A DNA stretch of 64,000 nucleotides from Acidobacteriota bacterium. GTDB taxonomy: Bacteria > Zixibacteria > MSB-5A5 > GN15 > FEB-12. Made by a program: the position numbers and the translations under genes. Numbering within the stretch: the stretch's first letter is position 1; the number at the start of each line of letters is the position of its first letter. The notes below the pieces were generated by a model that did no database searches, was not told the DNA's origin, and was given only the letters and a program-made list of their open reading frames with translations. The stretch covers positions 62,001-126,000 of the forward strand of contig DATKXK010000015.1 in NCBI GenBank assembly GCA_035529075.1, written 5' to 3'. Positions 1-64,000 of this stretch are shown one piece after another.

Positions 1-813
1 CTTGTGACACTGGTCGCACCCTGATTCGACCTTCTCCAGGCCGAATATGGCGAACCTGGAAAAGACGCCAAGGAGCGCCCCCAGCGGGCATATCCCACGG
101 CACCAGAAACGGGTGAAAACTCTGTTGAGGGCCAGGATGACAATGAAGAAAAGGCCGATGGATACGACCGTGTGAAAGTAGTTCTGGCGAAAAGGCAGCA
201 GAGCCCAAGCTGTAAGTTCATAGACGGACCGCGCCCCGGTAGTAAGCGGTGGCAGGCCGATGGTTCCGACCCATTCAACCAGGCGCAGGGCCCCGGTATG
301 GATAACCGGCAGAACGAACGTTCCGATGGAGCGCGCCAGCAACGACAGCGGGTCGAGCAGACCCACCTGCAGCGTGCCCGCCGTCGCCGCGGCCAGAAAG
401 GCGAACAGGATATAGTACTTGAGACGCTGGTATTTCTTGTATCGGTTTGACTCAATCTTGCGAGCGCCGCGTCTGCGGGGTCTCTCGGACCGGATCTCGG
501 AAATCCAGTGGTTGACCGAACCCAGCGGGCATACCCAGCCGCAAAAGAAACGCCCGAGGAAGATCGTGGGGATCAGGACGACGAGCGACCACAGCAGGCC
601 CTTATACACGGTCCCGCTGGAAAGCAGGGTGGCGATCGCCACCAGGGGGTCGAACTCCAGGGCGATTGAAACCGGGTAGGGCAGACGGATCTCCGTGATG
701 TCGGCGGGGCGAAAACTCACCTCGAAGGTGGTCTTGAGCACGAGCCAGAAGAATACTGCGAAGAACACTACTTGCGAGATGCGCCGAAGGTTTCTGACAG
801 TACGGACGTGCAT
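1..813 (-). CDS. 4Fe-4S polyferredoxin-like membrane protein (NapH/NosR-like), partial
   Basis: The reading frame starts at ATG 813 and runs off the left edge, giving 271 residues without the C-terminus. It has an N-terminal membrane segment (VVFFAVFFWLVL), two FCGWVCPLG/FWCRGICPLG motifs about 150 residues apart, further hydrophobic helices around FAFLAAATAGTLQVG and VSIGLFFIVILAL, and a CDQCHK motif at the edge that probably begins a ferredoxin-type cluster site. This is the build of inner-membrane iron-sulfur proteins that pass electrons, as in the NapH/NosR/CcoG group. Its start codon overlaps the stop of the upstream DUF362 gene by one base (TGATG), so the two are translationally coupled. 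The substrate is unknown. Confidence 0.8.
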   Translation of the reverse strand, partial: MHVRTVRNLRRISQVVFFAVFFWLVLKTTFEVSFRPADITEIRLPYPVSIALEFDPLVAIATLLSSGTVYKGLLWSLVVLIPTIFLGRFFCGWVCPLGSVNHWISEIRSERPRRRGARKIESNRYKKYQRLKYYILFAFLAAATAGTLQVGLLDPLSLLARSIGTFVLPVIHTGALRLVEWVGTIGLPPLTTGARSVYELTAWALLPFRQNYFHTVVSIGLFFIVILALNRVFTRFWCRGICPLGALLGVFSRFAIFGLEKVESGCDQCHK

Positions 814-1766
814 CAGACGATCTCTTTGTATCCGATGGACCGGTAATCGACCGTGCCCAGCCCGGATTGCTCGCCCAGGACGATGTGGCCGACGCGGTCG
901 CCCTGAAGGCCGAGGAATTCCGCCGCCCGCGCGTCAGCCGCCACGGGATCGGTCGAACATATGACCGTGTCCTCCCGTGCCACGTAGTCAAGCGACCCTC
1001 CCTGCGGGCCGCCCCGCAACAGGACCCGGGTGGCATCGACCACGGTAAGCGTGGGGCGGCAGAAACTGACAAGGTCGACTATAGACTGGTCTATGTGCTG
1101 GTGCAACTGGTTGCGTCGTCCTCCGAGTATGCCGTACAGGTTCTTCATGCCGACAGTACACTGACACATCGAGTGCTGCTTGGTGATAGGCATGTTGATC
1201 AGCCTGTCCGTCTCTACGAAGTATTGCAGCACGGGCCAGGCCGTCAGGATTTTCCCGCCCAGATCCATTGTCACGAAATCGGCGGGTCTCGGGAGCATGA
1301 CGCGGGCGCCGGCTTTCTCAGCGGCATCTCTTATGCCTGACCGGAGAAAGCAGCGGCGCGAGTCGTTGCAGCTTACGTCGGTGACTATCACTTCGGCGGC
1401 GCCGGCAGCCAGACAAATCCTGGTCATTTCAGCCACCAGTACGGGATTGGTATTGGCAGCCTGGGCCGCCGTTCTGTCCCACCCGATGTTGGGCTTTATC
1501 GTCACCCGCTCGCCCGCAGTAACAAACCGTTGGATGCCGCCCACGGCGTCGAGGGCAGCGTGAAGGGCAGCCGCCGGATCGTTATGCCGGGCCAGCGCAA
1601 CCTGCGGCAGGGACGGGTCCGGGGGCACCTCGAAGTTGCTGACCTTGGTCATGACCGGCTGATAAGAAGCGGTCTGGCGGTTGTGAAAGAGAACACCGGT
1701 CCCGCCGGTCACCGCCGCCAGGGCCAGGGCCTGACCGGATTTCTTGAGGAATTCTCGTCGCTGCAT
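813..1766 (-). CDS. DUF362-domain protein with Tat-type signal
   Basis: A 317-residue protein. I place the start at ATG 1766 because it gives a clean twin-arginine leader (MQRREFLKKSGQALALAAV), whereas the longer frame upstream has no export signal. The body matches the DUF362 family: VTIKPNIGW near the N-terminus, VTDVSC in the middle, and the late block TDPVAADARAAEFLG. DUF362 proteins are often found with ferredoxin domains or next to polyferredoxins, as here, but their reaction is not established. The Tat signal suggests export of a folded, perhaps cofactor-bearing, protein. Coupled to the downstream polyferredoxin by a one-base overlap. Confidence 0.8.
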   Translation of the reverse strand: MQRREFLKKSGQALALAAVTGGTGVLFHNRQTASYQPVMTKVSNFEVPPDPSLPQVALARHNDPAAALHAALDAVGGIQRFVTAGERVTIKPNIGWDRTAAQAANTNPVLVAEMTRICLAAGAAEVIVTDVSCNDSRRCFLRSGIRDAAEKAGARVMLPRPADFVTMDLGGKILTAWPVLQYFVETDRLINMPITKQHSMCQCTVGMKNLYGILGGRRNQLHQHIDQSIVDLVSFCRPTLTVVDATRVLLRGGPQGGSLDYVAREDTVICSTDPVAADARAAEFLGLQGDRVGHIVLGEQSGLGTVDYRSIGYKEIV

Positions 1767-2111
1767 ACTGTTCCCGAACAAATGGCACCGAACGCTCGAA
1801 TATATGGAATGCCCACGCGTCAGACAAGGTGTGTTGATATTCAACAGCGCGTGGCGGCATTCCTTAAGGGCCGCTTTTTTGCCCGGTGTCCGCGGCCGAC
1901 GGCGGCAATCCGAGCAGAAATCGGCGCGGCCGACAGCCCGGGGCTTTCGCTTTCCGGTCGGAAATAGCGGGATGGCAGGGGCGGGCAAGGGGCGATTGAC
2001 CTGCCTCTGTGAAAATTGATCTTCCGCCAGGGGAGAGAATTTGCGTTCTTTCGGTGGAACTCCCGTCTGCATCCGGGAACGGACATTCCAAAGTAATCAG
2101 CGAGGGATGTG
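1767..2111. other. divergent intergenic region
   Basis: About 345 bases between the leftward DUF362 gene and the rightward arsM-like gene. Promoters for both are expected here, but I see no convincing -35/-10 pair and no conserved small ORF. The only clear element is a GAGGG ribosome-binding sequence at 2102-2106 before the ATG at 2112. Confidence 0.5.
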
Positions 2112-2897
2112 ATGAAAGACGACAAGCGAGAAGCGAAACGAAAGCTGGTCCGTAAGTTCTACGGTCAGCAGATCAGCAAGCAAACGGAGAGTTGCTGCTC
2201 AGGCGATTCTGACGCTGCTCAGGTGCAGGAAGACTTCGAGTTCTTCGGCTATTCGCCGCAGGAAGTAAGAGAGTTTCACGGTGGAGCGGCCGCCGGGCTG
2301 TGTTGCGGCAATCCCCTGCCGGGTGCGGCCATAAAAGCCGGGGAAACCGTCCTGGATCTCGGCAGCGGCCGAGGGCTGGATTGCTATCTGGCAGCCCGGC
2401 TGGTTGGAGAGACGGGGAAAGTGATAGGGGTTGACATGACCCCGGAGCTCGTCAGCAGTTCGCGGTCGCGAATTGCGACCCTCGGTCGCCGAAACATCGA
2501 TATCCGCCTGGGAGAGATCGAAAACCTGCCGGTAGCGGATAACTCCGTCGACGTTGTTATTTCAAATTGCGTTATCAACCTCTCGCCGGACAAGCCGCGA
2601 GTCTTTCAGGAAATATTCCGGGTGCTCAAGCCGGGTGGCCGGCTGGCCGTGTCTGACATTGTGGCCATCACGGAACTGCCAGCCGAATTGCGAGAGGACA
2701 GCGACGCTTACGTGCAATGCATTGCGGGAGCCGCTCTGGTTACCGACCTGGAGAATATGCTCATCGGGGCGGGGTTTGAACGCGTCAGCGTGGCGCCCCA
2801 ACAAGAGAGCCGGAGTGTAATTCGGAAGTGGAAGGCTGGTGAAAAGGCGGCCGACGCGGTAGCGTCCGCCCTCATCACGGCGATCAAACCGGCCTGA
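2112..2897 (+). CDS. arsM: arsenite S-adenosylmethionine methyltransferase (ArsM-type)
   Basis: A 261-residue class I methyltransferase that would methylate As(III) with SAM in the cytoplasm. Motif I is VLDLGSGRGLDC. The three cysteines that bind arsenic in ArsM are recognisable: C91 (GLDC), C153 (SNCVINLS) and C203 (QCIAGA). An extra CC pair lies near residue 28, as is common at ArsM N-termini. Post-motif FRVLKPGGRLAVSD is typical. The start is ATG 2112 rather than the in-frame GTG at 2109, because GAGGG at 2102-2106 is better spaced from it. No arsR, arsB or arsC lies alongside, so it is an isolated detoxification gene here. Confidence 0.85.
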   Translation: MKDDKREAKRKLVRKFYGQQISKQTESCCSGDSDAAQVQEDFEFFGYSPQEVREFHGGAAAGLCCGNPLPGAAIKAGETVLDLGSGRGLDCYLAARLVGETGKVIGVDMTPELVSSSRSRIATLGRRNIDIRLGEIENLPVADNSVDVVISNCVINLSPDKPRVFQEIFRVLKPGGRLAVSDIVAITELPAELREDSDAYVQCIAGAALVTDLENMLIGAGFERVSVAPQQESRSVIRKWKAGEKAADAVASALITAIKPA

Positions 2898-2920
2898 CCG
2901 CTCCGCGTCGTCAGGCACTG

Positions 2921-3261
2921 GTGGGTAGGAAACCGGTGAAGACGACATTCTTCTCTGTAATATGTGGTATCCTGAGTGTGTGGATCCTGATGCCGGGGGA
3001 TGGTGCTATGTCCGCTGAAAAATGGTGGGAACATACCGATGAGGCCCGAGAATACGACCTGTCCGCTCAACGGATCCTGATACTGTCAGCCGAGGGCTTT
3101 GATTTTCAGGAGTTGGAGATCGTCCGAGAATACTGGCTCGGCTGGGGCGCGCAGGTTCAGACCGCGGGGACTGAAGCTGGGATTCGGAAGACGGCGAGCC
3201 GTATGCGGCCAATGCCGCCATTGACACGCTGCGCGTGCTCAAGGACTACAACATTGTGTGA
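2921..3261 (+). pseudogene. truncated, frameshifted DJ-1/PfpI-like remnant
   Basis: From GTG 2921 the frame gives a signal-like leader (FFSVICGILSVWIL) and then RILILSAEGFDFQELEIV, the first strand-helix of DJ-1/PfpI proteins. Around 3172-3181 homology appears to move to another frame, which reads DSEDGEPYAANAAIDTLRVL and stops at 3261. The original frame continues as low-complexity sequence. The nucleophile elbow of DJ-1 is missing, and the total of about 113 residues is well short of the usual 170-190. The stretch 3265-3350, upstream of the next start, could hold a further decayed piece (AGFLHTEAGRQERKATE). The family call rests on the N-terminal block only. Confidence 0.4.
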
Positions 3262-3353
3262 TGCCGCCTGTGGACATCGGCGCGGGATTCTTGCATACTG
3301 AGGCAGGACGGCAGGAACGGAAAGCGACGGAAAGTCATTTCGGGGAGGCGTCG

Positions 3354-4616
3354 ATGAAGGCAGACGCGCGTAAACCATTCAAGGTTCAGCCGGTCTGTCT
3401 GGTCGGTGACAGGTCATCGTTTCTCAGCCCGGACGGCCTCGGCTTTGTGGACATCGAAGACCGGGCCGAGCAGGAACGACGGACGAGCGAAATCCTTTCG
3501 CACCTGGCCATGGACCTCGCGGACAAGGTTCTTGTGCGTTCCGAGAGCGACCTGTTGCGCCTGGACACCGGGGCCGACGTATTCCTCGTGTTTGTGCACT
3601 GCATGCACAAGTTTTCGGCGCTGGAGGCGTTGGCGCGCACGGGTATTCCGCTGATCCTGGCCGGAGAGGAAGGCGCGCCGGGTGACGCCTTCGACACGTA
3701 TTCCTCCATAGCCGACTGCGACAACGTGCACGTGGCGTTCAGTTACGACGGTATTGCACGGCGCGCGAGGGTGCTCAGGGCCGCCGCGTACGTGAGAAAG
3801 GCCACCGTGTGCGTCTTTGACTCGGGGGAACGGTCACTCGACGCCGCGCCGTGGTACCGCAATCCGGTGGTCGACGGGACGCTCAAGACCGCGTACGTGG
3901 ATATGGAGGATTTCAGGCGCGAACTGACGCGTGCCGACACCGACGAGGCCGAAAGGCTGGCGAAGAGCTGGATGGAGGGAGCCATGGTGCTGGAGCCGAC
4001 GCTTCAGGACGTCAGGCAATCGGCTGTTCTCTATCTGGCCATGAAGAGCGTAATTGACGGCATGGGGGCCGAGGCGGCCTACGTGCTCTGGTGCGGCCAG
4101 TTCTCCGAACTGGTCGGGGGAAAGATGTGCTATGCGATAGCCAAGCTGAACGAGACCGGTTACCTCACCGGTTGCTGGCGCGGTGAGAATGCCGCGCCCA
4201 TGATGATCCTGCACGCGCTCTCCGGAAAGCCCGTGTTTTTCGGAGAGGTTCACACGTACGGCGGGGACGTCATGGCCGTGCGGCACTGTGCGGTTCCGTG
4301 CAACATGGCGGCCGGCCCGCCGGTTCTCAGAACGTGGCGTGGCCACGAAGGGACCGTAACCGCCTATTGCGAAATGCCCAGGGGAACGGTCACCGTGGTC
4401 AATATGGGCATCGGGGACAGGTTGGTCGTGTTGAAGGGCGAGGTGACCGAAACGCGCGACCTCGGCGGTGAGAATTGCCGCACCACCGTCATGGTACAGC
4501 TGCATAACCCGCCCGCGCCCCGGCAATTCGTGTCGCGCGAGATGGCCATGGTGTACGGGGATTTCGTGGACGACGTGCTGGCGGTCGCAGGAACGCTGCA
4601 CATCAGATCCGATTGA
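3354..4616 (+). CDS. L-fucose isomerase-fold protein
   Basis: A 420-residue cytoplasmic protein resembling the L-fucose/L-arabinose isomerase superfamily. Family-like features are the central segment GMGAEAAYVLWCGQFSEL, the block TGCWRGENAAPMMILHALSG, and the metal-site-like HTYGGDVMAVRHC. The start at ATG 3354 is chosen for the GGGGAGG site at 3342-3348; the frame extends upstream only through the DJ-1 remnant. True isomerases are longer (about 500-590 residues), so this is a shorter family member with unknown substrate. It stands alone in terms of sugar metabolism, with no kinase or aldolase nearby. Confidence 0.6.
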   Translation: MKADARKPFKVQPVCLVGDRSSFLSPDGLGFVDIEDRAEQERRTSEILSHLAMDLADKVLVRSESDLLRLDTGADVFLVFVHCMHKFSALEALARTGIPLILAGEEGAPGDAFDTYSSIADCDNVHVAFSYDGIARRARVLRAAAYVRKATVCVFDSGERSLDAAPWYRNPVVDGTLKTAYVDMEDFRRELTRADTDEAERLAKSWMEGAMVLEPTLQDVRQSAVLYLAMKSVIDGMGAEAAYVLWCGQFSELVGGKMCYAIAKLNETGYLTGCWRGENAAPMMILHALSGKPVFFGEVHTYGGDVMAVRHCAVPCNMAAGPPVLRTWRGHEGTVTAYCEMPRGTVTVVNMGIGDRLVVLKGEVTETRDLGGENCRTTVMVQLHNPPAPRQFVSREMAMVYGDFVDDVLAVAGTLHIRSD

Positions 4617-4664
4617 ATATCGGCCCGTTGAGTGACAGGTTGAGTCAAGGATACAGGTTAGAAT

Positions 4665-5444
4665 ATGTTGCTGCCTCTTCACGAAGGAGTCTTGTACGGC
4701 CCGGTGCAGTCCCGACGGTACGGGAAATCTCTGGGAATTAACCTGATGCCGACGACGTACAAGCTGTGCTCTTTCAACTGTGTTTACTGCCACTATGGGC
4801 TGACCGACGTATGTACCGCGGACTTGTCCGGGCGGGAGGACGACCTGCCGTCCGTCGATGAAGTCGTCACGGCGCTGGAACAAGCCCTCCGAAAACCGAC
4901 GGAACTTGATCTGATTACGTTCTCCGGGAACGGCGAGCCCACCCTGTACCCCCGGTTTCCTGAACTGGTCGGTGCGGTCGCCGATCTTCGGGACGCGTAC
5001 AAACCGTTGGCGCGGGTGGCGCTGCTGTCCAACGCCGCCGGCCTGGTGCGCGACGAGGTTCGCGGCAGTCTCTCCCGGGTGGACCTGCCGGTGCTTAAGC
5101 TCGATGCCGGCACCGAGAGAACCTTCCGGGCGATAAACAGGCCCGCCAAAGGAATCCGTTTCCGGGAAATCGTCGACCGTCTCATTGCGCTCGATAACAT
5201 TTACCTTCAGACGGTGCTCCTGGACGGCACACCGTCGAATGTGAACCCGGCCGAGCTGGACGCCTATTTCGAGTTGCTCCGGCAGATCCGCCCCCTGGAA
5301 GTCCATATGTACTCGATTGACCGCCCCGTTCCCGATGCCGCGATATCGCTGGTCCCGCCCGATCGGCTCGAAGAGATTGCAGACCAGGCCAGCCGGGAAA
5401 CGGGCGTCCCAGTGAGAGCGTTCTATGCCGGGGGGCAGCGGTGA
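4665..5444 (+). CDS. radical SAM protein (COG0731-like)
   Basis: A 259-residue radical SAM enzyme. The 4Fe-4S cluster cysteines are C35, C39 and C42 in the CSFNCVYCHYG motif, and the SAM-contact GNGEPTLYP block follows. The opening YGPVQSRRYGKSLGINLMP is characteristic of the small radical SAM group related to COG0731, whose members lack a defined reaction in most species. No SPASM-type extra cysteine cluster is visible. It follows the isomerase-like gene by 48 bases and could share its transcript. Confidence 0.75.
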   Translation: MLLPLHEGVLYGPVQSRRYGKSLGINLMPTTYKLCSFNCVYCHYGLTDVCTADLSGREDDLPSVDEVVTALEQALRKPTELDLITFSGNGEPTLYPRFPELVGAVADLRDAYKPLARVALLSNAAGLVRDEVRGSLSRVDLPVLKLDAGTERTFRAINRPAKGIRFREIVDRLIALDNIYLQTVLLDGTPSNVNPAELDAYFELLRQIRPLEVHMYSIDRPVPDAAISLVPPDRLEEIADQASRETGVPVRAFYAGGQR

Positions 5445-5599
5445 TCGCGTGAAACCGCACCTTGCTCGTACCGCTGTGACTTGTCGACGCGGGCGCTGAA
5501 GTCATGTCGCCCGGAGAAGAAGATGAGGACCTGCCGGGGCCGCCGCCGGCGGCCGTCCGGGATCCCCAACGTCGACTATAGCAACACAGGAGGAACGGT

Positions 5600-6448
5600 G
5601 TGCAGTCCGAAGATAGTGATCTGAGCATCCTTGCCATGTCCGAAGCGGACATTCCGTTTGCCAACAGGCTGACGGACATCGAGGAATGGGGGTATCTTCC
5701 CGATGATTTCCGGCGGTTGATTTCCCTGCAGCCGTCGGGCTGCTTCGTTGCGTGGAAGGGCGGTGAGCGCGCGGGCATGATTACGTGTATGCTTTACGGC
5801 GACTATGCTTTCCTTGGCTCGCTGATCGTCCTGGCGGCCTGCCGCCAGAAGAACATCGGCGAGCAGCTCATGCGTCATGCCATGAGCTATCTTGAAGGTG
5901 AAGGAGCAAGGACAATCGAGCTGGACGGAGTTTTCCCGGCCGTTTCTCTTTACCGGCGGCTGGGTTTTGTCGACAAGTATCTGTCCCTTCGTTTCTACCG
6001 CCCGCCGGGTGCGGCAGCCGGGTCGGCGTCGGCTCCCAAGACCGGTCACTCCGATTCCCTGGTCGAGTTCGACCTGCGTAAGACCGGCGTGAAGCGTGAG
6101 CATTTGCTCAGGCGCTATTGCCGGGAGTTCGGTCAGTCGGCCTATGCGGTCGGCGACACCGAATTGTCCGCCTACGCGATTGTCAGGCCGACGAGTGACG
6201 ACCGGTTTACCGTGGCGCCTTTTGTCGCGCAAGATACCGATAGCGCCGGGCAGTTGCTCTCGGCCGTTGTGGCGAAGTACGCCGCGAAGGGCTTGGGTAT
6301 GGGGGTTCCGGAGGTCAACCGGGATATGGTCGCCCTTTTGCTGCGCGAGGGCTTTACATACACGCAGCCGTCGGTGCGGATGTACCGAGGACCGAGAAGA
6401 GACTATGAGAGGCACGTGTATGGTATCGCGTCACCGGATAAGGGATAG
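5600..6448 (+). CDS. GNAT-family N-acetyltransferase
   Basis: A 282-residue protein starting at GTG 5600, six bases after an AGGAGG site. The N-terminal half is a GNAT domain: FVAWKGGERAGMITC, then SLIVLAACRQKNIGEQLMRHA (the acetyl-CoA loop), then VSLYRRLGFVDK near the domain end. The second half (about 145-282) resembles the extra domain of two-part GNAT proteins of the YitH type. The substrate cannot be told from sequence. Confidence 0.75.
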   Translation: MQSEDSDLSILAMSEADIPFANRLTDIEEWGYLPDDFRRLISLQPSGCFVAWKGGERAGMITCMLYGDYAFLGSLIVLAACRQKNIGEQLMRHAMSYLEGEGARTIELDGVFPAVSLYRRLGFVDKYLSLRFYRPPGAAAGSASAPKTGHSDSLVEFDLRKTGVKREHLLRRYCREFGQSAYAVGDTELSAYAIVRPTSDDRFTVAPFVAQDTDSAGQLLSAVVAKYAAKGLGMGVPEVNRDMVALLLREGFTYTQPSVRMYRGPRRDYERHVYGIASPDKG

Positions 6449-6484
6449 CGGCGGGGCCGGCAGAGGAGTCTGGGCACGATCTCT

Positions 6485-6666
6485 CGTGAGTTCGTCGAGG
6501 TTTTTCACCCGATCCATGAGCGACTTGATGGATCGTCGGTGAACTGGGTGGTGACCGGCAGCTTCAGCTTTGCGATGCAGGGCCTGCCCGTCACGCCCTG
6601 GATATCGAGCGTCACGGACGGGGGCATTACTCCAAAGTGACGCTTTTTGTTGCCCGAAAGAACTAG
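6485..6666 (+). pseudogene. decayed nucleotidyltransferase-like remnant
   Basis: One frame reads REFVEVFHPIHERLDG followed by VNWVVTGSFSFAMQGLPVTP. That resembles the helix and GS-containing loop at the start of small nucleotidyltransferase proteins. The frame then degenerates. A second frame continues as DIERHGRGHYSKVTLFVARKN and stops at 6664-6666, which looks like the C-terminus of an unrelated protein. No complete ORF is present. The most likely reading is two gene ends joined by deletion. Short segments can mislead, so confidence is low. Confidence 0.3.
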
Positions 6667-6744
6667 GCCGGTGAAACCACGTAATATGTCAAGGAGCGGG
6701 GGCGGACGTCAAGAGACCCGGCTATCGAGTGGTTGAAGAGCCGG

Positions 6745-7635
6745 TCATGCGCGGCAGGCGTCGACGATTTTCCTGATGGCGGCCGTGTGTTCCGGTGTGG
6801 TGCCGCAACAGCCGCCGATAATGTTGACTCCCGCGGCCAGCAGCTTCTGCGCTTCATCCGCCATGAACTCCGGGGTCTCAGGGTAGACGACCCGGCCTTC
6901 CTGAATCAGCGGAAGCCCGGCGTTCGATTGGATCAGCAGGGGAAGCGATGTATGCTTCCTGAACTCCTCGGCAATCCTCACCATGTTCCGTATGCCGTTG
7001 CCGCAGTTCGATCCGATGATGTCGGCCCCGGCCTCGGCGAGCCCTTCGACGGCCTGCTCGACGCTTACCCCCATAATGGTGTAAAACCCTCTCGGCGTGG
7101 CATCGAAGGTCATGGTCGCCGCCACCGGTGTTGACGGCGCAATCGATTTCGCGGCTTTGACGGCCAGAACGGCTTCGGACAGGTCGGTCATGGTCTCCAC
7201 GGTGATCATGTCGATACCCGCCTCTGCGAGCGCGCTTATCTGCCGCGCGAAGCTCTCCGAGACGGTCTCCGGGTCGGTGTCACCGTGCGGTTTGAGCAGG
7301 GTTCCGCTGGGGCCGCACGATGCCGACAGGTAATCTTTGTCGCCGACCGCCGCCCTCGCCGCCTGCACGGCGGCGGCGTTGATTCGTTCCGTCCTGTCGT
7401 CAAGGGCGTACGGCACGAGCCTGAGTGGCGAGGCCCCGAACGTGTTGGTGTGTATGATATCGGCGCCGGCTTCAAGATACAGATGGGCGATCCGTGTGAG
7501 CACATCCGGCCGGTCGAGGTTCATTCTCTCCGGGCAGTCGCCGATCTTCAGCCCTCGTTCTTGCAGCATCGTTCCCATGGCACCGTCGGCCACGAGCACG
7601 GTGCCGCTTTTCAGACAATCGAGCAGTTCCCGCAC
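6745..7635 (-). CDS. homocysteine S-methyltransferase (MetH N-terminal-type)
   Basis: A 296-residue cytoplasmic enzyme that would transfer a methyl group to homocysteine to form methionine. It carries the opening DGAMGTMLQERGL and the three zinc cysteines of the family: one in GSNCGNG and the pair in GGCCGT near the C-terminus. The length matches the free-standing homocysteine-binding domain of cobalamin-dependent MetH. It is the last gene of the corrinoid operon, one base after the corrinoid protein gene, so the methyl donor is probably the methylated corrinoid protein encoded next to it. No folate-binding domain is encoded in the operon. Confidence 0.88.
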   Translation of the reverse strand: MRELLDCLKSGTVLVADGAMGTMLQERGLKIGDCPERMNLDRPDVLTRIAHLYLEAGADIIHTNTFGASPLRLVPYALDDRTERINAAAVQAARAAVGDKDYLSASCGPSGTLLKPHGDTDPETVSESFARQISALAEAGIDMITVETMTDLSEAVLAVKAAKSIAPSTPVAATMTFDATPRGFYTIMGVSVEQAVEGLAEAGADIIGSNCGNGIRNMVRIAEEFRKHTSLPLLIQSNAGLPLIQEGRVVYPETPEFMADEAQKLLAAGVNIIGGCCGTTPEHTAAIRKIVDACRA

Positions 7636-7636
7636 G

Positions 7637-8275
7637 TCACTTCACTCCGAGAAACCCCTTTACGCTCTCCACGGCGTTGGCGCCGTCGAAGCAGTACGCG
7701 TGGGCCCCGATCTGCCGGGCGTATTCCGCCGAGAGCGGTGCGCCCCCGACAATGAATTTCATTTTGTCGTACACTCCCCGTTCTCTGGCCAGCGCAATGA
7801 CCTTTGCCATGACCGGCATGGTGGTGGTCAACAGGGCGGACATGCCGATTACCTGGGCGCCGGTGCGCTCGGCAGCGTCAATGAACTCCTGAGGCGGGAC
7901 GTCCTTGCCGAGATCCACGACTTCGAATCCCGCCCCCTTGAGCATGATGCCGGCAAGGTTCTTTCCGATATCATGCAGGTCCCCCTGGACGGTGCCTATG
8001 ACCACCCGGCCGATTGCCGGGACGCCCTCCCTGATAAGGTGCGGTTTGAGCAGGTCCATGCCGGCGTACATGGCCTTGGCGGCGAGCAGCACGTCGGGCA
8101 GGAAAATTTCGTGGGTTTTGAACCTCTCGCCGATCACGTTCATCCCCGCGATGAGCCCTTCGTCGAGTATGGTTTTTGGCGGCATGCCGGCGTCGAGCGC
8201 CTGCTGTGTCAACCGTGAAGTCTCTTCAGCCTGTCCCTTCTGCAGATTCTCTGATATCTGTTCGCAGATGCTCAT
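7637..8275 (-). CDS. methyltransferase corrinoid protein (MtbC/MttC-like)
   Basis: A 212-residue cobalamin carrier. An N-terminal four-helix cap (about 1-85, QQALDAGMPPKTILDEGLI) leads into a Rossmann B12 domain with the base-off ligand motif GDLHDIGKN, then GMSALLTTTMP and FIVGGAPLS, both standard contact segments for cobalamin. It would shuttle a methyl group between the MttB-like protein and the homocysteine methyltransferase. The gene lies 29 bases after the reactivation gene. Confidence 0.92.
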   Translation of the reverse strand: MSICEQISENLQKGQAEETSRLTQQALDAGMPPKTILDEGLIAGMNVIGERFKTHEIFLPDVLLAAKAMYAGMDLLKPHLIREGVPAIGRVVIGTVQGDLHDIGKNLAGIMLKGAGFEVVDLGKDVPPQEFIDAAERTGAQVIGMSALLTTTMPVMAKVIALARERGVYDKMKFIVGGAPLSAEYARQIGAHAYCFDGANAVESVKGFLGVK

Positions 8276-8304
8276 ATCCTGAACCCTCGTGTGTAAACCT
8301 TGCG

Positions 8305-9021
8305 TCAGTTCCTCTGTATTGCCCTGGCCCGTTGGCGGCAGGAGTGCGTCTCGCAGTCCCTGCAGAACGGGAATTTGTCGTCGAACTCGAAAATGTGACC
8401 GGGGCCGGCGACAATCACCCCCGTTACCGACTTGAGAGGCTGCATCAGAAAACTGTCTGAGAGTTCGATGCCGATCTCCTCAGGTGACAACGCCTGGAAC
8501 AGTTTTCGCTGTGCGCTGACGTGCCAGCCGCAGTAACCGGGGCTGAACTGCATGACGCCGGCGGTCGTTTCCAGCCGCGCGGTCGCCTCCAACTGTTCAT
8601 GGTACTCCAGCCTCATGACCTCACTTGCCATTTCCGTGCCTTCAGACGCCGCCGAATCAAGCATGGACCCGAGGGCGAATTCACGTTCATCAAAGAGGCG
8701 CGAGATTTCCGCACAGATGTCCTGCCCGACGGTGACGGCAAACAGGGCCAGGCTGTCCGCCGACCGGTAGATGTCTTCCAGCGGCGTGTGCTCGGCGTTC
8801 AGAGCTTCGCCTCGGTACACCGCCTCGAAGTCGGCTTCGGACACCTCCCTCAACAGGCCGACGGGATCAGCAAGCCTGCCGTACAGCAGGACCGACTGCC
8901 GTGCGAGGTCCGAGGTTCGGGCGTCCGGGACGACATCGCGCGGGATTCCCTGGGCCCGGAGCACGGCCTCGACGGGGGGAATCACCTCGTCAACAGGTAT
9001 GCCTATTACCCTTCGCATCAA
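8305..9021 (-). CDS. MetH reactivation-domain-like protein
   Basis: A 238-residue protein related to the C-terminal activation domain of cobalamin-dependent methionine synthase. The key block is FSPGYCGWHVSAQRKLFQAL followed by GIELSDSFLMQPLKSVTGVI, matching the SAM-binding region used for reductive methylation of oxidised cob(II)alamin. A C-terminal cysteine cluster (FCRDCETHSC) is unusual and could bind a metal or an iron-sulfur centre. Its start overlaps the stop of the mttB-like gene by four bases. It probably keeps the operon's corrinoid protein active, a job done by RamA-type proteins in other methyltransferase systems. Confidence 0.8.
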   Translation of the reverse strand: MMRRVIGIPVDEVIPPVEAVLRAQGIPRDVVPDARTSDLARQSVLLYGRLADPVGLLREVSEADFEAVYRGEALNAEHTPLEDIYRSADSLALFAVTVGQDICAEISRLFDEREFALGSMLDSAASEGTEMASEVMRLEYHEQLEATARLETTAGVMQFSPGYCGWHVSAQRKLFQALSPEEIGIELSDSFLMQPLKSVTGVIVAGPGHIFEFDDKFPFCRDCETHSCRQRARAIQRN

Positions 9022-10475
9022 CTCGTTTCGGGCAGGTGCTCCATGCCGTGTCGGCGCGCCTCGGCCTGCATGAGTTCCGTCAGTTCTCGCCGGACGTCTT
9101 CAGGCAGCCCCACCGGCTCGTGTTTTTCTACAAGACGTTTTACCTCGGCGCGGGCACGGTCCGTGAGACTCACGCGTCCTTCAGCCTCCCATCGGGACCG
9201 ATTCGCCCGATCGATCACTGGTCCGGGGAAGTACATCTCTTCCTTGAGATACCGGCGGGTGTGGTCCGAGATCAGCAGGTGCTGTTCGGCCAGCAGTTCT
9301 TCGAAGCGCGGCAGGGCCGGGAAGTCCTCTTTCGGCTCGATGCCCTCGATCATGCGGAAGGCCATCCCGCAGATCTCGTTGTCGAGCACCAGCTTCTCGA
9401 GGCTGAAGCAGCTTTCAAAGTCAAGCATGCCGGGACCGGATATGCTGTTTATGCCGGCAAGGGCGGCCAGCACGGCTCCCATGCCCGATTCCAGTCCCGC
9501 CTGGGCGTCAAGCAACTTGGCGTCACTCAATCCGATATAAGCCTGGGTCGGCAGACCAAGGTATTTCCCGATTTCATTGTATGCGCAGTCGAGCATCATG
9601 GTACCGATAGCGCCCATGGGTGTGGTCTCAAACCGGACGTCGAATACGGCCGGCGAACCTCCGTACAGCACGGGAGCGCCGGGGTTGGTCAACTGGCTGA
9701 TCACCAGCCCGCTCAACGTCTCGGCCGTGTGCTGAACAAGTGAGCCTACCAGCGTCACGGGGGCCATGAAACCGGAAAGCGGCATCGAGATAAACTCCAC
9801 CGGAATTGAATGTCGGGCGCAGTCGACGACGTTCTGGGAGGTGACGTCGCTCCACTTGACCGGGGAGGTGGGGCAGCAGGAGAAGATGGTCAGCGGGCGG
9901 GCGGCCAGATTCTCCTTGGACCCGCGCACGGCCACCTGGAGGTCCTTCATTATATTAAACGCCTCAATAGTAAAGGTGCCCGTCACGACCGGCTTGTCGC
10001 AGAACAGCAGGCTCAAGTACAGCCGGTAGCTGTCCGATACCATCTCCGGCACGTCCGCCGGGATCATGGCCGTCGACTGCATGGCAATATGCCTCATCGA
10101 TGCCATGAGCTTCGCATAGCTGACGTAGTCGGCCGTGGCCGGCCTGCGAATCCTGCCGCTTTCGCCGTCAAGGACGTTGATGGCTGCCGAACCGGGTGTG
10201 AAATTCACCCTGAGCCCCGACAGGACGGCGGCCTCGTCGCCCGAAGAATCGTACAGCGTGAAACCGTCGGGTGCCGTCCTGAGGCTGTTGTCAATCATGT
10301 CAGCCGTGAGGTAGGCGCGTTTTTTTGTCCGGTCGATTCTGGCGCCGTGGTCGGCCAGCATCGAAACAACCCCCTCGTTGTGGATTTCGACGCCGAGCTT
10401 GTACAGCAGGTCACGCCCCTCCGAAACGATCTTCTCCAGCAGGCTTTCATCGAGGAATCGAAGTTTAGGTCTCAC
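9018..10475 (-). CDS. MttB-family (trimethylamine methyltransferase-like) corrinoid methyltransferase
   Basis: A 485-residue member of the MttB superfamily, which demethylates quaternary or tertiary amines onto a corrinoid protein. I choose GTG 10475, since AGGAG lies seven bases upstream at 10483-10487; the longer frame would need TTG at 10544. Supporting blocks are KLGVEIHNEGVVSMLADHGA, VNFTPGSAAINVLD, LSGLVISQLTNPGAPVLYGG and SGMGAVLAALAGINSISGPG. No in-frame amber codon is present, so this is the non-pyrrolysine type, some members of which use glycine betaine or similar compounds. First gene of the operon. Confidence 0.85.
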   Translation of the reverse strand: MRPKLRFLDESLLEKIVSEGRDLLYKLGVEIHNEGVVSMLADHGARIDRTKKRAYLTADMIDNSLRTAPDGFTLYDSSGDEAAVLSGLRVNFTPGSAAINVLDGESGRIRRPATADYVSYAKLMASMRHIAMQSTAMIPADVPEMVSDSYRLYLSLLFCDKPVVTGTFTIEAFNIMKDLQVAVRGSKENLAARPLTIFSCCPTSPVKWSDVTSQNVVDCARHSIPVEFISMPLSGFMAPVTLVGSLVQHTAETLSGLVISQLTNPGAPVLYGGSPAVFDVRFETTPMGAIGTMMLDCAYNEIGKYLGLPTQAYIGLSDAKLLDAQAGLESGMGAVLAALAGINSISGPGMLDFESCFSLEKLVLDNEICGMAFRMIEGIEPKEDFPALPRFEELLAEQHLLISDHTRRYLKEEMYFPGPVIDRANRSRWEAEGRVSLTDRARAEVKRLVEKHEPVGLPEDVRRELTELMQAEARRHGMEHLPETS

Positions 10476-10864
10476 GTTTTGGCTCCTGTAAAGGCCGGAC
10501 TTCGGCGGAGCCCGGTAATCCGGGGTGCGCTCGTTGAACGGCAAGCACTAATTTGTACCTCAAAGGCCCGCCTGTCAAGTCGGCGGGGGGAAGTTCCGGC
10601 GCCAAACAGCCGCCGGGAATGACGTTTTTGACATCGCGCGGACCTGACACGATCGAGCGAATCGGGGCCGGCTGTTCACCGGTACAGGTGATAGTCTAAG
10701 GGAGTGGTAATCTTTACCGTTGACAGTGTTGTGATGTGTCCGGCATATTGCCAGATCAGAGTTGCAGAATGACACGCGGGCCGCAGCGCCGGCCGCCGCG
10801 CTGAATTCGCAATCCGGCAAAGGATAACAGCTTCACCAGAACAGGGATTTTTAGGAGGAGTGCA
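10476..10864. other. divergent intergenic region
   Basis: 389 bases between the leftward corrinoid operon and the rightward secreted-protein gene. It contains the candidate rightward promoter at 10720-10749 and a strong AGGAGG site just before 10865. On the minus strand, AGGAG at 10483-10487 serves the mttB-like gene. I could not identify a cobalamin riboswitch, although one would be a reasonable expectation here. Confidence 0.5.
10720..10749 (+). promoter_or_regulatory. sigma70-type promoter candidate
   Basis: TTGACA at 10720-10725 is a perfect -35 box, followed after 18 bases by CATATT at 10744-10749 (four of six to TATAAT). It would drive the secreted-protein gene at 10865 with a leader of about 110 bases. 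Confidence 0.35.
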
Positions 10865-11644
10865 ATGAGGAAGCCAGAGTCATTGGTTCTCGTCGGGTTT
10901 TTTGCGGCCGTAACCCTTTTCGGTTTGACCGCGAGTTCCTATGCGGACACGTACATCAAGCACGTCACGCACACTGACTCGTTTGAGGCGATGGGCCAGG
11001 TCCAGCCGGCACGGGACGATACGTCCGAGTGCTGGGTGACCGATGGGAGGGCCTGTATCATCAATGCTGATAGCGCGTCCTTCGTCATGATCGCCGATAA
11101 GAACATCATGTACATGATCGACCACTATGAAAAGACATATTCGGAAATGCCACTCGACGCGGTCGGTGACATCAAGAAGATGGCCGGCCTGGAGGATGAT
11201 GAAGAGGGCGCCGAGTACGCCGAGATGATGCAGGGCATGATGGGGGGGATGATGGCCATGACGGTCAGCGTTACCCCGACCGAGGAAAAGAAGAAGATCG
11301 ACAAGTGGACTGCCACCAAGTACATCGTGGATATGACCATGCCGATGGGGTCGAGCAAGTCGGAAGTCTGGGCGACCGAGGATATCGACGTTGACTACGA
11401 TGTCCTTCGCACCATCAGTTACGCCATGATGTCCTACGTCCCGGGTTTCGCGGAGGCCATGAAGGAAATGGCGAAGGTGAAAGGCGTCGCTCTCCTGAGC
11501 GTGGGCGAGGCGTCCATGATGGGCGCGGCCGTCAAGACGTTGACGAAGTTGGTTGAAATTGCCGACAAACCTGCGCCGGCGGGCACCTTCAGCGTGCCGG
11601 AGGGGTACGAGAAAATTGAAATGAAGGGTATGGGGCGGCCATAG
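10865..11644 (+). CDS. secreted protein of unknown function (DUF4412-like)
   Basis: A 259-residue protein with a clear signal peptide (VLVGFFAAVTLFGLTASSYA). The mature part begins TYIKHVTHTDSFEAMGQ and contains a short residue run YMIDHYEKTYSEMPL, resembling exported proteins annotated DUF4412. A methionine-rich stretch (MMQGMMGGMMAM) sits near residue 125 and could contact metal or be a flexible segment. The AGGAGG site just upstream supports the ATG at 10865. Function unknown. Confidence 0.6.
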   Translation: MRKPESLVLVGFFAAVTLFGLTASSYADTYIKHVTHTDSFEAMGQVQPARDDTSECWVTDGRACIINADSASFVMIADKNIMYMIDHYEKTYSEMPLDAVGDIKKMAGLEDDEEGAEYAEMMQGMMGGMMAMTVSVTPTEEKKKIDKWTATKYIVDMTMPMGSSKSEVWATEDIDVDYDVLRTISYAMMSYVPGFAEAMKEMAKVKGVALLSVGEASMMGAAVKTLTKLVEIADKPAPAGTFSVPEGYEKIEMKGMGRP

Positions 11645-11921
11645 GCTCCACCTTCAGGCTGCCCTGGCGGGATTACGGGGGCGGAGAGCCACGGCGTGCG
11701 GGCATCGGTCCGTATCACCGGGTCGATGCTGCGTGGGCGTGATCCGTAAAACAAATGCTTGCCCGCATCCCGCCACGTGCGTAAATTGAGCACTGCGTAT
11801 CCGAATTACATGGATATTTACCCTCGATACTTGACATATGTGACGTTCCGGTTCCGTGCCCTGATTAGATCCCGCGAGCACGAACGCGTCCGATGTCGGT
11901 GAAGGAAACAGGGAGTCAAGA

Positions 11922-13679
11922 GTGCCGGGTGACGACGACAAGTACCGGTCGGACAGCACGGGACGGCCTTCCGCGAGTGAGGACCCGCTTGGCATAATCG
12001 GCTGGGTGGTCGGCGGTAAATACAAGATCGGGTCTTACGTTGGCGGCGGCGGCTTCGGCGAGGTCTACGGCGGCTACAACGTCAACCTGATAGAACAGCG
12101 GGTTATCGTCAAGTTCTTCAAGCGGGTGCAGGTCCGGGACAAGTTCGACAAGGAAGCCAGGATCCTCTGCATGCTGGACCACCCCAACATCTCGCGGGTG
12201 ATCGATTACCTTCCGGACGAGGGCGCCCTGGTCATTCAATACATCGACGGCCGCAACGGCGCCGAGGTCCTGAAGGAAACAGGCTCGCTGGCGGAGGACA
12301 TGTTTCTGCGCGTGGCCCGGTCCATGACCGACGCCGTCGCCTATGCCCACGAACGAAAGATTGCGCACCGCGATATCAAACCGGCCAACATTCTCATCGA
12401 CAGAAACGACCACGTCTACCTGATCGACTTCGGCATCGCCAAGGAGATCGGCGGCGCGGCCACCAAGACGGCCTACCAGGCGTTAACGCCCATGTTCGCC
12501 GCACCCGAACGCCAGGCGGGCGACCGCGACTACAACCCCTTCCTGAGCGACATTTACGAGCTTGGCATTACGCTGTTCACTTTCGCCACCAACAGTATGC
12601 CGTATCGCAATCCGGTGTCGCCGAACCCCGCCGAATGGGGCGGGCGGGTCGCCGGTCGCCTCTCCCCGCAGCTTCGACGTATCATCAAGAAAGCGACGCA
12701 CCCGGAGCCGGCAAAGCGCCACCAGTCGGCCAGGGAATTGCTCAGCGAGTTGAATGCGATTGAGAACGTCTACCACCGGCGTCGCAGAAAGCCGCTGTGG
12801 GCGGCCGTGATCGTTATCGCGCTGGCAGCGGCGGCCTTCCTGGGTCGCGATACCGTACGGGGCTGGCTGTCGCTCGGCGGCGCTGAGCCGACGGCAAGTC
12901 AGGCCGAGAGGGCCCTTGACCGGGATCAGGCGGGCACGGACCGGGAACCGCTGAACGAGCCGGCAGGCGCGGCGGCGGATACCGTCGCACGCGACGCCGG
13001 TCGCCAGGCGGATACCGGCGCCCTGACCGGGGCAGCCACAGGCGTTACGGAAACCATCCAGCAGCGCCCGGAGCCGCCCAGAGCAGCCCAGGAGACCACT
13101 CAGGAAACGACCGAACCGGTAGTTGCGCCGGTTGAAGAAGTATCGCCAACCCTGCGCGTGGATGTTATTCCCGAGGGTTTTGAGAAGCTGCTCATAGATG
13201 ACAGGGAACGGGTTCCGGGGCGGGCCTTTGACATCGCATCCGGCACTCACCAGGTGATCGTTGTCCACCCGGCCTATCCCGTGCTCAGAAAGGTCGTGCG
13301 CGTTTCGGATGAGCAGACGAGCGTGGCCTACGATCTGGAGAGAGAGTTTGCCGGGGCTGATACGGTCAGCGTCCAGGTGGCGCTGTACCCGCCGACCGAT
13401 GACAACCTGGTCGAGTTTACCCTGAACGGCCGCAAACGGATTTACACCCAGTTCCCGGTGCTTGACCTGGCCGTTCTCGAAGGTGACTGGCAAATAAGTG
13501 TTGATGTGTTGCCAGTAAACGACTATCTTGGTGTACTTTTGAAAGTAGACTCCAGCGTGACATTCCCATACGGAGGCGGCCCGCGGGTCGGGCTCGCCGG
13601 GGCTGCCGGAACCACAACTCTCATGGCTGGCGAAAACGGACACGCAGTCCCACTGCTTATCTACTGGTCAGAACAATAG
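11922..13679 (+). CDS. transmembrane Ser/Thr protein kinase with extracytoplasmic PEGA-like region
   Basis: A 585-residue Hanks-type kinase starting at GTG 11922 after GGGAG. Kinase signatures are the glycine loop VGGGGFGEVYGG, the lysine in VIVKFFK, HRD at 149-151 (D151 catalytic) and DFG at 169-171. A membrane segment lies at about 292-309. The exterior part starts with a linker rich in E, P, Q and T (about 310-410), then a PEGA-like beta domain (LRVDVIPEGFEKLLIDD onward). It sits 4.5 kb upstream of the T6SS block. Threonine-phosphorylation control of T6SS is known in proteobacteria through PpkA, but no FHA partner or PppA phosphatase is seen here, so a link is only suggestive. Confidence 0.9.
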   Translation: MPGDDDKYRSDSTGRPSASEDPLGIIGWVVGGKYKIGSYVGGGGFGEVYGGYNVNLIEQRVIVKFFKRVQVRDKFDKEARILCMLDHPNISRVIDYLPDEGALVIQYIDGRNGAEVLKETGSLAEDMFLRVARSMTDAVAYAHERKIAHRDIKPANILIDRNDHVYLIDFGIAKEIGGAATKTAYQALTPMFAAPERQAGDRDYNPFLSDIYELGITLFTFATNSMPYRNPVSPNPAEWGGRVAGRLSPQLRRIIKKATHPEPAKRHQSARELLSELNAIENVYHRRRRKPLWAAVIVIALAAAAFLGRDTVRGWLSLGGAEPTASQAERALDRDQAGTDREPLNEPAGAAADTVARDAGRQADTGALTGAATGVTETIQQRPEPPRAAQETTQETTEPVVAPVEEVSPTLRVDVIPEGFEKLLIDDRERVPGRAFDIASGTHQVIVVHPAYPVLRKVVRVSDEQTSVAYDLEREFAGADTVSVQVALYPPTDDNLVEFTLNGRKRIYTQFPVLDLAVLEGDWQISVDVLPVNDYLGVLLKVDSSVTFPYGGGPRVGLAGAAGTTTLMAGENGHAVPLLIYWSEQ

Positions 13680-13715
13680 GTTTGAAACCTGAACATAACA
13701 GTCTAAGGAGGCAGG

Positions 13716-14369
13716 ATGCGTAGTTGTAACCGCATGCTGAAAGGCATTGCCGTGTTGGTCCTGCTTGTCTTTGCGCAGTCGATGGTGTTACCGCAGTTGG
13801 TCCGGGCGCAGGCTCCCGAATGCGTCTACGACAAGACGAAACCGTCCCTGGATCACGCGCGAACCAATTTCAAGATCACCAACTACGACTGTGCGGAGAT
13901 GGAGTTGAAGGACCTCCTGGCAGTGGACACGCTGGCCCTTCAAGACAAAGCGGACGCCCATATTCTGCTGGCTGCCGTCTACTACGCCAAAGTGCGAGGC
14001 GACAAGGAGAAGCGGAACCGGGTCATGAAAGAGTTCGTCGCGGCCTTCAAGGCTGCCCGCGAGTGGCGCGGCGTGCTCGACATCCAGTCACCCGAGTTTC
14101 TCGCTCTCATGAAAGAGGCGCAGGATTTGGTGGATCAGGAGGAGAGCGCCATGGCGGCCGTCGAGGAACAGGTGCCCGGGGCCAGGGTGGATCTGGGGCT
14201 GAAAGACGAGGATAAAGGCAAAAAGAAGCCCTGGTATAAACGCTGGTGGGTGCTCGGCATCGGAGTCGGCGTTGTTGCCATGGCCGTGGCCGTGGCCGCC
14301 GGCGGGGGCGGTGATGAACCCGGTGAGGAGCCGCTTGGCCCGCTGCCCGGATTCCCCGGACATCCTTAA
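13716..14369 (+). CDS. secreted or membrane TPR-like protein
   Basis: A 217-residue protein with a signal peptide (GIAVLVLLVFAQSMVLPQLVRAQA). It has helical repeats around LDHARTNFKITNYDCAEMELKDLL and ADAHILLAAVYYAKVRGD that look like TPR pairs, and a second membrane segment near the C-terminus (VLGIGVGVVAMAVAVAAGGGG). It starts 36 bases after the kinase gene and is likely co-transcribed, so it may be a partner or target of that kinase. Confidence 0.65.
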   Translation: MRSCNRMLKGIAVLVLLVFAQSMVLPQLVRAQAPECVYDKTKPSLDHARTNFKITNYDCAEMELKDLLAVDTLALQDKADAHILLAAVYYAKVRGDKEKRNRVMKEFVAAFKAAREWRGVLDIQSPEFLALMKEAQDLVDQEESAMAAVEEQVPGARVDLGLKDEDKGKKKPWYKRWWVLGIGVGVVAMAVAVAAGGGGDEPGEEPLGPLPGFPGHP

Positions 14370-14471
14370 GTAAGATGGACCGTACCGGCAAGATGGCGGC
14401 ATCGCAAGCCGCAATGACCTTGAGAAAAGCAAATTGAGAGATCCCAAAGATATCAGGAAGGAGCCCGTAAG

Positions 14472-15995
14472 ATGCGAAACTCAGGCAAAGTGTTACTCTT
14501 GATCGTCACGCTGGTTGTGCTTCTGTCGGCGCAATTGGCGGCCCAGGCGCCCGGCACCATATTGTACCAGGGGCGCCTGACCAATGCCGACGGCGACCCG
14601 ATTGTCGCCCCGACAGACGTGAAGTTCAGGATACTAAAAGATACCACGGCGTCACCGGAGGTGATCCTGGATACTACTATGAGCATCACGCCGGACACGA
14701 ACGGGGTATTCACCGTCGAGCTTGGACCGCTGATAAACCCTTCAGACTGGAACGGCGCCAAGCGGTTTCTCGGCATAACCGTTGGGACCGATGCGGAAAT
14801 GCTGCCGTACCAGGTTCTGACATCGGTGCCATATGCCCTTTCGGCGGGGCAGGCTGAGATGGCCGCAGGCGTGGGTAACAATTCCGTCACGTCGTCTTCC
14901 ATCGTCGATGGCTCAATAATGAACGCAGATATCAGCGGCTCGGCGGCCATTGCCGCGAGCAAGATCTCCGGCACTGCGGCCACGCTGGGTGCAAGCCAGA
15001 CGTTTACCGGGACTCAGACCTTTCATGACAGCACCATGACGGTCGGGTCGGCCGGCATCACCATTGGCAACTTCGGCATTGCTCCAAGCGCGACATATCT
15101 TATGCGAATGCGGCGAAACTACAACACCACCGCGCCCCGGTACGGAGTGGACATCAATATGGTTAACGCGAGCACGGGGACTACGTACGGCCTGGTATCT
15201 AATGTGCAGCATACTACGGTCAGCGGCGGCGGAAGCGTCTATGGCGTTAGCACCGATGCTATAAGTGATGGAGGAACGCGATACGGTGTCGAGGTTTATG
15301 CCGCACGCCAGACGGTACCGTCTTACACGGGAACCACCTACGGAGTTATGTCCGGCGCGTTCAACGGGCTTAACGTTTACGGCCTGTACGCTGACGGCGG
15401 TAACTGCTCTAACTACTACGGCATATATTGCGCCACCGCAAGCGGTGTTACGGGGACGAACCTTGCCGGGTACTTTAACGGCAGCATCAATGTTACCGGC
15501 TCGGTGCTCGGACCCGGGATTTTCTTTACGGTCGATCACCCGCTCGATCCGGAGAACAAGTACCTCAGCCACAGTTCCGTCGAGTCTCCCGACATGATGA
15601 ACGTATACAACGGTAATGTCACCACCGACGGCAACGGTGAGGCGGTCGTTCAACTGCCGGACTACTTCAGTGCCTTCAACCGGGATTTCAGGTACCAGTT
15701 GACGCCGATCGGTGAGTTCGCCCAGGCCATCGTGGCCGAGGAAATATCCGGGAATGCCTTTACGATCAGGACCGACAAGCCCAATGTCAAGGTTTCGTGG
15801 CAAGTGACCGGTATCCGCACGGATGCCTGGGCCGAGGCTAACCGCATGCAGGTGGAAAGGGTAAAACCGGACAATGAGAGAGGCCTGTACATGCATCCGG
15901 AGGCGTTCGGCCTTGGTCCGGAGAAGTACATCAACTACGAGCAGGAGCAGGAAGCTGACAGGGCGGCAGGTGAAGAAGGCAGGCAGCAGCAGTGA
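14472..15995 (+). CDS. secreted surface protein with fibre-like repeats
   Basis: A 507-residue exported protein (signal VTLVVLLSAQLAAQA). Residues about 27-125 form a beta module starting ILYQGRLTNADGDPI, seen at the front of many bacterial surface and fibre proteins. The middle is a long run of short G/T/Y-rich beta repeats (TTYGLVSN, TRYGVEVYAA, TTYGVMSGA, LNVYGLYAD). The C-terminal part (from HPLDPENKYLSHSSVESPD) is a conserved block I recognise from other large surface proteins of unknown role. It ends in a charged Q/E tail without a T9SS-type sorting domain. Confidence 0.6.
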   Translation: MRNSGKVLLLIVTLVVLLSAQLAAQAPGTILYQGRLTNADGDPIVAPTDVKFRILKDTTASPEVILDTTMSITPDTNGVFTVELGPLINPSDWNGAKRFLGITVGTDAEMLPYQVLTSVPYALSAGQAEMAAGVGNNSVTSSSIVDGSIMNADISGSAAIAASKISGTAATLGASQTFTGTQTFHDSTMTVGSAGITIGNFGIAPSATYLMRMRRNYNTTAPRYGVDINMVNASTGTTYGLVSNVQHTTVSGGGSVYGVSTDAISDGGTRYGVEVYAARQTVPSYTGTTYGVMSGAFNGLNVYGLYADGGNCSNYYGIYCATASGVTGTNLAGYFNGSINVTGSVLGPGIFFTVDHPLDPENKYLSHSSVESPDMMNVYNGNVTTDGNGEAVVQLPDYFSAFNRDFRYQLTPIGEFAQAIVAEEISGNAFTIRTDKPNVKVSWQVTGIRTDAWAEANRMQVERVKPDNERGLYMHPEAFGLGPEKYINYEQEQEADRAAGEEGRQQQ

Positions 15996-16026
15996 GCGGA
16001 GCGTCTTTCATCCTTGTCATTCAAAA

Positions 16027-16059
16027 CTGGCGTAATCAGGATGCTGATTACGCTCCAGT
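16027..16059 (+). repeat. imperfect inverted repeat before a surface-protein gene
   Basis: CGTAATCAG at 16031-16039 pairs with CTGATTACG at 16044-16052 around a four-base GATG loop. The outer bases at about 16026-16030 pair with CCAGT at 16055-16059, separated by a two-base bulge. No T-run follows, so it is not a simple terminator. It ends a few bases before the GAGGTC ribosome site of the gene at 16074 and could affect translation or RNA processing. Confidence 0.6.
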
Positions 16060-16073
16060 AAGAGAGGTCAGCT

Positions 16074-17960
16074 ATGAAAAAAACGATTAGCATAATATCG
16101 GCGCTGGGCCTGATGCTGATTGCCTCTCAGGTGATGGCTCAGGCGGGCAGCGCCAATTACCTGCTCACGAACGGCGGTGTTGTCGGGGGCGGCGGCGGCG
16201 GAACGTCGGCCAATGCCGCCCTGGTCGGCAACTTCGGAAACGGCCCGATGGGTGTCAGCAGTTCGGCCAATTACACGGTCAATGGTGGTGTCATCGGTTC
16301 CATGGAGGCCGGACCGCGCTTTTTCGCAGCGTATGGCATCCCCGACGAGCAGATCGTGCCGGTGGCCAACTACCCGCTCAGCGTGACCTACGGCAACCAG
16401 GAGGGTACGGTCGTCGGGGCGTTCTTCTCCCGGCCGTCCGCCGGAACGTCATACGGTCAGGCCGCCATGACGGTTGGAGCCGGCAGCACCCTGCAATACA
16501 CGATCCCGGCCGCCAGCCTGACCGTCCGAGGGCTGGAATACTACGTACGGATCGTGGATCAGGGCACAAATGACACCGTTTACGTGGGCTCGGCCGATAA
16601 CCCGCTGCGGTTCGTGTGCGAGTTGAACAACAGCCAGGGCAGGCGGCCGACGGGCATGCCGGATGCGCAGTATCGCATTATCGGTCTGCCGGTCAATATC
16701 CAGGGCGACAATACGCCGCAGACGATTTTCCTGGACGACCTGGGCGCGGTGGATGTCACGCAATGGCGGCTGGGCCGCTATGAAGCGGACGACGACACGA
16801 TCTATGCATATCCGAACGTCGCCGGCGTGAAACCGGGAACGGGGTACTGGTTGATCGCCCGCGGCGGGCGTCGCTACGGCGCCGCCGGGTACTCGATGCT
16901 TCCCAACCTGACCTATGACGGAAGCGAGTATTACCGACCGGGCGTACAACTGGATTCCGGCTGGAACCAACTGGCCAATCCGTTTTCTTTTCCGGTGCGG
17001 TGGCATGACGTGTTTTTTGACACCAGCAATGTTATTCTGACCGTTCATTCCGACGCCATTCTTGACGATGCCGCGTACTGGTATGACGGCGGCCTGGCGG
17101 ATTACCGCACGGTCAACTCGATTCCCGCCTGGGAAGGCTTTTTTGTCTACATCAAGAGGTCGGGCGTCAAGATTCTGTATCCGTTTGAGGAGTCTACAGT
17201 TACCGGCATGCCGGCGGCGCTGGCGGCGGACACGCTGAGCATCGTCGACGGCTGGCACATAAACCTCCAACTGGCCTCTGCCGGCGGCAGGGACGGGATC
17301 AATTTTGCCGGCGTGCGAAGCGACGCGCGGCCGGGTGATGACGCCTACGACTTCGTGGAACCGCCGTCCCCGCCCGAGGCACCGTACCTGGCCTTCTCCA
17401 TGCCGGATCAGGGCGGCCTGTTCCGCACCGATTACAGACCGTATTTCACTGACGGCGCCACCTGGGATGTGGTTATGTCAAAGGGCAGCAAGCGCGTCCT
17501 GATGGTCACGGGTATCGACCAGATCCCGGACGACATGCAGGCCTGGCTGATCACTGACAAGGGCACGGTGAACGAGCTTACCGAAGGAATGACCATCGAA
17601 CTGCCGGGGGACGTAGCCGGCGGTCGCCTGGCGGTCGGAAAGCCCGAATACCTCGCCAGCCTGCTTGCGGAGGCCCTGCCGGAGAACTACGAACTGAGCC
17701 AGAGCTTCCCGAATCCGTTTAACCCCACCGCCACCATCCGCTTCGCCCTTCCCAACTCGGGCAACGTGAAGCTGGTTGTCTACAACGTCCTTGGCCAGCA
17801 TGTGACCGCGCTGGTGGACGGGCCCCTCGAAGCCGGGCGCCACGTGGTAGTCTGGGAAGGACGTGACGACGGCGGCAAGACGGTCGCGAGCGGTGTCTAC
17901 TTCTATCGTCTGACGGCCGGGAAGTTCCGCGACTCGAAGAAGATGGTGTTTCTGAAGTAG
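16074..17960 (+). CDS. T9SS-type sorted surface protein
   Basis: A 628-residue exported protein with an N-terminal signal (SIISALGLMLIASQVMAQA) and glycine-rich beta segments near the front. Its last 90 residues are a C-terminal sorting domain: SFPNPFNPTATIRFALP, then VKLVVYNVLGQHVTALVDG, a WEGRDDGGKTVASGVYFYRL block, and a final KKMVFLK. Such domains direct proteins across the outer membrane by type IX secretion in Bacteroidetes and occur in related candidate phyla. The middle region has beta-sandwich character without a catalytic motif I recognise. Confidence 0.75.
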   Translation: MKKTISIISALGLMLIASQVMAQAGSANYLLTNGGVVGGGGGGTSANAALVGNFGNGPMGVSSSANYTVNGGVIGSMEAGPRFFAAYGIPDEQIVPVANYPLSVTYGNQEGTVVGAFFSRPSAGTSYGQAAMTVGAGSTLQYTIPAASLTVRGLEYYVRIVDQGTNDTVYVGSADNPLRFVCELNNSQGRRPTGMPDAQYRIIGLPVNIQGDNTPQTIFLDDLGAVDVTQWRLGRYEADDDTIYAYPNVAGVKPGTGYWLIARGGRRYGAAGYSMLPNLTYDGSEYYRPGVQLDSGWNQLANPFSFPVRWHDVFFDTSNVILTVHSDAILDDAAYWYDGGLADYRTVNSIPAWEGFFVYIKRSGVKILYPFEESTVTGMPAALAADTLSIVDGWHINLQLASAGGRDGINFAGVRSDARPGDDAYDFVEPPSPPEAPYLAFSMPDQGGLFRTDYRPYFTDGATWDVVMSKGSKRVLMVTGIDQIPDDMQAWLITDKGTVNELTEGMTIELPGDVAGGRLAVGKPEYLASLLAEALPENYELSQSFPNPFNPTATIRFALPNSGNVKLVVYNVLGQHVTALVDGPLEAGRHVVVWEGRDDGGKTVASGVYFYRLTAGKFRDSKKMVFLK

Positions 17961-18093
17961 CCTCTCCGGCGGCGAAACGGGATCGGGAAGACCGGGTGTT
18001 GCACGGCTCTACCCGCGCCATTGGATTGGTACGCCCGGGGTCGGGACAACGTGATGCCGGGTGGGGATAGTCTGCATCGCTGGAGTTGAAACA

Positions 18094-18123
18094 TTGACTG
18101 TGGTCTGAAACGGCAGGTATATT
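18094..18123 (+). promoter_or_regulatory. sigma70-type promoter for the T6SS payload block
   Basis: TTGACT at 18094-18099 (five of six) and TATATT at 18118-18123 (five of six) are separated by 18 bases. Transcription would start near 18130, about 30 bases before the PAAR gene. This is one of the best promoter matches in the window. Confidence 0.55.
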
Positions 18124-18160
18124 TGACGTTGTCATACAACCGCACGAGTGTTGGGAGGAT

Positions 18161-19246
18161 ATGATGGGTAAGCCCGCCGCCCGCATGGGCGACATGACCG
18201 TTCACGGCGGTTCGATACTTGCCGGGGCTCCCACCGTGATGATCGGGGGCAAGCCCGCGGCACGGGTCGGCGACATGCACGTTTGCCCCATGCTCAACCC
18301 GGGCGTGCCACCCCCTCCGCACGTCGGTGCGGCCATTTTGCCCCCGGGCTGTCCCACGGTGATGATTGGCGGCATGCCTGCCGCCTGTGTCGGCGACATG
18401 GTGGCGTGTTCCGGTCCGCCTGATTCCATTGCCCCCCCCGGTTGCCCCACGGTCCTTATCGGACCGGGAGGAGGCGGCGGTGGAGGCGGTGGTGCCGCCC
18501 AGACGGGATCAGCCGCGGCGGGCACCGGTGCCGGCGCGGCGCAACTGGAAGGCAGTGTTGAAGACGACGAAAAGGAAACCCACTACCTTGACGTGAGTTT
18601 CGAGGACAAGGGCGGGTTTCCGATCTCCGGCGTCGGATACACCGTCAAATCTCCTGATAACAAGACCGGCAGGGGACTGCTGTCCGGAAAGCTGAAGAGG
18701 GCCGACGTACCGGCGGGCAATTACGAAATCGCCCTGCACGCCATCGTCAACGCCAAATGGTCGACCAGGGAAGCTCCCACCGGAGATAAGGTGAAACTGA
18801 TTGTCGAGACGGCCGGTATGGAGCCGGGGGAGACGGCCACGCTCGAAATCTACTTGCGAGACGCCAACTTCGCCACGCGGCTGATGAAATCCTGGGAAGT
18901 CCAGATCAGCGGCGACAAGATCGAAGAAGAGTGGGAATTCAAGGTCGACGACGAGTATCTCAAGATGCAGGGCGAGAAGGAACAATCCGGCGGCTATTCC
19001 TTCCCTCTCTTCTACTTCATGGTCAGGATCGGCGATTTGCAGATGCGTTCGGGGCTGCTCAGGTTCAAGGACTGGGTGGAAGTCGAGCTCAAGGACGAAG
19101 ACGGCAACGCCATCGGCAACAAGAAGTATCGTGTTTCTCTGTCCAACGGTGAAACGCGCAGCGGCACGCTGGACGGAAACGGGACGGCCAGGGAAGAGAA
19201 CGTCCCTCCCGGGCCGGTCAGAACGTCGGTAGACGTGAAAAGTTGA
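18161..19246 (+). CDS. PAAR-domain T6SS spike-tip protein with C-terminal extension
   Basis: A 361-residue protein. Residues 1 to about 105 are a PAAR domain with repeated PAARMGD, PAARVGD and PAACVGD turns and PTVMIGG strands, the fold that sharpens the VgrG tip. A glycine tract follows, then an extension to 361 whose last 75 residues (LRFKDWVEVELKDEDGN onward, with VPPGP) closely match the end of the protein at 25064. That module recurs in T6SS spike-associated proteins and may dock or carry cargo. A GGGAGGAT site precedes the start. First gene of the payload block. Confidence 0.9.
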   Translation: MMGKPAARMGDMTVHGGSILAGAPTVMIGGKPAARVGDMHVCPMLNPGVPPPPHVGAAILPPGCPTVMIGGMPAACVGDMVACSGPPDSIAPPGCPTVLIGPGGGGGGGGGAAQTGSAAAGTGAGAAQLEGSVEDDEKETHYLDVSFEDKGGFPISGVGYTVKSPDNKTGRGLLSGKLKRADVPAGNYEIALHAIVNAKWSTREAPTGDKVKLIVETAGMEPGETATLEIYLRDANFATRLMKSWEVQISGDKIEEEWEFKVDDEYLKMQGEKEQSGGYSFPLFYFMVRIGDLQMRSGLLRFKDWVEVELKDEDGNAIGNKKYRVSLSNGETRSGTLDGNGTAREENVPPGPVRTSVDVKS

Positions 19247-19278
19247 GGACTTTGCAGACATGACAGCATGGGTGAGCG

Positions 19279-22200
19279 ATGGCCGGCGGCGTCATTGACG
19301 TTGCGGTCGAAGCGTTAGGGGCCGCCGTTAAGGCCATTGCCGTTTCGGGCGCCGTTGCGAAGATCAAAGCCAGGCCCACGGCGGTGGATTTCCTCGAACT
19401 GGAGGATACCCTTTTCAACGACGGCAGCGCCGTGATGATGCCCGAGGCGCCTGCACCGGAGGGCGGTGGTGGGGGCGGCGATGCGCCTCCGCTTCTTACC
19501 GGGGTGAGAGCCCTCGCACTGGGCATAAACCATCTGGTTCTCTATCCCGAAAAGCGCATGGTCATCACCGGGCACACCCACCAGGGGGACGATATCCCCG
19601 ATACTTTCCGGCTGTCCCGGGAGCGGGCCGAGGGTGTTCAGTACCTCCTTGAGGGAGACATTGAAAAGTGGCGGGACACTTGTGACAAGCGCCACGTTAT
19701 CAAGGATTACCAGCGCATCCTCAAGTACTTCCATGAACTGGCGCCTTGGAAGGGCGGCAACTGGAACTGTGATCCCGGTGACGCGACCGGCGATTGGAAC
19801 GACGCTACAAAGAACGCTCTCAACGAGTTTGCCAAGGGATTCAACAAGGATTTCGCCCATCCGCCCGATATCCCCAAACTGCCGGACAACCTGGGGACAC
19901 AAATGGAGGCGGGCGAACACAAGTGGCCCAAGGATCACTGGCCGGCGCTGTATCATCTGTACGATCGTCTGTTGCGCGATACGCTTTCGGTGGACGCGGC
20001 GAAACTCGGTCAACTCCGGACACAGCAGGTGAAGAAGCGATTTCTCAACCTGAAAGCCATCGGGTGTGCCCATTCGTTTGCCATCGATCCCCCACCCGAA
20101 GACGTGTACAAGTATCGGTCGACGACCAACACGCGGGTCGAGATTCTCTTTTTCCCGGGGGCGGAGACGGAGAAACCCGAACTGATGTGCTGGCCGACCT
20201 TTGATGCCTTGCACCAGGCGGAGCAGTGCCCCATATGGCACCACGATCTAATGCGCCGCTCGTACATCGATTCGGGCGACCTGCACGCGGTCGTCTACCA
20301 CCTCAGGTTCCGGCACTACGACCGTGTCAAGAAATCATGGCAGTACATTCCTGAGGACAAGGACCTGAAAATCAGGACCTTTGAGAAGGAGGGCGCCAAC
20401 CCGCCCAAGGAAATCCGCACCATCACCCAGTACCACAACGGCATATATTCGGCAAGGGTGCAGTTTTCCGAGGCCAACCCGAACTTCGCGGCCAAGAAGC
20501 TGTACTTTATGTTCGAGACGGCCAACAGGTGGATCTACACTGCCAACAAGGACGCTACGCCGAAGATCGTTACCATTCAGCCTGCCGACTACAACGCGCT
20601 GACCTTTGCCGAGAAATACAAGCGCTATGACCTTCCGGCCAAATGGTGCTCGCTGAATTACTGGACCCTGTACACGGCCGGCCTCACGGACGGAGCGGTG
20701 TTCCAGGAGGCCGTCAAAGATAAGCGCCAACTCAAGCCGTTCGGCGCCAAGACCACGGCCGAGAGTGAGCCGCTCACGTTTTCGCTGGATGACATTGTCC
20801 TTATGGACGCGGCCGGCCACGACCAGGATGTCAAGGACGAGAACCAGCGGGGCACCGCCAAGGAGCTGTGCGACGGCGTGGCGGCCGGGGATCCCGGCTC
20901 GCGGGTGAAGCTGTTCGTGGTCGACGATGCCACCAAGCAGCTCAAGCTGTACCGGTCGGCCGACGCCGACCCCAAGTCATGCCGGATCAGATTTGACAAG
21001 AACCTGATCACGGTGCCGGCGCCCGGCGTGAGGATCGTTCATTTTCGCGACGGTTTTTACACCGTGGCCAACCGCCGGACCACCGATCAGCCGGCCGACT
21101 GGATGGACAAGAACTTCGTCGTCGGGGCCAGGCTGGCCTTGCGTAACGATCCGGACAAGCACAAATCCTGGCCACTGCAGCACTTCAGCGTGCATCAGGG
21201 TTTCACCGGCGATTACGATCTGCACTACTTCCACAGGCTGCATCTGGAAGACGACCACCCGGTATCTTTCCTCATTATCTATACCTCAATAAACTTCATG
21301 CTCGATACCCGCCAGGACCCTGAGGACCCCGCGTGGACAGGCGACGCCAAGAATCCACAAGACGCTGATGTGACCAAGTTCGTCGACGAGGGTGTGTACA
21401 ACGCGATCGAGTACTGGAACCGAAAAGGCTACTATTTTGAAGAAGAGGGCGCGGCCGCGGACTGTGTCCTGATCCGCCGGTTCTATTTCTTCGACGAACG
21501 GGAGACGTTCAAACTGGCGACAGCCGACGTGCCGAAGAACGTCGATTTTGACACCGATCCGACGGCTGTTTTTATCGATGGTGACTTTCAGACCGCTCAG
21601 GAGAACGCCTTCGGAGGACCGGTCAGGTTTGTGGCCTTTGTCTGCCCCGACCAGGACGTGAACACGCCCTATGGTGATGCCTATGCCTGGCCGGTCAGGG
21701 GCGAGAACAAGGCCAGCGGCGTGGCCGCCTACTCGGTCCTGAAGCTGAACAAGTCGGCTTATAAGATTGTGCTGAACATCTTTGACTACAACAACAAGCC
21801 TCCAGCGAACCCGGCCACCGAAGCGTCGGCATACAAGGAGGACGGCACGCGGTACGGGGTCTTCACGCTGGCCCACGAACTCGGGCACGTCACGAGCCTG
21901 GCTGACGAGTACGTGCAGGATGTACCGGCGGAGACAGGGGGCACGGCGAACAACACCCAGGGCTACCCCGCTTTCGACCAGTTCTTTGAGCAGTATACAA
22001 TGCCCTCCAACGAGCCGTCCATGATGTACCTTAATGGCTCCCCGCGCCTGCACCATACCTGGTATCACTTGCACTGTATACAGCATCACATAGATGACCC
22101 CGCGGGTGATCTCAGGGACGCGGCGTGGCTGGGAGGCAAGAAGTTTGTCGCGCGCTTTGTCACGACTGATTACGATTACAGGTACAAGCGGGACCTGACG

Positions 22201-23289
22201 GGGGCGTCGCCCGTGCCGCAGGATATCCGAACACCGTACAAGCAGGAAAAGAGATATGAGTTACCCAACTGGGTGGTGGTTTCGCTCATTCCTGACCTGA
22301 CGCCGCTATCGAATCCGTTGAAGGCCAAGATCAGGACCGAGGCGGCCGACAAGTCCTTCTATTTCACCGGCACGATGACCGTCGCCGAGCGGGACGATAT
22401 CAAGAACCGGTTTGCCGCTGGTGCTGCCGGTGACGCGGACAGGAAGATGATAGACCGCCTGTATCAGAAGACGCGGTCGACACGAAGAGTGTATCTGGCG
22501 TTGTACGACACCGGGCAGGACGAGTCCTCCTGCCGGTTCTTCCACGAAAACCAGGTTGATGAATGCCAGGCTGTCCTGGTCGTCCGCGTCTTTCTCGGAA
22601 TTGACTTCACGGATGATGACGTCGCCGCCGGTAACTGGACGTGGGCCGATTTGCACGCCGTTCTGGACGAGCTCAAGAACGGGTGGGCGGAACTCGGCAA
22701 TACTTACCGGCTCGTTCGAACCGCGGGCGCCAACGACATTGAACGGATATATGTTCACTTCATGGCGGGCTTTGCCGACGCGGGCAAAGCCGGCGCAGAC
22801 TGGAGCTACAAGCTCGACCTTCTCAGGTCGACCACGACGTTTGAAGTGACGGTGGCCACTGCGCCGAACCCGGTCCCGCCGCCGCCGGCCAACGCATCGT
22901 ATGATGCCGGGCCCAAGAAGCTCAAGTACAAGGGGAGGATGACCGACGCCGATCAGGGTCAACTTCAAGGATACTTCGCCGGCCAGGCGGCCGATGAGGC
23001 CAAAGTTGATGATTTGCACGAGAAATCGACGACGGTGGAGCGGATTGTCAGCGCCAGCGGGGAAATCGACGTGCCGAGGGACGTCACCGCGGAAGATCTG
23101 AAGCACCACTTCATTAATATGTATCCGGATGACGACGTCACCGACAGGTTGAAGTTTCTTGAGACTTGGGTGAGCAGCGAGCTGGGAGCCACTTACGAGG
23201 TGCAGCAGATTCCGCCACCGGCTCCCCCGCTTCCTCCTCCACCCCCGCCGCCGCCTCCGCCACCCCCGCCCCCGCCACCGGGGCCGTAG
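19279..23289 (+). CDS. giant M64-like zinc metallopeptidase, candidate T6SS effector
   Basis: A 1336-residue protein with no signal peptide. Residues about 90-130 resemble an OmpA-type peptidoglycan-binding turn (VITGHTHQGDDIPDTFRLS), followed by a segment like those in T6SS-linked peptidoglycan-binding proteins (to NTRVEILFFPG). The centre has the zinc-peptidase motif HELGH at 866-870 followed by SLADEY, a pattern typical of peptidase family M64. The C-terminus is a proline tract (about 1315-1335) after a duplicated-looking LKAKIRTE/KKLKYKGRMT segment. Its place between the PAAR and chaperone-like genes suggests a cargo effector carried by the spike, possibly aimed at cell-wall or envelope proteins; this is inference. 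Confidence 0.7.
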   Translation: MAGGVIDVAVEALGAAVKAIAVSGAVAKIKARPTAVDFLELEDTLFNDGSAVMMPEAPAPEGGGGGGDAPPLLTGVRALALGINHLVLYPEKRMVITGHTHQGDDIPDTFRLSRERAEGVQYLLEGDIEKWRDTCDKRHVIKDYQRILKYFHELAPWKGGNWNCDPGDATGDWNDATKNALNEFAKGFNKDFAHPPDIPKLPDNLGTQMEAGEHKWPKDHWPALYHLYDRLLRDTLSVDAAKLGQLRTQQVKKRFLNLKAIGCAHSFAIDPPPEDVYKYRSTTNTRVEILFFPGAETEKPELMCWPTFDALHQAEQCPIWHHDLMRRSYIDSGDLHAVVYHLRFRHYDRVKKSWQYIPEDKDLKIRTFEKEGANPPKEIRTITQYHNGIYSARVQFSEANPNFAAKKLYFMFETANRWIYTANKDATPKIVTIQPADYNALTFAEKYKRYDLPAKWCSLNYWTLYTAGLTDGAVFQEAVKDKRQLKPFGAKTTAESEPLTFSLDDIVLMDAAGHDQDVKDENQRGTAKELCDGVAAGDPGSRVKLFVVDDATKQLKLYRSADADPKSCRIRFDKNLITVPAPGVRIVHFRDGFYTVANRRTTDQPADWMDKNFVVGARLALRNDPDKHKSWPLQHFSVHQGFTGDYDLHYFHRLHLEDDHPVSFLIIYTSINFMLDTRQDPEDPAWTGDAKNPQDADVTKFVDEGVYNAIEYWNRKGYYFEEEGAAADCVLIRRFYFFDERETFKLATADVPKNVDFDTDPTAVFIDGDFQTAQENAFGGPVRFVAFVCPDQDVNTPYGDAYAWPVRGENKASGVAAYSVLKLNKSAYKIVLNIFDYNNKPPANPATEASAYKEDGTRYGVFTLAHELGHVTSLADEYVQDVPAETGGTANNTQGYPAFDQFFEQYTMPSNEPSMMYLNGSPRLHHTWYHLHCIQHHIDDPAGDLRDAAWLGGKKFVARFVTTDYDYRYKRDLTGASPVPQDIRTPYKQEKRYELPNWVVVSLIPDLTPLSNPLKAKIRTEAADKSFYFTGTMTVAERDDIKNRFAAGAAGDADRKMIDRLYQKTRSTRRVYLALYDTGQDESSCRFFHENQVDECQAVLVVRVFLGIDFTDDDVAAGNWTWADLHAVLDELKNGWAELGNTYRLVRTAGANDIERIYVHFMAGFADAGKAGADWSYKLDLLRSTTTFEVTVATAPNPVPPPPANASYDAGPKKLKYKGRMTDADQGQLQGYFAGQAADEAKVDDLHEKSTTVERIVSASGEIDVPRDVTAEDLKHHFINMYPDDDVTDRLKFLETWVSSELGATYEVQQIPPPAPPLPPPPPPPPPPPPPPPPGP

Positions 23290-23360
23290 GGAGTGTGACG
23301 CATGAGCGGTTGCAGAATGGATAGCGCCGAGGAATAAAATGACAGGAGTTCTTTCGACAT

Positions 23361-24587
23361 ATGGATACGCGAAGACAGGTGATCCGTGCGATGTGCCTGG
23401 TACTGGCGGTCACGGCCTCGGCCGGGTGCACGGGAAATGCTTCGCGAGCTCAGACGGCTCAAGGGGCAGAGGAGACGACCGTGGCTGAAGTGCTGACTAT
23501 CAATACAAACCGCTTTGCCGATCTCCAGAACAGTTCGTTCCTGCCGGTCAGCGGGCGCATAACCGGTAACGAAGTGTGGTTCAGTCCATCCATGGACACC
23601 GGCCGCATGCGTATTCCCGCCTGTCTGGGGCTGCACGGGGACGTTCTCGTCGCCGGTTATGGCACTCTTCTGGTAGGCGTGAGACGGCAGGACGGCCCCG
23701 CGCTCTGGGCGCACACGATCACCGGCAATCACGCTTTCATGATGAACGAGCGCGGTATCGTTACCCTTAATCACGCCGGGTTCTTTGTCCTGCGGGATTT
23801 CGAGGGCGAGACGGTCGAGAAAAAATACCTGGCCATGGTCACTCGCGAGACCTTTCTGCACTTCTTCGCTGAGGTCGGCGAGGAAACGGTGTTCTGTTTC
23901 CAGACGTACCCCAAGCCGGTGAATAAGCCGGGTATGCAAGTGGAGTTGCCGAGGACTGCGTTCATTCGATATATTCCAGACCACCGCGATATTCGCTGGT
24001 ACTTTGAGCGTCGGGAAACATGCCTGGACGCTCTGATCAGCCGGGACCTCGCGCGCGTCTATATCGCCGTCTACGACAAGCTGTATTCGTTCCCGACCGA
24101 CGCCGCCTCGGAGGATTCGGTCGTGACTGTCGAGTTCACCAGGATTGCGTCGTTATCGGTGGATCACAGCGGTAAGGCGCTGGTGGTCGATATGACGGAA
24201 GAGGGGACGGAACTGAAGCAGGTGGCGGCCGACGGCCAAATCGAGTGGACCGTTCCACTCGGGACCTTGCCGGTATCGCCGCAACCGCCGGCCTCGTCGC
24301 CGGACGGCTACGTGTACATTGTCAGCGGCAATGTTCTGCATCAAATAAAGGACGGGGCCATTCTCTGGAGTCGTCCCCTGCCCGCCGGGCCGGACGAGAT
24401 TCTCTACAGCGTGCTGGCCGACAATTCGGTGCTGGCCGCCGCCGGCCAGGCCCTCGTGCACGTTTCCGACCGGGGCGAAGAAATCATGGCCAAAATGATG
24501 CTCTCGCCGATCGGTACCAGGCCGCTCATGGATGAACAGGGGAGAGTCTACCTGGGAGGTGCCGATGGCATTCGTTGTCTTCAGTAG
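23361..24587 (+). CDS. lipoprotein with beta-propeller-like repeats
   Basis: A 408-residue protein with a lipoprotein signal (VLAVTASAGCTG, lipid cysteine C23). The mature part contains regular blade-like strands such as GDVLVAGYGTLLVGVRRQDG, LDALISRDLARVYIAVYDKLYSF and PDGYVYIVSGNVLHQIKDGAILWSRPL, the pattern of PQQ-type or WD-like propellers. Its position after the giant peptidase makes an envelope-anchored immunity protein one possibility, but beta-propeller lipoproteins also occur in outer-membrane assembly. Nothing separates these readings from sequence alone. Confidence 0.6.
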   Translation: MDTRRQVIRAMCLVLAVTASAGCTGNASRAQTAQGAEETTVAEVLTINTNRFADLQNSSFLPVSGRITGNEVWFSPSMDTGRMRIPACLGLHGDVLVAGYGTLLVGVRRQDGPALWAHTITGNHAFMMNERGIVTLNHAGFFVLRDFEGETVEKKYLAMVTRETFLHFFAEVGEETVFCFQTYPKPVNKPGMQVELPRTAFIRYIPDHRDIRWYFERRETCLDALISRDLARVYIAVYDKLYSFPTDAASEDSVVTVEFTRIASLSVDHSGKALVVDMTEEGTELKQVAADGQIEWTVPLGTLPVSPQPPASSPDGYVYIVSGNVLHQIKDGAILWSRPLPAGPDEILYSVLADNSVLAAAGQALVHVSDRGEEIMAKMMLSPIGTRPLMDEQGRVYLGGADGIRCLQ

Positions 24588-24614
24588 GATCACCCATGCT
24601 GCGGGGAAACGCCC

Positions 24615-25046
24615 ATGACTTCATACAATAACCAGTTTCGCATTGACCTGCCCGACGGATGGGAAGACCGGTCGGTCCACTACCTGCTCGGACCGGAGGA
24701 GGGCGGGACCCAGCACAGCCTGACGATCGTCGTTGACCGCTATGCCAGGGGCGCCGAGTTGGCCGAATACGCCCGACAGAGAATCGAAACCGCCGTTGAT
24801 GCCATCCCCGGGGCCGAAATCCTCAAGGAGGAAGAGAAGTCACTTCCGGACGGTCGCACGGTCTACGAGTGCGTCTTCAAATGGGTTCCGTCCGACGGCA
24901 AGGCGGAGTTTCGCAAGATTGATTGCATGATTATCGACGGCGTGGGGTACACGTTCACGTCGAACTTCTCCAAGAAAACCGTCAAAACCATTCGAACCGT
25001 CGTAGACCAGATGATCGCTTCATTCGCGCCGCTCGACGAAGACTGA
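24615..25046 (+). CDS. DcrB/DUF1795-type protein, likely Eag-like T6SS effector chaperone
   Basis: A 143-residue cytoplasmic protein with the DcrB-like fold: FRIDLPDGWEDRSVHYLLGP at the front, then LTIVVDRYARGAEL, and a late strand-helix VGYTFTSNFSKKTVKTIRTVV. T6SS Eag chaperones belong to this domain family and bind hydrophobic segments of PAAR or cargo effectors before loading on VgrG. It lies 27 bases after the lipoprotein gene and 17 before the spike-associated gene, a typical Eag position. Confidence 0.7.
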   Translation: MTSYNNQFRIDLPDGWEDRSVHYLLGPEEGGTQHSLTIVVDRYARGAELAEYARQRIETAVDAIPGAEILKEEEKSLPDGRTVYECVFKWVPSDGKAEFRKIDCMIIDGVGYTFTSNFSKKTVKTIRTVVDQMIASFAPLDED

Positions 25047-25063
25047 GGCAGTGGAGGACCGTT

Positions 25064-25945
25064 GTGGACCTGAGCTATTCCAAGGGGACCGACAGCAAGC
25101 ACACCGTTAAGCTGGAGTCGCACCTCATTTCCGCCGAGTGGCTCTGCCCGTTCGCCATAGGCGGCCAGACGGCCAAATTCGAGGTGCGGACGAGCTTCGT
25201 CGGGGACGGCGCGCCGGTGAAGGTCACCGGCAAGAGTGAGAAAGGCAAGAAGGCGGGCAAGACAAGCGGCACCATCATGCGCAACAAGTACGTCGGGGAA
25301 CTGGCTATCCCTGAGGATATCGAGTACGGCGATAGTGTCTATTTCGAGGCTTCGCTGCCCAAGAACAGCCTGTCGGGGGAGTCCTTCCCCATCCCGGCCT
25401 TCCCGCCGGTCGAGGTGACGAACATGAAATGGAGCGCCGCCGAAGCCCGGCGGGGCGATATCCTTACCCTGACGGCCGACGTGCGCGACCTGCCGGATGA
25501 CCTGGAGATTATGGTTGTCATCTACGAATACGATGAGGACGGCATACACGACAGGATCACCGAACTGCCCGTCAGGATCAAGGACCGCAAGATCAAACTC
25601 CAGTGGGAGTACGAGTATCACGAGGATACCGACGAAATCAACACCGAAACCGACCTTGAGCAATACGGCAAGCACTACAGCCCGCCGGAGTACTTCTTCG
25701 CGGTGAAGGTCGGTGACGCCGAATACGGCCGTGAGCAGGAATCCGGGCTTCTGTTGTTCAAAGACTGGATGGAGGTTACGCTGAAGGACCATGCGGGTAA
25801 GCCGCTGGGCAAAGAAAAGTACACGCTGCGCATGCCGGACGGCACGACCCGTGACGGCAATCTGGACGACAGCGGTTACGCCAAGGTTGAGGACGTGCCG
25901 CCCGGGACGTGCACGGTCGATTTCCCCGATCTTAAAGAGGAATAA
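25064..25945 (+). CDS. spike-associated protein sharing the PAAR C-terminal module
   Basis: A 293-residue protein starting at GTG 25064, six bases after GGAGG; the upstream frame overlaps the chaperone gene and is not used. There is no signal peptide. Residues about 215-293 (FAVKVGDAEYG, LLFKDWMEVTLKDHAGK, VPPGTCTVDFP) align closely with the end of the PAAR protein at 18161. The N-terminal half is a beta-rich region (VKLESHLISAEWLCPFAIGG onward) without a catalytic motif I recognise. It probably acts as a spike adaptor or carrier between chaperone and effector. Confidence 0.6.
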   Translation: MDLSYSKGTDSKHTVKLESHLISAEWLCPFAIGGQTAKFEVRTSFVGDGAPVKVTGKSEKGKKAGKTSGTIMRNKYVGELAIPEDIEYGDSVYFEASLPKNSLSGESFPIPAFPPVEVTNMKWSAAEARRGDILTLTADVRDLPDDLEIMVVIYEYDEDGIHDRITELPVRIKDRKIKLQWEYEYHEDTDEINTETDLEQYGKHYSPPEYFFAVKVGDAEYGREQESGLLLFKDWMEVTLKDHAGKPLGKEKYTLRMPDGTTRDGNLDDSGYAKVEDVPPGTCTVDFPDLKEE

Positions 25946-25965
25946 GGGACCGGAGAAGCTTTCGG

Positions 25966-28326
25966 ATGGAGAATATATATATAGCCGGAGAAAGCCTCAA
26001 AGCCGCCAGCGGCCGCGACCTGGCGGCGACGCACGTTACGCCGGTCTACCGGAAAATCAGTATTACGAAGATCGAGGTCCTTGACGACACTGATGTCTGG
26101 TCGAAGGGAGATTTTGTGTGCGAGGCCCTCGTCAACGGCGTCACCCTCGGCACCACCGAGGTCCAGTACAAGAGCACCGAGCAGTTCCTCGACTACGAGT
26201 TCGCCATTGCCGTGAAGCACTACCCGCTGACTCAGGACCGCCAGCCCAACCCCCTGGTTGTTCAATTCAAGGCCGACGAACTCGACACCGCTTTCCTGTT
26301 CTTCGGGTCGTCCAAAGAGAAGGTGGCCGACTTCCGCCAGGAGTTCGCTGAAGGCTGTGATTACGGCATCGAGGATGAGATCAAGCCGTTTGTCAACGAT
26401 TACCTGAGAGTTCACTACACGATCGAGAAGCTTACGGAGTCGCAGTTCGATAATCTGGAAAAGATCGCCGGGGAGGTCTTTACTTACGACGAAGCTAACC
26501 CCAAAATGAAAGTATCGGTGGACGGTGCCCTTGTCAGGCTGTTCGAGGTGAGGAAGGCCGAAGCCGCCAGCGGCAAGGTCGAAAGCGCGCCCGGCGACGG
26601 CACTTTTGTGAAACAGACCAACCCGCGCGATGACCGTCTCTTCGACCTCACCGGGCTGGACGTGGACGTCGCCTACCGCGTCAGGATAACGGCCAACGGT
26701 TACAGCAGTTTCACTCACGATTTCAACTGCCTGCACCAGTTCGTCCGCGCACCGCTGTCGAGGATATGCTTCAACGGCAAGGTCGTCGATCAGGACAAGA
26801 AGGCGCTGGCCAATGCCGACGTGCACCTGTACAAGACGATGGTGAGACTTCCCAAAGAACTCCCATGTTTCAGAGAGGGAAGCACAGACAAACCAATAAA
26901 GATCAAAACGGGGGAAGAACCCTTCAAACTCGATGCCGGCAGCTACACGGGGCTGGAGATCAAAGAGGTTGCGGGCAACCGCTGGGCCCGGATTCAGGCG
27001 GCCAAACTGCCCGCCGGCACCGGATGGCTCTGCTATGGTTCTGGCACCAAGTCATGGGCAACCATGAACGCCACCAACACCAGCGTCACGCTCAACTCCA
27101 AACTCAAGTGTTTCGAAACGACGGATGTCAGGAGGCCGATCCAGGTAGCGGTTACTAAGGACGTTCGCATCGCCGCCGGGGACTATGCGGTCATAGCTAC
27201 ATCATTGGACAGCACCAAGGACGCCGACTACGTCAAGATCCGGTCGGAAAATCTCCCGTACGACGAGGGGTGGGTCTGTTCACGCTGGCGTGACACGGCC
27301 GACAAGGACCACCACACGGCGGTCCTGTATGACACGAGAATCAAGGACAATGCGGTCAAGACCGACAACAAGGGCCAATTCAGCATCCGGATCGAGGATC
27401 AGCCGGATCAGCTCTACCGGGTCCGGACGGTGCTTCAGAACCACTTCGACGGTGAAAGCGCCCGGAAACTCCCGGCGGTGGAGAAGGGCAAGAACCCGGC
27501 CGTGATTTCGATGACCCACTGTGACGGCATAATCGAAGAGTCGGACATCACGCGCTGGCTGAGCGAGTTTGAGGGCTGGACGTACGGCCTGAACGTGGTC
27601 CCCCGCTACCCCGCCGGCTGGCATATCCACGACCTCGTGCAATATCAGAATGCAGCAGGGGACTTTGTAAGCTCGTTGAAGGCGGCCCCGCCGAAATCCA
27701 CGCAGAACGGCTGCAACTCGTTCGTGGAGGCGCTCTTGATTCAGGCGTGGCGGGAGAAGTTCGGCGCGACTTTCGGATGGGATAATGATAAACACATGAC
27801 GGTGATGATCCCGAACCGCTGGGATGACACGGAGCCGCCCGCCGGCGGGCAGTTCGACCCCACTATTGACCTGTACGGGCCGGTGACGCTTGCGATCGGC
27901 GAAGATGACGACGACGTGCGCATGGCCATCGGCGTTGCCAGCGACCGGATCCCGCCCCCGTGGACCGTGGTGCAGGCGTGGTGGAAATGGAACCCCACGC
28001 GTGTGCCGCCGGCCGAGCCGGGTAAGCCGCCGACCGCGACCGATATCGGTGGCCACTGCTTCATAATCGTCGACGTGCATCCTGAGACGCAACGGGTTCT
28101 TATGCTCGAATCCAATGTGCCCAGCAAGTTGAACGGTCCGGGTTTCCGGGAAGCCGGGCACCTTGACAACTTCCTGGAGGGTGACCAGGTCAATCCGAAC
28201 AAGGACGACAAGTTCTGGTGGGAGCGGGTCACGGTGTTTGACTGGAAGAAGTTCACCGCAACCTTTCCCGTGAACAGGCGGCGCATGGCCCGCCTGAAAG
28301 TGAATAACCTGAGAATGGTCAAATGA
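25966..28326 (+). CDS. cysteine hydrolase with SH3-like repeats, candidate peptidoglycan-targeting T6SS effector
   Basis: A 786-residue protein without a signal peptide. The C-terminal domain has the papain-like (NlpC/P60 or CHAP) catalytic signature: C583 in NGCNSFVEALL, H697 in GGHCFIIVDVH and E715 in LMLESN. Two similar segments in the middle (about residues 303-370 and 385-440) look like bacterial SH3 domains, which often bind cell walls. The N-terminal 120 residues (ENIYIAGESLKAAS onward) are not recognised. Target bond not proven; a peptidoglycan amidase or endopeptidase is the natural reading. The stop overlaps the next start. Confidence 0.75.
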   Translation: MENIYIAGESLKAASGRDLAATHVTPVYRKISITKIEVLDDTDVWSKGDFVCEALVNGVTLGTTEVQYKSTEQFLDYEFAIAVKHYPLTQDRQPNPLVVQFKADELDTAFLFFGSSKEKVADFRQEFAEGCDYGIEDEIKPFVNDYLRVHYTIEKLTESQFDNLEKIAGEVFTYDEANPKMKVSVDGALVRLFEVRKAEAASGKVESAPGDGTFVKQTNPRDDRLFDLTGLDVDVAYRVRITANGYSSFTHDFNCLHQFVRAPLSRICFNGKVVDQDKKALANADVHLYKTMVRLPKELPCFREGSTDKPIKIKTGEEPFKLDAGSYTGLEIKEVAGNRWARIQAAKLPAGTGWLCYGSGTKSWATMNATNTSVTLNSKLKCFETTDVRRPIQVAVTKDVRIAAGDYAVIATSLDSTKDADYVKIRSENLPYDEGWVCSRWRDTADKDHHTAVLYDTRIKDNAVKTDNKGQFSIRIEDQPDQLYRVRTVLQNHFDGESARKLPAVEKGKNPAVISMTHCDGIIEESDITRWLSEFEGWTYGLNVVPRYPAGWHIHDLVQYQNAAGDFVSSLKAAPPKSTQNGCNSFVEALLIQAWREKFGATFGWDNDKHMTVMIPNRWDDTEPPAGGQFDPTIDLYGPVTLAIGEDDDDVRMAIGVASDRIPPPWTVVQAWWKWNPTRVPPAEPGKPPTATDIGGHCFIIVDVHPETQRVLMLESNVPSKLNGPGFREAGHLDNFLEGDQVNPNKDDKFWWERVTVFDWKKFTATFPVNRRRMARLKVNNLRMVK

Positions 28327-29135
28327 TATTCATCGTCAGAATTGCGTCCGCGCTTGTCTTCACATTCGTCTTACGATATGGCAGCGCCTCGGCGCAGTAT
28401 GACCCGTTCGAAAAGGAATGCGCCCTGGGTTGCAGCCAGGATATGCAGGTGATCGGCTGGTCGCAGGATGAGGAGTACTACGCCGTTAGGCTGTACTGTC
28501 TTTATACTGACAGCAACCCGATGGTGGGCGGCTACCCTCTCCCGGTGGACTGCGAGGGGTATGTCTCCCACGTTGGGAAGGCCTATAACGGCGGTTTGTC
28601 CATTCATATCTTTCACGGCGGCCAGGTGGTCGAGAACCATCCTATTCAGGACGCCGACACCTGCACACCCCTCCCCGTGGCCAGAGAACGGTTGAAGAAA
28701 GCCAGGGCGGCGCTGAAATCATACGGCATCTGCCTGACCAATCCGGGAAGGATCCTGTACCCGGAGGATAACCGGGTGGTGGTGGACGACAGCACGCAAG
28801 GATCGTACACTCTCGTGCATACGCTTGACGTGCAGTACTTGCCTGACAGTGGATACGTGGATGGTGAGATCCACCGGGGCAGCCAAAGCCTCTCGCTGCT
28901 TACCGGCGGTGACACCGTCGAGGTGCTCCACCGGGAGATCAATGAGGAAGTACCTGTTACTTCCGGCTACACTAAGAGCCGGGGTTGCGAGGTCTTCTGC
29001 GTATCTCCTTCGGGGGACAGGATTCTTGTGTTGGGTTATACAAAGACCTTCAGCTATGCGGGCCAGTCGAGGTGCCTGTGGCTGTGGGGAGAGCTGTGCT
29101 GGGTCGAGAGTGAGTTACGAGCGTGCCGGGAGTGA
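28323..29135 (+). CDS. secreted protein, candidate immunity partner of the cysteine hydrolase
   Basis: A 270-residue protein with a signal peptide (IASALVFTFVLRYGSASA), so it acts outside the cytoplasm, where a wall-degrading effector would arrive. Its ATG overlaps the effector's TGA by four bases (ATGA), a tight coupling like that of effector-immunity pairs. The mature domain is rich in cysteines (ECALGCSQD, LYCLYTD, VDCEGY) and has no family match I can name. The immunity role is inferred from topology, coupling and position only. Confidence 0.55.
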   Translation: MIFIVRIASALVFTFVLRYGSASAQYDPFEKECALGCSQDMQVIGWSQDEEYYAVRLYCLYTDSNPMVGGYPLPVDCEGYVSHVGKAYNGGLSIHIFHGGQVVENHPIQDADTCTPLPVARERLKKARAALKSYGICLTNPGRILYPEDNRVVVDDSTQGSYTLVHTLDVQYLPDSGYVDGEIHRGSQSLSLLTGGDTVEVLHREINEEVPVTSGYTKSRGCEVFCVSPSGDRILVLGYTKTFSYAGQSRCLWLWGELCWVESELRACRE

Positions 29136-29175
29136 ACCCGGCGTGTGAGAGCGGGCCGGTCGGTGAAGACCGGCC
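29125..29175 (+). terminator. two GC-rich hairpins between the T6SS blocks
   Basis: GCCGGG at 29125-29130 pairs with CCCGGC at 29137-29142. GGCCGGTC at 29154-29161 pairs perfectly with GACCGGCC at 29168-29175 around a six-base loop. Only TT follows, so intrinsic termination would be weak; the hairpins may instead stabilise or attenuate the transcript end of the payload block. Confidence 0.45.
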
Positions 29176-29227
29176 TTGGCGAGAAGGCAAAGAAGGGTCG
29201 GCGCGCTGGCCGGGCCGAACAATTTGC

Positions 29228-29256
29228 TTGACACCTATAATGGGGAGAGTTATGGT
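29228..29256 (+). promoter_or_regulatory. sigma70-type promoter for the T6SS machine block
   Basis: A perfect -35 box TTGACA at 29228-29233 is followed after 17 bases by TATGGT at 29251-29256 (four of six). The predicted start near 29263 leaves a leader of about 80 bases before clpV. Together with the hairpins just upstream, it suggests that the machine genes are transcribed separately from the payload genes. Confidence 0.45.
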
Positions 29257-29341
29257 ATTAGGTTATAGAAATAAAGTGACCCCCGAGACGCCGTCAGCGT
29301 TGATATCTTGGCGAGCAAACCAAAAAGTGGACTAATACCCC

Positions 29342-30796
29342 ATGGATATTGCCAGCTATTCTTCTGATTCGCGGGCCGTTATCAAGGTTGCCAAGGAAGT
29401 TGCCACGGAGTTCCGACACCCGGAAATCGAGATCGAGCACCTTCTCCTGGCAGTGGTGCGGCATGAGGGTTCCGAGGTCGAGTCGATTCTCAATCAGCTC
29501 GGCAAGAGTCCGAGTTCCGTTGCCTCGATCATCGAGATACACCTCAAGGAGCAGTCCAGCCGCTCCACGGCACGTGCCAACATCAGTATCAGCCCCGCCG
29601 TTGAACTGGTTCTGACTCAGGCGCTTGAGGAGAAGGCCAAGCTGTACGACCCTCTCGTCGAGCCGGAACACATTTTCATAGCCGCCTTTGACCTCAAGTC
29701 AAGCCTGTCTCCCTACATCCGCGACAAGCTTGACATTACCAAGGAGGATATCTACAAGGCGATTGCCGAGAGCAAGGCGGTCCAAGAGATAGCCTCGGGC
29801 GTCACGCCTGCCGGTGAGAGGGTTGCGGTCGAGGGCAGACGGGATGTGCCGGGGACGCTGCGCTACTGCATCGACATGACCAATCAGGCGGCGGCCGGTG
29901 AGTTCGACCCGATGATCGGGCGCGAGAAGGAGGTCCAGCAGGTCATCCAGATTCTGCTGCGGCGGCGAAAGAACTCGCCCGTCCTGGTGGGAGGCGCCGG
30001 TGTCGGCAAGTCCGCTATCGTCGAAGGGTTCGCGCAGGCGATCGTCGCCGGCGGTGTGCCCAAGGCGTTACGGGATGTGAAGGTGATGGAAGTCGACATG
30101 GGCTCCCTGATCGCAGGCGCCAAGTACAAGGGGGAGTTCGAGGAACGGTTTAAGACGCTTGTCGGCGAGGCCGTCAAGTCCGGCGGCAAGCTCGTTCTTT
30201 TCATCGACGAAGTTCACACTATCACCGGCGCGGGAGCCGGTTCCGGCGGCATGGATGCGGCCAATCTGATCAAGCCGGCGCTGGCTCGCGGCCATATCCG
30301 CCTGATCGGCGCCACCACCGAGGAGGAATACACCAAGCACCTCGAGAAGGACAAGGCGCTCGCCCGCCGCTTCGAAAAAGTCAAAGTTGAGGAACCGCTG
30401 TTCGACGAAGCCGTGCGCATTGTCGACGGCGTGGTTTCGAAGTACGCGGAGCATCACAAGATTACCTACACGCGCGAGGCTCTCGTGGGCTCGGTGAAAT
30501 ACGCCAAACGGTACCTGAGTGAGCGCAACCTGCCCGACGTCGCCCTGGACATCATCGACGAGGCTGGTTCCGAATACGCCGTCAAGGAGGAGTTTGCCAG
30601 AGAGAAGCTCCCCGAGCTGACGACGCAAGTGGCGGATATACGCAAGATGATCGCGCAATGTGAAGGTAAAGACCCGGAAAAAGACGCCGAGGCGTTCAGG
30701 CAGTTGCAGGAGTCGTGCGATCAGTTCTGCCGGGTGGTGGACCGGCTGCACGAATTCTGGGGACACCGCCTTGAGGCCGGCGCGGGAGCATCGTAA
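29342..30796 (+). CDS. T6SS ClpV/TssH N-terminal half: Clp N-domain plus AAA+ D1
   Basis: A 484-residue ATPase ending after the first AAA+ module. Residues about 1-145 are the double Clp repeat (LLAVVRHEGSEVESIL and the second copy from AVELVLTQALEEKAKLYDP). The D1 module has Walker A GGAGVGKS at 217-224 (K223) and Walker B with D289 and E290. After D1 comes a short helical stretch (LPELTTQVADIRKMIAQCEG onward), then a stop at 30794-30796. Full ClpV proteins run about 850-900 residues in one chain. Here the second half is the next gene. ClpV disassembles the contracted TssBC sheath. No good Shine-Dalgarno site is seen before this start. Confidence 0.85.
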   Translation: MDIASYSSDSRAVIKVAKEVATEFRHPEIEIEHLLLAVVRHEGSEVESILNQLGKSPSSVASIIEIHLKEQSSRSTARANISISPAVELVLTQALEEKAKLYDPLVEPEHIFIAAFDLKSSLSPYIRDKLDITKEDIYKAIAESKAVQEIASGVTPAGERVAVEGRRDVPGTLRYCIDMTNQAAAGEFDPMIGREKEVQQVIQILLRRRKNSPVLVGGAGVGKSAIVEGFAQAIVAGGVPKALRDVKVMEVDMGSLIAGAKYKGEFEERFKTLVGEAVKSGGKLVLFIDEVHTITGAGAGSGGMDAANLIKPALARGHIRLIGATTEEEYTKHLEKDKALARRFEKVKVEEPLFDEAVRIVDGVVSKYAEHHKITYTREALVGSVKYAKRYLSERNLPDVALDIIDEAGSEYAVKEEFAREKLPELTTQVADIRKMIAQCEGKDPEKDAEAFRQLQESCDQFCRVVDRLHEFWGHRLEAGAGAS

Positions 30797-31899
30797 TGGC
30801 TGACACTGTGAAGAATATCGACGTTCTGAAGCGCGATTTCGAGGAGAGAGCCCGGACGCTCCCGGCGCTCCAGTCGGTCGTGGACAAGCTCGATCAGACA
30901 ATCAACGACTCGGATATCGCCGCCGTGGTGGCCCGCCGGACCGGGATTCCCGTCTCCAAGATGCTCACCGCGGAGAAGGACCGGCTGCTGAACATGGAGG
31001 CGTTCCTGTCCAGGAAAATCGTCGGCCAGGAGAAAGCGATCGCCGCCATCGCCAACGCTATACGCAAGTCGCGCGCCGGACTCAAGCTGGCGCACCGTCC
31101 GGTCGGTTCGTTCCTGTTCCTCGGTCCGACCGGCACCGGCAAGACGTACCTGCCCAAGCTGCTGGCCGAGTTCCTGTTCGATGACAAGAACGCCATGGTG
31201 CGGCTGGACATGTCCGAATACATGGAGAAGCACTCCGTGGCCAAGATGATCGGCGCCCCGCCCGGTTACGTGGGGTACGAGGAAGGCGGCGTGCTGACCG
31301 AGGCCGTCAGGCGTAAACCGTTCTCCATCGTGCTCTTCGACGAGGTTGAAAAGGCCCACCCGGACGTGTTCAATCTGCTGCTGCAGCTGCTGGACGACGG
31401 CCGGCTCACCGACGGCCAGAGCCGCACGGTTGACTTCTCCAACACCCTGGTGGTGCTGACCTCCAACTATGCGGCGGACCAGATTCTCGACGCCGACCGG
31501 GAGGGACGCGAGCTTGACATGGAGGAGGTCCGGTCCTTCCTTTTCTCCAAGTTCCGCCCGGAGTTCCTCAACCGGCTCAACGAGATTATCATCTACCATA
31601 CCTTCACCCCGGAGCAGGTGGAGACGATTGCCGGTCTGGAGTTCAACCAGCTGTGCGAGCTGCTGGAAGATCAGGACATAACGGCCACGCTGAGCGCCGA
31701 GGCCCAGGCCAAGCTGGCCCGTGACGGCTACACCTTTGAGCTCGGCGCGCGGCCGATCCAGCGCATCATCGAGCAGCAGATCGTCAACCGGCTGTCGGTG
31801 GATATAATCACCGGCAAGGTGATGGCCGGCGACAGCGTTCGGGTGGAAGTGCAGGATGACGCATATATATTCACGAATGTAGAAGAAACTAAGAAGTAA
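30796..31899 (+). CDS. T6SS ClpV/TssH C-terminal half: AAA+ D2
   Basis: A 367-residue ATPase starting in a TAATG overlap with the D1 gene, so translation is probably coupled by reinitiation. It opens with a coherent helical lead (VVDKLDQTINDSDIAAVVARRTGIPVSK, given here in part) that in ClpB precedes D2, then Walker A GPTGTGKT at 110-117 (K116), Walker B with D182 and E183, and the C-terminal domain with FELGARPIQRIIEQQI. Both halves keep their ATPase residues, so this looks like a working split, not decay. The two chains would need to assemble as a stacked hexamer. Confidence 0.85.
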   Translation: MADTVKNIDVLKRDFEERARTLPALQSVVDKLDQTINDSDIAAVVARRTGIPVSKMLTAEKDRLLNMEAFLSRKIVGQEKAIAAIANAIRKSRAGLKLAHRPVGSFLFLGPTGTGKTYLPKLLAEFLFDDKNAMVRLDMSEYMEKHSVAKMIGAPPGYVGYEEGGVLTEAVRRKPFSIVLFDEVEKAHPDVFNLLLQLLDDGRLTDGQSRTVDFSNTLVVLTSNYAADQILDADREGRELDMEEVRSFLFSKFRPEFLNRLNEIIIYHTFTPEQVETIAGLEFNQLCELLEDQDITATLSAEAQAKLARDGYTFELGARPIQRIIEQQIVNRLSVDIITGKVMAGDSVRVEVQDDAYIFTNVEETKK

Positions 31900-31924
31900 A
31901 TACAAACTGACGAGGGAGAAGCAT

Positions 31925-32365
31925 ATGGCGAAATTCATCCTCGGTGCGACGGAAAGGATCAAACGGGATGATTCCATTCCCGTGGAACTGCTTCCGTCCA
32001 ACAAAACGCTCTACGCCGCGAAACTCAACAACGACGAAAACGCCGACGTGACACCGATGCGCTGCAACAACATGAAGGAGGTGTTCGAGAAGTATCGGCC
32101 CAACTTCTCGGTCGAGCTTGAGTCAGCGGAGGGGGAGCCGGTTAACGCTGATTTCGAGATCAAGGCGATGAAGGACTTCTCGTCAAAAGAACTCATCGAG
32201 AAGAACGACTACCTTCAGAAGACCTACTACAGCAAGGAGATCATGGCCGATCTTGACAAGCAGCTCAAGAAGAACGCCGCCCTGAAGAAAATCCTGGCGG
32301 ACAAGGAAAAGAAAGAAGCGTTGCTGAAAGTGGCCCAGTACTACGTTGACCTTCTGAGCGAGTAA
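31925..32365 (+). CDS. tssB: T6SS sheath small subunit TssB/VipA
   Basis: A 146-residue protein with the VipA-family opening (VELLPSNKTLYAAKLN), central FEKYRPNFSVELE and a C-terminal helix-rich tail (LKKILADKEKKEALLKVAQYY). It is somewhat short but standard for TssB. It pairs with TssC to form the contractile sheath. GAGGGAG precedes the start, and tssC follows 17 bases later, as in most T6SS operons. Confidence 0.85.
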   Translation: MAKFILGATERIKRDDSIPVELLPSNKTLYAAKLNNDENADVTPMRCNNMKEVFEKYRPNFSVELESAEGEPVNADFEIKAMKDFSSKELIEKNDYLQKTYYSKEIMADLDKQLKKNAALKKILADKEKKEALLKVAQYYVDLLSE

Positions 32366-32382
32366 AGTGAGGTGATGAATAA

Positions 32383-33810
32383 ATGGGTGAAGAGGAAAAA
32401 CAACAGCCGCAACCGGAGGCCGCACCGGCCCAACCGGCGGAAGAAAAAGTAGCCGCTGAGCGACTCTCGGACAGCGATTTTACTTCCATCCTGGAGCAAT
32501 CGTTCGGGGACTTCAAGAAGCTTGCTTCGTTACTCCCCTCGTTCAAGACTGCCGACGGTGATCTCGTGCGCGGAGTCGAGTGGCTCGACCCCAAGAAGGA
32601 TTTCCAGCGCAAGGAATTCCTTAATAAGAAGGAATTCGGCACTCAGCGCCGGCTTTTAGCCGAACGCCTGAAAATCTGGTCGGAGTACCTCTCGCGCAGC
32701 GAGAATCTTGACGACGTTCGCAAGGCGCTCAACGAGTCGGCCACCAAGCTCGAGGAAAACCTCGGCAAGAACATGAAGAAGGTGCATCGAGCCAGTCGCG
32801 AACTCGAAGTCTCCTACCGGGCCATCGACAAGTTCTTCGCCAACGCGCAGGCGGAGCCGGACGAGAAGGTGAATGCCTACTTCTCCAACGTCAGCGCGGA
32901 AGAACTGACCGACCCGGACGACAAGGAGAAGTTCGAGCAGCTGACCACGGCGATCGCCGACCTGTACCGCGAGTGGAGCGTCAAGGAGTGCTTCTCGATG
33001 TGCGTCGTGCCCGGCTACCTCGGGAGCGTCGAGGCCATCGATACCTTTGGCCGGCAACTGGGTCTTCCGAACAAGGTGCATGTCCTGACCGACCTCCCCA
33101 ACTTCGAGAAGTTCGACGAAGTCATGGAGATGCTGGATGATCCCAACTACGCGAACCTGGCCGGAATCGACGACTTCAAGCAGTACGTGTCGGTGTTTGC
33201 CAATTACATGCTGGCGCGTAACGCCAACGCATACGAGGAGGAGGACATGTGGGTGCCGCCGTCGGCGGCGGTGGCCGGCAAGATGTACCAGGGTGACGTG
33301 ACGGTGGGTATGCAGCAGCCGATGGCGGGGTTCAAGCACGGCAAGATCAACGAGGCCAAGTACCTTCGGTTCAAGTGCAACCAGCCGAACGCCAGCAAGA
33401 TCAACGAGAAGGGTGTCAATCCGCTTGTCGATTTCGAGGCGGCCCCGGTGGCCATGGGCGCCGCCACGCTGTTTAAGAAGGAGACCTTTAACGTCTACTC
33501 AATCCGCCGGACCTACGACTACGTGTATAAGACGCTCCGCAACTACCTGAACAAGCAGACGTTCAGCGTGATTGACCAGAAGTTCGTCGACACCATGCGC
33601 CGTGACATCGACAAGTTCATGAAGGCCATCTCGGGCGGCGACAACATTCTTCAGGACTTCAAGGTCGACATTTTTGCCGATGAAGAGATGCGCAAGCGTC
33701 AGGAGATTGACGTCAAGGTGAGCCTTAATCCCAAGTACCCGGCCCGGACATTCAACATCGAGTTCGTCGCCTGGGGCGAGGGAGACCAGGTCAACGTGAA
33801 GGACAAGTGA
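32383..33810 (+). CDS. tssC: T6SS sheath large subunit TssC/VipB
   Basis: A 475-residue sheath protein. After a Q/P/A-rich N-terminus it follows the TssC pattern: LLAERLKIWSEYLSR, WVPPSAAVAGKMYQGDV, and late strands TFNIEFVAWGEGD. At 475 residues it is a little shorter than the usual about 490-510. The low-complexity head (QPQPEAAPAQPAEEK) is variable in this family. Start ATG 32383 follows a GAGGTG site. Confidence 0.85.
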   Translation: MGEEEKQQPQPEAAPAQPAEEKVAAERLSDSDFTSILEQSFGDFKKLASLLPSFKTADGDLVRGVEWLDPKKDFQRKEFLNKKEFGTQRRLLAERLKIWSEYLSRSENLDDVRKALNESATKLEENLGKNMKKVHRASRELEVSYRAIDKFFANAQAEPDEKVNAYFSNVSAEELTDPDDKEKFEQLTTAIADLYREWSVKECFSMCVVPGYLGSVEAIDTFGRQLGLPNKVHVLTDLPNFEKFDEVMEMLDDPNYANLAGIDDFKQYVSVFANYMLARNANAYEEEDMWVPPSAAVAGKMYQGDVTVGMQQPMAGFKHGKINEAKYLRFKCNQPNASKINEKGVNPLVDFEAAPVAMGAATLFKKETFNVYSIRRTYDYVYKTLRNYLNKQTFSVIDQKFVDTMRRDIDKFMKAISGGDNILQDFKVDIFADEEMRKRQEIDVKVSLNPKYPARTFNIEFVAWGEGDQVNVKDK

Positions 33811-33933
33811 CGCCGGCGTGACCGCTTCCGCACACGCGGTTTCACGACGTTGATGTCAGAGCTTTTTGAACAGTGTGGACGGACAAGTAACCACATCAAA
33901 CCATAAGCGTGTAACAGTAAAGGGAGAAACGTA

Positions 33934-34338
33934 ATGGCCAGGAGACCAAGTCTGGAAATCGACGGTGTCGTGTACAAGAATGTGTACGCGGTAAGTTACG
34001 AGCTGTACACCGCCAAGGATGAAACGGGGCGTCCCTCGGACCGTGCCCACGCCGGTCTTATCAAGGTCACTCGCGAATCCGACGAGAACAGCGACATCTC
34101 ACGCTGGGCCATGGATTCCAGTGAGCCGAATATGAAGGGTGGCAAGGTGACGTTCAGGAACCCGCACGACGCAGTCATGAAAGAGCTGACGTGGGAGCAA
34201 GGGTTCATCACGCGTTACGAGGAACACGTCCCGCACGTTAAGGACAGGCCTGACGATCAGGTCTTTGAGTACTTCGAAATGTCTTGCCAGCGGCTCAAGA
34301 TCGGCGACGCCGAGATTGACAACCGGTGGAAGGAGTAA
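33934..34338 (+). CDS. hcp: T6SS tube protein Hcp (TssD)
   Basis: A 134-residue protein that stacks as hexameric rings to form the inner tube. Its edge strands and central loop (LEIDGVVYKNVYAVSYELYTA, then ITRYEEHVPHVKDRP) fit the TssD form more common in Bacteroidetes than the longer proteobacterial Hcp of about 160-170 residues; that subtype call is tentative. It follows AAGGGAG. A 123-base gap with GC-rich inverted segments (near 33817-33844) separates it from tssC and may help set a higher expression level. Confidence 0.75.
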   Translation: MARRPSLEIDGVVYKNVYAVSYELYTAKDETGRPSDRAHAGLIKVTRESDENSDISRWAMDSSEPNMKGGKVTFRNPHDAVMKELTWEQGFITRYEEHVPHVKDRPDDQVFEYFEMSCQRLKIGDAEIDNRWKE

Positions 34339-34401
34339 GAAGATGCGCGTGTCAGCCGGGCGGATCGCAGTGTCCGCCCGGCTGCATGCCACCTCAGACA
34401 C

Positions 34402-36159
34402 GTGAGCGAATACGCTATGCCAAAACTTGAAACCAGCGCCGAATGTCGGGTAAAGATTGACAACGAGGAGATCAAACACACCGTCTCCTCGGTCAGGCTC
34501 GAACAGTGCATAGATGGACACCACGTCCTGCAGGTCGGGATCCGCGGGGGAGCGCAGGCCACGGGCGGCGCCAAGCTGGAGGATCCCAGCCAGTTTACCG
34601 GCTTTCTGGGAAAGACGATTTCGGTGACGATACAGCCGGTTGGGGATGTCGTTGACCCCTCGCTGACCATGCAGTTTGTCGGCATCGTCACCGAGGTGCG
34701 TCTGGACAACAGCGTTGACGAGTTCAATTGCGTCACCATTGTCGGGCGCAGCCCGACTATCGCCCTGGAGGGCGCGAAGCGTAACAGCTTCCACCACGAG
34801 GAGACCGGGAGCAGTATCGTCGAAGCGGTTCTTCGCGAGCACCAGATTACAGTCGGCTCAGTCGAATCGACCAAGAAAGCGCTTGAGTTCAGCGTTCAGT
34901 ATCGGGAGTCCGACTACGAGTATGTTATGCGCATCGCGTCGGAGAGCGGCTTGTTCGCGTTTTATGACGGCCGGCAGTTTTACGCCGTGAAAGCCAGCAG
35001 CGACACCGCCGCCGAAGTGACTTTTCGCGAGACCCTCGGAGTATTCTCGATGGGGCTCGGTACGGCTATCTCGGATTATCTCACGCAGGCATGGGACCAG
35101 GCCAATAAGCAGTCCCTCGAGGGAGATGTGACCGGGACGCCGAAAGGCTCCTCGCCCTCGGAGCTGTCGAGCATTTCCTTGAAGGCCTCGAGCACGGTTT
35201 TTGCCAAACCGGGTTTCACCGCGGCCGTCAAGGCCCCCGACATGGCCTCGGTCGACGCGGTGCTCGCACGGGCAAAGGAATCGTCCGTCGGGCGCATGGT
35301 CCGGTGCCGGGGCGAGTCAATTGTCCCCGCCGTGGCCGTCGGACACTGTGTTAAGATAAGCGGGATGGATAAGCTCGACGGCCTTTACTGGGTGCAGACT
35401 GTCACGCACGTCTTTGACGAGAGCGGCAAGTACCACAATACGTTTACGTGCACCCCCCTGGACGTCGCGTTCCCCCCCGCCATAGCTCCCGGACCTCCGA
35501 TCACGGACTTGCAGAGCGCCGTCGTGGTTGACAACAACGACCCGGAGAAGCTCGGGCGCGTGAAGGTGAAGTTTCCCTGGCAGGGTTCGGACGAAACACC
35601 CTGGATTCGCGTCATGACCCCGCAGGCCGGTGCCGAGCGCGGCTGGTACGGCATTCCGGAGATAGATGATGAGGTCCTGATCGGCTTTGAACACGGTGAC
35701 CCGGACCTGCCTCTCGTTCTCGGCTCCCTTTACAGCGGTAAGGACGCGCCGCATGGCGACACCGGCGGTGAGGACAATCTCGTCAAGCTGTATATGACCA
35801 AGGGCGGCAACCAGATCTGCTTCACGGACAAAGAGGGCGCCGAAGAGATCAGGATTGCTCAGAAGGACGGCAAGAACACGATCGTGGTGACGCTGGACGG
35901 TCCCGCCATCAGCATCGAGAGCCAGGGCGACATTACCATCAAAGGTGCAACCATCAGCCTTGAGAGCACCAAAGGCGACGTCACTGTCAAGTCTGCCGGC
36001 AAGCTGGTCGAAGAGAGTAAGGCGGATCTGACGCTCAAGGCGGGCATGAACCTCAAGAGCGAGGCTTCCGTCAACTACGAAATCAAGGGCGGGGCCAACT
36101 GCAAGGTTGAGGGCGGCGCCATGGTCAAAGTGCAAGGGGCCATGGTTCAGATAAATTAG
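34402..36159 (+). CDS. vgrG: T6SS spike protein VgrG (TssI)
   Basis: A 585-residue VgrG with the gp27-like N-terminal part (to about 360) and the gp5-like C-terminal beta prism: WIRVMTPQAGAERGWYGIPEIDDEVLIGFEHGD, shown here in sections, then repeated short strands (ISIESQGDITIKG, DVTVKSAGKLV). There is no extra C-terminal catalytic domain, so cargo probably rides on PAAR and adaptor proteins of the payload block. The start may be GTG 34402 or ATG 34417; neither has a strong ribosome site. Confidence 0.9.
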   Translation: MSEYAMPKLETSAECRVKIDNEEIKHTVSSVRLEQCIDGHHVLQVGIRGGAQATGGAKLEDPSQFTGFLGKTISVTIQPVGDVVDPSLTMQFVGIVTEVRLDNSVDEFNCVTIVGRSPTIALEGAKRNSFHHEETGSSIVEAVLREHQITVGSVESTKKALEFSVQYRESDYEYVMRIASESGLFAFYDGRQFYAVKASSDTAAEVTFRETLGVFSMGLGTAISDYLTQAWDQANKQSLEGDVTGTPKGSSPSELSSISLKASSTVFAKPGFTAAVKAPDMASVDAVLARAKESSVGRMVRCRGESIVPAVAVGHCVKISGMDKLDGLYWVQTVTHVFDESGKYHNTFTCTPLDVAFPPAIAPGPPITDLQSAVVVDNNDPEKLGRVKVKFPWQGSDETPWIRVMTPQAGAERGWYGIPEIDDEVLIGFEHGDPDLPLVLGSLYSGKDAPHGDTGGEDNLVKLYMTKGGNQICFTDKEGAEEIRIAQKDGKNTIVVTLDGPAISIESQGDITIKGATISLESTKGDVTVKSAGKLVEESKADLTLKAGMNLKSEASVNYEIKGGANCKVEGGAMVKVQGAMVQIN

Positions 36160-36168
36160 TCAGGGTTC

Positions 36169-36543
36169 ATGGAATACTTAGCCTTACCGTTTGTGCTCCG
36201 GGAGGGGTACTTTCGCCGCGCCAGCCTGCACGAATCCATTACCTATTCGGTCGGGCTCATGCTGAGCACCCGCATGGGCCTGATGCAATTTGACCCGGAA
36301 TTCGGGTGCGAGATCTGGGGAAGGGAGTTCTCGGATCTGTACACCTCCAGCCGGGCGAACGTCCGGGCCAACCTGAGAAACACCATTGACAAGTTTGAAA
36401 AGCGACTCTACAACGTCTCGGTTTCGTTCACCAGCCCCTCCGGCAGCACCGCCCAGGCACTGGGCGTGCTGGTGAAAGTGAGCGGCAACTACCGGGATGG
36501 TGACGAAGAGCGGAAATTCGAGGGATCGTACCTGTTAGGCTGA
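36169..36543 (+). CDS. tssE: T6SS baseplate protein TssE (gp25-like)
   Basis: A 124-residue gp25-like wedge protein of the baseplate. The conserved core is YSVGLMLSTRMGLMQFDPEFG, followed by NLRNTIDKFEKRL and a late strand LGVLVKVSGNYRD. Length and order (after vgrG, before tssF) match T6SS baseplate clusters. Ten bases separate it from vgrG. Confidence 0.85.
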   Translation: MEYLALPFVLREGYFRRASLHESITYSVGLMLSTRMGLMQFDPEFGCEIWGREFSDLYTSSRANVRANLRNTIDKFEKRLYNVSVSFTSPSGSTAQALGVLVKVSGNYRDGDEERKFEGSYLLG

Positions 36544-36555
36544 CGGACAACTGTT

Positions 36556-38238
36556 ATGAATACCAAACCCAAGCCCGAAGAGCAAAAGTCCCGGGACCGG
36601 TTCTTTGCCCTGATGTATCAGGACCTGCGCGCCTGGAACCGCCAGATCCCCGAATCTCCCGAGCGCATCGACCCGGTGCTGCGAATACTGCTACAGCTTT
36701 TCGCATACCAGCTCACGGACATCGACAAGCGATTGGATGCCACCTGGGACGTGGCGACGAAGTCCCTGATCAAGTCCATGGCGCCCGAGGCCAAACGCTG
36801 GCCCATTCCCGCGTTCACCGTTATGCGCTGCGAGCCGGCCGACCCGGTGGTCGAAATCGATCCCCACACGAAATTCTTCTATAAAGAGAAGCGCGAAGGC
36901 GGGCAGACTTTTTTTTTCTGCTCGCAACGACAAGAAAAACTGATCGCTGCTCGCGTCAGGCACTCGCTGCTCGTTGACGGCAACACCGTTACCGACCTCA
37001 TCCCCTCCCCGGATAAGCCCCAGCCGGCGTCACGAACGGCCTCAGGCGTCGGCGGCGACCGCAGGACCTGCCTGCATGTTGCCGTTGAGTTCGGCGGCCT
37101 CGTCTCTGATTTCAGGGACGCCTCGCTGTTTCTCCGAGGTGACGACGACGTACTGAAACAGTTGCGCTGGGCGTACTGGTATCCCGGCGACAAGGCCGGG
37201 CAGTTCAGTAAGGACGCCGGTTTCTGCCCCGGGCTGACGTCCTCGGTCGAGGGCATGTTCTCTTACAACAGCGAGTCACCGGTAGACTGGGGCGGTCTAA
37301 GGACCAGCACCGACCTGTTCGGGCCGCTCGAGAACAGCTGGGTGGTGTTGCCGGAATCGTTCGCTGATGCGTGGGAGATAGGCCCTCCCGGCGACGGGTT
37401 GAGCGGCCTGCTGGACGCGGCGGGAGTGCAGCTTTCGTCGGCCGACCGGCGCTTCTACTGGATGCGCGTTGATCTCCCGCCCGGCGGCGACAAGCGGCGC
37501 CTCCATTCGCCGCTTGAGATGTTCTTCAACTGCTTTGCAGCCACGAACAGAAACGAACTTACCGTGTTCAAGCACACCGGTGGCAACCCGCTGGTGGAGA
37601 TCGAACTGCCCGAGCACCTGGACAGCATTCTCGACATCGTCAGCGTGATTGACTCACAGGGCACGGAATACCTGCCCCGGTACAGGATACACGGCGGCGG
37701 GGGAGCCAACTCCTACGCGCTCGAACAGCGCGATAACAGGCTGGTTCTCTGGTTCGATTTCTCGTCCGGCCTCGGCATTCCGCCCGATGCTCTGACCGTC
37801 ACCTACTCGGTCACCGCCGGCGTGGCTCCCAACGGTATCGCCGCGGGCAAGATTACAGAGTTGTACGAGAGCCACCCCGGCATACTGTCGGCTGCGAATA
37901 TTCTACCCGTGCAGGGTGCCATTCCGGCGAAGGGCGACCAGCAGTTGATCGCCGAGATCTCGGCGCGCCTGCGCAATCGTGATCGGGCGCTTACGTTTGC
38001 CGACATTTCATCATGGGTTATGGCTTTCGACCCTCGCATCCGCAAGGTCGAGTGTAAAAACGGCATCGAACGGGCCAGGCGGGGTGTGCGCAGGTGTATT
38101 GTCGTCACCGTCACCGTCAAACAGAAGGACATCTACTCCGAGGATGAAGTGGCGCTGCTGGCTCGGCGGCTCACGCGGTTTCTCAAGTCTCGTTCTCCCA
38201 TCAACACCCACTTCGCAGTGGAGATCAAGGCCACGTGA
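36556..38238 (+). CDS. tssF: T6SS baseplate protein TssF (VasA/ImpG-like)
   Basis: A 560-residue protein. The TssF opening is clear: YQDLRAWNRQIPESPERIDP, then LLQLFAYQLTDIDKRLD, then the PIPAFTVMRCEPA turn. TssF binds TssG in a 2:1 complex that forms the baseplate wedges with TssE and TssK. Twelve bases after tssE; its stop overlaps the start of tssG by four bases. Confidence 0.85.
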   Translation: MNTKPKPEEQKSRDRFFALMYQDLRAWNRQIPESPERIDPVLRILLQLFAYQLTDIDKRLDATWDVATKSLIKSMAPEAKRWPIPAFTVMRCEPADPVVEIDPHTKFFYKEKREGGQTFFFCSQRQEKLIAARVRHSLLVDGNTVTDLIPSPDKPQPASRTASGVGGDRRTCLHVAVEFGGLVSDFRDASLFLRGDDDVLKQLRWAYWYPGDKAGQFSKDAGFCPGLTSSVEGMFSYNSESPVDWGGLRTSTDLFGPLENSWVVLPESFADAWEIGPPGDGLSGLLDAAGVQLSSADRRFYWMRVDLPPGGDKRRLHSPLEMFFNCFAATNRNELTVFKHTGGNPLVEIELPEHLDSILDIVSVIDSQGTEYLPRYRIHGGGGANSYALEQRDNRLVLWFDFSSGLGIPPDALTVTYSVTAGVAPNGIAAGKITELYESHPGILSAANILPVQGAIPAKGDQQLIAEISARLRNRDRALTFADISSWVMAFDPRIRKVECKNGIERARRGVRRCIVVTVTVKQKDIYSEDEVALLARRLTRFLKSRSPINTHFAVEIKAT

Positions 38239-39149
38239 GTCCACGTTCTCCCAGCAGGATGCCGGACTTCTGCAGCCGGCGAAATCCGTTTCACTACACG
38301 ACCGCACTGAACACCCTGATGAAAATAGGAATTGATCTGTCCCGGGTCAGTCTCCTCGCGGTCGGCCATTTCGAGAACTACAAGGGTGAGGTCCACTGCC
38401 AGACTCCCGCGCCGGGCACTGAGATTACGCCCGAGACCCGGATCGCGCTGGAAGTCGGAAGTTCCAGCGGCACTGATTATGTGCCGTTCCAGTTCTTCTA
38501 CGGTATCAGGGGCGAGCACGTCGCCGGTGACGATTGGGAGACCAGGGCGCGCGAACTTCTGACTCCGTTCGACTCCTCCGTGATAAGGTACGAAGCGGCC
38601 ACCCAGTACCAGAAGCGCAAGTTCAATTTCGGCGTGGTCGACAGGCCGCAGCTGGTCCGCTTTCTGCAATTGTTCGGCTCTTCCGCGGAGACCGGCTGCG
38701 AGAACCTTCAGGAGTTGCTGTTCTGGGCGTCGGTCATGCCCACGTTCCACCTCTGGGCCGGGAATCCGCAGGCGGTTGCCGCCGTCCTCGAGCGGCTCAT
38801 CATGCATCCCGTCGGGATCATCGAGAACACCAGGGCCCGCTACGATATTCCCGAATCGTGCCAGTCCCGGCTCGGCGCCGCCACCGGTTGTCTGGGCGAG
38901 CAATTCGTGCTTGGCCGTTCGTTCAGCGAGTGCGACAGCAGCTACGAAGTGGTCATTCACGGCATCGAGCCGAAAGACGTTCCGGATTATCTGCCCGGGG
39001 GAGCGCGTCGCAAGAAGCTGGAGTGGGTCTTAAGTGTTTGTATGCCAAGCAACTTGGAACCCCGGTTTCGAATCGAAGCCAAGTCGAAGGCCGCCCGGAT
39101 CGGAAAGAAACGAGGCAAATGCTACCTGGGGTATTCCACGTATGCCTGA
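38235..39149 (+). CDS. tssG: T6SS baseplate protein TssG (VasB/ImpH-like)
   Basis: A 304-residue protein. The C-terminal block LGAATGCLGEQFVLG, the IEPKDVPDYLPGG turn, and the end LGYSTYA correspond to the family's conserved LG-rich region and its terminal LGWTSWL. The N-terminal half is divergent. I keep GTG 38235, overlapping the tssF stop; an internal ATG at 38259 is possible. It would join TssF in the wedge. Confidence 0.8.
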   Translation: MSPRSPSRMPDFCSRRNPFHYTTALNTLMKIGIDLSRVSLLAVGHFENYKGEVHCQTPAPGTEITPETRIALEVGSSSGTDYVPFQFFYGIRGEHVAGDDWETRARELLTPFDSSVIRYEAATQYQKRKFNFGVVDRPQLVRFLQLFGSSAETGCENLQELLFWASVMPTFHLWAGNPQAVAAVLERLIMHPVGIIENTRARYDIPESCQSRLGAATGCLGEQFVLGRSFSECDSSYEVVIHGIEPKDVPDYLPGGARRKKLEWVLSVCMPSNLEPRFRIEAKSKAARIGKKRGKCYLGYSTYA

Positions 39150-39243
39150 AACGAACGCACGTCGCGGCGGCGACGAATGTATTAGGCTTGACATTGAAAC
39201 AACTGAGTCATAGATTCCGGCCGTTGGCTCTGAGGGCAAGATA

Positions 39244-40695
39244 ATGAGCGACTTTAACTTATACTCGGTAAACTGGCAGGACGGGATGCTGATCACGCAG
39301 CAGCATCTGAAGGATCAGGAACGCTATTTCGAGAACCTGGCGCGGTGGTACGCCGTCAACGTGGGTGACAGCTACGGACTCATTCGTAAGGCCTTCTCGG
39401 GAAAGCCGGCCCTGAGTTTGAACCTGTCGCTCAGCGGCAACCGGCTCACCGTGGAGGTCGCTCGATGCCAGGCCCTGACGCCCGACGGGTCGTGCGTGGA
39501 AATCAACGAATCCACTAAGCCCGTCGTGAGGGCGCAGTGCGAGGTTCATGATACGCCTGTGAAGGTCTTCATTGCCGTCGACGCGACTACCAAGCATGAG
39601 GTGGGAGACCCGGACCCGAACGAAGACGTGCCGCGCATGCCGTACCTTAGCTGTAAATACTCTCTGCACCTCGGCACGCCGCCGAACCTTCCCGCCGGCG
39701 GCTTCCTCGAGGTGGCGAGGCTGGCTGTCGGCGGCAACGAGGTGGCACCGACACCCAACTTTTACCCCGCCTGTCTGAATCTGTTTGCCGATGAGCGGCT
39801 GCTTTCCAAGGCCAACGAGTTCCGGGATCGCCTTGAGAAACTGCTCTTTCTGTCGTCGCAGGCATATACGGCCGTCACCAGCGAGGACGGTACTCTGGCC
39901 GGGGAGAAAGGTGGTCTCCAGCTGGCCTTCAAGGAAACCGTGGAACAACTGGCATACCACCTGTCCGCCACCCTTGACACCTTCGTGGTCGACCGCAACG
40001 CCGCCCATCCGATTCAACTCGTGATTGCTTTCAGGCGGTTGTTTCGCCTGTTCTCGACCTCGCTCAATCTGCGATCCGGGTTGAAAGATTACCTCAATGA
40101 GCAGTTTTTCATCAAGGTCAAGAAGACGGACATTCGCGGGTTCATGTCGTCCTTGGACAGCTTCCTGCTTTCCCAGTATAACCATCAGGACCTGGGCGGG
40201 CATATTGACGCCATCGACAAACTTCTTGAAACGTTGCGCGGCGTGCTTGACTTTCTGGCCCAGGTCAAGAGCGGTCAGCTCGGTCCCCAGGCCGTCAGAA
40301 CCGATATGCTCACGTATCTGGGCAAAACCTACCGGTTGGCGGAGTATTCCAGCAGCCGGCTGGAGCAGGTCGGAGAGCTCAGTTACCTGGTTATCGATCT
40401 TGCCCAGGCCGGGGCTTTTACGAACACGGTGGTTCTCATAACGAAGGACCTGTTCAGCGCCGCTGAATGGTCCAGCATGCAGGTGCGTCTTGGTCTGAAC
40501 CAGGCCCGCGGGCTGGGCGAGACCGACCCGGTCGATATCGATACCATGACGTTTGCCAACAAGGTGGCACTGTACCCCAAGGATATGCTTGCGCTGTCGT
40601 CGGTCAATCAGCTTACGCTGATTTTCCGTGGAACCGCCGATGCCGAGAAGCTCTCCGGCTTGGGCGATGCGGACCTTATCGTGTACGGTGTGTGA
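39244..40695 (+). CDS. tssK: T6SS baseplate connector TssK (VasE/ImpJ-like)
   Basis: A 483-residue protein with the TssK head (VNWQDGMLITQQHLKDQERYF), the shoulder strands LNLSLSGNRLTVEV, and a helical middle ending in a receptor-binding-like C-terminal domain. TssK trimers connect the baseplate to the membrane complex through TssL and TssM. A GAGGG site precedes ATG 39244. Neighbouring genes preserve the E-F-G-K-L-M order. Confidence 0.85.
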   Translation: MSDFNLYSVNWQDGMLITQQHLKDQERYFENLARWYAVNVGDSYGLIRKAFSGKPALSLNLSLSGNRLTVEVARCQALTPDGSCVEINESTKPVVRAQCEVHDTPVKVFIAVDATTKHEVGDPDPNEDVPRMPYLSCKYSLHLGTPPNLPAGGFLEVARLAVGGNEVAPTPNFYPACLNLFADERLLSKANEFRDRLEKLLFLSSQAYTAVTSEDGTLAGEKGGLQLAFKETVEQLAYHLSATLDTFVVDRNAAHPIQLVIAFRRLFRLFSTSLNLRSGLKDYLNEQFFIKVKKTDIRGFMSSLDSFLLSQYNHQDLGGHIDAIDKLLETLRGVLDFLAQVKSGQLGPQAVRTDMLTYLGKTYRLAEYSSSRLEQVGELSYLVIDLAQAGAFTNTVVLITKDLFSAAEWSSMQVRLGLNQARGLGETDPVDIDTMTFANKVALYPKDMLALSSVNQLTLIFRGTADAEKLSGLGDADLIVYGV

Positions 40696-40716
40696 GAGGT
40701 AAAAATATAGTGTGCC

Positions 40717-41640
40717 ATGAGTGATATCAGGTCATACATCGACGACCTCTTCCGCTACATCGAGAGCTACGAGAAGAGTTACTCTGAATCCCAGACTGAA
40801 GCCTTTATCCAGACGTATCAGGGGGTTTATGCCGTTTTCCAGGCGTTGCGCCAGCAGCGTGACAAGGCCGTCATGGTCGACCAGTGTTTCCTGGGAAAGG
40901 TCAGGCAGTCGCCGCTTAACAGTTCGGATCTCCGCCAGTTGACCATACAGGTGCTCGTCAGCTTCTTTGAGTCGGAAGCCGATATCGACGGTCAGTCCAA
41001 TCAGGTATACTCGTACTGCCGCAGTTTGCGATCGGTCAGGCAGGATGTTCCGTACTTCGAAGCCAGCCTGATGCCGCTGCTGTTTCGCCAGGGCAGCCTC
41101 AACGGTAACTTCCGCCTGAATTCCTTCTTTCTGGCCGAGATCGCGCGTTTCATTCAGAAGTTCGGCAAACCGCTTCAGGTGGCCCTGGCGCCCGAGGCAT
41201 TTGCGGCGATGCCCGATCCGCTGAAGCTCCTGGAATTGGCGCGCCGACGCCTTGAGCTCGGCACCGATCTCATTGGCGACAGATCCAGTCTCGAGTTTCA
41301 CCTGCGTCAGGTCGACGCCTTTGAAAAGCTCAAGCAGCGGCACCGGTTGTTCGAGTCATACCTCAGGGATTGGGAATACCTGGTAACCAGGAGTTACTGG
41401 CTGACGGTCCGGAATTTCTTGGCCCGGTCGTGGGTTAAGATCAAGGGGGCGTTTTCCAGTTGGCGCTACTTCCGGCTCGTCCTCGGTCAGCGGAATCCCG
41501 CCTTCCTGTTCTATGGTGTCATCATCGTGGTCATGATCCTGCTGGCCATCCTTGTTCCGACGTGGTGGGGCAACTACGGGGACGGGCAGCTCGAGGATTT
41601 CAAGGAGCGGGTCGAGAGCGTGCAATCGGGCTCGAAGTGA
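40717..41640 (+). CDS. tssL: tail-anchored inner-membrane protein, likely TssL equivalent
   Basis: A 307-residue protein whose cytoplasmic helical domain (1 to about 261) is followed by a single membrane helix at about 263-284 (FLFYGVIIVVMILLAILVP) and a short outer tail. This is the topology of TssL, which contacts TssK. However, DotU-family core motifs are not clearly seen, and the PG-binding domain of some TssL proteins is absent. The call rests on position after tssK, topology, and the following GTPase gene. The ribosome site is weak. Confidence 0.65.
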   Translation: MSDIRSYIDDLFRYIESYEKSYSESQTEAFIQTYQGVYAVFQALRQQRDKAVMVDQCFLGKVRQSPLNSSDLRQLTIQVLVSFFESEADIDGQSNQVYSYCRSLRSVRQDVPYFEASLMPLLFRQGSLNGNFRLNSFFLAEIARFIQKFGKPLQVALAPEAFAAMPDPLKLLELARRRLELGTDLIGDRSSLEFHLRQVDAFEKLKQRHRLFESYLRDWEYLVTRSYWLTVRNFLARSWVKIKGAFSSWRYFRLVLGQRNPAFLFYGVIIVVMILLAILVPTWWGNYGDGQLEDFKERVESVQSGSK

Positions 41641-41686
41641 ACAAAACGGATTTTGCATTCGTGCAGGTGGCGGAAGGACGCCCATA

Positions 41687-43879
41687 GTGAAGCCGAAGAA
41701 CATATTCAAGATATTCCAGAAGGGTTCCAAGGCGGCGTCCCGCGCGAAGAAAAAGTGTCACGTGGAGTCGAAGTGGCCGTCGGGAATCCGGATCGGCATT
41801 TACGGCCACACCAACACGGGGAAAACGGTTTACCTCACGGTCCTGAACGAAGACTGCAAGATTTCCAAGAAACTTCAGATCGCCGTGTCGGATACGACCA
41901 CGGCCGGAGAGCTGCTGGCCAACTATCGTTCCATCTGGGGCCTGGGCATCAGCAGCGAAGTCGGCACCGTCGTTGATCTTCGGGGAGAAAAAAAGTTCCC
42001 GGAGGCGACCACGGGCCACAAGACCCTGTTGTTCAACGCCATTCTGGACCGCTCCAGCAAAATGCCGGTCGTGGCGCTGGACTACGACGGCAAGGCGGTC
42101 TCGATCTCCGAACAGAGCGATCTGAAGGACAAGGTCGAGGAGTTCATGGCCGGCTGCGACGGGATCCTCGTGTTTTACGACCCCAAGATGCTCGGCGCCG
42201 AGTGGCAGACGCAGGAATGTGCCGCCTCGTTTTCCCACATGCTGGAGCAACTGGCTCCGCTGCATCGGCGTCTGCCTGTCCCGGTCGGTCTGGTGGTCAC
42301 GAAAGCCGACATTCTGCCCGGCTTTACCGGAGACAACGAAACTGTTCTCATCAATCCGGAGGATGAGAATTTCCTCTCGCAGGATTTCGAAACGTTCCTG
42401 GAAAGGGTGCTGGCCAGCGACAAATTGACCCGCAATCAGGTCTGGGCGGGCACCGTGCGCGACGTTCTTGTCAAGCTTCAGGAGTTCCTGAAAGCCGTCA
42501 TCGGCCGGACTCTCAACTTCCAGATATTCTTCATTTCCTCCACGGGACAGCCGCCGGAGAAGATCGGCACCGAGATTGGGCGGTCGATCTACCAGCCGCC
42601 CAAGAAGATGACCCCGATTGGCGTGAAGGAACCGATGTACTGGCTCCTGCATGCAATCAAGCGCAATCGGAGAGTTTCCCGCCTGGGGGCCGTGGCACGC
42701 GTGGTTACGTACGCCGCGGTGATCTGGATTGCCGTCTGCTCGCTGCCTTACCTGTACCACTTCAAGTTCCTGCTGCCGCGCACCTATCAGGTCGAGGAGC
42801 GGATACTTGATCTCTACGAGGGCAACCCGTTTAACATGTCTGCGCAGGAGCGCACCGTCATCGGGACCGCTTATCGACGGTATCAGAACTCGCTGGCGGT
42901 CAGATGGATGTTCCCCGGGTTCACGGCGCCGGCCCAGCGCAAGATTGACATGTACCGTGAGTTCGACCTCGGCGAGGGGATCAAACGCCTGGACGGTCTC
43001 ATTGTGGGTTTCACGACCATTGTCTCTGATACCCTGCTCTGGCCCAAGGTCAATCCGAGCAATGATTCGCTGATGCCGACGCAGGCGTACGACCAGTTGA
43101 TGGCTCAGTTGGAGGCTTTTCACAAGGGAGAAGAGACGTCCATTCTCTTCGCGCGCAGCGGCCGCGTGCTGCAGTACCGCGATCTGTTTCATCAGGCCAT
43201 TATTCAACGCGATGACACCACGTACTGGAATACGATCAAACGGCAGGTGCAGCAGGATCAGAGCCTTTACGCTAAGCAGATCAGCCCCGCCGAGAAACAG
43301 TTCGGCGCGGTGTTGATGCAGTATGAGCTTGATAAAGTCAAGGAGGTCATCGCGGAAACGAAGGCCTTTGAGATGAGTGACTTGATCGACCGCGTAAATG
43401 GGTACACTGACCCGCGAGATCGCCTTGAAAAGGCCGTCAATGAATTGCAGGACGTGCTCTCGCAACTTGCCCCGTCGGACGTCAACAACCGAAACACTAT
43501 CCGCACCTACCTGCGGGCGGCCGAGAGCTGGTTCAAACGTCGAGCCTATACGTGCAAGGTCGAAACCCTGCCCGGACAGGATCACCTGCACATCGAAGTT
43601 ACGGACAACGGGGCGGACCCGACCTGGTCCGAACTCAACCAGATCTTTCAGGGTGACGAGACAAAAATCATCTGGGAACCGGGCCGGGATATCCATATTG
43701 CGCTTGACACCCTCGGGCACAACTGCCAATTGGGCAAGGACGCAAGCGAGAAGATTACGCTGTCGAAAAAATATTGCTTGTTTGAGATGGAAGGTGACCT
43801 TTCTTTCGACAATACCGGCAGGAAAATCAACGTTCGTTTCAAGCCCAGCCTGAGCGAGCAGTTGCCGGCGTTAAAGTGA
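41687..43879 (+). CDS. tssM: single-pass P-loop GTPase, likely reduced TssM equivalent
   Basis: A 730-residue protein starting at GTG 41687 after GGAAGGA. The N-terminal cytoplasmic part has Walker A GHTNTGKT at 40-47 (K46) and a TKAD nucleotide-specificity motif at 205-208. One membrane helix (about 339-360) leads to a periplasmic domain of about 370 residues with helix-rich repeats (ERTVIGTAYRRYQ, then AESWFKRRAYTC) and a final beta segment. TssM proteins of about 1100 residues carry an N-terminal two-helix hairpin before the GTPase; here that hairpin is missing and the chain starts almost directly with the GTPase. No TssJ lipoprotein is encoded nearby for the periplasmic domain to bind. 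Confidence 0.65.
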   Translation: MKPKNIFKIFQKGSKAASRAKKKCHVESKWPSGIRIGIYGHTNTGKTVYLTVLNEDCKISKKLQIAVSDTTTAGELLANYRSIWGLGISSEVGTVVDLRGEKKFPEATTGHKTLLFNAILDRSSKMPVVALDYDGKAVSISEQSDLKDKVEEFMAGCDGILVFYDPKMLGAEWQTQECAASFSHMLEQLAPLHRRLPVPVGLVVTKADILPGFTGDNETVLINPEDENFLSQDFETFLERVLASDKLTRNQVWAGTVRDVLVKLQEFLKAVIGRTLNFQIFFISSTGQPPEKIGTEIGRSIYQPPKKMTPIGVKEPMYWLLHAIKRNRRVSRLGAVARVVTYAAVIWIAVCSLPYLYHFKFLLPRTYQVEERILDLYEGNPFNMSAQERTVIGTAYRRYQNSLAVRWMFPGFTAPAQRKIDMYREFDLGEGIKRLDGLIVGFTTIVSDTLLWPKVNPSNDSLMPTQAYDQLMAQLEAFHKGEETSILFARSGRVLQYRDLFHQAIIQRDDTTYWNTIKRQVQQDQSLYAKQISPAEKQFGAVLMQYELDKVKEVIAETKAFEMSDLIDRVNGYTDPRDRLEKAVNELQDVLSQLAPSDVNNRNTIRTYLRAAESWFKRRAYTCKVETLPGQDHLHIEVTDNGADPTWSELNQIFQGDETKIIWEPGRDIHIALDTLGHNCQLGKDASEKITLSKKYCLFEMEGDLSFDNTGRKINVRFKPSLSEQLPALK

Positions 43880-43901
43880 CTACAGAGAGCAGGAGTTGAC
43901 C

Positions 43902-44432
43902 ATGCACGGTGACAGGGAGTGGATACAAGTCATTACAGGATGTGCTCTTCTGGGGCTGGTCTGTCTTTTCCCGTGCGGCACGGCCACGGCGGCAAGGGTA
44001 CAGCTTCCGGCAGGCACCGAGGTTAAAGTCAAGTTTGACCCCCTGGTGACGATCAATTCCGGCCGTTCGGTGGCGGGCGTTCCGTTGCAGGTACACCTGG
44101 CCGAGGCCATAACGGTCAGCGGCAGGGTTGTCGTTGAAGAAGGGGCAGTCGGAACGGCTACGATCATGGAAGTCGTCCAAGCCGGCCGCGGCGGCAAGCC
44201 GGGGAAGATATCCGTAAGTTTCGTGGAGTTGCAAACCAAGGGGCTGTTCAAGGCTCCCGACGATGCCCTGATCAAGCTCGCCGGTTCTGAGACCCGGGCA
44301 GGCAAGGGGAAAAAGCTGCTGTCCTACCTGTTCATTGCCGGGCTGTTCATAAAAGGCGGGCAGGCGGAAATCCCGACGGATCAAGTCTATATGGCCACTA
44401 TTGCCGAGACGATCATCCTGGAGAGCGAGTAG
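43902..44432 (+). CDS. secreted beta-rich protein at the end of the T6SS machine block
   Basis: A 176-residue exported protein (signal region WIQVITGCALLGLVCLFPCGTA, shown in part). Starting at ATG 43902 fits the GCAGGAG site. The mature part repeats short strands (VQLPAGTEVKVKFDP, VSGRVVVEEGAVGTATIMEV), matching a widespread group of secreted beta proteins in which a PAGT opening and a VxGxVVxxxGA block recur; their role is unknown. Although it fills the slot where TssJ often sits, its cysteines do not form a clear lipobox, so I do not call it TssJ. Confidence 0.5.
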   Translation: MHGDREWIQVITGCALLGLVCLFPCGTATAARVQLPAGTEVKVKFDPLVTINSGRSVAGVPLQVHLAEAITVSGRVVVEEGAVGTATIMEVVQAGRGGKPGKISVSFVELQTKGLFKAPDDALIKLAGSETRAGKGKKLLSYLFIAGLFIKGGQAEIPTDQVYMATIAETIILESE

Positions 44433-44485
44433 AAGGGATCTGCCTGGCCGAAAAACAGCAGGCCGATGCTCTCGTTCCCGAATTA

Positions 44486-44508
44486 CCAGCCGTGGCGGCT
44501 GGTTTTTT
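44486..44508 (+). terminator. rho-independent terminator of the T6SS machine block
   Basis: CCAGCCG at 44486-44492 pairs with CGGCTGG at 44496-44502 around a TGG loop, followed directly by six T at 44503-44508. A textbook intrinsic terminator just after the last gene of the block. Confidence 0.85.
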
Positions 44509-44562
44509 GCTGCCTACAATCCCAAACAGGATAGAACCGTCCGCGATCGAATACTTACTAGG

Positions 44563-44590
44563 TTGACGGTCGCCAAAAACCGGTTATATT
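44563..44590 (+). promoter_or_regulatory. sigma70-type promoter for the large surface protein
   Basis: TTGACG at 44563-44568 and TATATT at 44585-44590 (each five of six) with a 16-base spacer. Transcription would start near 44597, with about 75 bases of leader to the ATG at 44673. Confidence 0.5.
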
Positions 44591-44672
44591 TAACCAGATA
44601 TTCTCGGCAGTAACGCTCCCGATGCGTTGCATGACGGGATTCACCTCCAAACCTTGTCAGAGGTGGTGTTCT

Positions 44673-47600
44673 ATGACTCTTCCAGCGTCGGCTTCAGGTC
44701 TTCGGGCCGTGCCCGGAGCCTGCCACCGCTTATTCCTTGCAGGCCTTGCCGTTATCGTGCTTACGACCGCTGCCCGGGGTCAGACTTCAGGCGGAGGACC
44801 GCCTGCCTTTCAGCCGGTCGATAGAGACCCGGCTCCCCTGAACGGGCGGTCAGAATCGGCCTCTTCTATTGCCGATACGGTCGGGTTCTTCTTCGGCAAA
44901 GACACTGAGGGCTGGAGTATACTCAACTCATCCTCCCAGGTAAGGATTCACTATCCCGAGCCTGACGCTGATTCCTGCAAGAACCTAACGCGGTGGGATC
45001 TCAGTGAGACTCCCTTCACGCTGTCCTGGGACGCGTTCGAGGAACCCGGTGCACTCAAGTATCACGCACCGTTTGAGGGCTTCCAGCGGGGTGAGTGCGA
45101 CTACGAGTTCTGGCATAACTGGATTGGCATGATGGACGTCACCGGGTGGACGGGTATCGGCAAGCTGGCCGCCCGCGTCTACAACGCATCCGGCAACACG
45201 ATTTATGCCGGCCTGGGCTGCAGGTCTCAAGACACATTGTATCACTATTATCTCGATGCCGGGGATTGGACCTCGCTCAGCCGTAACGATTGGACGGTCA
45301 TAACGCTGGATGAGCCGTCGCCCGGGAAGTTTGCCGACGTGGAGAAGATCGTTATCTGTTTTGGCTCCTGGGGTGAAGGCGGAGACATATACATTGACTG
45401 GGTAATCGGTGTAGACCCGTTTCCGCCGGCTCCGCCCGTGCTTATCGGGCCGCCGGACCAGTCGCATATCGAGGCTAATAAGCCGACTTTCGCCTGGCAG
45501 GGCGATGCTGACTACTTTACTCTGGAGTACAGCACCGGGGAATCGTTCGCCAACGCGGTGACGGTACCCGACATTCTGGACACCGTTTATATCCCGGCTT
45601 TTGCTCTTCCCAACGGTGTCTATTACTGGCGAGTAAAGGCGTTCAACTTCCAGGGGGAATCCAGCGAACATTCGCCCGTGTTTTCGTTCACTATTGAGGG
45701 CCCTTACGAGGTCCCCTCCGAGTTTCCCAATATCCAGGCGGCGGTCAGCGCTTTTCCGCTCTTGTCGACCGGTACCGTGCTCGTTGCGCCGGGGATATAT
45801 AAGGGCCTGGGGAATCGCGATATCGATGGATTTGTAGGGAAAACGATAGAGGTCGTTTCCGCAGGCGGGCCGGGGGAGACGGTCATAGACTGTCAGGGTA
45901 GTTACGGAGCCTTTGTACTCGGCCCCTATGTGTACAGTGCCGTAATTGACGGTTTTACGATTGTCAACGCCAATGCCGGCGCGGACCGGGGCGCCATCGA
46001 CTGTCTGGGCGGCTCACCGACGATTCGCAACTGTATTGTTCAAAACAGCGTCGGGCGGGGAATCTGGCTCCGCGCCGGTGACTCCCCTGTGATTGACAAC
46101 TGCGCGTTCGAGAACGGTACCGGCTATGCGTTATACTGCGAGCAGTCCGATCCGATTGTCACCAATTGTGATTTCAATTCCATGAGCGGCGGCGGTGCCG
46201 TTTTTCTCGGGGCCGGGTGCAGCGCTTCCATCAGTCAATCCACGTTCGTGGGCAATGACGCCGGCATCTTCGTGGAAAGCGCTTCCGTAGGGGCGGCCAC
46301 GGCGACTATCAGCCTTTCTCAGTGCATTATCGCCTTCAGCACTTCGGGTGCCGCGGTGCAGGTCGATGACGTCGGGGGCGACGTTATTCTTGTGCTCTCC
46401 TGCTGTGATCTGTACGGGAACAAGGGCGGCGACTGGGCAGGCTATATTGCCGATCAGGTGGACGAGAACGGTAACATCTGGCTCGATCCGCTGTTTTGCG
46501 ACGAGCCAAACGGCGATTACACGCTTTACGACATTTCCCCATGTGCTGCGGAAAACAGCGACTGCGGCCAGGTGGGCCGGTACGGCGTAGCCTGCCTGAG
46601 CGGTCCGACGCTGGTGGTGGCTCCGGATACACTCGACTTCGAAGCGGTTCTTACTGAGGCGACCTTGACGATCATCAACAGTGGCGGCGGAACGCTCAAC
46701 TGGGCGGTGTCCGATGACCGCGAATGGATCTCTGTGGCCCCCCCGGGCGGCAGCACGACTTCCGAGACCGACGACGTCATAGTGACCGTTGATCGAGGCG
46801 ACCTGGAACCCGGCCTGTACGAAGGCACCGTGACGGTTGAGTCCGACGGCGGTGAGGAGACGGTCCACGTGGTGATGGCCGTGGGTGAACCTCTGCTGGT
46901 GGTACCGCCGCCGTTCGTATCCGACGTCCTGATCGACTCGCTGGCCGTTATACGTTTCAACAAACCCGTGGACACTTCGACTATCGGCGAGAACGTGTCG
47001 GTGGTCAGCGCCAGCGGAGGCGTGGTGAACGTTCGACACTATCTCGATGAAAACGCTTCAGTTCTCACGATCGAGCCCGTCGGTGGTTTCTTCCCGGCCC
47101 TGGATACGCTCGACGTTGTCATCGGCGCCGGGCTGAGGGATGTCCAGGGGATATCGCTGGCGGAACCGTACGTCGCGTCGTTTACGACCGGCGTGGGTGT
47201 GTATCCCGGTGATGCTAACGACGACGGTGTGGTTGATGAGCGCGACGTGCTCCCGATCGGCTACTACTTTGGTTTCACCGGACCCGGACGTGATTCGGTG
47301 AGCACCTGGTGGGGGCTGACCCCGGTCCACGTGAAAGTACGATCCACAGTCTGGGATCCATACCTTGCGGCATACGCGGATGCCGACGGTTCCAGCCGCG
47401 TGGACGGCGAGGACGTGTGCGCCGTGGCCGCCAACTGGCAGCGGCGGGTTGCAGACAAGCTCGAGCGTGGCGGGGAAACCGGGCCGCGGTCCGGTCTGGC
47501 GTCCCTGGATGCGTCGGTCGCACTGCAACTGTACGAGAGCATTATCAACTGCCCGGAGGGCGAAGGCAAAGATGCGCTGGAGCAGATGCTGGCCTCGCTG

Positions 47601-47906
47601 GTCGACCGGCCGCAGGCCAACCTGCCCACTACCATGGAACTGCACCAGAATTACCCCAATCCGTTCAATCCGGCCACGTCGATTGAGTTCTATCTTCCGG
47701 ACGACGGTCAGGTCACGCTGACGGTGTATAACACGGTCGGCCAGCGCGTGGCGGTCCTTCTTGACGGCCACACGGCCGCCGGTTTCACCGAAGTGGTCTG
47801 GGACGGCACGGACGGGAGCGGCCACGAGGTCGCGAGCGGCGTGTACTTATACCGGCTGGAGACCCGGGACAAGACAGAGACCAGGCGCATGCTGCTCCTT
47901 AAGTGA
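44673..47906 (+). CDS. large T9SS-sorted surface protein with beta-helix and dockerin-like repeat
   Basis: A 1077-residue exported protein. I start at ATG 44673, preceded by an AGAGGTGG site, because it gives a clean signal (HRLFLAGLAVIVLTTAARG). Segments in order: N-terminal beta sandwich (EGWSILNSSSQ), a fibronectin-like PTFAWQGDADYFTLEY region, a right-handed beta-helix (GSPTIRNCIVQNSVG, YALYCEQSDPIVTNCDF), a BACON-like domain (LTIINSGGGTLNWAVS), an SbsA-like Ig segment, a dockerin-like GDANDDGVVDERD calcium loop, and a terminal sorting domain (NYPNPFNPATSIEF, ending RMLLLK). Beta-helices suggest carbohydrate contact or a scaffold role. Confidence 0.75.
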   Translation: MTLPASASGLRAVPGACHRLFLAGLAVIVLTTAARGQTSGGGPPAFQPVDRDPAPLNGRSESASSIADTVGFFFGKDTEGWSILNSSSQVRIHYPEPDADSCKNLTRWDLSETPFTLSWDAFEEPGALKYHAPFEGFQRGECDYEFWHNWIGMMDVTGWTGIGKLAARVYNASGNTIYAGLGCRSQDTLYHYYLDAGDWTSLSRNDWTVITLDEPSPGKFADVEKIVICFGSWGEGGDIYIDWVIGVDPFPPAPPVLIGPPDQSHIEANKPTFAWQGDADYFTLEYSTGESFANAVTVPDILDTVYIPAFALPNGVYYWRVKAFNFQGESSEHSPVFSFTIEGPYEVPSEFPNIQAAVSAFPLLSTGTVLVAPGIYKGLGNRDIDGFVGKTIEVVSAGGPGETVIDCQGSYGAFVLGPYVYSAVIDGFTIVNANAGADRGAIDCLGGSPTIRNCIVQNSVGRGIWLRAGDSPVIDNCAFENGTGYALYCEQSDPIVTNCDFNSMSGGGAVFLGAGCSASISQSTFVGNDAGIFVESASVGAATATISLSQCIIAFSTSGAAVQVDDVGGDVILVLSCCDLYGNKGGDWAGYIADQVDENGNIWLDPLFCDEPNGDYTLYDISPCAAENSDCGQVGRYGVACLSGPTLVVAPDTLDFEAVLTEATLTIINSGGGTLNWAVSDDREWISVAPPGGSTTSETDDVIVTVDRGDLEPGLYEGTVTVESDGGEETVHVVMAVGEPLLVVPPPFVSDVLIDSLAVIRFNKPVDTSTIGENVSVVSASGGVVNVRHYLDENASVLTIEPVGGFFPALDTLDVVIGAGLRDVQGISLAEPYVASFTTGVGVYPGDANDDGVVDERDVLPIGYYFGFTGPGRDSVSTWWGLTPVHVKVRSTVWDPYLAAYADADGSSRVDGEDVCAVAANWQRRVADKLERGGETGPRSGLASLDASVALQLYESIINCPEGEGKDALEQMLASLVDRPQANLPTTMELHQNYPNPFNPATSIEFYLPDDGQVTLTVYNTVGQRVAVLLDGHTAAGFTEVVWDGTDGSGHEVASGVYLYRLETRDKTETRRMLLLK

Positions 47907-47948
47907 CGGGCGCTCGCAGCCCCCGGCAGGAATTAAAGGTTCGTTAAA

Positions 47949-47985
47949 GGGCCGGCAAAGCTCAGATGCTGCCGGCCCTCTTCTT
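47949..47985. terminator. intrinsic terminator between convergent genes
   Basis: GGGCCGGCA at 47949-47957 pairs with TGCCGGCCC at 47970-47978, followed by TCTTCTT on the plus strand. On the minus strand an A/T-rich stretch lies beyond the stem, so it may act in both directions for the two converging genes. Confidence 0.7.
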
Positions 47986-48011
47986 GTCAGATCTTTTCCA
48001 GCTCGACCCGC

Positions 48012-48905
48012 TTACGGTTCTGCCGGAAGCATCACCGGAGGCAGCAGGTCGACGGTGCATTCATCGGTGTAGAATACGTCAAACGCAACACCGGCTGTGC
48101 CGCGGTCAATGAACGTGAATCCCGTCGTGTCAATGCCGACAACCGTCGTAAGCATGTTCGGCCAAACGTCGAGTCCCGCCTCGACCCTGAAGTACAGCCG
48201 TGCCAGCGTCGCGTCGCCCCGGGAATCAACCAGCGTCTTGCTCTGGTTTGTCTGCGAGACGGAAATGCCGTAGACCGATCCGGTGGTGTCGATAAGGTTT
48301 CCGTAGAAAAGGAGCGTGTCGTCGGCGGACGTATCGCCCTGGACGGCGCTGTCGAGGAAGAGCAGGTTGCCGTCCCACGTCACCCGAAACGAGATCCCGT
48401 ACAGTGAATCCACCTCGAACGCCTTTACGTCCACGGCGAAACTGGGGGAGTCCTCCAGCAGAACGTAGCGGGGGGTGAATTTCAGCAGCGGGACCTGCGC
48501 CCGCAGGCGTATGGTGATGGTGTTAATGCTGCCGGACGACAGGACGGCCTCCGCCGTGCCGGCGTAGACGGTAAGTCCGATGCGGTTGTCGATCGCCGCC
48601 ACCCTGAATTTCAGAAGCCGTCCGGCCGGCAGGCTGTCGATGGTGCCTTCGAGAAACCTCCCGGTCAGGGTAAGGGGCGCCTTGGCCAGTATCTCGCCCG
48701 TTCGTGGATCCGTGACGGTGACCTCGAACAGACCCAGGGCCGCTTCCAGGGCGGGCGAGGCGTCGTCGACGGTGAACGCAAGGCGCACCGCCTCGGTCGG
48801 CTCGCGGCCGATGAAGCTGTCCGAACAGCCGTACAGCATGGTCAGGAGCACGGTAACACCGGCGGCACGGGCGAGCAGCCGTTTTGCGCTAAACTCTCTT
48901 ATCAT
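48012..48905 (-). CDS. lipoprotein with cohesin-like domain
   Basis: A 297-residue protein with a lipobox (LLTMLYGCSD). The C-terminal half resembles a cohesin-type beta sandwich: LEDSPSFAVDVKAFEVDSLYG, then FRVTWDGNLLFLDSAV, ending with a LARLYFRVEAG strand. Cohesins bind dockerins, and the neighbouring surface protein at 44673 has a dockerin-like loop, so an attachment partnership is conceivable. First-half strands match no family I recognise. Last gene of the minus-strand cluster. Confidence 0.55.
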   Translation of the reverse strand: MIREFSAKRLLARAAGVTVLLTMLYGCSDSFIGREPTEAVRLAFTVDDASPALEAALGLFEVTVTDPRTGEILAKAPLTLTGRFLEGTIDSLPAGRLLKFRVAAIDNRIGLTVYAGTAEAVLSSGSINTITIRLRAQVPLLKFTPRYVLLEDSPSFAVDVKAFEVDSLYGISFRVTWDGNLLFLDSAVQGDTSADDTLLFYGNLIDTTGSVYGISVSQTNQSKTLVDSRGDATLARLYFRVEAGLDVWPNMLTTVVGIDTTGFTFIDRGTAGVAFDVFYTDECTVDLLPPVMLPAEP

Positions 48906-48923
48906 CCCTGGTACCTCCCGTGT

Positions 48924-50051
48924 TTAGAGCGTGCCCACGAGGCTGGTGACGATTTGGAACCCGGTCAGATCGATTTTCCCACCGTCGGCCCGGCCCGTCA
49001 GGTATTTACCCCCCAACTCCAGATTGAATCGCTCGCCGAGACTTCGGCCGAGTGCAGCGCCGAGCGTTAGTGTATGAGAGTTGCCGAAACCCTCCTCGTT
49101 GCTTTCTATCAGCTTGAGCGACCCCGAGGGCGTGAGATACCAGGCCCGGGGGAGGAAGTAGGCGAAGTCCCCGGAGATCTGAAATTCGTTGCCGTAGAGT
49201 TTGAGTCGCTCGGTGACTTTCTCGGACGAGGCGTCATACCGCGAGTTGCGGCCGCGTATGCCGTACCGAAGCGACCCGCGAGCGCGGTGCCGTTCCATCG
49301 AATACTGGCCGCCGAGTTGAAAGTCAAGCTGCCTGCCCTGCCTGAACACCTTGGCGCCGTCCAGCTTGTCCGCCACGTAAGCGGTGAAGATGACGTCGCC
49401 CGTCCAGCTCATCCTTCCATGTTTCATCTCAGCCCCGACGCTGGCGTTTATCAGGTCGCCCGGGTCGTAGCTGTCGACGCCCTCATACGGTTCATACGCA
49501 CCGGTGTACTCGTACATGATGCCCGCGCCCGCGTTGACGGGTCCCAGGTTCCGGGCCGCCCCCGCGAGCAGGTTGAAACCGAACCCTTCTCCGTATCGCC
49601 GCATCGGAAAGTCGAGAAAGCTCTCCGAAAGGACATCGATCACCCTCCGCTCGTTCGTCAGGTCGAGCTTGCGCTTGCCGGTCGGCAGATTGAAACCGAG
49701 GCTGAGCAGGAACCGGTCATCGAGCAGCGACCGGTTGAACTGCACACGGAAATCCGTCAGACCGGTAACATCGGCCTTGCCGTCGGTGTCCTCCAGACTG
49801 TTGACGGCGCTGGCCACGTAAAACCGCATCTCGGTGTTGTCGCGGATCGGCAGCAATCCGCTCAGCGGTACCATGAACTGGCTGATCGTGAAGGCCTCGC
49901 CCGTGTCAGGGGTGAGCTTCCAGTACGTGTACATGGGTCCCGAGCTGCCGCTGGTCGGCTGTCCGCGGATGATCTGACCGGACGCCGACGACGCAAGCAG
50001 CACGAGGGCCGAAAGCACCAGCATGGTATGGCAAAGTCTCTTAATCGGCAT
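48924..50051 (-). CDS. outer-membrane beta-barrel protein
   Basis: A 375-residue exported protein (signal LVLSALVLLASSASG). Many alternating amphipathic strands with aromatic ends fit a barrel: MRFYVASAVNS, FRVQFNRSLL, FLLSLGFNLPTG, RARGSLRYGIRG, AWYLTPSGSLKLI, FNLELGGKYLTG. There is no plug or POTRA-like domain. Its start overlaps the end of the upstream TPR gene by 11 bases, suggesting that the two work together at the envelope. Confidence 0.6.
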   Translation of the reverse strand: MPIKRLCHTMLVLSALVLLASSASGQIIRGQPTSGSSGPMYTYWKLTPDTGEAFTISQFMVPLSGLLPIRDNTEMRFYVASAVNSLEDTDGKADVTGLTDFRVQFNRSLLDDRFLLSLGFNLPTGKRKLDLTNERRVIDVLSESFLDFPMRRYGEGFGFNLLAGAARNLGPVNAGAGIMYEYTGAYEPYEGVDSYDPGDLINASVGAEMKHGRMSWTGDVIFTAYVADKLDGAKVFRQGRQLDFQLGGQYSMERHRARGSLRYGIRGRNSRYDASSEKVTERLKLYGNEFQISGDFAYFLPRAWYLTPSGSLKLIESNEEGFGNSHTLTLGAALGRSLGERFNLELGGKYLTGRADGGKIDLTGFQIVTSLVGTL

Positions 50052-51342
50052 CGAGATCCCCCCTTACCACCACGCTCGCGTTGCGTTCGGCTTCGGGTGT
50101 CGAAATGGGCGTGGTTGTGTGCCTCGGCTGAACGCCAGTGGGAATGGTGATTGCACCCGAGTTCGTGACAACCCTCGTCAGCCGCTGGCCCATTATCAGT
50201 TCTGCGTTACGCGCGTCGCGTACGACGGCCGCTTCCACGTCGGCAGCCGTTACTCCTCCCTGCTGCATGGCCGATATGCCGGTGGCGGCGGACTCCATTT
50301 CCTGGCGCGCGGCGCTGAAGTTCTCGTCCTGGTTGACGGCTTGTTGAAACTCGTTCCGCGCCTCCTCGAGCAGGCCGCGGTTCCGATACTCCAGGCCGCG
50401 GCAATAGGACAGGAAGGCAAGGAACGACTCGGTCGGCACCTCCCTTATGGCATCCCGCTCGGCCGCCGTCAGTTCCACGCCCAGGTCGTCCAGGATATTG
50501 AACACGAGCTCCTTTTGCACCCGGAAGAAGTCGACGAGTTTTCCCTCGGAAGGTTCCGTTACGTCGGAGGTGCTGTCGACGGTGCTGACGATGGCCCCGT
50601 CCAGGCGGATACGGTCGTCTCCAATGCCCAGGACGCTGCCGGTGACGATTCGATTGCTGCCCAGCAGGCGTCCCATACGCGGCGCCTGGGTTGCATCCAC
50701 GTAGCCGCCGCCCGCCAGTTCCAGTTCCCGAAGGAGCGCGTCCACCTTGAGCCGCTCCACGAGCCGCAGAGAGCGCACGCTGGCCAGGTCGGCGGCCGTC
50801 AGTTCCGCCAAACCGCGCGCGATGGGCGCAGTTTCGGGAGGCAGAAGCGAGCCGTCAAAGTCGGCCACGGCGATTGTGTTGGGCGGTATGCTCGCGACGT
50901 CAAGCGACGATTCGTTTTCGATGGCCCGGGCCACGTCGCGGTCAATTGTCCGCCGGATGAGACCGTCAAGGTGCGCGCGCACGAGAGATTCGGTTTCTCC
51001 CCCCGGGCGCAGTTTCAGCGCCGATGTGTAGGCACGCACGGCCAGGTCGTCTTCACCCCGCGATTCCAGCACCAGGCCCAGGTACAGGTGCGTTGCGGGA
51101 TCGGCCTTGCCGGCCTTCTTGAGCGCATCCTCCGCCCGGATCAGATCCCCCGACTTGTAGAAGGCGATACCCAGTTCCTTCCAGGCGTCGACTTGTCGCG
51201 GGTCCTGGGCTATCTGCCGATAGAACACCTCGATGGCGCGCTCGTATTCCCCCTCGTCCACCAGCCTCCTGCCCTGGACGAGCAGACTCTGGGAACATCC
51301 CGACAACAGCAGAGCCGAGAGCAGTATGGTTCGTTTCAGCAT
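50041..51342 (-). CDS. TPR and CsgG/FlgO-like lipoprotein
   Basis: A 433-residue lipoprotein (LLLSGCS, C16). Residues about 20-130 are TPR repeats (EYERAIEVFYRQIAQDPRQ, EDALKKAGKADPATHLYLG). The middle resembles the CsgG/FlgO assembly domain (NTIAVADFDGS, LRLVERLKVDALLRELEL, LGSNRIVTGSVLG). CsgG-like proteins form or assist outer-membrane export complexes. The adjoining 51385 gene has the same two-part build, so they are likely paralogues. Confidence 0.65.
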   Translation of the reverse strand: MLKRTILLSALLLSGCSQSLLVQGRRLVDEGEYERAIEVFYRQIAQDPRQVDAWKELGIAFYKSGDLIRAEDALKKAGKADPATHLYLGLVLESRGEDDLAVRAYTSALKLRPGGETESLVRAHLDGLIRRTIDRDVARAIENESSLDVASIPPNTIAVADFDGSLLPPETAPIARGLAELTAADLASVRSLRLVERLKVDALLRELELAGGGYVDATQAPRMGRLLGSNRIVTGSVLGIGDDRIRLDGAIVSTVDSTSDVTEPSEGKLVDFFRVQKELVFNILDDLGVELTAAERDAIREVPTESFLAFLSYCRGLEYRNRGLLEEARNEFQQAVNQDENFSAARQEMESAATGISAMQQGGVTAADVEAAVVRDARNAELIMGQRLTRVVTNSGAITIPTGVQPRHTTTPISTPEAERNASVVVRGDLDAD

Positions 51343-51384
51343 GGTTCCTCTTTGCGCTTCGGTTGCGGTTAACCCTGCGGCCGG

Positions 51385-52437
51385 TCAGGTGGCTAATGGA
51401 CGGTAAATATCCATTTTCCGCCTGGCTTCGACGAAATCCGGGTCCAGGTCGTGCGCCTGCTTGAAATACTCATAGGCCGTCTGGTAGTCGTACTTGTCCT
51501 CGAACTCCAGGCCCTTGGCGTACAGCGTCGTGGCGTCGAACGACTCAGTGCCGCCCATGTCGATAATCTTCTTGTCTTCGCCGGTCAGCGTGATGTCAAG
51601 CTCCTTGCAAAGATCTTCCACAAGCGCCTTCTCCAGCTTGAAATAATCCGGCTTGCCCTCGGTCGAGACCGAGGCCACGATTTCCGACGTCTCCACGCTG
51701 ACGGCGCGGACGACCACTCGGGTCTGCCGGTGGTCAATCTGCGTGAAGCTGCCGAAGACCATCAGGTGGGCGCTGAGAAGCTTGCCGGCCTTGATGGCTG
51801 AAGCCTGATCGACCAGGCCGGACTCGGCCAGCTCCTGCTCCTGGATGACGTACTCAATCTTGTCACGTTCCACCACTGACAGGGAACTGATCTTGGCGAA
51901 ATCGTACTGGAAAAAGCTCGCCAGGCCGGCCCCGAGAGCGCCAAGCTCTTCCTGGTACTTGCCCACTGAGAAGTTGTCAAAGGGCATGACCGCGATTGTC
52001 TTGATGTCGGTGGTGCCGGTGTCAGGGCAGGTCAGCGCGCCGGCGTTGCTGACGAGCGAATACCATTGCCGGCGCAGCCCCTTCGGCCAGATGTCGTGCG
52101 GCAGCCTGATCACGCACGGGCCGATGCTGGACATCTTCTTCAGGTAGTCGTAAGATTGCCCGACGTACTGCTGCCCCTTGCTGTAGTAAATGATACTAAG
52201 CACCTCGTAGATGGCAATACTGTCCTGGGCAGTCAGGTCCTGGCGTGCCAGCATCTGACTCGCGATCGCGATGCCTTCGTCGAACCTCCCGTAGATGCGG
52301 TGATCCAGCGCCTCCGCCAGCTTCTGAGCAATGTTCGCATCCTCCTGGGCCTGAACTGAGCCGTCAGCGAGCACGGAGAGCATAAGCACAAGCAGCACCA
52401 TGCCCAGTCTCGATGCATGATTGTAACACCTTTTCAT
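51385..52437 (-). CDS. CsgG/FlgO-like protein with TPR
   Basis: A 350-residue exported protein starting at ATG 52437, eight bases or so after GAGGAG; the longer frame upstream lacks a leader. Signal: LGMVLLVLMLSVLADGSVQA. CsgG-like segments: KTIAVMPFDNFSVGKYQEEL, LSVVERDKIEYVIQEQEL, LSAHLMVFGSFTQ. The C-terminus returns to a TPR-like helix pair (YDYQTAYEYFKQAHDLDPDF). Probably cooperates with the 50041 lipoprotein and the barrel protein. Confidence 0.65.
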   Translation of the reverse strand: MKRCYNHASRLGMVLLVLMLSVLADGSVQAQEDANIAQKLAEALDHRIYGRFDEGIAIASQMLARQDLTAQDSIAIYEVLSIIYYSKGQQYVGQSYDYLKKMSSIGPCVIRLPHDIWPKGLRRQWYSLVSNAGALTCPDTGTTDIKTIAVMPFDNFSVGKYQEELGALGAGLASFFQYDFAKISSLSVVERDKIEYVIQEQELAESGLVDQASAIKAGKLLSAHLMVFGSFTQIDHRQTRVVVRAVSVETSEIVASVSTEGKPDYFKLEKALVEDLCKELDITLTGEDKKIIDMGGTESFDATTLYAKGLEFEDKYDYQTAYEYFKQAHDLDPDFVEARRKMDIYRPLAT

Positions 52438-52510
52438 ACGGGCTCCTCTGGAAGGGTGTGGTTTGTTGACTGTAAGCCAATAACAGCGCTCATGAGAGAG
52501 CCTGGTAACG

Positions 52511-54256
52511 CTAATCCGTGTAGGGGAAAATGACTGAATCCCCGTCAAAATCAAACATCATTTTTTCGTACTGACCGGCCGCAACGTTCACGGACAATTC
52601 CAGCGACGGCATTTCTTCATCATCAAGGATAGCCTTGATGCGGCGTTCTCCCGGCCTGAGCGTCAGGGTATAGGGGGTATGCACGTCCTCCTTCTTCACG
52701 CCGTCGACGAATATCACGGCGCCGGGCGGGAAAGAAAGCACGGCCAGCTCTCCATTGGCTACCGGCGGCGGCTTGGGCTCGGGAAACGTAAAGGCATAGC
52801 TGCGACTGACCGTATCTCCTGCCGCAACGCTGACCGTGTCGACGATTTCTCCCTCGGTCGAGCTGGTGTTTTCGATACGCAAACCATACAGCCCGGTGTC
52901 TGTCGTGGCCTCCCACCGCGTGGCATCCCGTACCCGCAGGGAGTCGTTGACGTAAACGTCGCTCCGGCGGTTGACCGTGATCTGAAGCGTTCCCGTAGCC
53001 GGAGCCGGGGGAGATGCAATCGTGAACGACCGGCCGGAAGAGTATCCGCCGGCCCGCCCGTCCTCGCTCACCGCCCGCACTCGCCAGAAGTACTCGCCGG
53101 ACGGCAGTTTTGCCTCGCCGCTGTGCACGGTGTCGGGCCAGTCCGTGATCTGCAGAGCGTCCGTGAACGATGAGTCGGTGGCGAGATCCAGGAAGTATGT
53201 CCCGCCGGCACCGGCCACGGCGCTCCAGGTGAATGTCAACGGTGCGGCATGGGCGACCACGGCACGTTCTGCCGGTGAATACAGTTGCGGTATCTCAGGC
53301 ACCCCTGCTCGTGGTATCAGCACGTAGATGGCAACGGCCGCTATAGCCAACGCCGCGGCGGCGGCCACAATGGGAAGGACTTTTCGCTTTTTTCTGACCG
53401 CGGCTACCGGAATGCTCTGGGTTGGGCCTGGTTCCGGCTCCGCCCTGGGTACGGCGGTCGTCGCGATCGCGGCTTTCATTTCTTCTGCGCTCTGGAATCG
53501 GTCTTCCGGTTCGCGGCTGATGGATTTGAGAACTGCGTTTTGCAGACCCAGCGGGATGTCCCGGCAGATGCTTCGCGGCTCCGGAGGGTCAGTAAAGAGC
53601 TTGGCGTCGCGGATGGCGAACTCGTTTTCTCCCTTGAAAGGCAGCTCGCCGCACAGCATACAGAACAGAGTGGTGCCGACGGCGTAAATGTCGGCCAGTG
53701 CGTAGTTGGTGTCCTCGGACGAACTGAATTGCTCCGGCGCCATGTAGGCCGCCGTGCCGCAGGCCGTCCCGGCTATGGTCAGGTTGGGGTCCGCCTTCCC
53801 CTTCGCAATGCCGAAATCGATGACTTTCACGCGGCCGTTCTTGTCGACCATGATGTTACTGGGTTTGATATCGCGGTGATAAATACCCTTCTGATGGGCG
53901 AACTCGAGCGTGTCGAGAACCTCGACCATGATGCGTACCGCTTCGGCGACCGGCAGCCGACCGTGCTGGCTGAGCAGGTCGTCAAGAGCGACGCCGTCGA
54001 TATACTCCATGGCGATTACGGTATCCTCGCCATGGCTGAAGAAATGTTTGATGCGGCACACGTTGGGGTGACCGTCCAGAAGGGCCAGCTTGTCCGCCTC
54101 CTGCTTGAAGCGCGCAACTAGCCGGGGATCGCTGAGTATCTTGAGGATGACCACGAGGTTGGGAACGTCCTTGTGAACGGCCAGGTATACTTTGGCCATC
54201 CCCCCTGCACCGACGGGCCTGAGAACCTTATAACTGCCGATGAACCGCTCTTCCAT
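52511..54256 (-). CDS. transmembrane Ser/Thr protein kinase with FnIII and PEGA-like exterior
   Basis: A 581-residue Hanks-type kinase: glycine loop VGAGGMAKVY, HRD in YHRDIKPSNI, DFG in VIDFGIAKG, and an APE-like MAPEQFSS. A membrane segment (VLPIVAAAAALAIAAVAIYVL) is followed outside by a fibronectin-like domain (LTFTWSAVAGAGGTYFLDL, YFWRVRAVSEDGRAGGY), a second beta domain, and a terminal PEGA-like domain (LSFPPGAVIFVDGV). It heads the minus-strand CsgG/TPR/barrel cluster. Its architecture parallels the kinase at 11922, with the T6SS between them. Confidence 0.88.
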   Translation of the reverse strand: MEERFIGSYKVLRPVGAGGMAKVYLAVHKDVPNLVVILKILSDPRLVARFKQEADKLALLDGHPNVCRIKHFFSHGEDTVIAMEYIDGVALDDLLSQHGRLPVAEAVRIMVEVLDTLEFAHQKGIYHRDIKPSNIMVDKNGRVKVIDFGIAKGKADPNLTIAGTACGTAAYMAPEQFSSSEDTNYALADIYAVGTTLFCMLCGELPFKGENEFAIRDAKLFTDPPEPRSICRDIPLGLQNAVLKSISREPEDRFQSAEEMKAAIATTAVPRAEPEPGPTQSIPVAAVRKKRKVLPIVAAAAALAIAAVAIYVLIPRAGVPEIPQLYSPAERAVVAHAAPLTFTWSAVAGAGGTYFLDLATDSSFTDALQITDWPDTVHSGEAKLPSGEYFWRVRAVSEDGRAGGYSSGRSFTIASPPAPATGTLQITVNRRSDVYVNDSLRVRDATRWEATTDTGLYGLRIENTSSTEGEIVDTVSVAAGDTVSRSYAFTFPEPKPPPVANGELAVLSFPPGAVIFVDGVKKEDVHTPYTLTLRPGERRIKAILDDEEMPSLELSVNVAAGQYEKMMFDFDGDSVIFPYTD

Positions 54257-54480
54257 ACCTTTTATATATTCAATTCCAAATCGCTATTCAAATAAAATCC
54301 CTGAGCACAAGCGGGCGCCCGAGGATGAGCTATCCTGCCGGACGACAACGGATTCAGCAATTCCCCGGGGACCGGGCCGTCCGGTCCCGGCAAATGACTC
54401 CGCAGCGATTGACCGGCCTGTCGGAATGACTTATAGTTATTGTTTCTGGCAAACACGGTTTAGCTGTGAGGGCAGTGATC

Positions 54481-55482
54481 ATGCCGGAATTTCGTCAAAA
54501 CCAGGCCACCAAGGAGTGGGTAATACTGGCCCCCGAGCGCGGCAAGCGGCCGTCGGATTTGAAAAAGGAGCAGGCTGAACGAGAATCTCCCGGGCCGTAC
54601 AGCGAGGACTGTCCGTTCTGCGCCGGCAACGAAGACCGGACGGAAGAACCTGTCCTGGTCATCCCTGAAAAAGGGGACTGGCGGGTGCGAGTGGTTCCTA
54701 ACAAGTACGCGGCGCTTCAGCCGGACCTGGCTCCCACGCGGACCCGGGTGGGGTCCTTCCTGGCCGCCAAGGGATTCGGGTTTGCGGAAGTCATCATTGA
54801 ACATCCCAGGCATGATCAAACACCGGCCCTGATGTCCCCGCCGGAGGTGGCCGATTTCCTGTACGCCTACCGGCAACGCCAGCGCGAAATCAGCAGGCAT
54901 GAGAAGATCAACCTGGTGACGGTTTTTCGGAACCATGGTCGGCGTGCCGGTACCTCTCTGGAACATCCTCACTCGCAGATTATCGCCACGCCGATAGTCC
55001 CGCCGCACGTTCGCTTTCCCATGGAGCAGGCCGTTCGGCACTACGACGAACATGGTACCTGCGTCTATTGCGACCTGGTCAGGGAGGAGTTGCGTCAGGA
55101 GGAGCGTGTTATCCTTGAGTCGGACAATTTTGTCGCCTTCTGTCCCTTCGCAGCCCGCTCGCCGTTCGAGATCAGGATCTATCCGAAGGAGCACCAGCCC
55201 AGCTTCATGCTCGTCGGAGACGATCAGGTGCGTGAACTGGCCGAAATCCTGCGCGATGTTCTCAACCGGCTCTATGTCGGCCTGAGCAACCCGGACTACA
55301 ACTATATTCTCAGATCGTCACCGATCGGGGACGAGGATACCCGGTACTTGCACTGGTACATGGTCATTATCCCGAAGCTGTCTATACCGGCCGGCTTCGA
55401 GATCGGCTCCGGCATTTACATAAACACGATAGCCCCGGAAGAATCAGCGCGCTATCTGCGCGAGACAGAATGCGAGAGGTGA
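54481..55482 (+). CDS. galT: galactose-1-phosphate uridylyltransferase
   Basis: A 333-residue cytoplasmic enzyme of the Leloir pathway. Zinc-site cysteines C44 and C47 (CPFCAGNE) and the catalytic HPH at 162-164 (in SLEHPHSQIIATP) are intact, as is the C-terminal YWHLHWYMVI-type segment (RYLHWYMVIIPKL). I use ATG 54481; GAGGG at 54468-54472 fits it better than the in-frame GTG 54466. No galE, galK or galM neighbours are present. Confidence 0.9.
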   Translation: MPEFRQNQATKEWVILAPERGKRPSDLKKEQAERESPGPYSEDCPFCAGNEDRTEEPVLVIPEKGDWRVRVVPNKYAALQPDLAPTRTRVGSFLAAKGFGFAEVIIEHPRHDQTPALMSPPEVADFLYAYRQRQREISRHEKINLVTVFRNHGRRAGTSLEHPHSQIIATPIVPPHVRFPMEQAVRHYDEHGTCVYCDLVREELRQEERVILESDNFVAFCPFAARSPFEIRIYPKEHQPSFMLVGDDQVRELAEILRDVLNRLYVGLSNPDYNYILRSSPIGDEDTRYLHWYMVIIPKLSIPAGFEIGSGIYINTIAPEESARYLRETECER

Positions 55483-55484
55483 GC

Positions 55485-57131
55485 ATGAAGAACAGACAGC
55501 GTCTTGCAGTGGTGTTGAGTTTGTGCGCTCTAGCCTTGATGAGCGCTACACCCGGACGGGCCTGCACCAGCCTGCTGGTAACCGGCGGGGCCTCGGCGGA
55601 CGGATCGGTGATGATCACTTACACGTGCGACGGTGAGTTTCACCCGCACCTTGAGTATATGCCGCCGGCCGACTATGAACCGGGCGATTCTCTTGAAATC
55701 ACTGACTGGCATGGCAACCAATTCGGCTGGATAGAGCAGGTGCCGCATACCTATGCCGTGGTCGGTATGATGAACGAACACCAGTTGACTATCGGTGAAA
55801 CAACGTTCGACGGTCGCGAAGAGCTCCGCAATCGCGACGCTACGTTGAACTACTGGCACCTCATAAACCTGGCCCTGGCGCGAGCCAGGACGGCCCGGGA
55901 GGCGATCACGGTCATGACTGACCTGGTTGCAGCGTATGGTTACAGTTCTACCGGCGAATCGTTTTCACTGGCCGATCCCCGGGAAGCCTGGATACTCGAG
56001 ATGATCGGGCCGGGTCCCGGTGGCACGGGGGCTGAGTGGGTGGCGGTCCGGGTTCCGGACGGCTATATCTCGGCCCACGCCAACCAGGCGAGAATCGGCG
56101 AGTTTCCCCTTGACGACCCGGACAACTGTCTGTACTCCGACAACGTCATCTCATTCGCCGTCGAGCGCGGCTACTATGACCCCGCGTCGGGCGAACCGTT
56201 TCGTTTCTGTGACGCGTACTGCCCCGCGATACCACGAAACCTGCGTTCGTGCGAAGCCCGCGTCTGGAGCCTTTTCCGCCGTGCCGCGCCTTCGATGAAT
56301 CTCCCGCCCGACTACCATCGCGGCGTGCCGGATGCGGAACCGTACCCGCTGTGGATCAAGCCGGACCGGAAACTCTCCCTGGCGGACGTATTCAGTCTGA
56401 TGCGTGATCATTACGAAGGCACCCCGTTTGACATGACGACCGGAATCGATGCCGGTCCCTACGGCTGCCCCTATCGCTGGCGCCCCCTGTCCTGGACTGT
56501 CGGCAGCGTTGAGTACAGGTGGGAACGCCCCATCTCGACGCAGCAGACCGGCTACTCGTTCGTTTCGCAGTCCCGCTCGTGGCTCGAGGATCCCGTGGGC
56601 GGCGTCTTCTGGTACGGCGTTGACGATACCTACATGACCTGCTATGTGCCGCTTTACTGCTGCATCGATGCCGTGCCGGAATCGTTCACCGTCGGAAGCC
56701 TTACGTCGTTTTCGTGGGAGTCAGCCTGGTGGGTCTTTAACTTCGTGGCCAACATCGCCAACCTCAAGTACTCGTACATGGCGCCTGAGGTCCTGGCTGT
56801 TCAGAATGAGCTTGAGGGCACGTTCCTGGCTCTGCAGCCGGCGGTCGAGAAAACGGCCCTTCAGCTCGTGGAAACGGATCGGGACCTGGCCAGGCGCTAC
56901 CTGACCGATTATTCCGTGTCGCATGCCGAGATGGTCGTCAAACAGTGGCGTGCGCTGGGTGAACATTTGCTCACCACGTACAATGACGGATACGTCAAGG
57001 ACGAAGAGGGAGACCCTGAAGAGAAAGGGTATCCGGAGACGTGGCTGCGCCGGGTTCTGAAATCCCGGCCGGATCAGTATCGAGTGCCGGTGCAGCGCAC
57101 GGTGCAGGCTGATGAAGCGGCATCGGATTAG
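55485..57131 (+). CDS. secreted C69-family dipeptidase (PepD-like)
   Basis: A 548-residue Ntn-hydrolase-type peptidase. Start at ATG 55485 fits the GAGAGG ribosome site; it gives a signal peptide (AVVLSLCALALMSATPGRA), whose cleavage before C27 would expose the nucleophile (ACTSLLVTGGASADGS). Family blocks: NEHQLTIGETTFDGRE, ADPREAWILEMIGPG, ANQARIG and SQSRSWLEDPVGGVFWYGVDD. The exported location suggests nutrient peptide breakdown outside the inner membrane. The ATG is close after galT. Confidence 0.8.
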   Translation: MKNRQRLAVVLSLCALALMSATPGRACTSLLVTGGASADGSVMITYTCDGEFHPHLEYMPPADYEPGDSLEITDWHGNQFGWIEQVPHTYAVVGMMNEHQLTIGETTFDGREELRNRDATLNYWHLINLALARARTAREAITVMTDLVAAYGYSSTGESFSLADPREAWILEMIGPGPGGTGAEWVAVRVPDGYISAHANQARIGEFPLDDPDNCLYSDNVISFAVERGYYDPASGEPFRFCDAYCPAIPRNLRSCEARVWSLFRRAAPSMNLPPDYHRGVPDAEPYPLWIKPDRKLSLADVFSLMRDHYEGTPFDMTTGIDAGPYGCPYRWRPLSWTVGSVEYRWERPISTQQTGYSFVSQSRSWLEDPVGGVFWYGVDDTYMTCYVPLYCCIDAVPESFTVGSLTSFSWESAWWVFNFVANIANLKYSYMAPEVLAVQNELEGTFLALQPAVEKTALQLVETDRDLARRYLTDYSVSHAEMVVKQWRALGEHLLTTYNDGYVKDEEGDPEEKGYPETWLRRVLKSRPDQYRVPVQRTVQADEAASD

Positions 57132-57259
57132 GTTCACGCCGGCGCTCGCATGGTTAGTCGTTTCCGGTACGCTTACGCGGTGGTCGTTTTTAAATGTGAC
57201 AACACTGTGGGCACTCTCTAAATTAGAACCTGTGCGGCCAGTTCAGGAGGGCCTCAGGG

Positions 57260-58570
57260 ATGGGTAGGTCGATAAGAGGGTATTTCCGTTTCGACGAGTT
57301 GGGAACCGGCTACAGGCACGAGATTCTGGGCGGCATCACAACGTTCGTCACGATGTCGTACATCGTCATTGTCAACCCCAAGATACTCGAGGCTGCGGGA
57401 ATCCCCGTCGGGCCGTCAATGGTCGCGACTGCCCTGACCGCGTTTTTCGGAACGCTGGCGATGGGTCTCTTTGCCCGGCGTCCGTTCGCGATCGCGCCGT
57501 ACATGGGGGAAAACGCTTTCATCGCCTATACCGTGGTGCAGGTGCTCGGGTACAGTTGGCAGACCGCGCTCGGCGCTATCTTCGTCGGCGGCGTGTTATT
57601 CACCGCCATCAGCGTTTTCGGGGTCCGGCGCTGGCTTGCCGATGCCATTCCCTCGTCCCTCAAGATTGCGTTTGCAGTTGGCATCGGCCTGTTCCTGACT
57701 TTCATCGGTCTGAACTCGACCGGGATCATTACTCTTGGTGTCGAGAGCGCCCCGGTGCACGTGGGGAACCTCCATGATACGGCCGTGATTCTGGCCGTGG
57801 TCTGCTTCCTGCTGGTGGCTCTGCTCCTGGTAAGAAAGGTGAGCGCCGCCATCCTTATAGGCATGCTCAGCGTTACTATCCTCGCTTTTGTCCTGAATGT
57901 CGCTGAAGTGCCGGAAGAGTGGGTCAGCATGCCTCCCAGCCTGGCTCCGATTCTGCTGAAGCTCGACATTCTCGGGGCGCTGAACTGGGGGTTCTTTTCG
58001 GTGATTCTGACCGTTCTGGTCATGGACTTCGTCGACACCACCGGAACTCTTATCGGCCTGTCGTACAAAGCCGGTCTGCTTGACGAACGGGGAAATCTGC
58101 CGGAGATCGAGAAGCCGATGATCTGTGATTCCGTGACGACGGTAGTGGGCGCGCTGCTGGGAACAACTACCGCCGGGACGTTCATCGAGTCGGCCACCGG
58201 CATCCAGGCCGGCGGTAGGTCCGGGTTTGCGTCGGTTGTGACGGCGGTGTTGTTTCTGTTGACGCTCTTTTTCGCGCCCTTCCTGACCGCTGTCCCTGCC
58301 TGTGCGTACGGTCCGGCCCTGATTGTGGTCGGCCTGCTTATGCTCTCGCCGATTACGCACCTCAATTACGAGGATTTGACGGAGGCCGTACCGGCTTTCT
58401 GCGTGATTGTCCTGATGAGTTTCACGTATAATCTCGGTATCGGCATCACGGGCGGGTTTCTCGTCTACCCGTTGATGAAGGTATTCGCCGGGCGCATCCG
58501 CGAAGTGCGTGCCGGGATGTGGCTTCTGGCCGCGCTCTCGGCTCTCTTTTTCATCTTCTACCCGTATTAG
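57260..58570 (+). CDS. AzgA-type purine permease (NCS2 family)
   Basis: A 436-residue inner-membrane protein with about 12 membrane segments. The AzgA family markers are the front FVTMSYIVIVNPKIL, the GENAFIAYTVV motif, and the late VTTVVGALLGTTTAGTFIES with the ATGIQAGGRSG loop. Members import hypoxanthine, guanine or adenine with protons. No neighbouring salvage enzyme identifies the substrate. Confidence 0.85.
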   Translation: MGRSIRGYFRFDELGTGYRHEILGGITTFVTMSYIVIVNPKILEAAGIPVGPSMVATALTAFFGTLAMGLFARRPFAIAPYMGENAFIAYTVVQVLGYSWQTALGAIFVGGVLFTAISVFGVRRWLADAIPSSLKIAFAVGIGLFLTFIGLNSTGIITLGVESAPVHVGNLHDTAVILAVVCFLLVALLLVRKVSAAILIGMLSVTILAFVLNVAEVPEEWVSMPPSLAPILLKLDILGALNWGFFSVILTVLVMDFVDTTGTLIGLSYKAGLLDERGNLPEIEKPMICDSVTTVVGALLGTTTAGTFIESATGIQAGGRSGFASVVTAVLFLLTLFFAPFLTAVPACAYGPALIVVGLLMLSPITHLNYEDLTEAVPAFCVIVLMSFTYNLGIGITGGFLVYPLMKVFAGRIREVRAGMWLLAALSALFFIFYPY

Positions 58571-58653
58571 CGGCCGGCACGTCGGCTCCATATTGGGGCC
58601 GTCAGGGGACCGGCGCTTGACAAACCGGCCGTCGCGTCGCTTGTTTTGGTGAT

Positions 58654-59388
58654 ATGATGACCAAATGCAGACATGGCGCGGCCTGGCTGGCGCTTGTGGC
58701 CGTGCTGGCCGTTGTGCCGCAGGGATGCACGAACGCATCCGATGCCGACTCGGCCTATGCGAAGGCCCGGAAGGCGATGATTGACCGGCAGATCGCGTCC
58801 CGAGGAATCACCGACGAGCGCCTGCTTGCAGCTTTTGACCGGGTCGAACGTCATCGGTTTGTCGACAAGTCCCTGGCGCCCCTGGCTTACGCCGATCACC
58901 CCCTGCCGATTGGCCAGGGGCAGACGATCTCGCAACCGTACATCGTGGCGCTCATGACGCAGCTCCTGGACCTGAAGGAAACCGACACGGTCCTCGAAGT
59001 AGGTACCGGCAGCGGGTACCAGGCGGCCATCCTCGCCGAACTCTGTGCGCACGTGTTCACTATCGAAATAGTCGAGAGCCTCGGCCGGAGCGCGCGGACT
59101 CGGCTGGACGATCTCGGGTATACCAACGTAACTGTCCGCATCGGCGATGGATACCGAGGCTGGCCCGAAAACGCGCCGTTCGACGCCGTCGTTGTCACCT
59201 GTGCGCCGCCGGAGATACCGCAGCCGCTGCTCGATCAACTGGCCGAGGGCGGCAGGCTGGTCATCCCCGTGGGCACGAACTGGCAGGAGTTGATTCTCAT
59301 TGTGAAGAAGGACGGCAAACTGACGAGGAAAAGCGTCACTGCGGTCAGGTTTGTGCCGATGACGGGGGAGAGCCAGGAAAAGAAGTAG
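58654..59388 (+). CDS. pcm: isoaspartyl O-methyltransferase with lipoprotein leader
   Basis: A 244-residue protein-L-isoaspartate methyltransferase, which repairs damaged aspartates with SAM. The family blocks are intact: QTISQPYIVALMTQLL, VLEVGTGSGYQAAILAEL, and the VTCAPPEIPQPLLDQLAEGG stretch. Unlike the usual cytoplasmic enzyme, it opens with a leader (WLALVAVLAVVPQGCTN) and a plausible lipobox at GC, suggesting an exported or anchored form. ATG 58654 is followed by ATG 58657. Fuels the idea of repair outside the cytoplasm, where SAM supply would be a problem. Confidence 0.85.
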   Translation: MMTKCRHGAAWLALVAVLAVVPQGCTNASDADSAYAKARKAMIDRQIASRGITDERLLAAFDRVERHRFVDKSLAPLAYADHPLPIGQGQTISQPYIVALMTQLLDLKETDTVLEVGTGSGYQAAILAELCAHVFTIEIVESLGRSARTRLDDLGYTNVTVRIGDGYRGWPENAPFDAVVVTCAPPEIPQPLLDQLAEGGRLVIPVGTNWQELILIVKKDGKLTRKSVTAVRFVPMTGESQEKK

Positions 59389-59426
59389 TTATCGGGCGCC
59401 CGCACGCCGGGTCCCCGATTCGCCGG

Positions 59427-60743
59427 CTAAAAGTACACCCTGAACGAAACGTAGTACAGATCGGCATAAGTGCCGAATTCGGAATTGAACTCCATCGGAA
59501 TGCCGCCCGAACCGGCACCGGGCAGGTGCTCCGGTTCCTTGCCGAACCCCACAAAGGCGCCGATCGCAAGGTAAACGTCTTTGGCGACGTTATACTCGGC
59601 GGCCGGGCCGATCAGGACGGACCAATCGGTCAGATTCACGAGCGCCTCACCGCTGGCGGTCACCAGGGGTGTGATCTGGTAGCTGACCCCCGGGATGGCG
59701 TAATGTCTCCCGAGCAGGTACACGGCCCCGTCAGTATAGGCAGGCGTGGAAGAAACGGCGTAGTAGTCTCCGGCGTCGAGCGCGCCTGCGGTGCTCAGGT
59801 GGTATTCGAGAAACGCATACGTATTCGGGCCGAGACTGTAGTCGAGTCCGACCGAAGCACGGAGGTAATCGTGACCGGAGTCACGGCCGGAGTCGGCCAG
59901 GGCGTCCGTGATAACGTACGCGCCCTCTACCCAGGCTCCGGCGCCGCCAACGGCGCGAGTGACATCCACACCGACCAACAAGTGTTCGCGAAACCCGACA
60001 AGGAGTGCGGCGAAGTCGGTGCGAAAGGCGTAATACCGACCCCGCAGGAAGAAGGCGCTTTTCTCAAACGCCAGGTCCTCGCCGCCCACGTAACCGATGT
60101 CAAGCTCTCCCATGAAGCCGAGCGGATAGCGCAGGCGCACGGCATCGACACCCACGCGGTCTTCGGTGTCAAGCTCGTTGAACGTGTAAGGTGCTATCAC
60201 GTCGGTAGGGTTGACCGCGTGAGCGGAACCCCATGCGATGGGCTGCCGCCCGACTGTCAGGTCGAACCTCGGCATCGTGACGGTCAGCAGCAGCCGGTCA
60301 AGATCCTGGTAGACGGCAAAGCTCGCAACGTCGCCTTTGTCCTTCGGATACAAGCGGGCACGAAGGTCCGTAACGCGGTACCGTCCGGGGTCAATGCCGG
60401 TCGCGAACAGGTCGGTGTCGAAAAGTCGCCGGTCCTGAACGCGCGGCACCAGGTTGTACGCGGCGGTGAGGGTCAGCCGGTCGAGAGGTCTCCAGCGTGC
60501 CTGAAGCCGCAGTCGATTGCTGACCGCGCCCAGCAGCGGTACGTCGGTGTTCGAGGGAGGCGGCAGGACGAGGTCGGGGAAATCAAGGACGGTAGAGAAA
60601 TTCTTGTAGTATCCGCCGAGGCTGAAAGTCTCCGAGGCTCCCGCCGGGCCGCAGATCGCAAGCAGCCCCCCTGCCGCAACTGCTGCGAGCGCCAACGTAC
60701 CTGCAGCGCCGCGTCGAACGGCTTTCAAGTCGCGGATGTTCAC
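59427..60743 (-). CDS. porin-like outer-membrane protein
   Basis: A 438-residue exported protein from GTG 60743, chosen because it follows AGGGAG and lies just eight bases after the ABC ATPase stop. Signal: AGTLALAAVAAGGLLAICGPAGA. Barrel-like amphipathic strands run throughout (LRLQARWRPLDRLTLTAAYN, FDLTVGRQPIAWG, AFFLRGRYYAF, DYLRASVGLDYSLG). It ends in an aromatic residue (VSFRVYF), as barrels usually do. Linkage to the ABC genes suggests a shared export or envelope route. Confidence 0.65.
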   Translation of the reverse strand: MNIRDLKAVRRGAAGTLALAAVAAGGLLAICGPAGASETFSLGGYYKNFSTVLDFPDLVLPPPSNTDVPLLGAVSNRLRLQARWRPLDRLTLTAAYNLVPRVQDRRLFDTDLFATGIDPGRYRVTDLRARLYPKDKGDVASFAVYQDLDRLLLTVTMPRFDLTVGRQPIAWGSAHAVNPTDVIAPYTFNELDTEDRVGVDAVRLRYPLGFMGELDIGYVGGEDLAFEKSAFFLRGRYYAFRTDFAALLVGFREHLLVGVDVTRAVGGAGAWVEGAYVITDALADSGRDSGHDYLRASVGLDYSLGPNTYAFLEYHLSTAGALDAGDYYAVSSTPAYTDGAVYLLGRHYAIPGVSYQITPLVTASGEALVNLTDWSVLIGPAAEYNVAKDVYLAIGAFVGFGKEPEHLPGAGSGGIPMEFNSEFGTYADLYYVSFRVYF

Positions 60744-60750
60744 GTTTCTG

Positions 60751-61455
60751 CTACTCCCTGGCTTCGTCGCTGTCGACCTGTCCATCCTTAAGGACAATGA
60801 GACGCCTGGCGCGCTTCATGATTCTCACGTCGTGCGTGGAGAATATGAAGGTAGTCCCGTTGGATTCGTTCAGGGATCGCATCATTTCAATCAGCTCAAC
60901 GGCGGTTTTGGAGTCAAGATTCGCAGTCGGTTCGTCGGCCAGAACCAGCGCCGGTTGCGACACAATCGCCCGGGCCACGGCCACCCTCTGTTGCTGGCCG
61001 CCGGATAGCCTGGTCGGCAGGCGGTCGGCAAACCCCTCCAGCCCGAGTGTGTTCAGCACCCTGGCCACGCGCTCGTGTCGTTCCTTCTTGGGAACGTCCT
61101 GGAGCAGCATGATGTATTCAACGTTCTCCTCAACCGTCAGAACCGGAACCAGGTTGTAGGCCTGGAAAACAAAGCCGATGCGGTCGCGGCGAAAATCAGA
61201 GAGCTTCCTGCCACTCATGCTCGAGAGCAGCTGTCCGGCCAGCCATATCTGACCCGACGTCAGCGTGTCAAGCCCCGACATTACGTTGAGCAGCGTCGTC
61301 TTGCCCGAACCGGATGGTCCGACGATGGCCGTGAATTCGCCCCGGCGTATGGTAAGGTCGACGCCGCGCAGCGCCAGCACCGGTACGCCGTTATCGGAAT
61401 ACTCCTTGGTAACCTGCTCGGTGACGACGACCTCGTTGTTGACACGTGTATTCAT
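60751..61455 (-). CDS. LolD-like ABC transporter ATPase
   Basis: A 234-residue ATPase. Walker A GPSGSGKTT, Q-loop near FVFQAYNLVPVLTVEENVEY, signature LSGGQQQR, Walker B LVLADEPTANLDS, H-loop FIFSTHDVRI. This matches the MacB/LolD group that powers FtsX-type permeases. The two permease genes precede it directly in the operon. Confidence 0.92.
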   Translation of the reverse strand: MNTRVNNEVVVTEQVTKEYSDNGVPVLALRGVDLTIRRGEFTAIVGPSGSGKTTLLNVMSGLDTLTSGQIWLAGQLLSSMSGRKLSDFRRDRIGFVFQAYNLVPVLTVEENVEYIMLLQDVPKKERHERVARVLNTLGLEGFADRLPTRLSGGQQQRVAVARAIVSQPALVLADEPTANLDSKTAVELIEMMRSLNESNGTTFIFSTHDVRIMKRARRLIVLKDGQVDSDEARE

Positions 61456-61466
61456 AGCTACTCTCC

Positions 61467-62693
61467 TTACAGGCTCTTGCGCATGGCGGCGGCCGGTATG
61501 ATTCTTGCGGCGAACGAAGCCGGGTACAGACTCACCAGGGCGGTGAACAAAAAGACGGCGATGGGATAGTATATGAATTGACTTACCTGCATCACGGGGT
61601 AGAGAAGCTCCGTGAACGTGACACCGGCAAAGTCAATCCCGCCGTAATCGAAACCAATCCGCATACTGATATAGGTGGCAACAAATCCGAGGATCACTCC
61701 CAGAACGATGCTGACCACCGCCAGGGCGCCCGCTTCGAGGACAATCAGTCGGCCGATGGCGAACGGGCTCGTGCCCACGGCCCGCATGACGCCGAACTCG
61801 TACATCCGTTCATAAAGGGACATGAACAGGGTATTGACAATGCCGAGCGCAACGACGCCGAACAGTATCAGGCCGACGAGCACCGTGCTGAAGCGTGATA
61901 GCTCGAAGGCCGCTTTCAGCTCGGGCAGGATCTCGGGCCAGCCGAGCGCCTGGTTGCCATCGGTGGAATAAGCATCCCAGAACGGCAGGGCGGTGTTCCG
62001 GCTGTACTTCGGATCGACGAAGGTGATGGCTATCTCGTGCACTTCCGTGCCCAGGTCGAGCATGCTCTGCGCCTTGCCCAGCCGGACGAACGCCATGCTC
62101 TGATCCATCTCGGCGATATTCAGGAAAAAGATGCCCGAGATACGGAACATCTCCTGAGCCAGGTCGCCCGTGTGCGCCTGGGCCGCGGTCACCACCACCC
62201 GATCACCCAACCGGACTTCGAGAAGCTCCGCGAGCTTGTTGCCGATGAGGATATCGCGCTCGCCGCCGCCGTCCAGGAAGTTGCCCTCAATGATTGCCTC
62301 GTCCACCTGCGACAGGTCAGGTTCGCGCCGGGGGTCGACCCCGACCATTGTCACGGCCGTCATGTTGGCCGGTGACGATATCATGGCGAAGGCCAGGGTG
62401 CGGGTTGTGAAGCTCTGAACCAGGGTGTCAGATTCGAGGCCTGCGACCACCCGGCCCGAGTTGTTGACGGTCTGATCGATAGCGAATGTCTCGCGAAACG
62501 CGGCGCTGTGAATCTGACCCTCACCCAGGAACGAGGCCGTCGCCGCCCTGATCATGTTGCGCTCCATCCCGACGACCAGGGCGTCGGTATAGATGAGCGC
62601 GGCCAGGCCGATGCCGATAGCGGTGCCGGCTATGAAAGTGCGCCGTTTGTTGCGCAACACGTTCCGCCAGGCCAGTTTGATGTACAGTCGCAC
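61467..62693 (-). CDS. FtsX-family ABC permease (LolC/LolE-like)
   Basis: A 408-residue permease with an N-terminal helix (RTFIAGTAIGIGLAALIYTDAL), a large extracytoplasmic domain, and three C-terminal membrane helices starting at RFSTVLVGLILFGVVALGIVNTL, then YEFGVMRAVGTSP (the family coupling loop). It pairs with the 62706 permease and the 60751 ATPase to move a lipid-linked or hydrophobic substrate, perhaps lipoproteins. Substrate not determined. Confidence 0.88.
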   Translation of the reverse strand: MRLYIKLAWRNVLRNKRRTFIAGTAIGIGLAALIYTDALVVGMERNMIRAATASFLGEGQIHSAAFRETFAIDQTVNNSGRVVAGLESDTLVQSFTTRTLAFAMISSPANMTAVTMVGVDPRREPDLSQVDEAIIEGNFLDGGGERDILIGNKLAELLEVRLGDRVVVTAAQAHTGDLAQEMFRISGIFFLNIAEMDQSMAFVRLGKAQSMLDLGTEVHEIAITFVDPKYSRNTALPFWDAYSTDGNQALGWPEILPELKAAFELSRFSTVLVGLILFGVVALGIVNTLFMSLYERMYEFGVMRAVGTSPFAIGRLIVLEAGALAVVSIVLGVILGFVATYISMRIGFDYGGIDFAGVTFTELLYPVMQVSQFIYYPIAVFLFTALVSLYPASFAARIIPAAAMRKSL

Positions 62694-62705
62694 GATGCAT
62701 GCCTC

Positions 62706-63920
62706 CTAATGCGTCCGCATGGCCCTGGCCGGAGCTACGCGGGCGGCTTTAGTCGCCGGCAACATGGAAATGAGAATAGCCGACAGCACCACACTCACGC
62801 CCGGTATATAGAAACTCCGCGCGTTTATCTCGGTGAACATCTTCGTGAACACCACGCCGCCGTACGTGAAGGACACCGGCAGGGTGATCCCATGAATCGA
62901 CAGGGCGTAATTGACGCCATAGCTGAGCGCGGCGCCGAGCACGACGGCGATTGCAGCCATAATCAGAACTTCCAGCAGTACCAGCCGGAAGATCTGCGCC
63001 GGGGCCGTGCCGATGGCGCGCAGCACCCCGTACTCCCGGGTCCGCTCCAGCACCGTCATCAGCACCGTATTGAGGACTCCGACGGCCACGACCAGAACGA
63101 TGATGACCACCATTATCCAGCTGCCCTGCTGGTCGACCTTCATGGCGTGGTAAAACGACTTTGCAAACTCCTTCCACGTTTCGACCGCAAGGCCGTTGTC
63201 GCCCAGTGCGGCTTTAATGTCGGAAGCCAGGTCGGGCACGTCGTCCAGGTCATCGCCGATGACGGCGATCTCGTGAACGCGACCCTCGAGAACCAGCAGT
63301 TCCTGGGCATCGTGCAGGTGCAGGTAAAGGGCACTCTGGTCGCTTATGTTGCTGCCGGTGGCGACCAGGCCGACGATCGTGTACAGATCGTTGGCGATGG
63401 AACCGTCGGCGGCCTGAGACACGACAACGACCTCGTCGCCGATAGCCGCGTGCAGGGTTTTTGCCAGGCCCTCGCCCAGCACGGCCTCGCCGGCGGCCGA
63501 CGGCGAAAAGCTCCGGCCCGATGTCACCTTCCTGTCAAAGCGCGTAGCAGCGCTTTCCCTCTCCGGATCGATGCCGATAATCCTCACTCCGGCACTCTTG
63601 TTGCCCACTGCCGCAAGACCGGCACAGAAGACCCGCGGCGCCCAGAATTCGACTCCGGGAACCCTCTCTATTGCGGCGCCAACCTCGTCATAGTCGCCGA
63701 TCACCTTGTACAGCGACGGCCGGTCGAGGTACCCCTGGCCGTGCACCTGGATATGACCCAGCTGGTTTCGTGCAAACATGTCGATGATATACGAATACGA
63801 GCCGTCGGACCAGGCTATGGCTATGGCCGAAAGCGCAAACCCACCGAGCATGGTGAGCACGGTCAGAACGGTGCGCCGCTTCTGCCTGAATACGTTGCGG
63901 AGGGCGATTGTGAATATCAT
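62706..63920 (-). CDS. FtsX-family ABC permease (LolC/LolE-like)
   Basis: A 404-residue permease with the same plan as its neighbour: an N-terminal helix (RRTVLTVLTMLGGFALSAIAIAW), a periplasmic domain containing VVVVSQAADGSIANDL, and C-terminal helices (IMVVIIVLVVAVGVLNTVLM, TREYGVLRAIGTAPAQ). Two different FtsX proteins plus one LolD-type ATPase is the LolCDE arrangement. Confidence 0.88.
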   Translation of the reverse strand: MIFTIALRNVFRQKRRTVLTVLTMLGGFALSAIAIAWSDGSYSYIIDMFARNQLGHIQVHGQGYLDRPSLYKVIGDYDEVGAAIERVPGVEFWAPRVFCAGLAAVGNKSAGVRIIGIDPERESAATRFDRKVTSGRSFSPSAAGEAVLGEGLAKTLHAAIGDEVVVVSQAADGSIANDLYTIVGLVATGSNISDQSALYLHLHDAQELLVLEGRVHEIAVIGDDLDDVPDLASDIKAALGDNGLAVETWKEFAKSFYHAMKVDQQGSWIMVVIIVLVVAVGVLNTVLMTVLERTREYGVLRAIGTAPAQIFRLVLLEVLIMAAIAVVLGAALSYGVNYALSIHGITLPVSFTYGGVVFTKMFTEINARSFYIPGVSVVLSAILISMLPATKAARVAPARAMRTH

Positions 63921-63935
63921 GAGCCGCGCCGTCCT

Positions 63936-64000
63936 TCACCGCTGCGATCTGAGGTGGCGCAGCGAAAAGATCTCTTCCTCAAACTGCGCGTCAAACTCGA
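63936..64000 (-). CDS. C-terminal fragment of an upstream gene
   Basis: One minus-strand frame, open at the right edge, reads EFDAQFEEEIFSLRHLRSQR and stops at 63938-63936, sixteen bases before the permease start. Its charged residues and its spacing fit the end of the preceding operon gene. In Lol-type operons a LolA-like carrier is sometimes found here, but 20 residues cannot show that. Confidence 0.4.
   Translation of the reverse strand, partial: EFDAQFEEEIFSLRHLRSQR

What the first reader, a model, noticed from the sequence alone, without database searches (positions are those of the whole stretch)
29342..44432. Divergent T6SS in an FCB-like lineage, with two-block organisation
ClpV, TssB, TssC, Hcp, VgrG, TssE, TssF, TssG, TssK and likely TssL/TssM equivalents lie in one run, with payload genes immediately upstream. 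T6SS is best studied in Proteobacteria (subtype i), Francisella (ii) and Bacteroidetes (iii, which lacks TssJLM). This cluster combines a TssD-like Hcp with TssK and L/M-like genes and lacks TssA and TssJ, so it does not fit neatly into those subtypes. Gene identity comes from sequence motifs; the subtype claim is inference.
Basis: partly seen in the sequence, partly recalled or inferred. Interest (0 to 1): 0.88.

Follow-up and report, generated by a model that had tools for sequence, protein, structure and literature searches.

The report
T6SS with an unrecorded membrane anchor
These bacteria carry a molecular spear gun whose shaft resembles that of Bacteroides, but the parts that should hold it in the cell envelope are neither of the two anchors known for such guns and appear to be built around a membrane GTPase from another protein family, which gives a way to study how these weapons changed anchors in evolution.

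Summary
The cluster is real: a 13-gene type VI secretion operon (29342-44432), with a conserved spike/peptidase/chaperone block upstream (18161-25945), in a Zixibacteria genome. It is not a local oddity: its 307-aa marker gene is in 62 of 132 Zixibacteria genomes, and the system also occurs in records named Krumholzibacteriota. Sheath, tube, spike and most of the baseplate are closest to Bacteroidota subtype iii, a subtype a 2024 survey found in no other phylum. The membrane complex is neither TssJLM nor TssNQOPR, and IcmF_C, DotU, TssJ and TssN were not found in the genome. Instead: (1) a 307-aa helical protein with one C-terminal membrane helix, beside TssK; (2) a 730-aa one-pass GTPase whose cytoplasmic domain is a DO-GTPase2 (profile E 6e-20, against 1e-5 to TssM); (3) a small exported protein whose predicted fold matches the VirB10/TrwE outer-membrane domain of type IV secretion. 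Divergent members carry a weakly GAP1-N2-like gene beside the GTPase, the usual DO-GTPase partner. ClpV is split into two genes at a conserved junction. Assembly and function are inferred, untested.

The parts
11922..13679 (+). Ser/Thr protein kinase with PEGA-like tail; likely regulator, accompanies the spike block in relatives
   Evidence: Pkinase PF00069 129 bits; STK and P217 homologues near PAAR in L057, L058, L061, L063, L066
13716..14369 (+). 217-aa protein, partner of the kinase gene
   Evidence: conserved next to the kinase in relatives
18161..19246 (+). PAAR spike tip with C-terminal beta domain
   Evidence: PF05488, 81 bits; conserved upstream in relatives
19279..23289 (+). 1336-aa protein with HELGHxxxxxDEY zinc-peptidase motif; candidate conserved effector carried by PAAR
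   Evidence: motif near residue 866; HExxH kept in all 16 homologues longer than 400 aa, one of them in a different context; next to PAAR in L057, L058, L061, L062, L065, L066. No Pfam hit
23361..24587 (+). exported PQQ-type beta-propeller protein; possible immunity or accessory protein
   Evidence: PF13360 32 bits; conserved position
24615..25046 (+). DcrB-family protein, EagR-like effector chaperone candidate
   Evidence: PF08786 42 bits; conserved position
25064..25945 (+). 293-aa protein sharing the C-terminal domain of the PAAR protein; spike adaptor candidate
   Evidence: homologues of about 290-300 aa upstream of ClpV in many relatives; start read from sequence; shared domain seen by eye in the translations
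25966..28326 (+). 786-aa candidate variable effector
   Evidence: no Pfam family or PDB hit of note; no homologue at the relatives' loci
28323..29135 (+). 270-aa exported protein, candidate immunity partner
   Evidence: hydrophobic N-terminus, overlaps the previous gene; not found in relatives
29342..30796 (+). ClpV/TssH part 1 (Clp_N, NBD1, lid)
   Evidence: PF17871, PF02861, PF00004; TIGR03345 E 3e-115
30796..31899 (+). ClpV/TssH part 2 (NBD2, D2-small)
   Evidence: PF07724 215 bits; split at nearly the same alignment column in Zixibacteria relatives, fused in Krumholzibacteriota records
31925..32365 (+). TssB sheath small subunit
   Evidence: PF05591
32383..33810 (+). TssC sheath large subunit, subtype iii-like
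   Evidence: PF17541 240 bits; 27-29% identical to Bacteroidota TssC; tree
33934..34338 (+). Hcp/TssD tube protein
   Evidence: PF17642 76 bits
34402..36159 (+). VgrG/TssI spike
   Evidence: PF04717, PF05954
36169..36543 (+). TssE
   Evidence: PF04965
36556..38238 (+). TssF
   Evidence: PF05947
38235..39149 (+). TssG
   Evidence: PF06996
39244..40695 (+). TssK
   Evidence: PF05936, TIGR03353 E 1e-14
40717..41640 (+). 307-aa all-helical cytoplasmic protein with one C-terminal membrane helix (TssL position and topology, no detectable TssL homology); proposed baseplate-to-membrane link
   Evidence: AF2 model pLDDT 83; one TM in 48 of 49 members; in 62 of 132 genomes; adjacent to TssK in 81 locus pairs, some of them repeats of one genome
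41687..43879 (+). 730-aa inner-membrane DO-GTPase2-family GTPase, single TM, about 380-residue periplasmic part; proposed core of the membrane complex
   Evidence: PF19993 in 21 of 21 members; profile comparison with DO-GTPase2 E 6e-20; G motifs nearly invariant in 42 members
43902..44432 (+). 176-aa exported beta protein with VirB10/TrwE C-terminal-domain fold; proposed outer-membrane component
   Evidence: AF2 pLDDT 88.6; Foldseek top hits all VirB10/TrwE/CagY/ComB10; stays next to the GTPase gene even where that gene has moved

Best explanation
This is a contact-dependent type VI secretion system. Its contractile tail and baseplate come from the same stock as Bacteroidota subtype iii, but it is docked to the envelope by a different membrane complex. 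Proposed working: the DO-GTPase2 membrane protein (41687-43879) and the 307-aa protein (40717-41640) form the inner-membrane platform; the 307-aa protein links TssK of the baseplate to the membrane, and the GTPase crosses the periplasm to the VirB10-CTD-like protein (43902-44432), which forms or gates the outer-membrane ring in place of TssJ or TssR. GTP binding and hydrolysis would control assembly or opening. Sheath contraction then drives Hcp/VgrG/PAAR with a PAAR-linked zinc peptidase and variable effectors through the complex, and the two-chain ClpV recycles the sheath. Shown by sequence: tail and baseplate identity, subtype iii affinity, failure to find the known anchor families, DO-GTPase2 identity, conserved gene order. 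Predicted: folds and topology. Inferred: that the three proteins form one complex, the GTP switch, and secretion itself.
For: Components and order. HMMs of this system score Bacteroidota iii parts higher than subtype i parts: TssC 219-275 bits against none, Hcp 29-70 against none, TssB 70-83 against 19-34, VgrG 280-358 against about 160, TssF 48-127 against 16-21, TssK 30-112 against 17-21; TssG and ClpV do not discriminate. TssC tree separates subtype i at 100/100. No IcmF_C, DotU, TssJ or TssN in the genome. GTPase matches DO-GTPase2 at E 6e-20, score 144, against score 48 for TssM. GAP1-N2-like gene next to it in divergent members. Fold match of 43902-44432 to VirB10 CTD, with a weak sequence bridge. 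TssK-L307 and GTPase-P178 pairs persist where the cluster is broken up. Gene pairs in T6SS mirror physical contacts (PMC10781749).
Against: No experiment. The VirB10-like domain also occurs in lone exported proteins in genomes without this T6SS, so it is not proof of an outer-membrane pore; TM-score is only about 0.45. The GAP1-N2 match is below Pfam's cut-off and the gene is absent from the window's own cluster. The 307-aa protein has no known relative. A remote relation of the GTPase to TssM remains (E 1e-5). The periplasmic part of the GTPase was not modelled.
Confidence: 0.68

Rival explanations
1. The membrane complex is a very divergent TssJLM: the GTPase is a shortened TssM without its first two membrane helices, the 307-aa protein a TssL and the exported protein a TssJ. 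The system is a hybrid with a subtype iii tail on a subtype i anchor.
For: Same gene order as TssK-TssL-TssM; TssL-like topology; profile match of the GTPase family to TssM, Prob 92, E 5e-7, score 70 against at most 24.5 for 25 shuffles.
Against: Real DO-GTPase2 proteins match three times better over the GTPase domain (score 144 against 48), and TssM matches DO-GTPase2 about as well as this GTPase matches TssM, as expected of GTPase cousins. Canonical TssM proteins score 268-314 bits to IcmF-related_N, the window's protein 14. No TssL signal by profile or fold. The fold of the exported protein matches VirB10, with no TssJ among the listed hits.
Confidence: 0.17
2. The 307-aa, GTPase and exported genes are an accessory regulatory module, for example a GTPase sensor of the DO-GTPase/GAP1 kind, and the true anchor is encoded elsewhere or is absent.
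For: DO-GTPase systems are predicted regulatory switches (PMC7159879); a GAP1-N2-like gene accompanies divergent members.
Against: Presence with the T6SS across 62 genomes and tight order TssK-L307-GTPase; no other membrane proteins are conserved in the core cluster; known anchors not found in the genome.
Confidence: 0.12
3. The cluster is an intracellular or released contractile injection system rather than a membrane-docked T6SS.
For: Some contractile systems with similar tails lack membrane anchors (own knowledge).
Against: ClpV, TssK, TssF and TssG of the T6SS kind are present; two conserved inner-membrane proteins and one exported protein are encoded with it.
Confidence: 0.03

Closest known systems
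T6SS subtype iii (Bacteroidota; TssNQOPR membrane complex; PMC10781749)
   Same: TssB, TssC, TssD, VgrG, TssE, TssF, TssK are closest to it; no TssJLM
   Different: No TssN, TssO or TssR in the loci compared; different membrane complex; different phylum; one compact operon; split ClpV
T6SS subtype i (TssJLM)
   Same: Gene order TssK, small C-terminally anchored protein, large NTPase membrane protein; three-part envelope complex in outline
   Different: No detectable DotU, TssJ or IcmF_C; sheath and tube too far for HMM detection; no TssA in the cluster
DO-GTPase / GAP1-N2 conflict systems (eLife 2020, PMC7159879)
   Same: DO-GTPase2 domain followed by a TM and an extracytoplasmic part; GAP1-N2-like neighbour in divergent members
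   Different: Embedded in a T6SS operon; no FNIII protein or zinc ribbons seen; no T6SS link of this kind in the passages read
VirB10/TrwE/CagY/ComB10 C-terminal domain of type IV secretion
   Same: Predicted fold of the 176-aa exported protein; weak TrbI similarity through Zixibacteria homologues
   Different: Signal-like N-terminus and the beta domain only, without VirB10's long periplasmic part; no VirB7 or VirB9 seen
T6SS subtypes ii (Francisella) and iv (Amoebophilus)
   Same: Contractile tail
   Different: No reference sequences of either subtype were compared here

Membership tests
Type VI secretion system (general) | Sheath TssB/TssC, tube Hcp, spike VgrG/PAAR | tested here: met
Type VI secretion system (general) | Baseplate TssE, F, G, K and ClpV | tested here: met
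   ClpV in two chains
Type VI secretion system (general) | Secretion of Hcp or killing on contact | not testable with these tools
   needs a cultured strain
T6SS subtype i | TssL (DotU) and TssM (IcmF) | tested here: not met
   whole-genome searches empty, E. coli control positive; GTPase is DO-GTPase2
T6SS subtype i | TssJ lipoprotein | tested here: not met
T6SS subtype i | TssA | tested here: inconclusive
   no ImpA_N hit in the cluster genes; whole genome not searched
T6SS subtype i | Sheath of subtype i | tested here: not met
   no HMM hit; tree split 100/100
T6SS subtype iii | Sheath/tube of TssC PF17541 and TssD PF17642 kind | tested here: met
T6SS subtype iii | TssN (nearly ubiquitous in iii) | tested here: not met
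   the genome search has no positive control, but the local search recovers the Bacteroidota TssN genes
T6SS subtype iii | TssO, TssP, TssQ, TssR | tested here: inconclusive
   TssO and TssR absent from the relatives' loci; TssP only a weak hit in L070; TssQ not tested
T6SS subtype iii | Confined to Bacteroidota | tested here: not met
   Zixibacteria and records named Krumholzibacteriota
DO-GTPase2 (PF19993) | Family profile match | tested here: met
   21 of 21 members at E<1; several over the cut-off of 27 bits, the window's 26.6 alone and 29.1 with neighbouring matches; hhalign E 6e-20
DO-GTPase2 (PF19993) | GTPase motifs G1, G3, G4, G5 | tested here: met
   nearly invariant in 42 members
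DO-GTPase/GAP1-N2 system | Adjacent GAP1 | tested here: inconclusive
   weak, below cut-off, only in divergent members; none in the window
VirB10/TrbI family | C-terminal beta domain | tested here: inconclusive
   fold match prob 1.00, TM about 0.45; no direct Pfam hit, indirect bridge via L206 below cut-off
TssL/DotU | DotU cytoplasmic fold or sequence | tested here: not met
   topology alone is similar
T6SS subtype ii | Francisella-type sheath and components | not tested
   no reference sequences fetched

The most novel reading that the evidence does not exclude
A third, independently recruited type VI membrane complex: a DO-GTPase/GAP1-type membrane GTPase, a new helical TssK-linked membrane protein and a VirB10-CTD-like outer-membrane protein hold and gate a subtype-iii-like tail, so that docking or firing is GTP-controlled. 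This would be a new T6SS subtype of the Zixibacteria and neighbouring phyla, and direct evidence that T6SS tails change anchors repeatedly.
Probability: 0.55. Interest if true: 0.88.

Novelty: new variant of a known kind. Interest (0 to 1): 0.76.

Why it matters
The 2024 description of the Bacteroidota membrane complex reported subtype iii in no genome outside that phylum and left open whether the iii anchor replaced a TssJLM ancestor, the reverse, or both were gained separately (PMC10781749). A system with a iii-like tail but a third kind of anchor, old enough to be spread over many Zixibacteria families, makes that question testable and favours repeated recruitment of anchors. It also proposes a physical job for a membrane DO-GTPase, a family described from predicted conflict systems, and a VirB10-like outer-membrane part in a T6SS.

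Tried and rejected
A genome-contig scan with the single 307-aa protein found nothing, a limit of exact peptide patterns, since the alignment finds 62 genomes. Shallow profile comparisons were uninformative: they failed even for TssC against TssC, so deeper alignments were made. I first read the GTPase as a true TssM; comparison with real DO-GTPase2 sequences overturned that. PDB sequence searches with the three membrane-complex families gave nothing of note. The idea that the exported protein comes straight from a type IV secretion system was tempered: the domain is common in lone exported proteins, some with glycine zippers, of these genomes. The 307-aa protein was tested as DotU, as a GAP1-like protein and against proteins next to DO-GTPases, all negative. 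Effector candidates gave no PDB hit of note. The order of this sheath relative to Bacteroidota iii could not be resolved.
Full report
WHAT IS THERE. The window is contig C15:62001-126000 of a nearly complete Zixibacteria genome (3.04 Mb, 21 contigs, 100% complete, 0.6% contaminated). Named relatives are mostly Candidatus Zixiibacteriota. From 29342 to 44432 lies one + strand operon: ClpV part 1, ClpV part 2, TssB, TssC, Hcp, VgrG, TssE, TssF, TssG, TssK, a 307-aa protein, a 730-aa GTPase and a 176-aa exported protein. The classical parts are over Pfam's curated cut-offs. Upstream lies a second block: PAAR, a 1336-aa protein with a HELGHxxxxxDEY zinc-peptidase motif, a PQQ-type exported protein, a DcrB/EagR-like chaperone candidate and a spike adaptor candidate, then a variable pair (786 aa and 270 aa). 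The order PAAR, peptidase, PQQ protein, DcrB, adaptor is conserved in several relatives, often with a Ser/Thr kinase gene nearby; the HExxH motif is kept in all 16 long homologues, though in one it lies in a different context.

CONSERVATION. The operon order is kept in the fetched relatives from several families and orders, with TssC at 69-81% identity in close ones and about 37-48% in divergent ones. The 307-aa family is found in 62 of 132 Zixibacteria genomes, one match each except one genome with two pieces. Strong matches of the exported protein (E below 1e-30) occur in 51 genomes; all but two also have the 307-aa gene, and in those two the exported gene lies beside the GTPase gene near a contig end. 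Records named Krumholzibacteriota carry the system with TssC at about 71-72% identity. By contrast IcmF_C, the mark of a canonical TssM, is in 12 of 132 genomes and shares only one genome (G062) with the 307-aa gene; the genomes are related, so this is not a count of independent events.

SUBTYPE OF THE TAIL. HMMs built from this system score Bacteroidota subtype iii parts above subtype i parts: TssC 219-275 bits against no hit, Hcp 29-70 against none, TssB 70-83 against 19-34, VgrG 280-358 against about 160, TssE 34-58 against 20-28, TssF 48-127 against 16-21, TssK 30-112 against 17-21. TssG (25-46 against 21-43) and ClpV do not discriminate. In the TssC tree all subtype i sequences form one side of a branch (100/100), and this group, its divergent relatives and Bacteroidota iii form the other. 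Whether this group is one clade apart from iii is not resolved (AU p 0.43); quick TssK and TssF trees agree that i and iii are each coherent. So the tail is subtype iii-like, outside Bacteroidota. [quoted passage not shown]

THE MEMBRANE COMPLEX IS NEITHER KNOWN KIND. In this genome IcmF_C, DotU, TssJ (SciN) and TssN were not found (the first three rang in E. coli as control, TssN had no control in that search). In relatives' loci no TssN, TssO or TssR match appears, while the same HMMs recover the Bacteroidota genes. Conversely the three genes here have no counterpart in the Bacteroidota iii or subtype i loci compared, apart from one marginal GTPase match to a TssM.

THE GTPASE (41687-43879). 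It has a cytoplasmic GTPase domain, one membrane helix near residue 333-351 and a periplasmic part of about 380 residues. G1, G3 (DYxG), G4 (TKAD) and G5 (S-x-T-G) are nearly invariant in 42 members. All 21 members of the alignment match DO-GTPase2 (PF19993) and 11 match IcmF-related_N weakly. An alignment with TssM looked convincing at first (Prob 92, E 5e-7, score 70.2 against at most 24.5 for shuffles). The deciding control was a set of eight DO-GTPase proteins from cyanobacterial plasmids (Pfam DO-GTPase2 57 bits for the seed protein): they match at Prob 99.2, E 6e-20, score 144, against E 1e-5, score 48 for the TssM NTPase domain; TssM and DO-GTPase2 match each other at E 2e-5. The protein is therefore a DO-GTPase2-family membrane GTPase and TssM a distant cousin. 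Membrane DO-GTPases with extracytoplasmic domains after a C-terminal TM are described for GAP1-N2-type systems (PMC7159879). In divergent members a 271-278-aa gene directly after the GTPase matches GAP1-N2 (E 1e-4 to 5e-4, below cut-off). It is absent from the window.

THE 307-AA PROTEIN (40717-41640). The model is confident for residues 1-220 (all helices) with a C-terminal membrane helix (mean pLDDT 83); one TM in 48 of 49 members. No Pfam, PDB-sequence, profile or fold relative was found, DotU/TssL included. It stays next to TssK, even in a family where the GTPase gene has moved (L181; counts). In Bacteroidota TssN lies next to TssK and binds it, which makes the 307-aa protein the candidate baseplate link here.

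THE EXPORTED PROTEIN (43902-44432). Signal-like N-terminus and a beta domain (pLDDT 88.6). The first 20 fold matches are all VirB10, TrwE, CagY or ComB10 C-terminal domains or other chains of type IV outer-membrane core complexes (E from 2e-3, probability 1.00 for the best, TM-score about 0.45). A sequence bridge exists: a Zixibacteria protein in L206 matches both this family's HMM (30 bits) and TrbI (25 bits, below cut-off) and carries a glycine zipper. Such lone exported proteins are common in genomes without this T6SS, so the domain alone does not prove an outer-membrane pore. The link to the GTPase gene is strong: in G095 the GTPase gene sits in a separate locus, next to this gene and PAAR (L207).

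SPLIT CLPV. Part 1 ends and part 2 begins within the linker between the two ATPase domains, in nearly the same alignment column in Zixibacteria relatives, with short overlaps or gaps; Krumholzibacteriota records and two divergent families have one fused gene. It is a stable trait of most members, not a sequencing error in this window.

HOW IT MOST LIKELY WORKS. See Best explanation. Established by sequence: components, order, subtype iii affinity, failure to find the anchor families tested, DO-GTPase2 identity. Predicted: topology and folds. Inferred: that the three proteins form one envelope complex, that GTP controls it, and that the system secretes.

WHERE IT STANDS. It is a T6SS by its tail and baseplate. 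It is not subtype i (anchor and sheath tested, not met) and not subtype iii as defined (TssN not met, wrong phylum), though its tail is iii-like. Subtype ii was not compared. A literature search for T6SS in Zixibacteria found only two incidental papers and none for related phyla; absence from this library is not proof of novelty. I rate it a new variant of a known kind.

Noticed in passing
L163-L174 (G001, G030, G062, G087, G089, G101, G126-G131): Twelve of 132 Zixibacteria genomes carry a canonical subtype i T6SS with TssM, TssL-like and TssK genes; only one of them (G062) also has the system described here.
   Followed up: partly
29342-31899: ClpV/TssH is split into two overlapping genes at a conserved junction in most Zixibacteria; it is fused in Krumholzibacteriota records and in two divergent families.
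   Followed up: partly
L202-L206, L209, L212, L213: A large family of small exported or lipoprotein-like beta-domain proteins, some with glycine zippers and weak TrbI similarity, is widespread in Zixibacteria outside T6SS loci.
   Followed up: partly
19279-23289: PAAR-linked large protein with a conserved HELGHxxxxxDEY zinc-peptidase motif and no Pfam family; variable in length and sequence among relatives.
   Followed up: partly
16074-17960 and 44622-47906: Two proteins with FlgD-Ig/Por-type C-terminal sorting domains flank the T6SS, suggesting a type IX-like export route in this genome.
   Followed up: no
L055 (G093 contig C158, 4679-5917 and 9364-11109): Two TssC-like sheath proteins of different length in one contig with only weak similarity; possibly another contractile injection system.
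   Followed up: no
   Followed up: no

What the first reader, a model, noticed from the sequence alone, without database searches (positions are those of the whole stretch)
29342..31899. ClpV encoded as two genes, D1 and D2, with overlapping TAATG junction
The first product holds the Clp N-domain and D1, the second holds D2. Both retain Walker A and B residues, and the second begins with the normal linker helix before D2. A one-chain ClpV is the rule, so either a natural split or an assembly frameshift is present. The intact ATPase residues and overlapping junction favour a real split.
Basis: partly seen in the sequence, partly recalled or inferred. Interest (0 to 1): 0.72.

Follow-up and report, generated by a model that had tools for sequence, protein, structure and literature searches.

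The report
Secretion-system ATPase made from two genes
In one bacterial phylum, the motor protein that recycles the type VI "spear gun" is made as two separate chains from two overlapping genes instead of one chain, a stable natural split that a neighbouring phylum seems to have joined back together.

Summary
Window 29342-30796 encodes the Clp N-domain plus D1, and 30796-31899 encodes D2, joined by TAATG, directly upstream of tssB-tssC-hcp-vgrG-tssEFGK. The split is real. The same two-gene form occurs in 57 genomes (38 genera, 5 families) of Candidatus Zixiibacteriota. Of 43 distinct junctions in the main clade, 41 are start/stop overlaps (ATGA-type or TAATG/TGATG), and all 41 have a ribosome-binding site inside the end of the D1 gene. 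Only one has a slippery heptamer. ATPase and pore residues are invariant in 44 of 44 pairs. The cut lies in the loop between two middle-domain helices, so the D1 lid should be completed by the D2 chain: a two-chain protomer translated by coupled initiation. Single-chain relatives exist. The nearest (Krumholzibacteriota) are nested inside the split clade and sister to one split lineage, so they are probably re-fusions. A distant Zixiibacteriota T6SS lineage keeps a single chain with a degenerate D1. I found no report of a naturally split ClpV, but the library searched is incomplete. Engineered two-fragment ClpB is a published precedent. New variant of a known kind: well supported genetically, not yet tested biochemically.

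The parts
29342..30796 (+). clpV-D1 gene (484 aa): Clp N-domain, AAA+ D1, first part of the D1 lid and outgoing middle-domain helices; ends ...WGHRLEAGAGAS
30796..31899 (+). clpV-D2 gene (367 aa): return middle-domain helix, last D1-lid helix, linker, AAA+ D2 and D2-small domain
30780..30798 (+). Junction: GGGAG ribosome-binding site within the end of the D1 gene, followed by TAATG stop/start overlap
   Evidence: overlap in 41 of 43 distinct main-clade junctions; Shine-Dalgarno match of at least 4 nt in all 41
31925..32365 (+). TssB (small sheath subunit)
   Evidence: PF05591
32383..33810 (+). TssC (large sheath subunit), presumed substrate of the ATPase
   Evidence: PF17541, (only TssC in the genome)
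33934..34338 (+). Hcp/TssD tube protein
   Evidence: PF17642
34402..36159 (+). VgrG spike
36169..36543 (+). TssE baseplate protein
   Evidence: PF04965
36556..38238 (+). TssF baseplate protein
   Evidence: PF05947
38235..39149 (+). TssG baseplate protein
   Evidence: PF06996
39244..40695 (+). TssK baseplate-membrane connector
   Evidence: PF05936 and TIGR03353

Best explanation
This is a genuine, vertically maintained two-gene form of the T6SS ATPase ClpV (TssH) in Candidatus Zixiibacteriota. Shown by sequence: (a) the cut falls in the loop between two helices of a shortened middle domain, (b) both AAA+ modules keep all catalytic and pore residues, (c) the D2 start codon overlaps the D1 stop codon and has its own ribosome-binding site inside the D1 gene, so the two chains should be made by coupled initiation at similar amounts, and (d) the pair sits at the head of the tssBC-hcp-vgrG-tssEFGK operon. 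Inferred: one D1 chain and one D2 chain form a non-covalent protomer, because the D1 lid is completed by the N-terminal segment of the D2 chain. Six such pairs make a double-ring hexamer. The N-domain on the D1 chain recruits contracted sheath, and both rings thread and release TssB/TssC for re-use. Also inferred, from trees: in Krumholzibacteriota the acquired operon had the two genes fused back into one.
For: Split pair in 57 genomes, 38 genera and 5 families, against single-chain ClpB/ClpC in the same genomes (counting mine). Gene order conserved. 41 of 43 distinct main-clade junctions overlap; Shine-Dalgarno match of at least 5 nt in 76% against 7.5% of control ATGs, and of at least 4 nt in 100% against 24%; slippery heptamer in 1 of 43. 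Catalytic, Arg-finger, sensor and pore residues invariant in 44 of 44 split rows, apart from S/T at the second Walker A residue of D1. The D1 chain end maps to residues 470-483 of the single-chain relative L088, mostly 477, inside the predicted loop 471-484 between helices 448-470 and 485-507. T. thermophilus ClpB aligns to D1 at 7-453 and to D2 at 521-846. W473, G474 and R476 before the junction and the VARRTGIP segment after it are nearly invariant. Re-fusion: the single-chain clade plus the split lineage L061 is 100/100 in the operon tree; AU rejects all main split rows forming one clade, p=0.015; the ClpV tree agrees at 83/97. Precedent: NBD1-M and NBD2 of ClpB can be expressed separately (PMC4239642), which cites Beinker et al. 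[quoted passage not shown]
Against: No biochemistry. No heterodimer model could be run. The D1 model has low confidence (pLDDT 63) and the single-chain model only moderate confidence (77, pTM 0.42). The ClpV-only AU test does not reject all main splits as one clade (p=0.29), so re-fusion rests mainly on the operon tree. Sheath recycling by this ATPase is inferred from operon position and family.
Confidence: 0.85

Rival explanations
1. Sequencing or assembly frameshift in a normal single-chain clpV.
For: A single-chain form exists in the same operon in Krumholzibacteriota, and the window appears to be a metagenome-assembled genome like all its named relatives.
Against: Same configuration in 48 distinct junction sequences from many independent assemblies, including single-contig chromosomes. 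Start codon, stop overlap and ribosome-binding site are conserved together.
Confidence: 0.01
2. Programmed -1 frameshifting (or stop readthrough) joins the two frames into one full-length ClpV.
For: In most genomes the D2 frame is -1 relative to D1 and is sometimes open well upstream of its start (G014/L005 open frame 471 aa).
Against: A one-base or four-base overlap forces this frame. An in-phase slippery heptamer occurs in only 1 of 43 junctions. Other lineages have frames 0 or +1 and gaps of about 27-78 nt. The Shine-Dalgarno site and start codon are conserved, which frameshifting would not need.
Confidence: 0.04
3. D1 and D2 no longer work as one machine: each chain has become a separate ATPase, or one is a relic.
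For: They are separate genes, so independent dosage or assembly is possible.
Against: Strict adjacency and translational overlap across the lineage. Both catalytic sets invariant. The D1 lid is divided between the chains. A probably re-fused form exists.
Confidence: 0.07
4. Single-chain is ancestral throughout, and the Krumholzibacteriota form is the unsplit sister of all main-clade splits, not a re-fusion.
For: The ClpV-only AU test does not reject it (p=0.29). A distant Zixiibacteriota lineage is single-chain.
Against: Operon AU p=0.015; 100/100 for single-chain plus L061; same sister in the ClpV tree; patchy 8 of 80 distribution in Krumholzibacteriota.
Confidence: 0.2

Closest known systems
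ClpV/TssH of T6SS (TIGR03345; also Bacteroidota T6SS-iii TssH, e.g. L114 4581-7019)
   Same: N-domain, D1, reduced middle domain, D2; encoded in a T6SS operon beside the sheath genes
   Different: Two chains instead of one. TIGR03345 scores are below its cut-off, and ClpB scores are higher, as also for the single-chain relatives and the Bacteroides TssH
ClpB/Hsp104 disaggregase
   Same: Closest by sequence, with ClpC, and same fold
   Different: The host has its own 878-aa single-chain ClpB, and the T6SS group is separate from ClpB/ClpC at 100/100. The middle domain here is shorter and cut
Engineered two-fragment ClpB (NBD1-M + NBD2; Beinker et al. 2005, cited in PMC4239642)
   Same: Two separate chains, one per AAA+ module, reported not to need covalent linkage
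   Different: Laboratory construct in a disaggregase; here the cut lies earlier, within the middle domain, and is natural and genetically fixed

Membership tests
T6SS ATPase ClpV/TssH | Encoded in a T6SS cluster with tssB/tssC | tested here: met
T6SS ATPase ClpV/TssH | Clp N-domain plus two AAA+ modules with intact motifs | tested here: met
   (spread over two chains)
T6SS ATPase ClpV/TssH | Single polypeptide | tested here: not met
   the usual form, arguably not a defining feature of function
T6SS ATPase ClpV/TssH | Scores over the TIGR03345 cut-off | tested here: not met
   386 and 314 bits for the two chains against cut-off 885. The single-chain relative (684) and Bacteroides TssH (435) also fail, so the model is narrow
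T6SS ATPase ClpV/TssH | Binds the TssC N-terminus and disassembles contracted sheath | not testable with these tools
   needs biochemistry
ClpB disaggregase | Groups with housekeeping ClpB and has a full-length middle domain | tested here: not met
Type VI secretion system | Sheath, tube, spike and baseplate genes together | tested here: met
   TssB, C, D, I, E, F, G, K
Type VI secretion system | TssL/TssM membrane complex | tested here: inconclusive
   candidates at 40717 and 41552 fall below family cut-offs

The most novel reading that the evidence does not exclude
The break is functional, not merely tolerated: reversible D1-D2 association acts as a switch that sets when or how strongly the sheath-recycling motor runs, and it was lost again when Krumholzibacteriota re-fused the genes.
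Probability: 0.12. Interest if true: 0.75.

Novelty: new variant of a known kind. Interest (0 to 1): 0.55.

Why it matters
Double-ring Hsp100 motors are treated as single chains whose two rings are covalently coupled. A phylum-wide natural split, cut in the regulatory middle domain, with a probable natural re-fusion, gives matched pairs for testing how much inter-ring coupling needs a covalent link. It also means annotation pipelines may call these T6SS loci broken or lacking ClpV.

Tried and rejected
Assembly frameshift: rejected by recurrence. Programmed frameshift: no conserved slippery site, and frames differ between lineages. One origin of all splits that excludes the Krumholzibacteriota single-chain form: rejected, p=0.00014. 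One origin with that group allowed inside: not rejected, p=0.41, so the number of deep origins (main clade, f5, G044) is unresolved. Literature searches for a split ClpV found no report in an incomplete open-access library. Remnants of a start codon or ribosome-binding site at the fusion site of the single-chain genes: none obvious. The careful operon tree with 29 rows did not finish (quick tree only) and was replaced by a 20-row set.

Full report
OBSERVATION. The DNA at 29342-31899 reads as stated. A 484-aa ORF ends with TAA at 30794-30796, and a 367-aa ORF starts with ATG at 30796, so the junction is TAATG with one shared base. The first product carries Clp_N, AAA and AAA_lid_9; the second carries AAA_2 and ClpB_D2-small. 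The genome has only three AAA_lid_9 genes: a single-chain ClpB (878-aa frame), a single-chain ClpC-like protein (817-aa frame) and this pair. It has one TssC. The neighbours are TssB, TssC, Hcp, VgrG, TssE, TssF, TssG and TssK, so this pair is the only dedicated ATPase candidate of the only T6SS.

REALITY OF THE SPLIT. The window belongs to a Candidatus Zixiibacteriota genome, judged by named relatives. Searching 132 genomes of the phylum with the D2 chain gave 57 with a separate D2 ORF, a few cut by contig ends. They fall in 38 genera and five families (f1, f2, f4, f5, f10), while the ClpB/ClpC genes of these genomes are mostly full length (counts made by me from the tables). In loci read directly, D1 lies immediately upstream of D2, followed by tssB and tssC. 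I collected 48 distinct junction sequences, 43 in the main clade. Of these 43, 33 are ATGA-type overlaps, 8 are TAATG/TGATG, and two differ: L105 has an eight-base overlap, and L023 has an early D1 stop with D2 starting 46 nt on. All 41 overlaps carry a Shine-Dalgarno match of at least 4 nt, and 76% one of at least 5 nt. For ATG triplets in the same loci the figures are 24% and 7.5%. An in-phase slippery heptamer occurs in one junction. Assembly error is therefore excluded, programmed frameshifting is unlikely, and coupled initiation is the natural reading.

INTEGRITY. Walker A and B, sensor 1, D1 Arg-finger pair, D2 Arg finger, sensor 2 and both pore-loop Tyr are invariant in 44 of 44 split pairs, with S/T variation only at the second Walker A residue of D1. 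Neither half is decaying.

WHERE THE CUT LIES. In the single-chain Krumholzibacteriota relatives the region reads ...WGHRLDRE...SLP...IK..., with no initiator Met at the split point. The D1 chain ends map to residues 470-483 of the single chain L088, 37 of 44 at residue 477. The AlphaFold2 model of L088 (mean pLDDT 77) places helices at 448-470 and 485-507, so the cut is in the loop between two middle-domain helices. The D2 chain starts with the return helix, then the segment DIAAVVARRTGIP, which aligns with T. thermophilus ClpB from residue 521. From established knowledge of ClpB domain boundaries (not tested here), that segment is the last part of the D1 small (lid) domain. The D1 lid would thus be shared between chains, which gives a physical reason for them to stay together. 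Foldseek confirms the ClpB/ClpC fold of the single-chain model.

EVOLUTION. Three single-chain groups were compared. (i) ClpB/ClpC are clearly separate (100/100). (ii) A divergent T6SS lineage in families f15/f16 has a single chain of about 815 aa in the same gene order. (iii) Krumholzibacteriota-type genomes (8 of 80 in the phylum; some labelled Latescibacterota or unclassified by depositors) have a single chain in the same operon, with intact open frames of 841-851 aa, at 63-66% (D1) and 71-80% (D2) identity. Group (iii) falls inside the split clade. The tree of seven other operon proteins joins it to the split lineage L061 with 100/100 support, and the tree with all main split rows as one clade is disfavoured (AU p=0.015). 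The ClpV tree, with middle-domain columns left out, gives the same sister at 83/97, although its own AU test is not decisive (p=0.29). The best reading is that the operon passed from Zixiibacteriota to Krumholzibacteriota and the genes were fused again. How many times the split arose deeper down (main clade, f5 with gapped junctions, G044) is unresolved.

MECHANISM. Most likely: coupled translation yields D1 and D2 chains in similar amounts, which pair through the split D1 lid and middle domain and form a double-ring hexamer. The N-domain on the D1 chain binds contracted sheath, and the two rings pull TssB/TssC apart for re-use. Reported work on T. [quoted passage not shown] Shown here: gene structure, conservation, junction signals, position of the cut. 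Inferred: pairing, hexamer, substrate.

NOVELTY. Searches of the held open-access library found no natural split ClpV, but that library is incomplete. I rate it a new variant of a known kind.

Noticed in passing
L049-L053 (single-chain ClpV of families f15/f16): The single-chain T6SS ClpV of this divergent lineage has lost both D1 Arg fingers (R to S/A/E and L/M), with Walker B DE to DD and sensor-1 TT to TN in five of the ten single-chain rows, so its D1 ring is probably inactive (assignment to this lineage inferred from the 5/5 counts).
   Followed up: partly
window 40717-41640 and 41552-43879: Two genes after tssK look like TssL-type (C-terminal membrane anchor) and TssM-type (P-loop GTPase plus membrane segments) proteins but fall below all family cut-offs. 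With Bacteroidota-type TssC and Hcp models matching, the system may be a T6SS intermediate between types i and iii.
   Followed up: partly
window 24615-25046 and 24923-25945: A DcrB-domain protein (PF08786, the family of Eag-type effector chaperones, from memory) paired with an unknown protein; both lie upstream of clpV in many relatives.
   Followed up: partly
window 19279-23289: 1336-aa protein with a HELGHVTSLADEY metalloprotease-like motif and a C-terminal polyproline run; relatives occur upstream of the T6SS in other Zixiibacteriota. A possible T6SS cargo.
   Followed up: no
L023 (G030): D1 stops early, right after WGHRLQ, yet D2 keeps a start 46 nt downstream in another frame: a natural case without overlap.
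   Followed up: partly
L091, L097: Krumholzibacteriota-type single-chain clpV interrupted at other places (frames 650+158 aa and 231+627 aa), probably assembly errors or decay, unlike the conserved split.
   Followed up: no
L044/L082 (G040): Split ClpV and sheath proteins resemble the main clade (59-75%), but VgrG and TssF are only 26-34% identical, suggesting a swapped spike/baseplate module.
   Followed up: no

What the first reader, a model, noticed from the sequence alone, without database searches (positions are those of the whole stretch)
40717..43879. Reduced T6SS membrane complex: tail-anchored L-like protein and TssM-like GTPase without N-terminal hairpin
The L-like protein has one C-terminal helix and no recognisable DotU core. 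The GTPase has one helix and begins near its P-loop, whereas TssM usually has two N-terminal helices plus one more. No TssJ lipoprotein or peptidoglycan-binding TagL is nearby. If functional, this would be a minimal membrane docking complex.
Basis: partly seen in the sequence, partly recalled or inferred. Interest (0 to 1): 0.72.

Follow-up and report, generated by a model that had tools for sequence, protein, structure and literature searches.

The report
Alternative T6SS membrane anchor in Zixibacteria
An uncultured Zixibacteria bacterium carries a spring-loaded protein-injection machine (type VI secretion system) whose membrane anchor is built from a shortened relative of the usual anchor protein TssM plus an unrecognised tail-anchored partner, and the same pair is conserved across dozens of related uncultured bacteria.

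Summary
Window 40717-41640 encodes a 307-aa tail-anchored helical protein (L). Window 41687-43879 encodes a 730-aa GTPase (M) with its P-loop at residue 40 and one membrane helix. Both are intact, follow tssK, and lie in a full T6SS tail/baseplate operon of an uncultured Zixibacteria. They are not a local decay product: the order tssB-C-hcp-vgrG-E-F-G-K-L-M recurs in about 35 loci of Zixibacteria, Krumholzibacteriota and relatives. All 42 full-length M relatives lack the N-terminal hairpin. M is detectably homologous to TssM from the second half of the GTPase through the third membrane helix (HHalign 92%, E 5e-7). Its modelled periplasmic part is helical then beta, but homology there is unproven. 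L has TssL's position and topology but no detectable DotU sequence similarity; its fold relationship is unresolved. The genome has no detectable TssJ, DotU, IcmF_C or TssN. 'Minimal' is premature: an exported protein (43902-44432) co-occurs with M almost perfectly, and a conserved lipoprotein / outer-membrane-barrel / TPR / CsgG-like / kinase module lies downstream. Best reading: an alternative TssL/TssM-like inner-membrane anchor on a Bacteroidota-type (T6SS-iii-like) tail. New variant of a known kind.

The parts
40717..41640 (+). L-like protein, 307 aa, helical cytoplasmic part, single C-terminal TM (residues 262-280), short tail outside: TssL-position, tail-anchored
   Evidence: no DotU
41687..43879 (+). 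M-like GTPase, 730 aa: N-terminal amphipathic helix, GTPase (about 33-300), TM 333-351 within a long helix 315-375, helical part 386-615, beta domain 619-718
   Evidence: HHalign to TssM 92%, E 5e-7, permutations; DO-GTPase2 and weak IcmF-related_N
43902..44432 (+). Exported protein X (about 176 aa, signal peptide, C-terminal hydrophobic segment), directly downstream of M; candidate third component
   Evidence: strong matches in 51 of 58 M-positive and 0 of 40 M-negative genomes; alignment; no known family
39244..40695 (+). TssK (baseplate, divergent)
   Evidence: PF05936 1.8e-5, TIGR03353 1e-14
38235..39149 (+). TssG
   Evidence: PF06996 6.8e-17
36556..38238 (+). TssF
   Evidence: PF05947 4.8e-7
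36169..36543 (+). TssE
   Evidence: PF04965 4.5e-13
34402..36159 (+). VgrG
   Evidence: PF04717, PF05954
33934..34338 (+). Hcp (Bacteroidota-type TssD)
   Evidence: PF17642 3.6e-21
32383..33810 (+). TssC (Bacteroidota-type)
   Evidence: PF17541 6.1e-71
31925..32365 (+). TssB
   Evidence: PF05591 8.8e-7
29342..31899 (+). TssH/ClpV-like ATPase split in two adjacent genes (29342-30796 Clp_N + first AAA; 30796-31899 second AAA + D2-small)
48012..48905 (-). Predicted lipoprotein (lipobox LYGC), member of a conserved downstream module
48924..50051 (-). Predicted outer-membrane beta-barrel protein of the same module
   Evidence: a relative hits PF13505 weakly; present in 49 of 58 M-positive and 10 of 40 M-negative genomes
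50041..51342 (-). TPR lipoprotein with CsgG-like domain
   Evidence: TPR, CsgG 4e-5, lipobox LSGC
51385..52437 (-). CsgG-like exported protein with TPR
   Evidence: PF03783 1.8e-14
52511..54256 (-). Ser/Thr protein kinase with one TM; candidate regulator
   Evidence: PF00069 1.8e-46

Best explanation
L and M are the inner-membrane anchor of an alternative T6SS membrane complex. M is a divergent, short TssM-like protein: a cytosolic GTPase domain held at the inner face by an N-terminal amphipathic helix (inferred) and one membrane helix equivalent to TssM's third, then a periplasmic stalk of helical domains ending in a beta domain. L is a tail-anchored helical protein that takes TssL's place and docks the TssK-F-G baseplate (inferred). 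The GTPase may gate assembly or baseplate docking (inferred). The exported protein X is proposed to bind M's periplasmic tip or the outer membrane in place of TssJ, possibly helped by the lipoprotein / OM-barrel / TPR-CsgG module (inferred from co-conservation). Shown: gene content, order, conservation, topology by hydropathy, TssM homology over the GTPase-TM3 region, genome-wide absence of detectable canonical parts. Not shown: complex formation, docking, function.
For: Full T6SS tail/baseplate operon immediately upstream. The tssK-L-M order equals tssK-tssL-tssM in canonical clusters fetched here. Order and lengths conserved in about 35 loci of several phyla. M profile vs TssM profile: 92%, E 5e-7, 199 columns running from before the G4 TKxDxxxGF motif through TM on TM; score 69 vs maximum 26 in 60 permutations; YcjX and Der controls 0.1% and 22% against TssM. 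10 of 21 M also hit IcmF-related_N weakly. AlphaFold model (pLDDT 82.5) gives GTPase, long TM helix, helical part, C-terminal beta domain. X co-occurs with M, 51/58 vs 0/40, Fisher p 1e-20. No DotU, IcmF_C, TssJ or TssN detected in the genome.
Against: M's GTPase scores better against DO-GTPase2 (21/21 members; some orthologs above the Pfam cut-off) than against IcmF-related_N (all below cut-off). The periplasmic part shows only weak, collinear similarity to TssM's C-terminus (5 of 149 and 1 of 60 permutations as good), and no solved TssM appeared among the fold matches shown, which the GTPase domain filled. L matches nothing known. M occurs without L or TssK nearby in a few loci (L035, L063, L064). 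No experiment exists.
Confidence: 0.7

Rival explanations
1. M is not a TssM descendant but a DO-GTPase2-type membrane GTPase (the family of GAP1-associated conflict systems) recruited by a T6SS, with L as an unrelated helical partner; resemblance to TssM is convergence plus shared ancient GTPase ancestry.
For: PF19993 hit in 21 of 21 M, above cut-off in several orthologs. In the distant subtype M is followed by a GAP1-N2-like gene (best 1.1e-4, just below cut-off), the partner of DO-GTPases in PMC7159879.
Against: HHalign to TssM runs through the G4 motif into the TM helix and far exceeds generic GTPase controls. Gene position equals tssM and the domain order resembles TssM's. In the main group no GAP1 neighbour was found.
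Confidence: 0.2
2. L and M are accessory or regulatory envelope proteins, and the true membrane complex is encoded elsewhere or is the downstream OM module alone.
For: An outer-envelope module and kinases lie nearby. L has no DotU similarity.
Against: No other TssJ/L/M or TssN detected genome-wide. L-M are fixed directly after tssK across the clade, whereas the OM protein also occurs in 10 genomes without M and in some genomes far from M.
Confidence: 0.08
3. A degenerate, non-functional T6SS whose anchor genes are decaying remnants.
For: Short M; missing TssJ and hairpin.
Against: Intact frames, conserved G motifs (P-loop in 39 of 42), about 40-54% identity over full length across genera and orders, conserved synteny.
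Confidence: 0.02

Closest known systems
TssL-TssM-TssJ membrane complex of T6SS-i (Pseudomonadota)
   Same: tssK-tssL-tssM gene order; tail-anchored partner (TssL is a C-tail-anchored protein, PMC3426401); GTPase followed by a TM helix, with profile homology from the G4 region to TM3
   Different: M is 730 vs about 1,150-1,240 aa, has no N-terminal TM hairpin and scores no PF06761/PF06744; L has no DotU similarity; no TssJ
T6SS-iii of Bacteroidota (TssNQOPR complex, PMC10781749)
   Same: TssC and Hcp belong to the Bacteroidota-type Pfam families PF17541 and PF17642; canonical TssJ/L/M absent
   Different: No TssN in the genome; uses a TssM-like GTPase, whereas Bacteroidales loci lack tssM orthologs
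Acinetobacter T6SS complex without TssJ (PMC10564176)
   Same: TssJ is absent and other envelope proteins appear to compensate
   Different: Acinetobacter uses TsmK and a TssM GS-linker, with an otherwise canonical TssL and TssM; no TsmK-like gene was noticed here, though it was not searched for
DO-GTPase2 / GAP1-N2 systems (PMC7159879)
   Same: DO-GTPase2 is the nearest Pfam match of the GTPase domain; a GAP1-N2-like gene follows M in the distant subtype
   Different: Encoded in a T6SS operon, with a long periplasmic domain after the TM; no GAP1 next to M in the main group

Membership tests
TssM/IcmF | IcmF-related_N GTPase domain above the curated cut-off | tested here: not met
   14.3 bits vs cut-off 25; 10 of 21 relatives match, best E 0.0019
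TssM/IcmF | Profile homology to TssM over GTPase and TM3 | tested here: met
   HHalign 92%, E 5e-7; permutations 0/60
TssM/IcmF | Two N-terminal TM helices before the P-loop | tested here: not met
   0 of 42 relatives; canonical TssM here have N-terminal TM helices
TssM/IcmF | Periplasmic IcmF-related and IcmF_C domains | tested here: not met
   No Pfam hit, while all 13 canonical TssM hit both
TssM/IcmF | Periplasmic fold like solved TssM | tested here: inconclusive
   Model is helical then beta, but the GTPase filled the fold-search list; weak C-terminal collinearity
TssL/DotU | DotU domain PF09850 or profile similarity | tested here: not met
TssL/DotU | Single C-terminal tail anchor, gene between tssK and tssM | tested here: met
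   40 of 41 relatives have exactly one TM, 22-30 residues from the C-terminus; order
TssL/DotU | DotU helical-bundle fold | tested here: inconclusive
   All-helical model, pLDDT 84; no convincing PDB match
T6SS (contractile tail plus baseplate) | TssB, C, E, F, G, K, Hcp, VgrG, PAAR, TssH | tested here: met
T6SS-iii | Bacteroidota-type TssC and Hcp | tested here: met
   PF17541 and PF17642
T6SS-iii | TssN (membrane complex TssNQOPR) | tested here: not met
   No PF17555 match in the genome at E 1; TssO, P, Q, R not searched genome-wide
DO-GTPase2 | PF19993 above cut-off | tested here: inconclusive
   Window M 25.1 bits vs cut-off 27, 29.1 when neighbouring hits in the frame are added; several orthologs above
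DO-GTPase2 | Adjacent GAP1 gene | tested here: not met
   The gene after M is X, with no GAP1 domain; a GAP1-N2-like gene follows M only in the distant subtype

The most novel reading that the evidence does not exclude
A previously undescribed T6SS type in Zixibacteria, Krumholzibacteriota and related phyla: a T6SS-iii-like tail anchored by a hairpin-less TssM-like GTPase, a new tail-anchored family and an exported third protein, with a GTPase domain bridging TssM/IcmF and the DO-GTPase2 family. This would link T6SS anchors to GTPase-GAP1 systems and show an intermediate between T6SS-i and T6SS-iii anchors.
Probability: 0.35. Interest if true: 0.75.

Novelty: new variant of a known kind. Interest (0 to 1): 0.56.

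Why it matters
The tail of the T6SS is phage-derived, but the membrane complex is a bacterial addition whose origin and minimal requirements are open. Bacteroidota-type tails are known with a wholly different anchor (TssNQOPR). Here a Bacteroidota-type tail is paired with a TssM-like GTPase that lacks the hairpin and the canonical periplasmic Pfam domains. This natural experiment shows which parts of TssM may be dispensable and makes the evolution of T6SS anchors testable. The literature library held no description of a T6SS from these phyla, though it covers open-licence papers only.

Tried and rejected
DotU homology of L: rejected at sequence level; the fold search gave only weak helical matches such as proteasome or TFIID subunits, and no TssL among the rows shown, which does not exclude a DotU fold. 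Direct BLASTP of M to E. coli TssM found only the G4 motif, E 0.064. GAP1-N2 as a TagF homolog: HHalign 0.1%, 48 of 100 permutations as high, rejected. X: a memory-based resemblance to VirB10/TrbI C-terminal domains was not supported by Pfam, NCBIfam or PDB and is not claimed. M is absent from the plasmid collection. TssC and TssK against PDB found no T6SS protein. Searching canonical TssL by genome handle failed, so canonical TssL/TssM were taken from E. coli W and plasmids of environmental bacteria.

Full report
What is there. The window lies in a 3.04-Mb, 21-contig genome (completeness 100%, contamination 0.6%). Its closest named relatives are Zixibacteria, so the organism is very probably an uncultured member of that phylum. 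Window 29342-44432 is a T6SS operon: a split ClpV-like ATPase, TssB, TssC, Hcp, VgrG, TssE, TssF, TssG, TssK, then the two genes of the finding. TssC and Hcp match the Bacteroidota-type families PF17541 and PF17642. A PAAR protein lies at 18161-19246.

The two genes. L (40717-41640, 307 aa) has one strongly hydrophobic helix at 262-280 and about 27 residues beyond it. M begins at GTG 41687 behind a good ribosome-binding site and has 730 aa. Its P-loop starts at residue 40 and its only membrane helix is at 333-351.

Not a local decay. In 58 of 98 related genomes M is found, mostly full length at 40-54% identity. In the named collection 42 loci came from Zixibacteria, Krumholzibacteriota, Latescibacterota, Eisenbacteria and unplaced MAGs. 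Wherever the contig reaches far enough, the order TssB-C-Hcp-VgrG-E-F-G-K-L-M recurs, except in L035 and in L063/L064, where M stands without L. Among 42 full-length M, none has a membrane helix before the P-loop; 13 canonical TssM have N-terminal helices and the P-loop at 112-150. The G motifs are conserved.

Is M a TssM? BLASTP sees only the TKxD...GF motif. Profile-profile comparison of 21 M with 13 TssM gives 92% probability, E 5e-7, over 199 columns from the second half of the GTPase through the membrane helix, TM on TM. Column permutation of the larger M profile never exceeds 26 against 69 observed. TssM against other GTPases gives 0.1% (YcjX) and 22% (Der, P-loop only); those controls used single sequences, which weakens the contrast somewhat. 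The M model (pLDDT 82.5) shows a GTPase, one long helix through the membrane, helices 386-615 and a beta domain 619-718; helical-then-beta is also the layout of the canonical TssM periplasmic part (own knowledge). The periplasmic similarity by sequence is only suggestive. Pfam assigns M's GTPase best to DO-GTPase2, 21 of 21 relatives, with IcmF-related_N second, 10 of 21 and all below cut-off, whereas canonical TssM hit IcmF families strongly and DO-GTPase2 essentially not. So M works like a TssM and shares ancestry with it over GTPase-TM3, but fails the formal membership tests (hairpin, IcmF_N cut-off, IcmF_C).

Is L a TssL? It has the position and the tail anchor, but no sequence similarity. 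Its fairly confident all-helical model has no convincing match in the PDB. This neither proves nor excludes a DotU fold. I treat it as a functional equivalent by inference.

What replaces TssJ? No TssJ, DotU, IcmF_C or TssN is detectable in the genome. First, protein X (43902-44432) has a signal peptide, follows M directly, and has strong matches (E < 1e-10) in 51 of 58 M-positive and 0 of 40 M-negative genomes; several exceptions are genomes where M sits on a broken contig or belongs to the distant group. Second, a convergent module at 48012-54256 encodes a lipoprotein, an OM-barrel-like protein, two TPR/CsgG-like exported proteins and a Ser/Thr kinase. It lies next to the T6SS in about 20 loci; its OM protein is in 49 of 58 M-positive and 10 of 40 M-negative genomes, sometimes far from M. 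Genomes here are related, so the Fisher p-values overstate independence.

Mechanism (mostly inferred). L and M form an inner-membrane base. M's GTPase face and L dock TssK-F-G; M's periplasmic stalk reaches outwards; X, perhaps with the OM module, provides the outer contact. Nucleotide state may control docking, and the kinases may regulate firing as in canonical systems, several of which have a Ser/Thr kinase close to tssM.

Wider context. In a distant subtype (L022, L065-L068) the M-type GTPase is followed by a GAP1-N2-like gene, the usual partner of DO-GTPases (PMC7159879). TagF was tested as a homolog of it and rejected. Twelve of 132 genomes of the phylum carry a canonical IcmF_C protein, so both anchor types exist in this phylum.

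Limits. Paper searches covered only open-licence papers.

Noticed in passing
window 29342-31899 (+): ClpV/TssH-like unfoldase is split into two adjacent genes (Clp_N + first AAA; second AAA + D2-small).
   Followed up: no
L022, L023, L065-L068, downstream of M: In the distant subtype the M-type GTPase is followed by a GAP1-N2-like gene (PF20013, below cut-off), linking T6SS anchors to DO-GTPase/GAP1 systems.
   Followed up: partly
L021/L064 and L063: M-like GTPase (688 aa) next to a PAAR gene but without TssK or L nearby, beside beta-propeller (WD40-like) exported proteins.
   Followed up: partly
G001, G030, G062, G087, G089, G101, G126-G131 (genome handles): Some genomes of the same phylum carry canonical IcmF_C (TssM); G062 carries both that and the M-type protein.
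   Followed up: partly
window 19279-23289 (+): 1336-aa protein of no Pfam family directly after a PAAR gene; a relative lies near the T6SS in L026. Candidate T6SS cargo.
   Followed up: no
window 44622-47906 (+): 1094-aa beta-helix protein with FlgD_ig / Por_Secre_tail C-terminal sorting-like domain right after the T6SS operon; similar genes beside it in L048, L051, L055, L056.
   Followed up: no
window 11922-13679 (+) and 52511-54256 (-): Two membrane-anchored Ser/Thr kinases flank the cluster.
   Followed up: no
L035: M and X present but no other T6SS gene within 10 kb upstream, unlike most relatives; rearrangement or assembly chimera.
   Followed up: no
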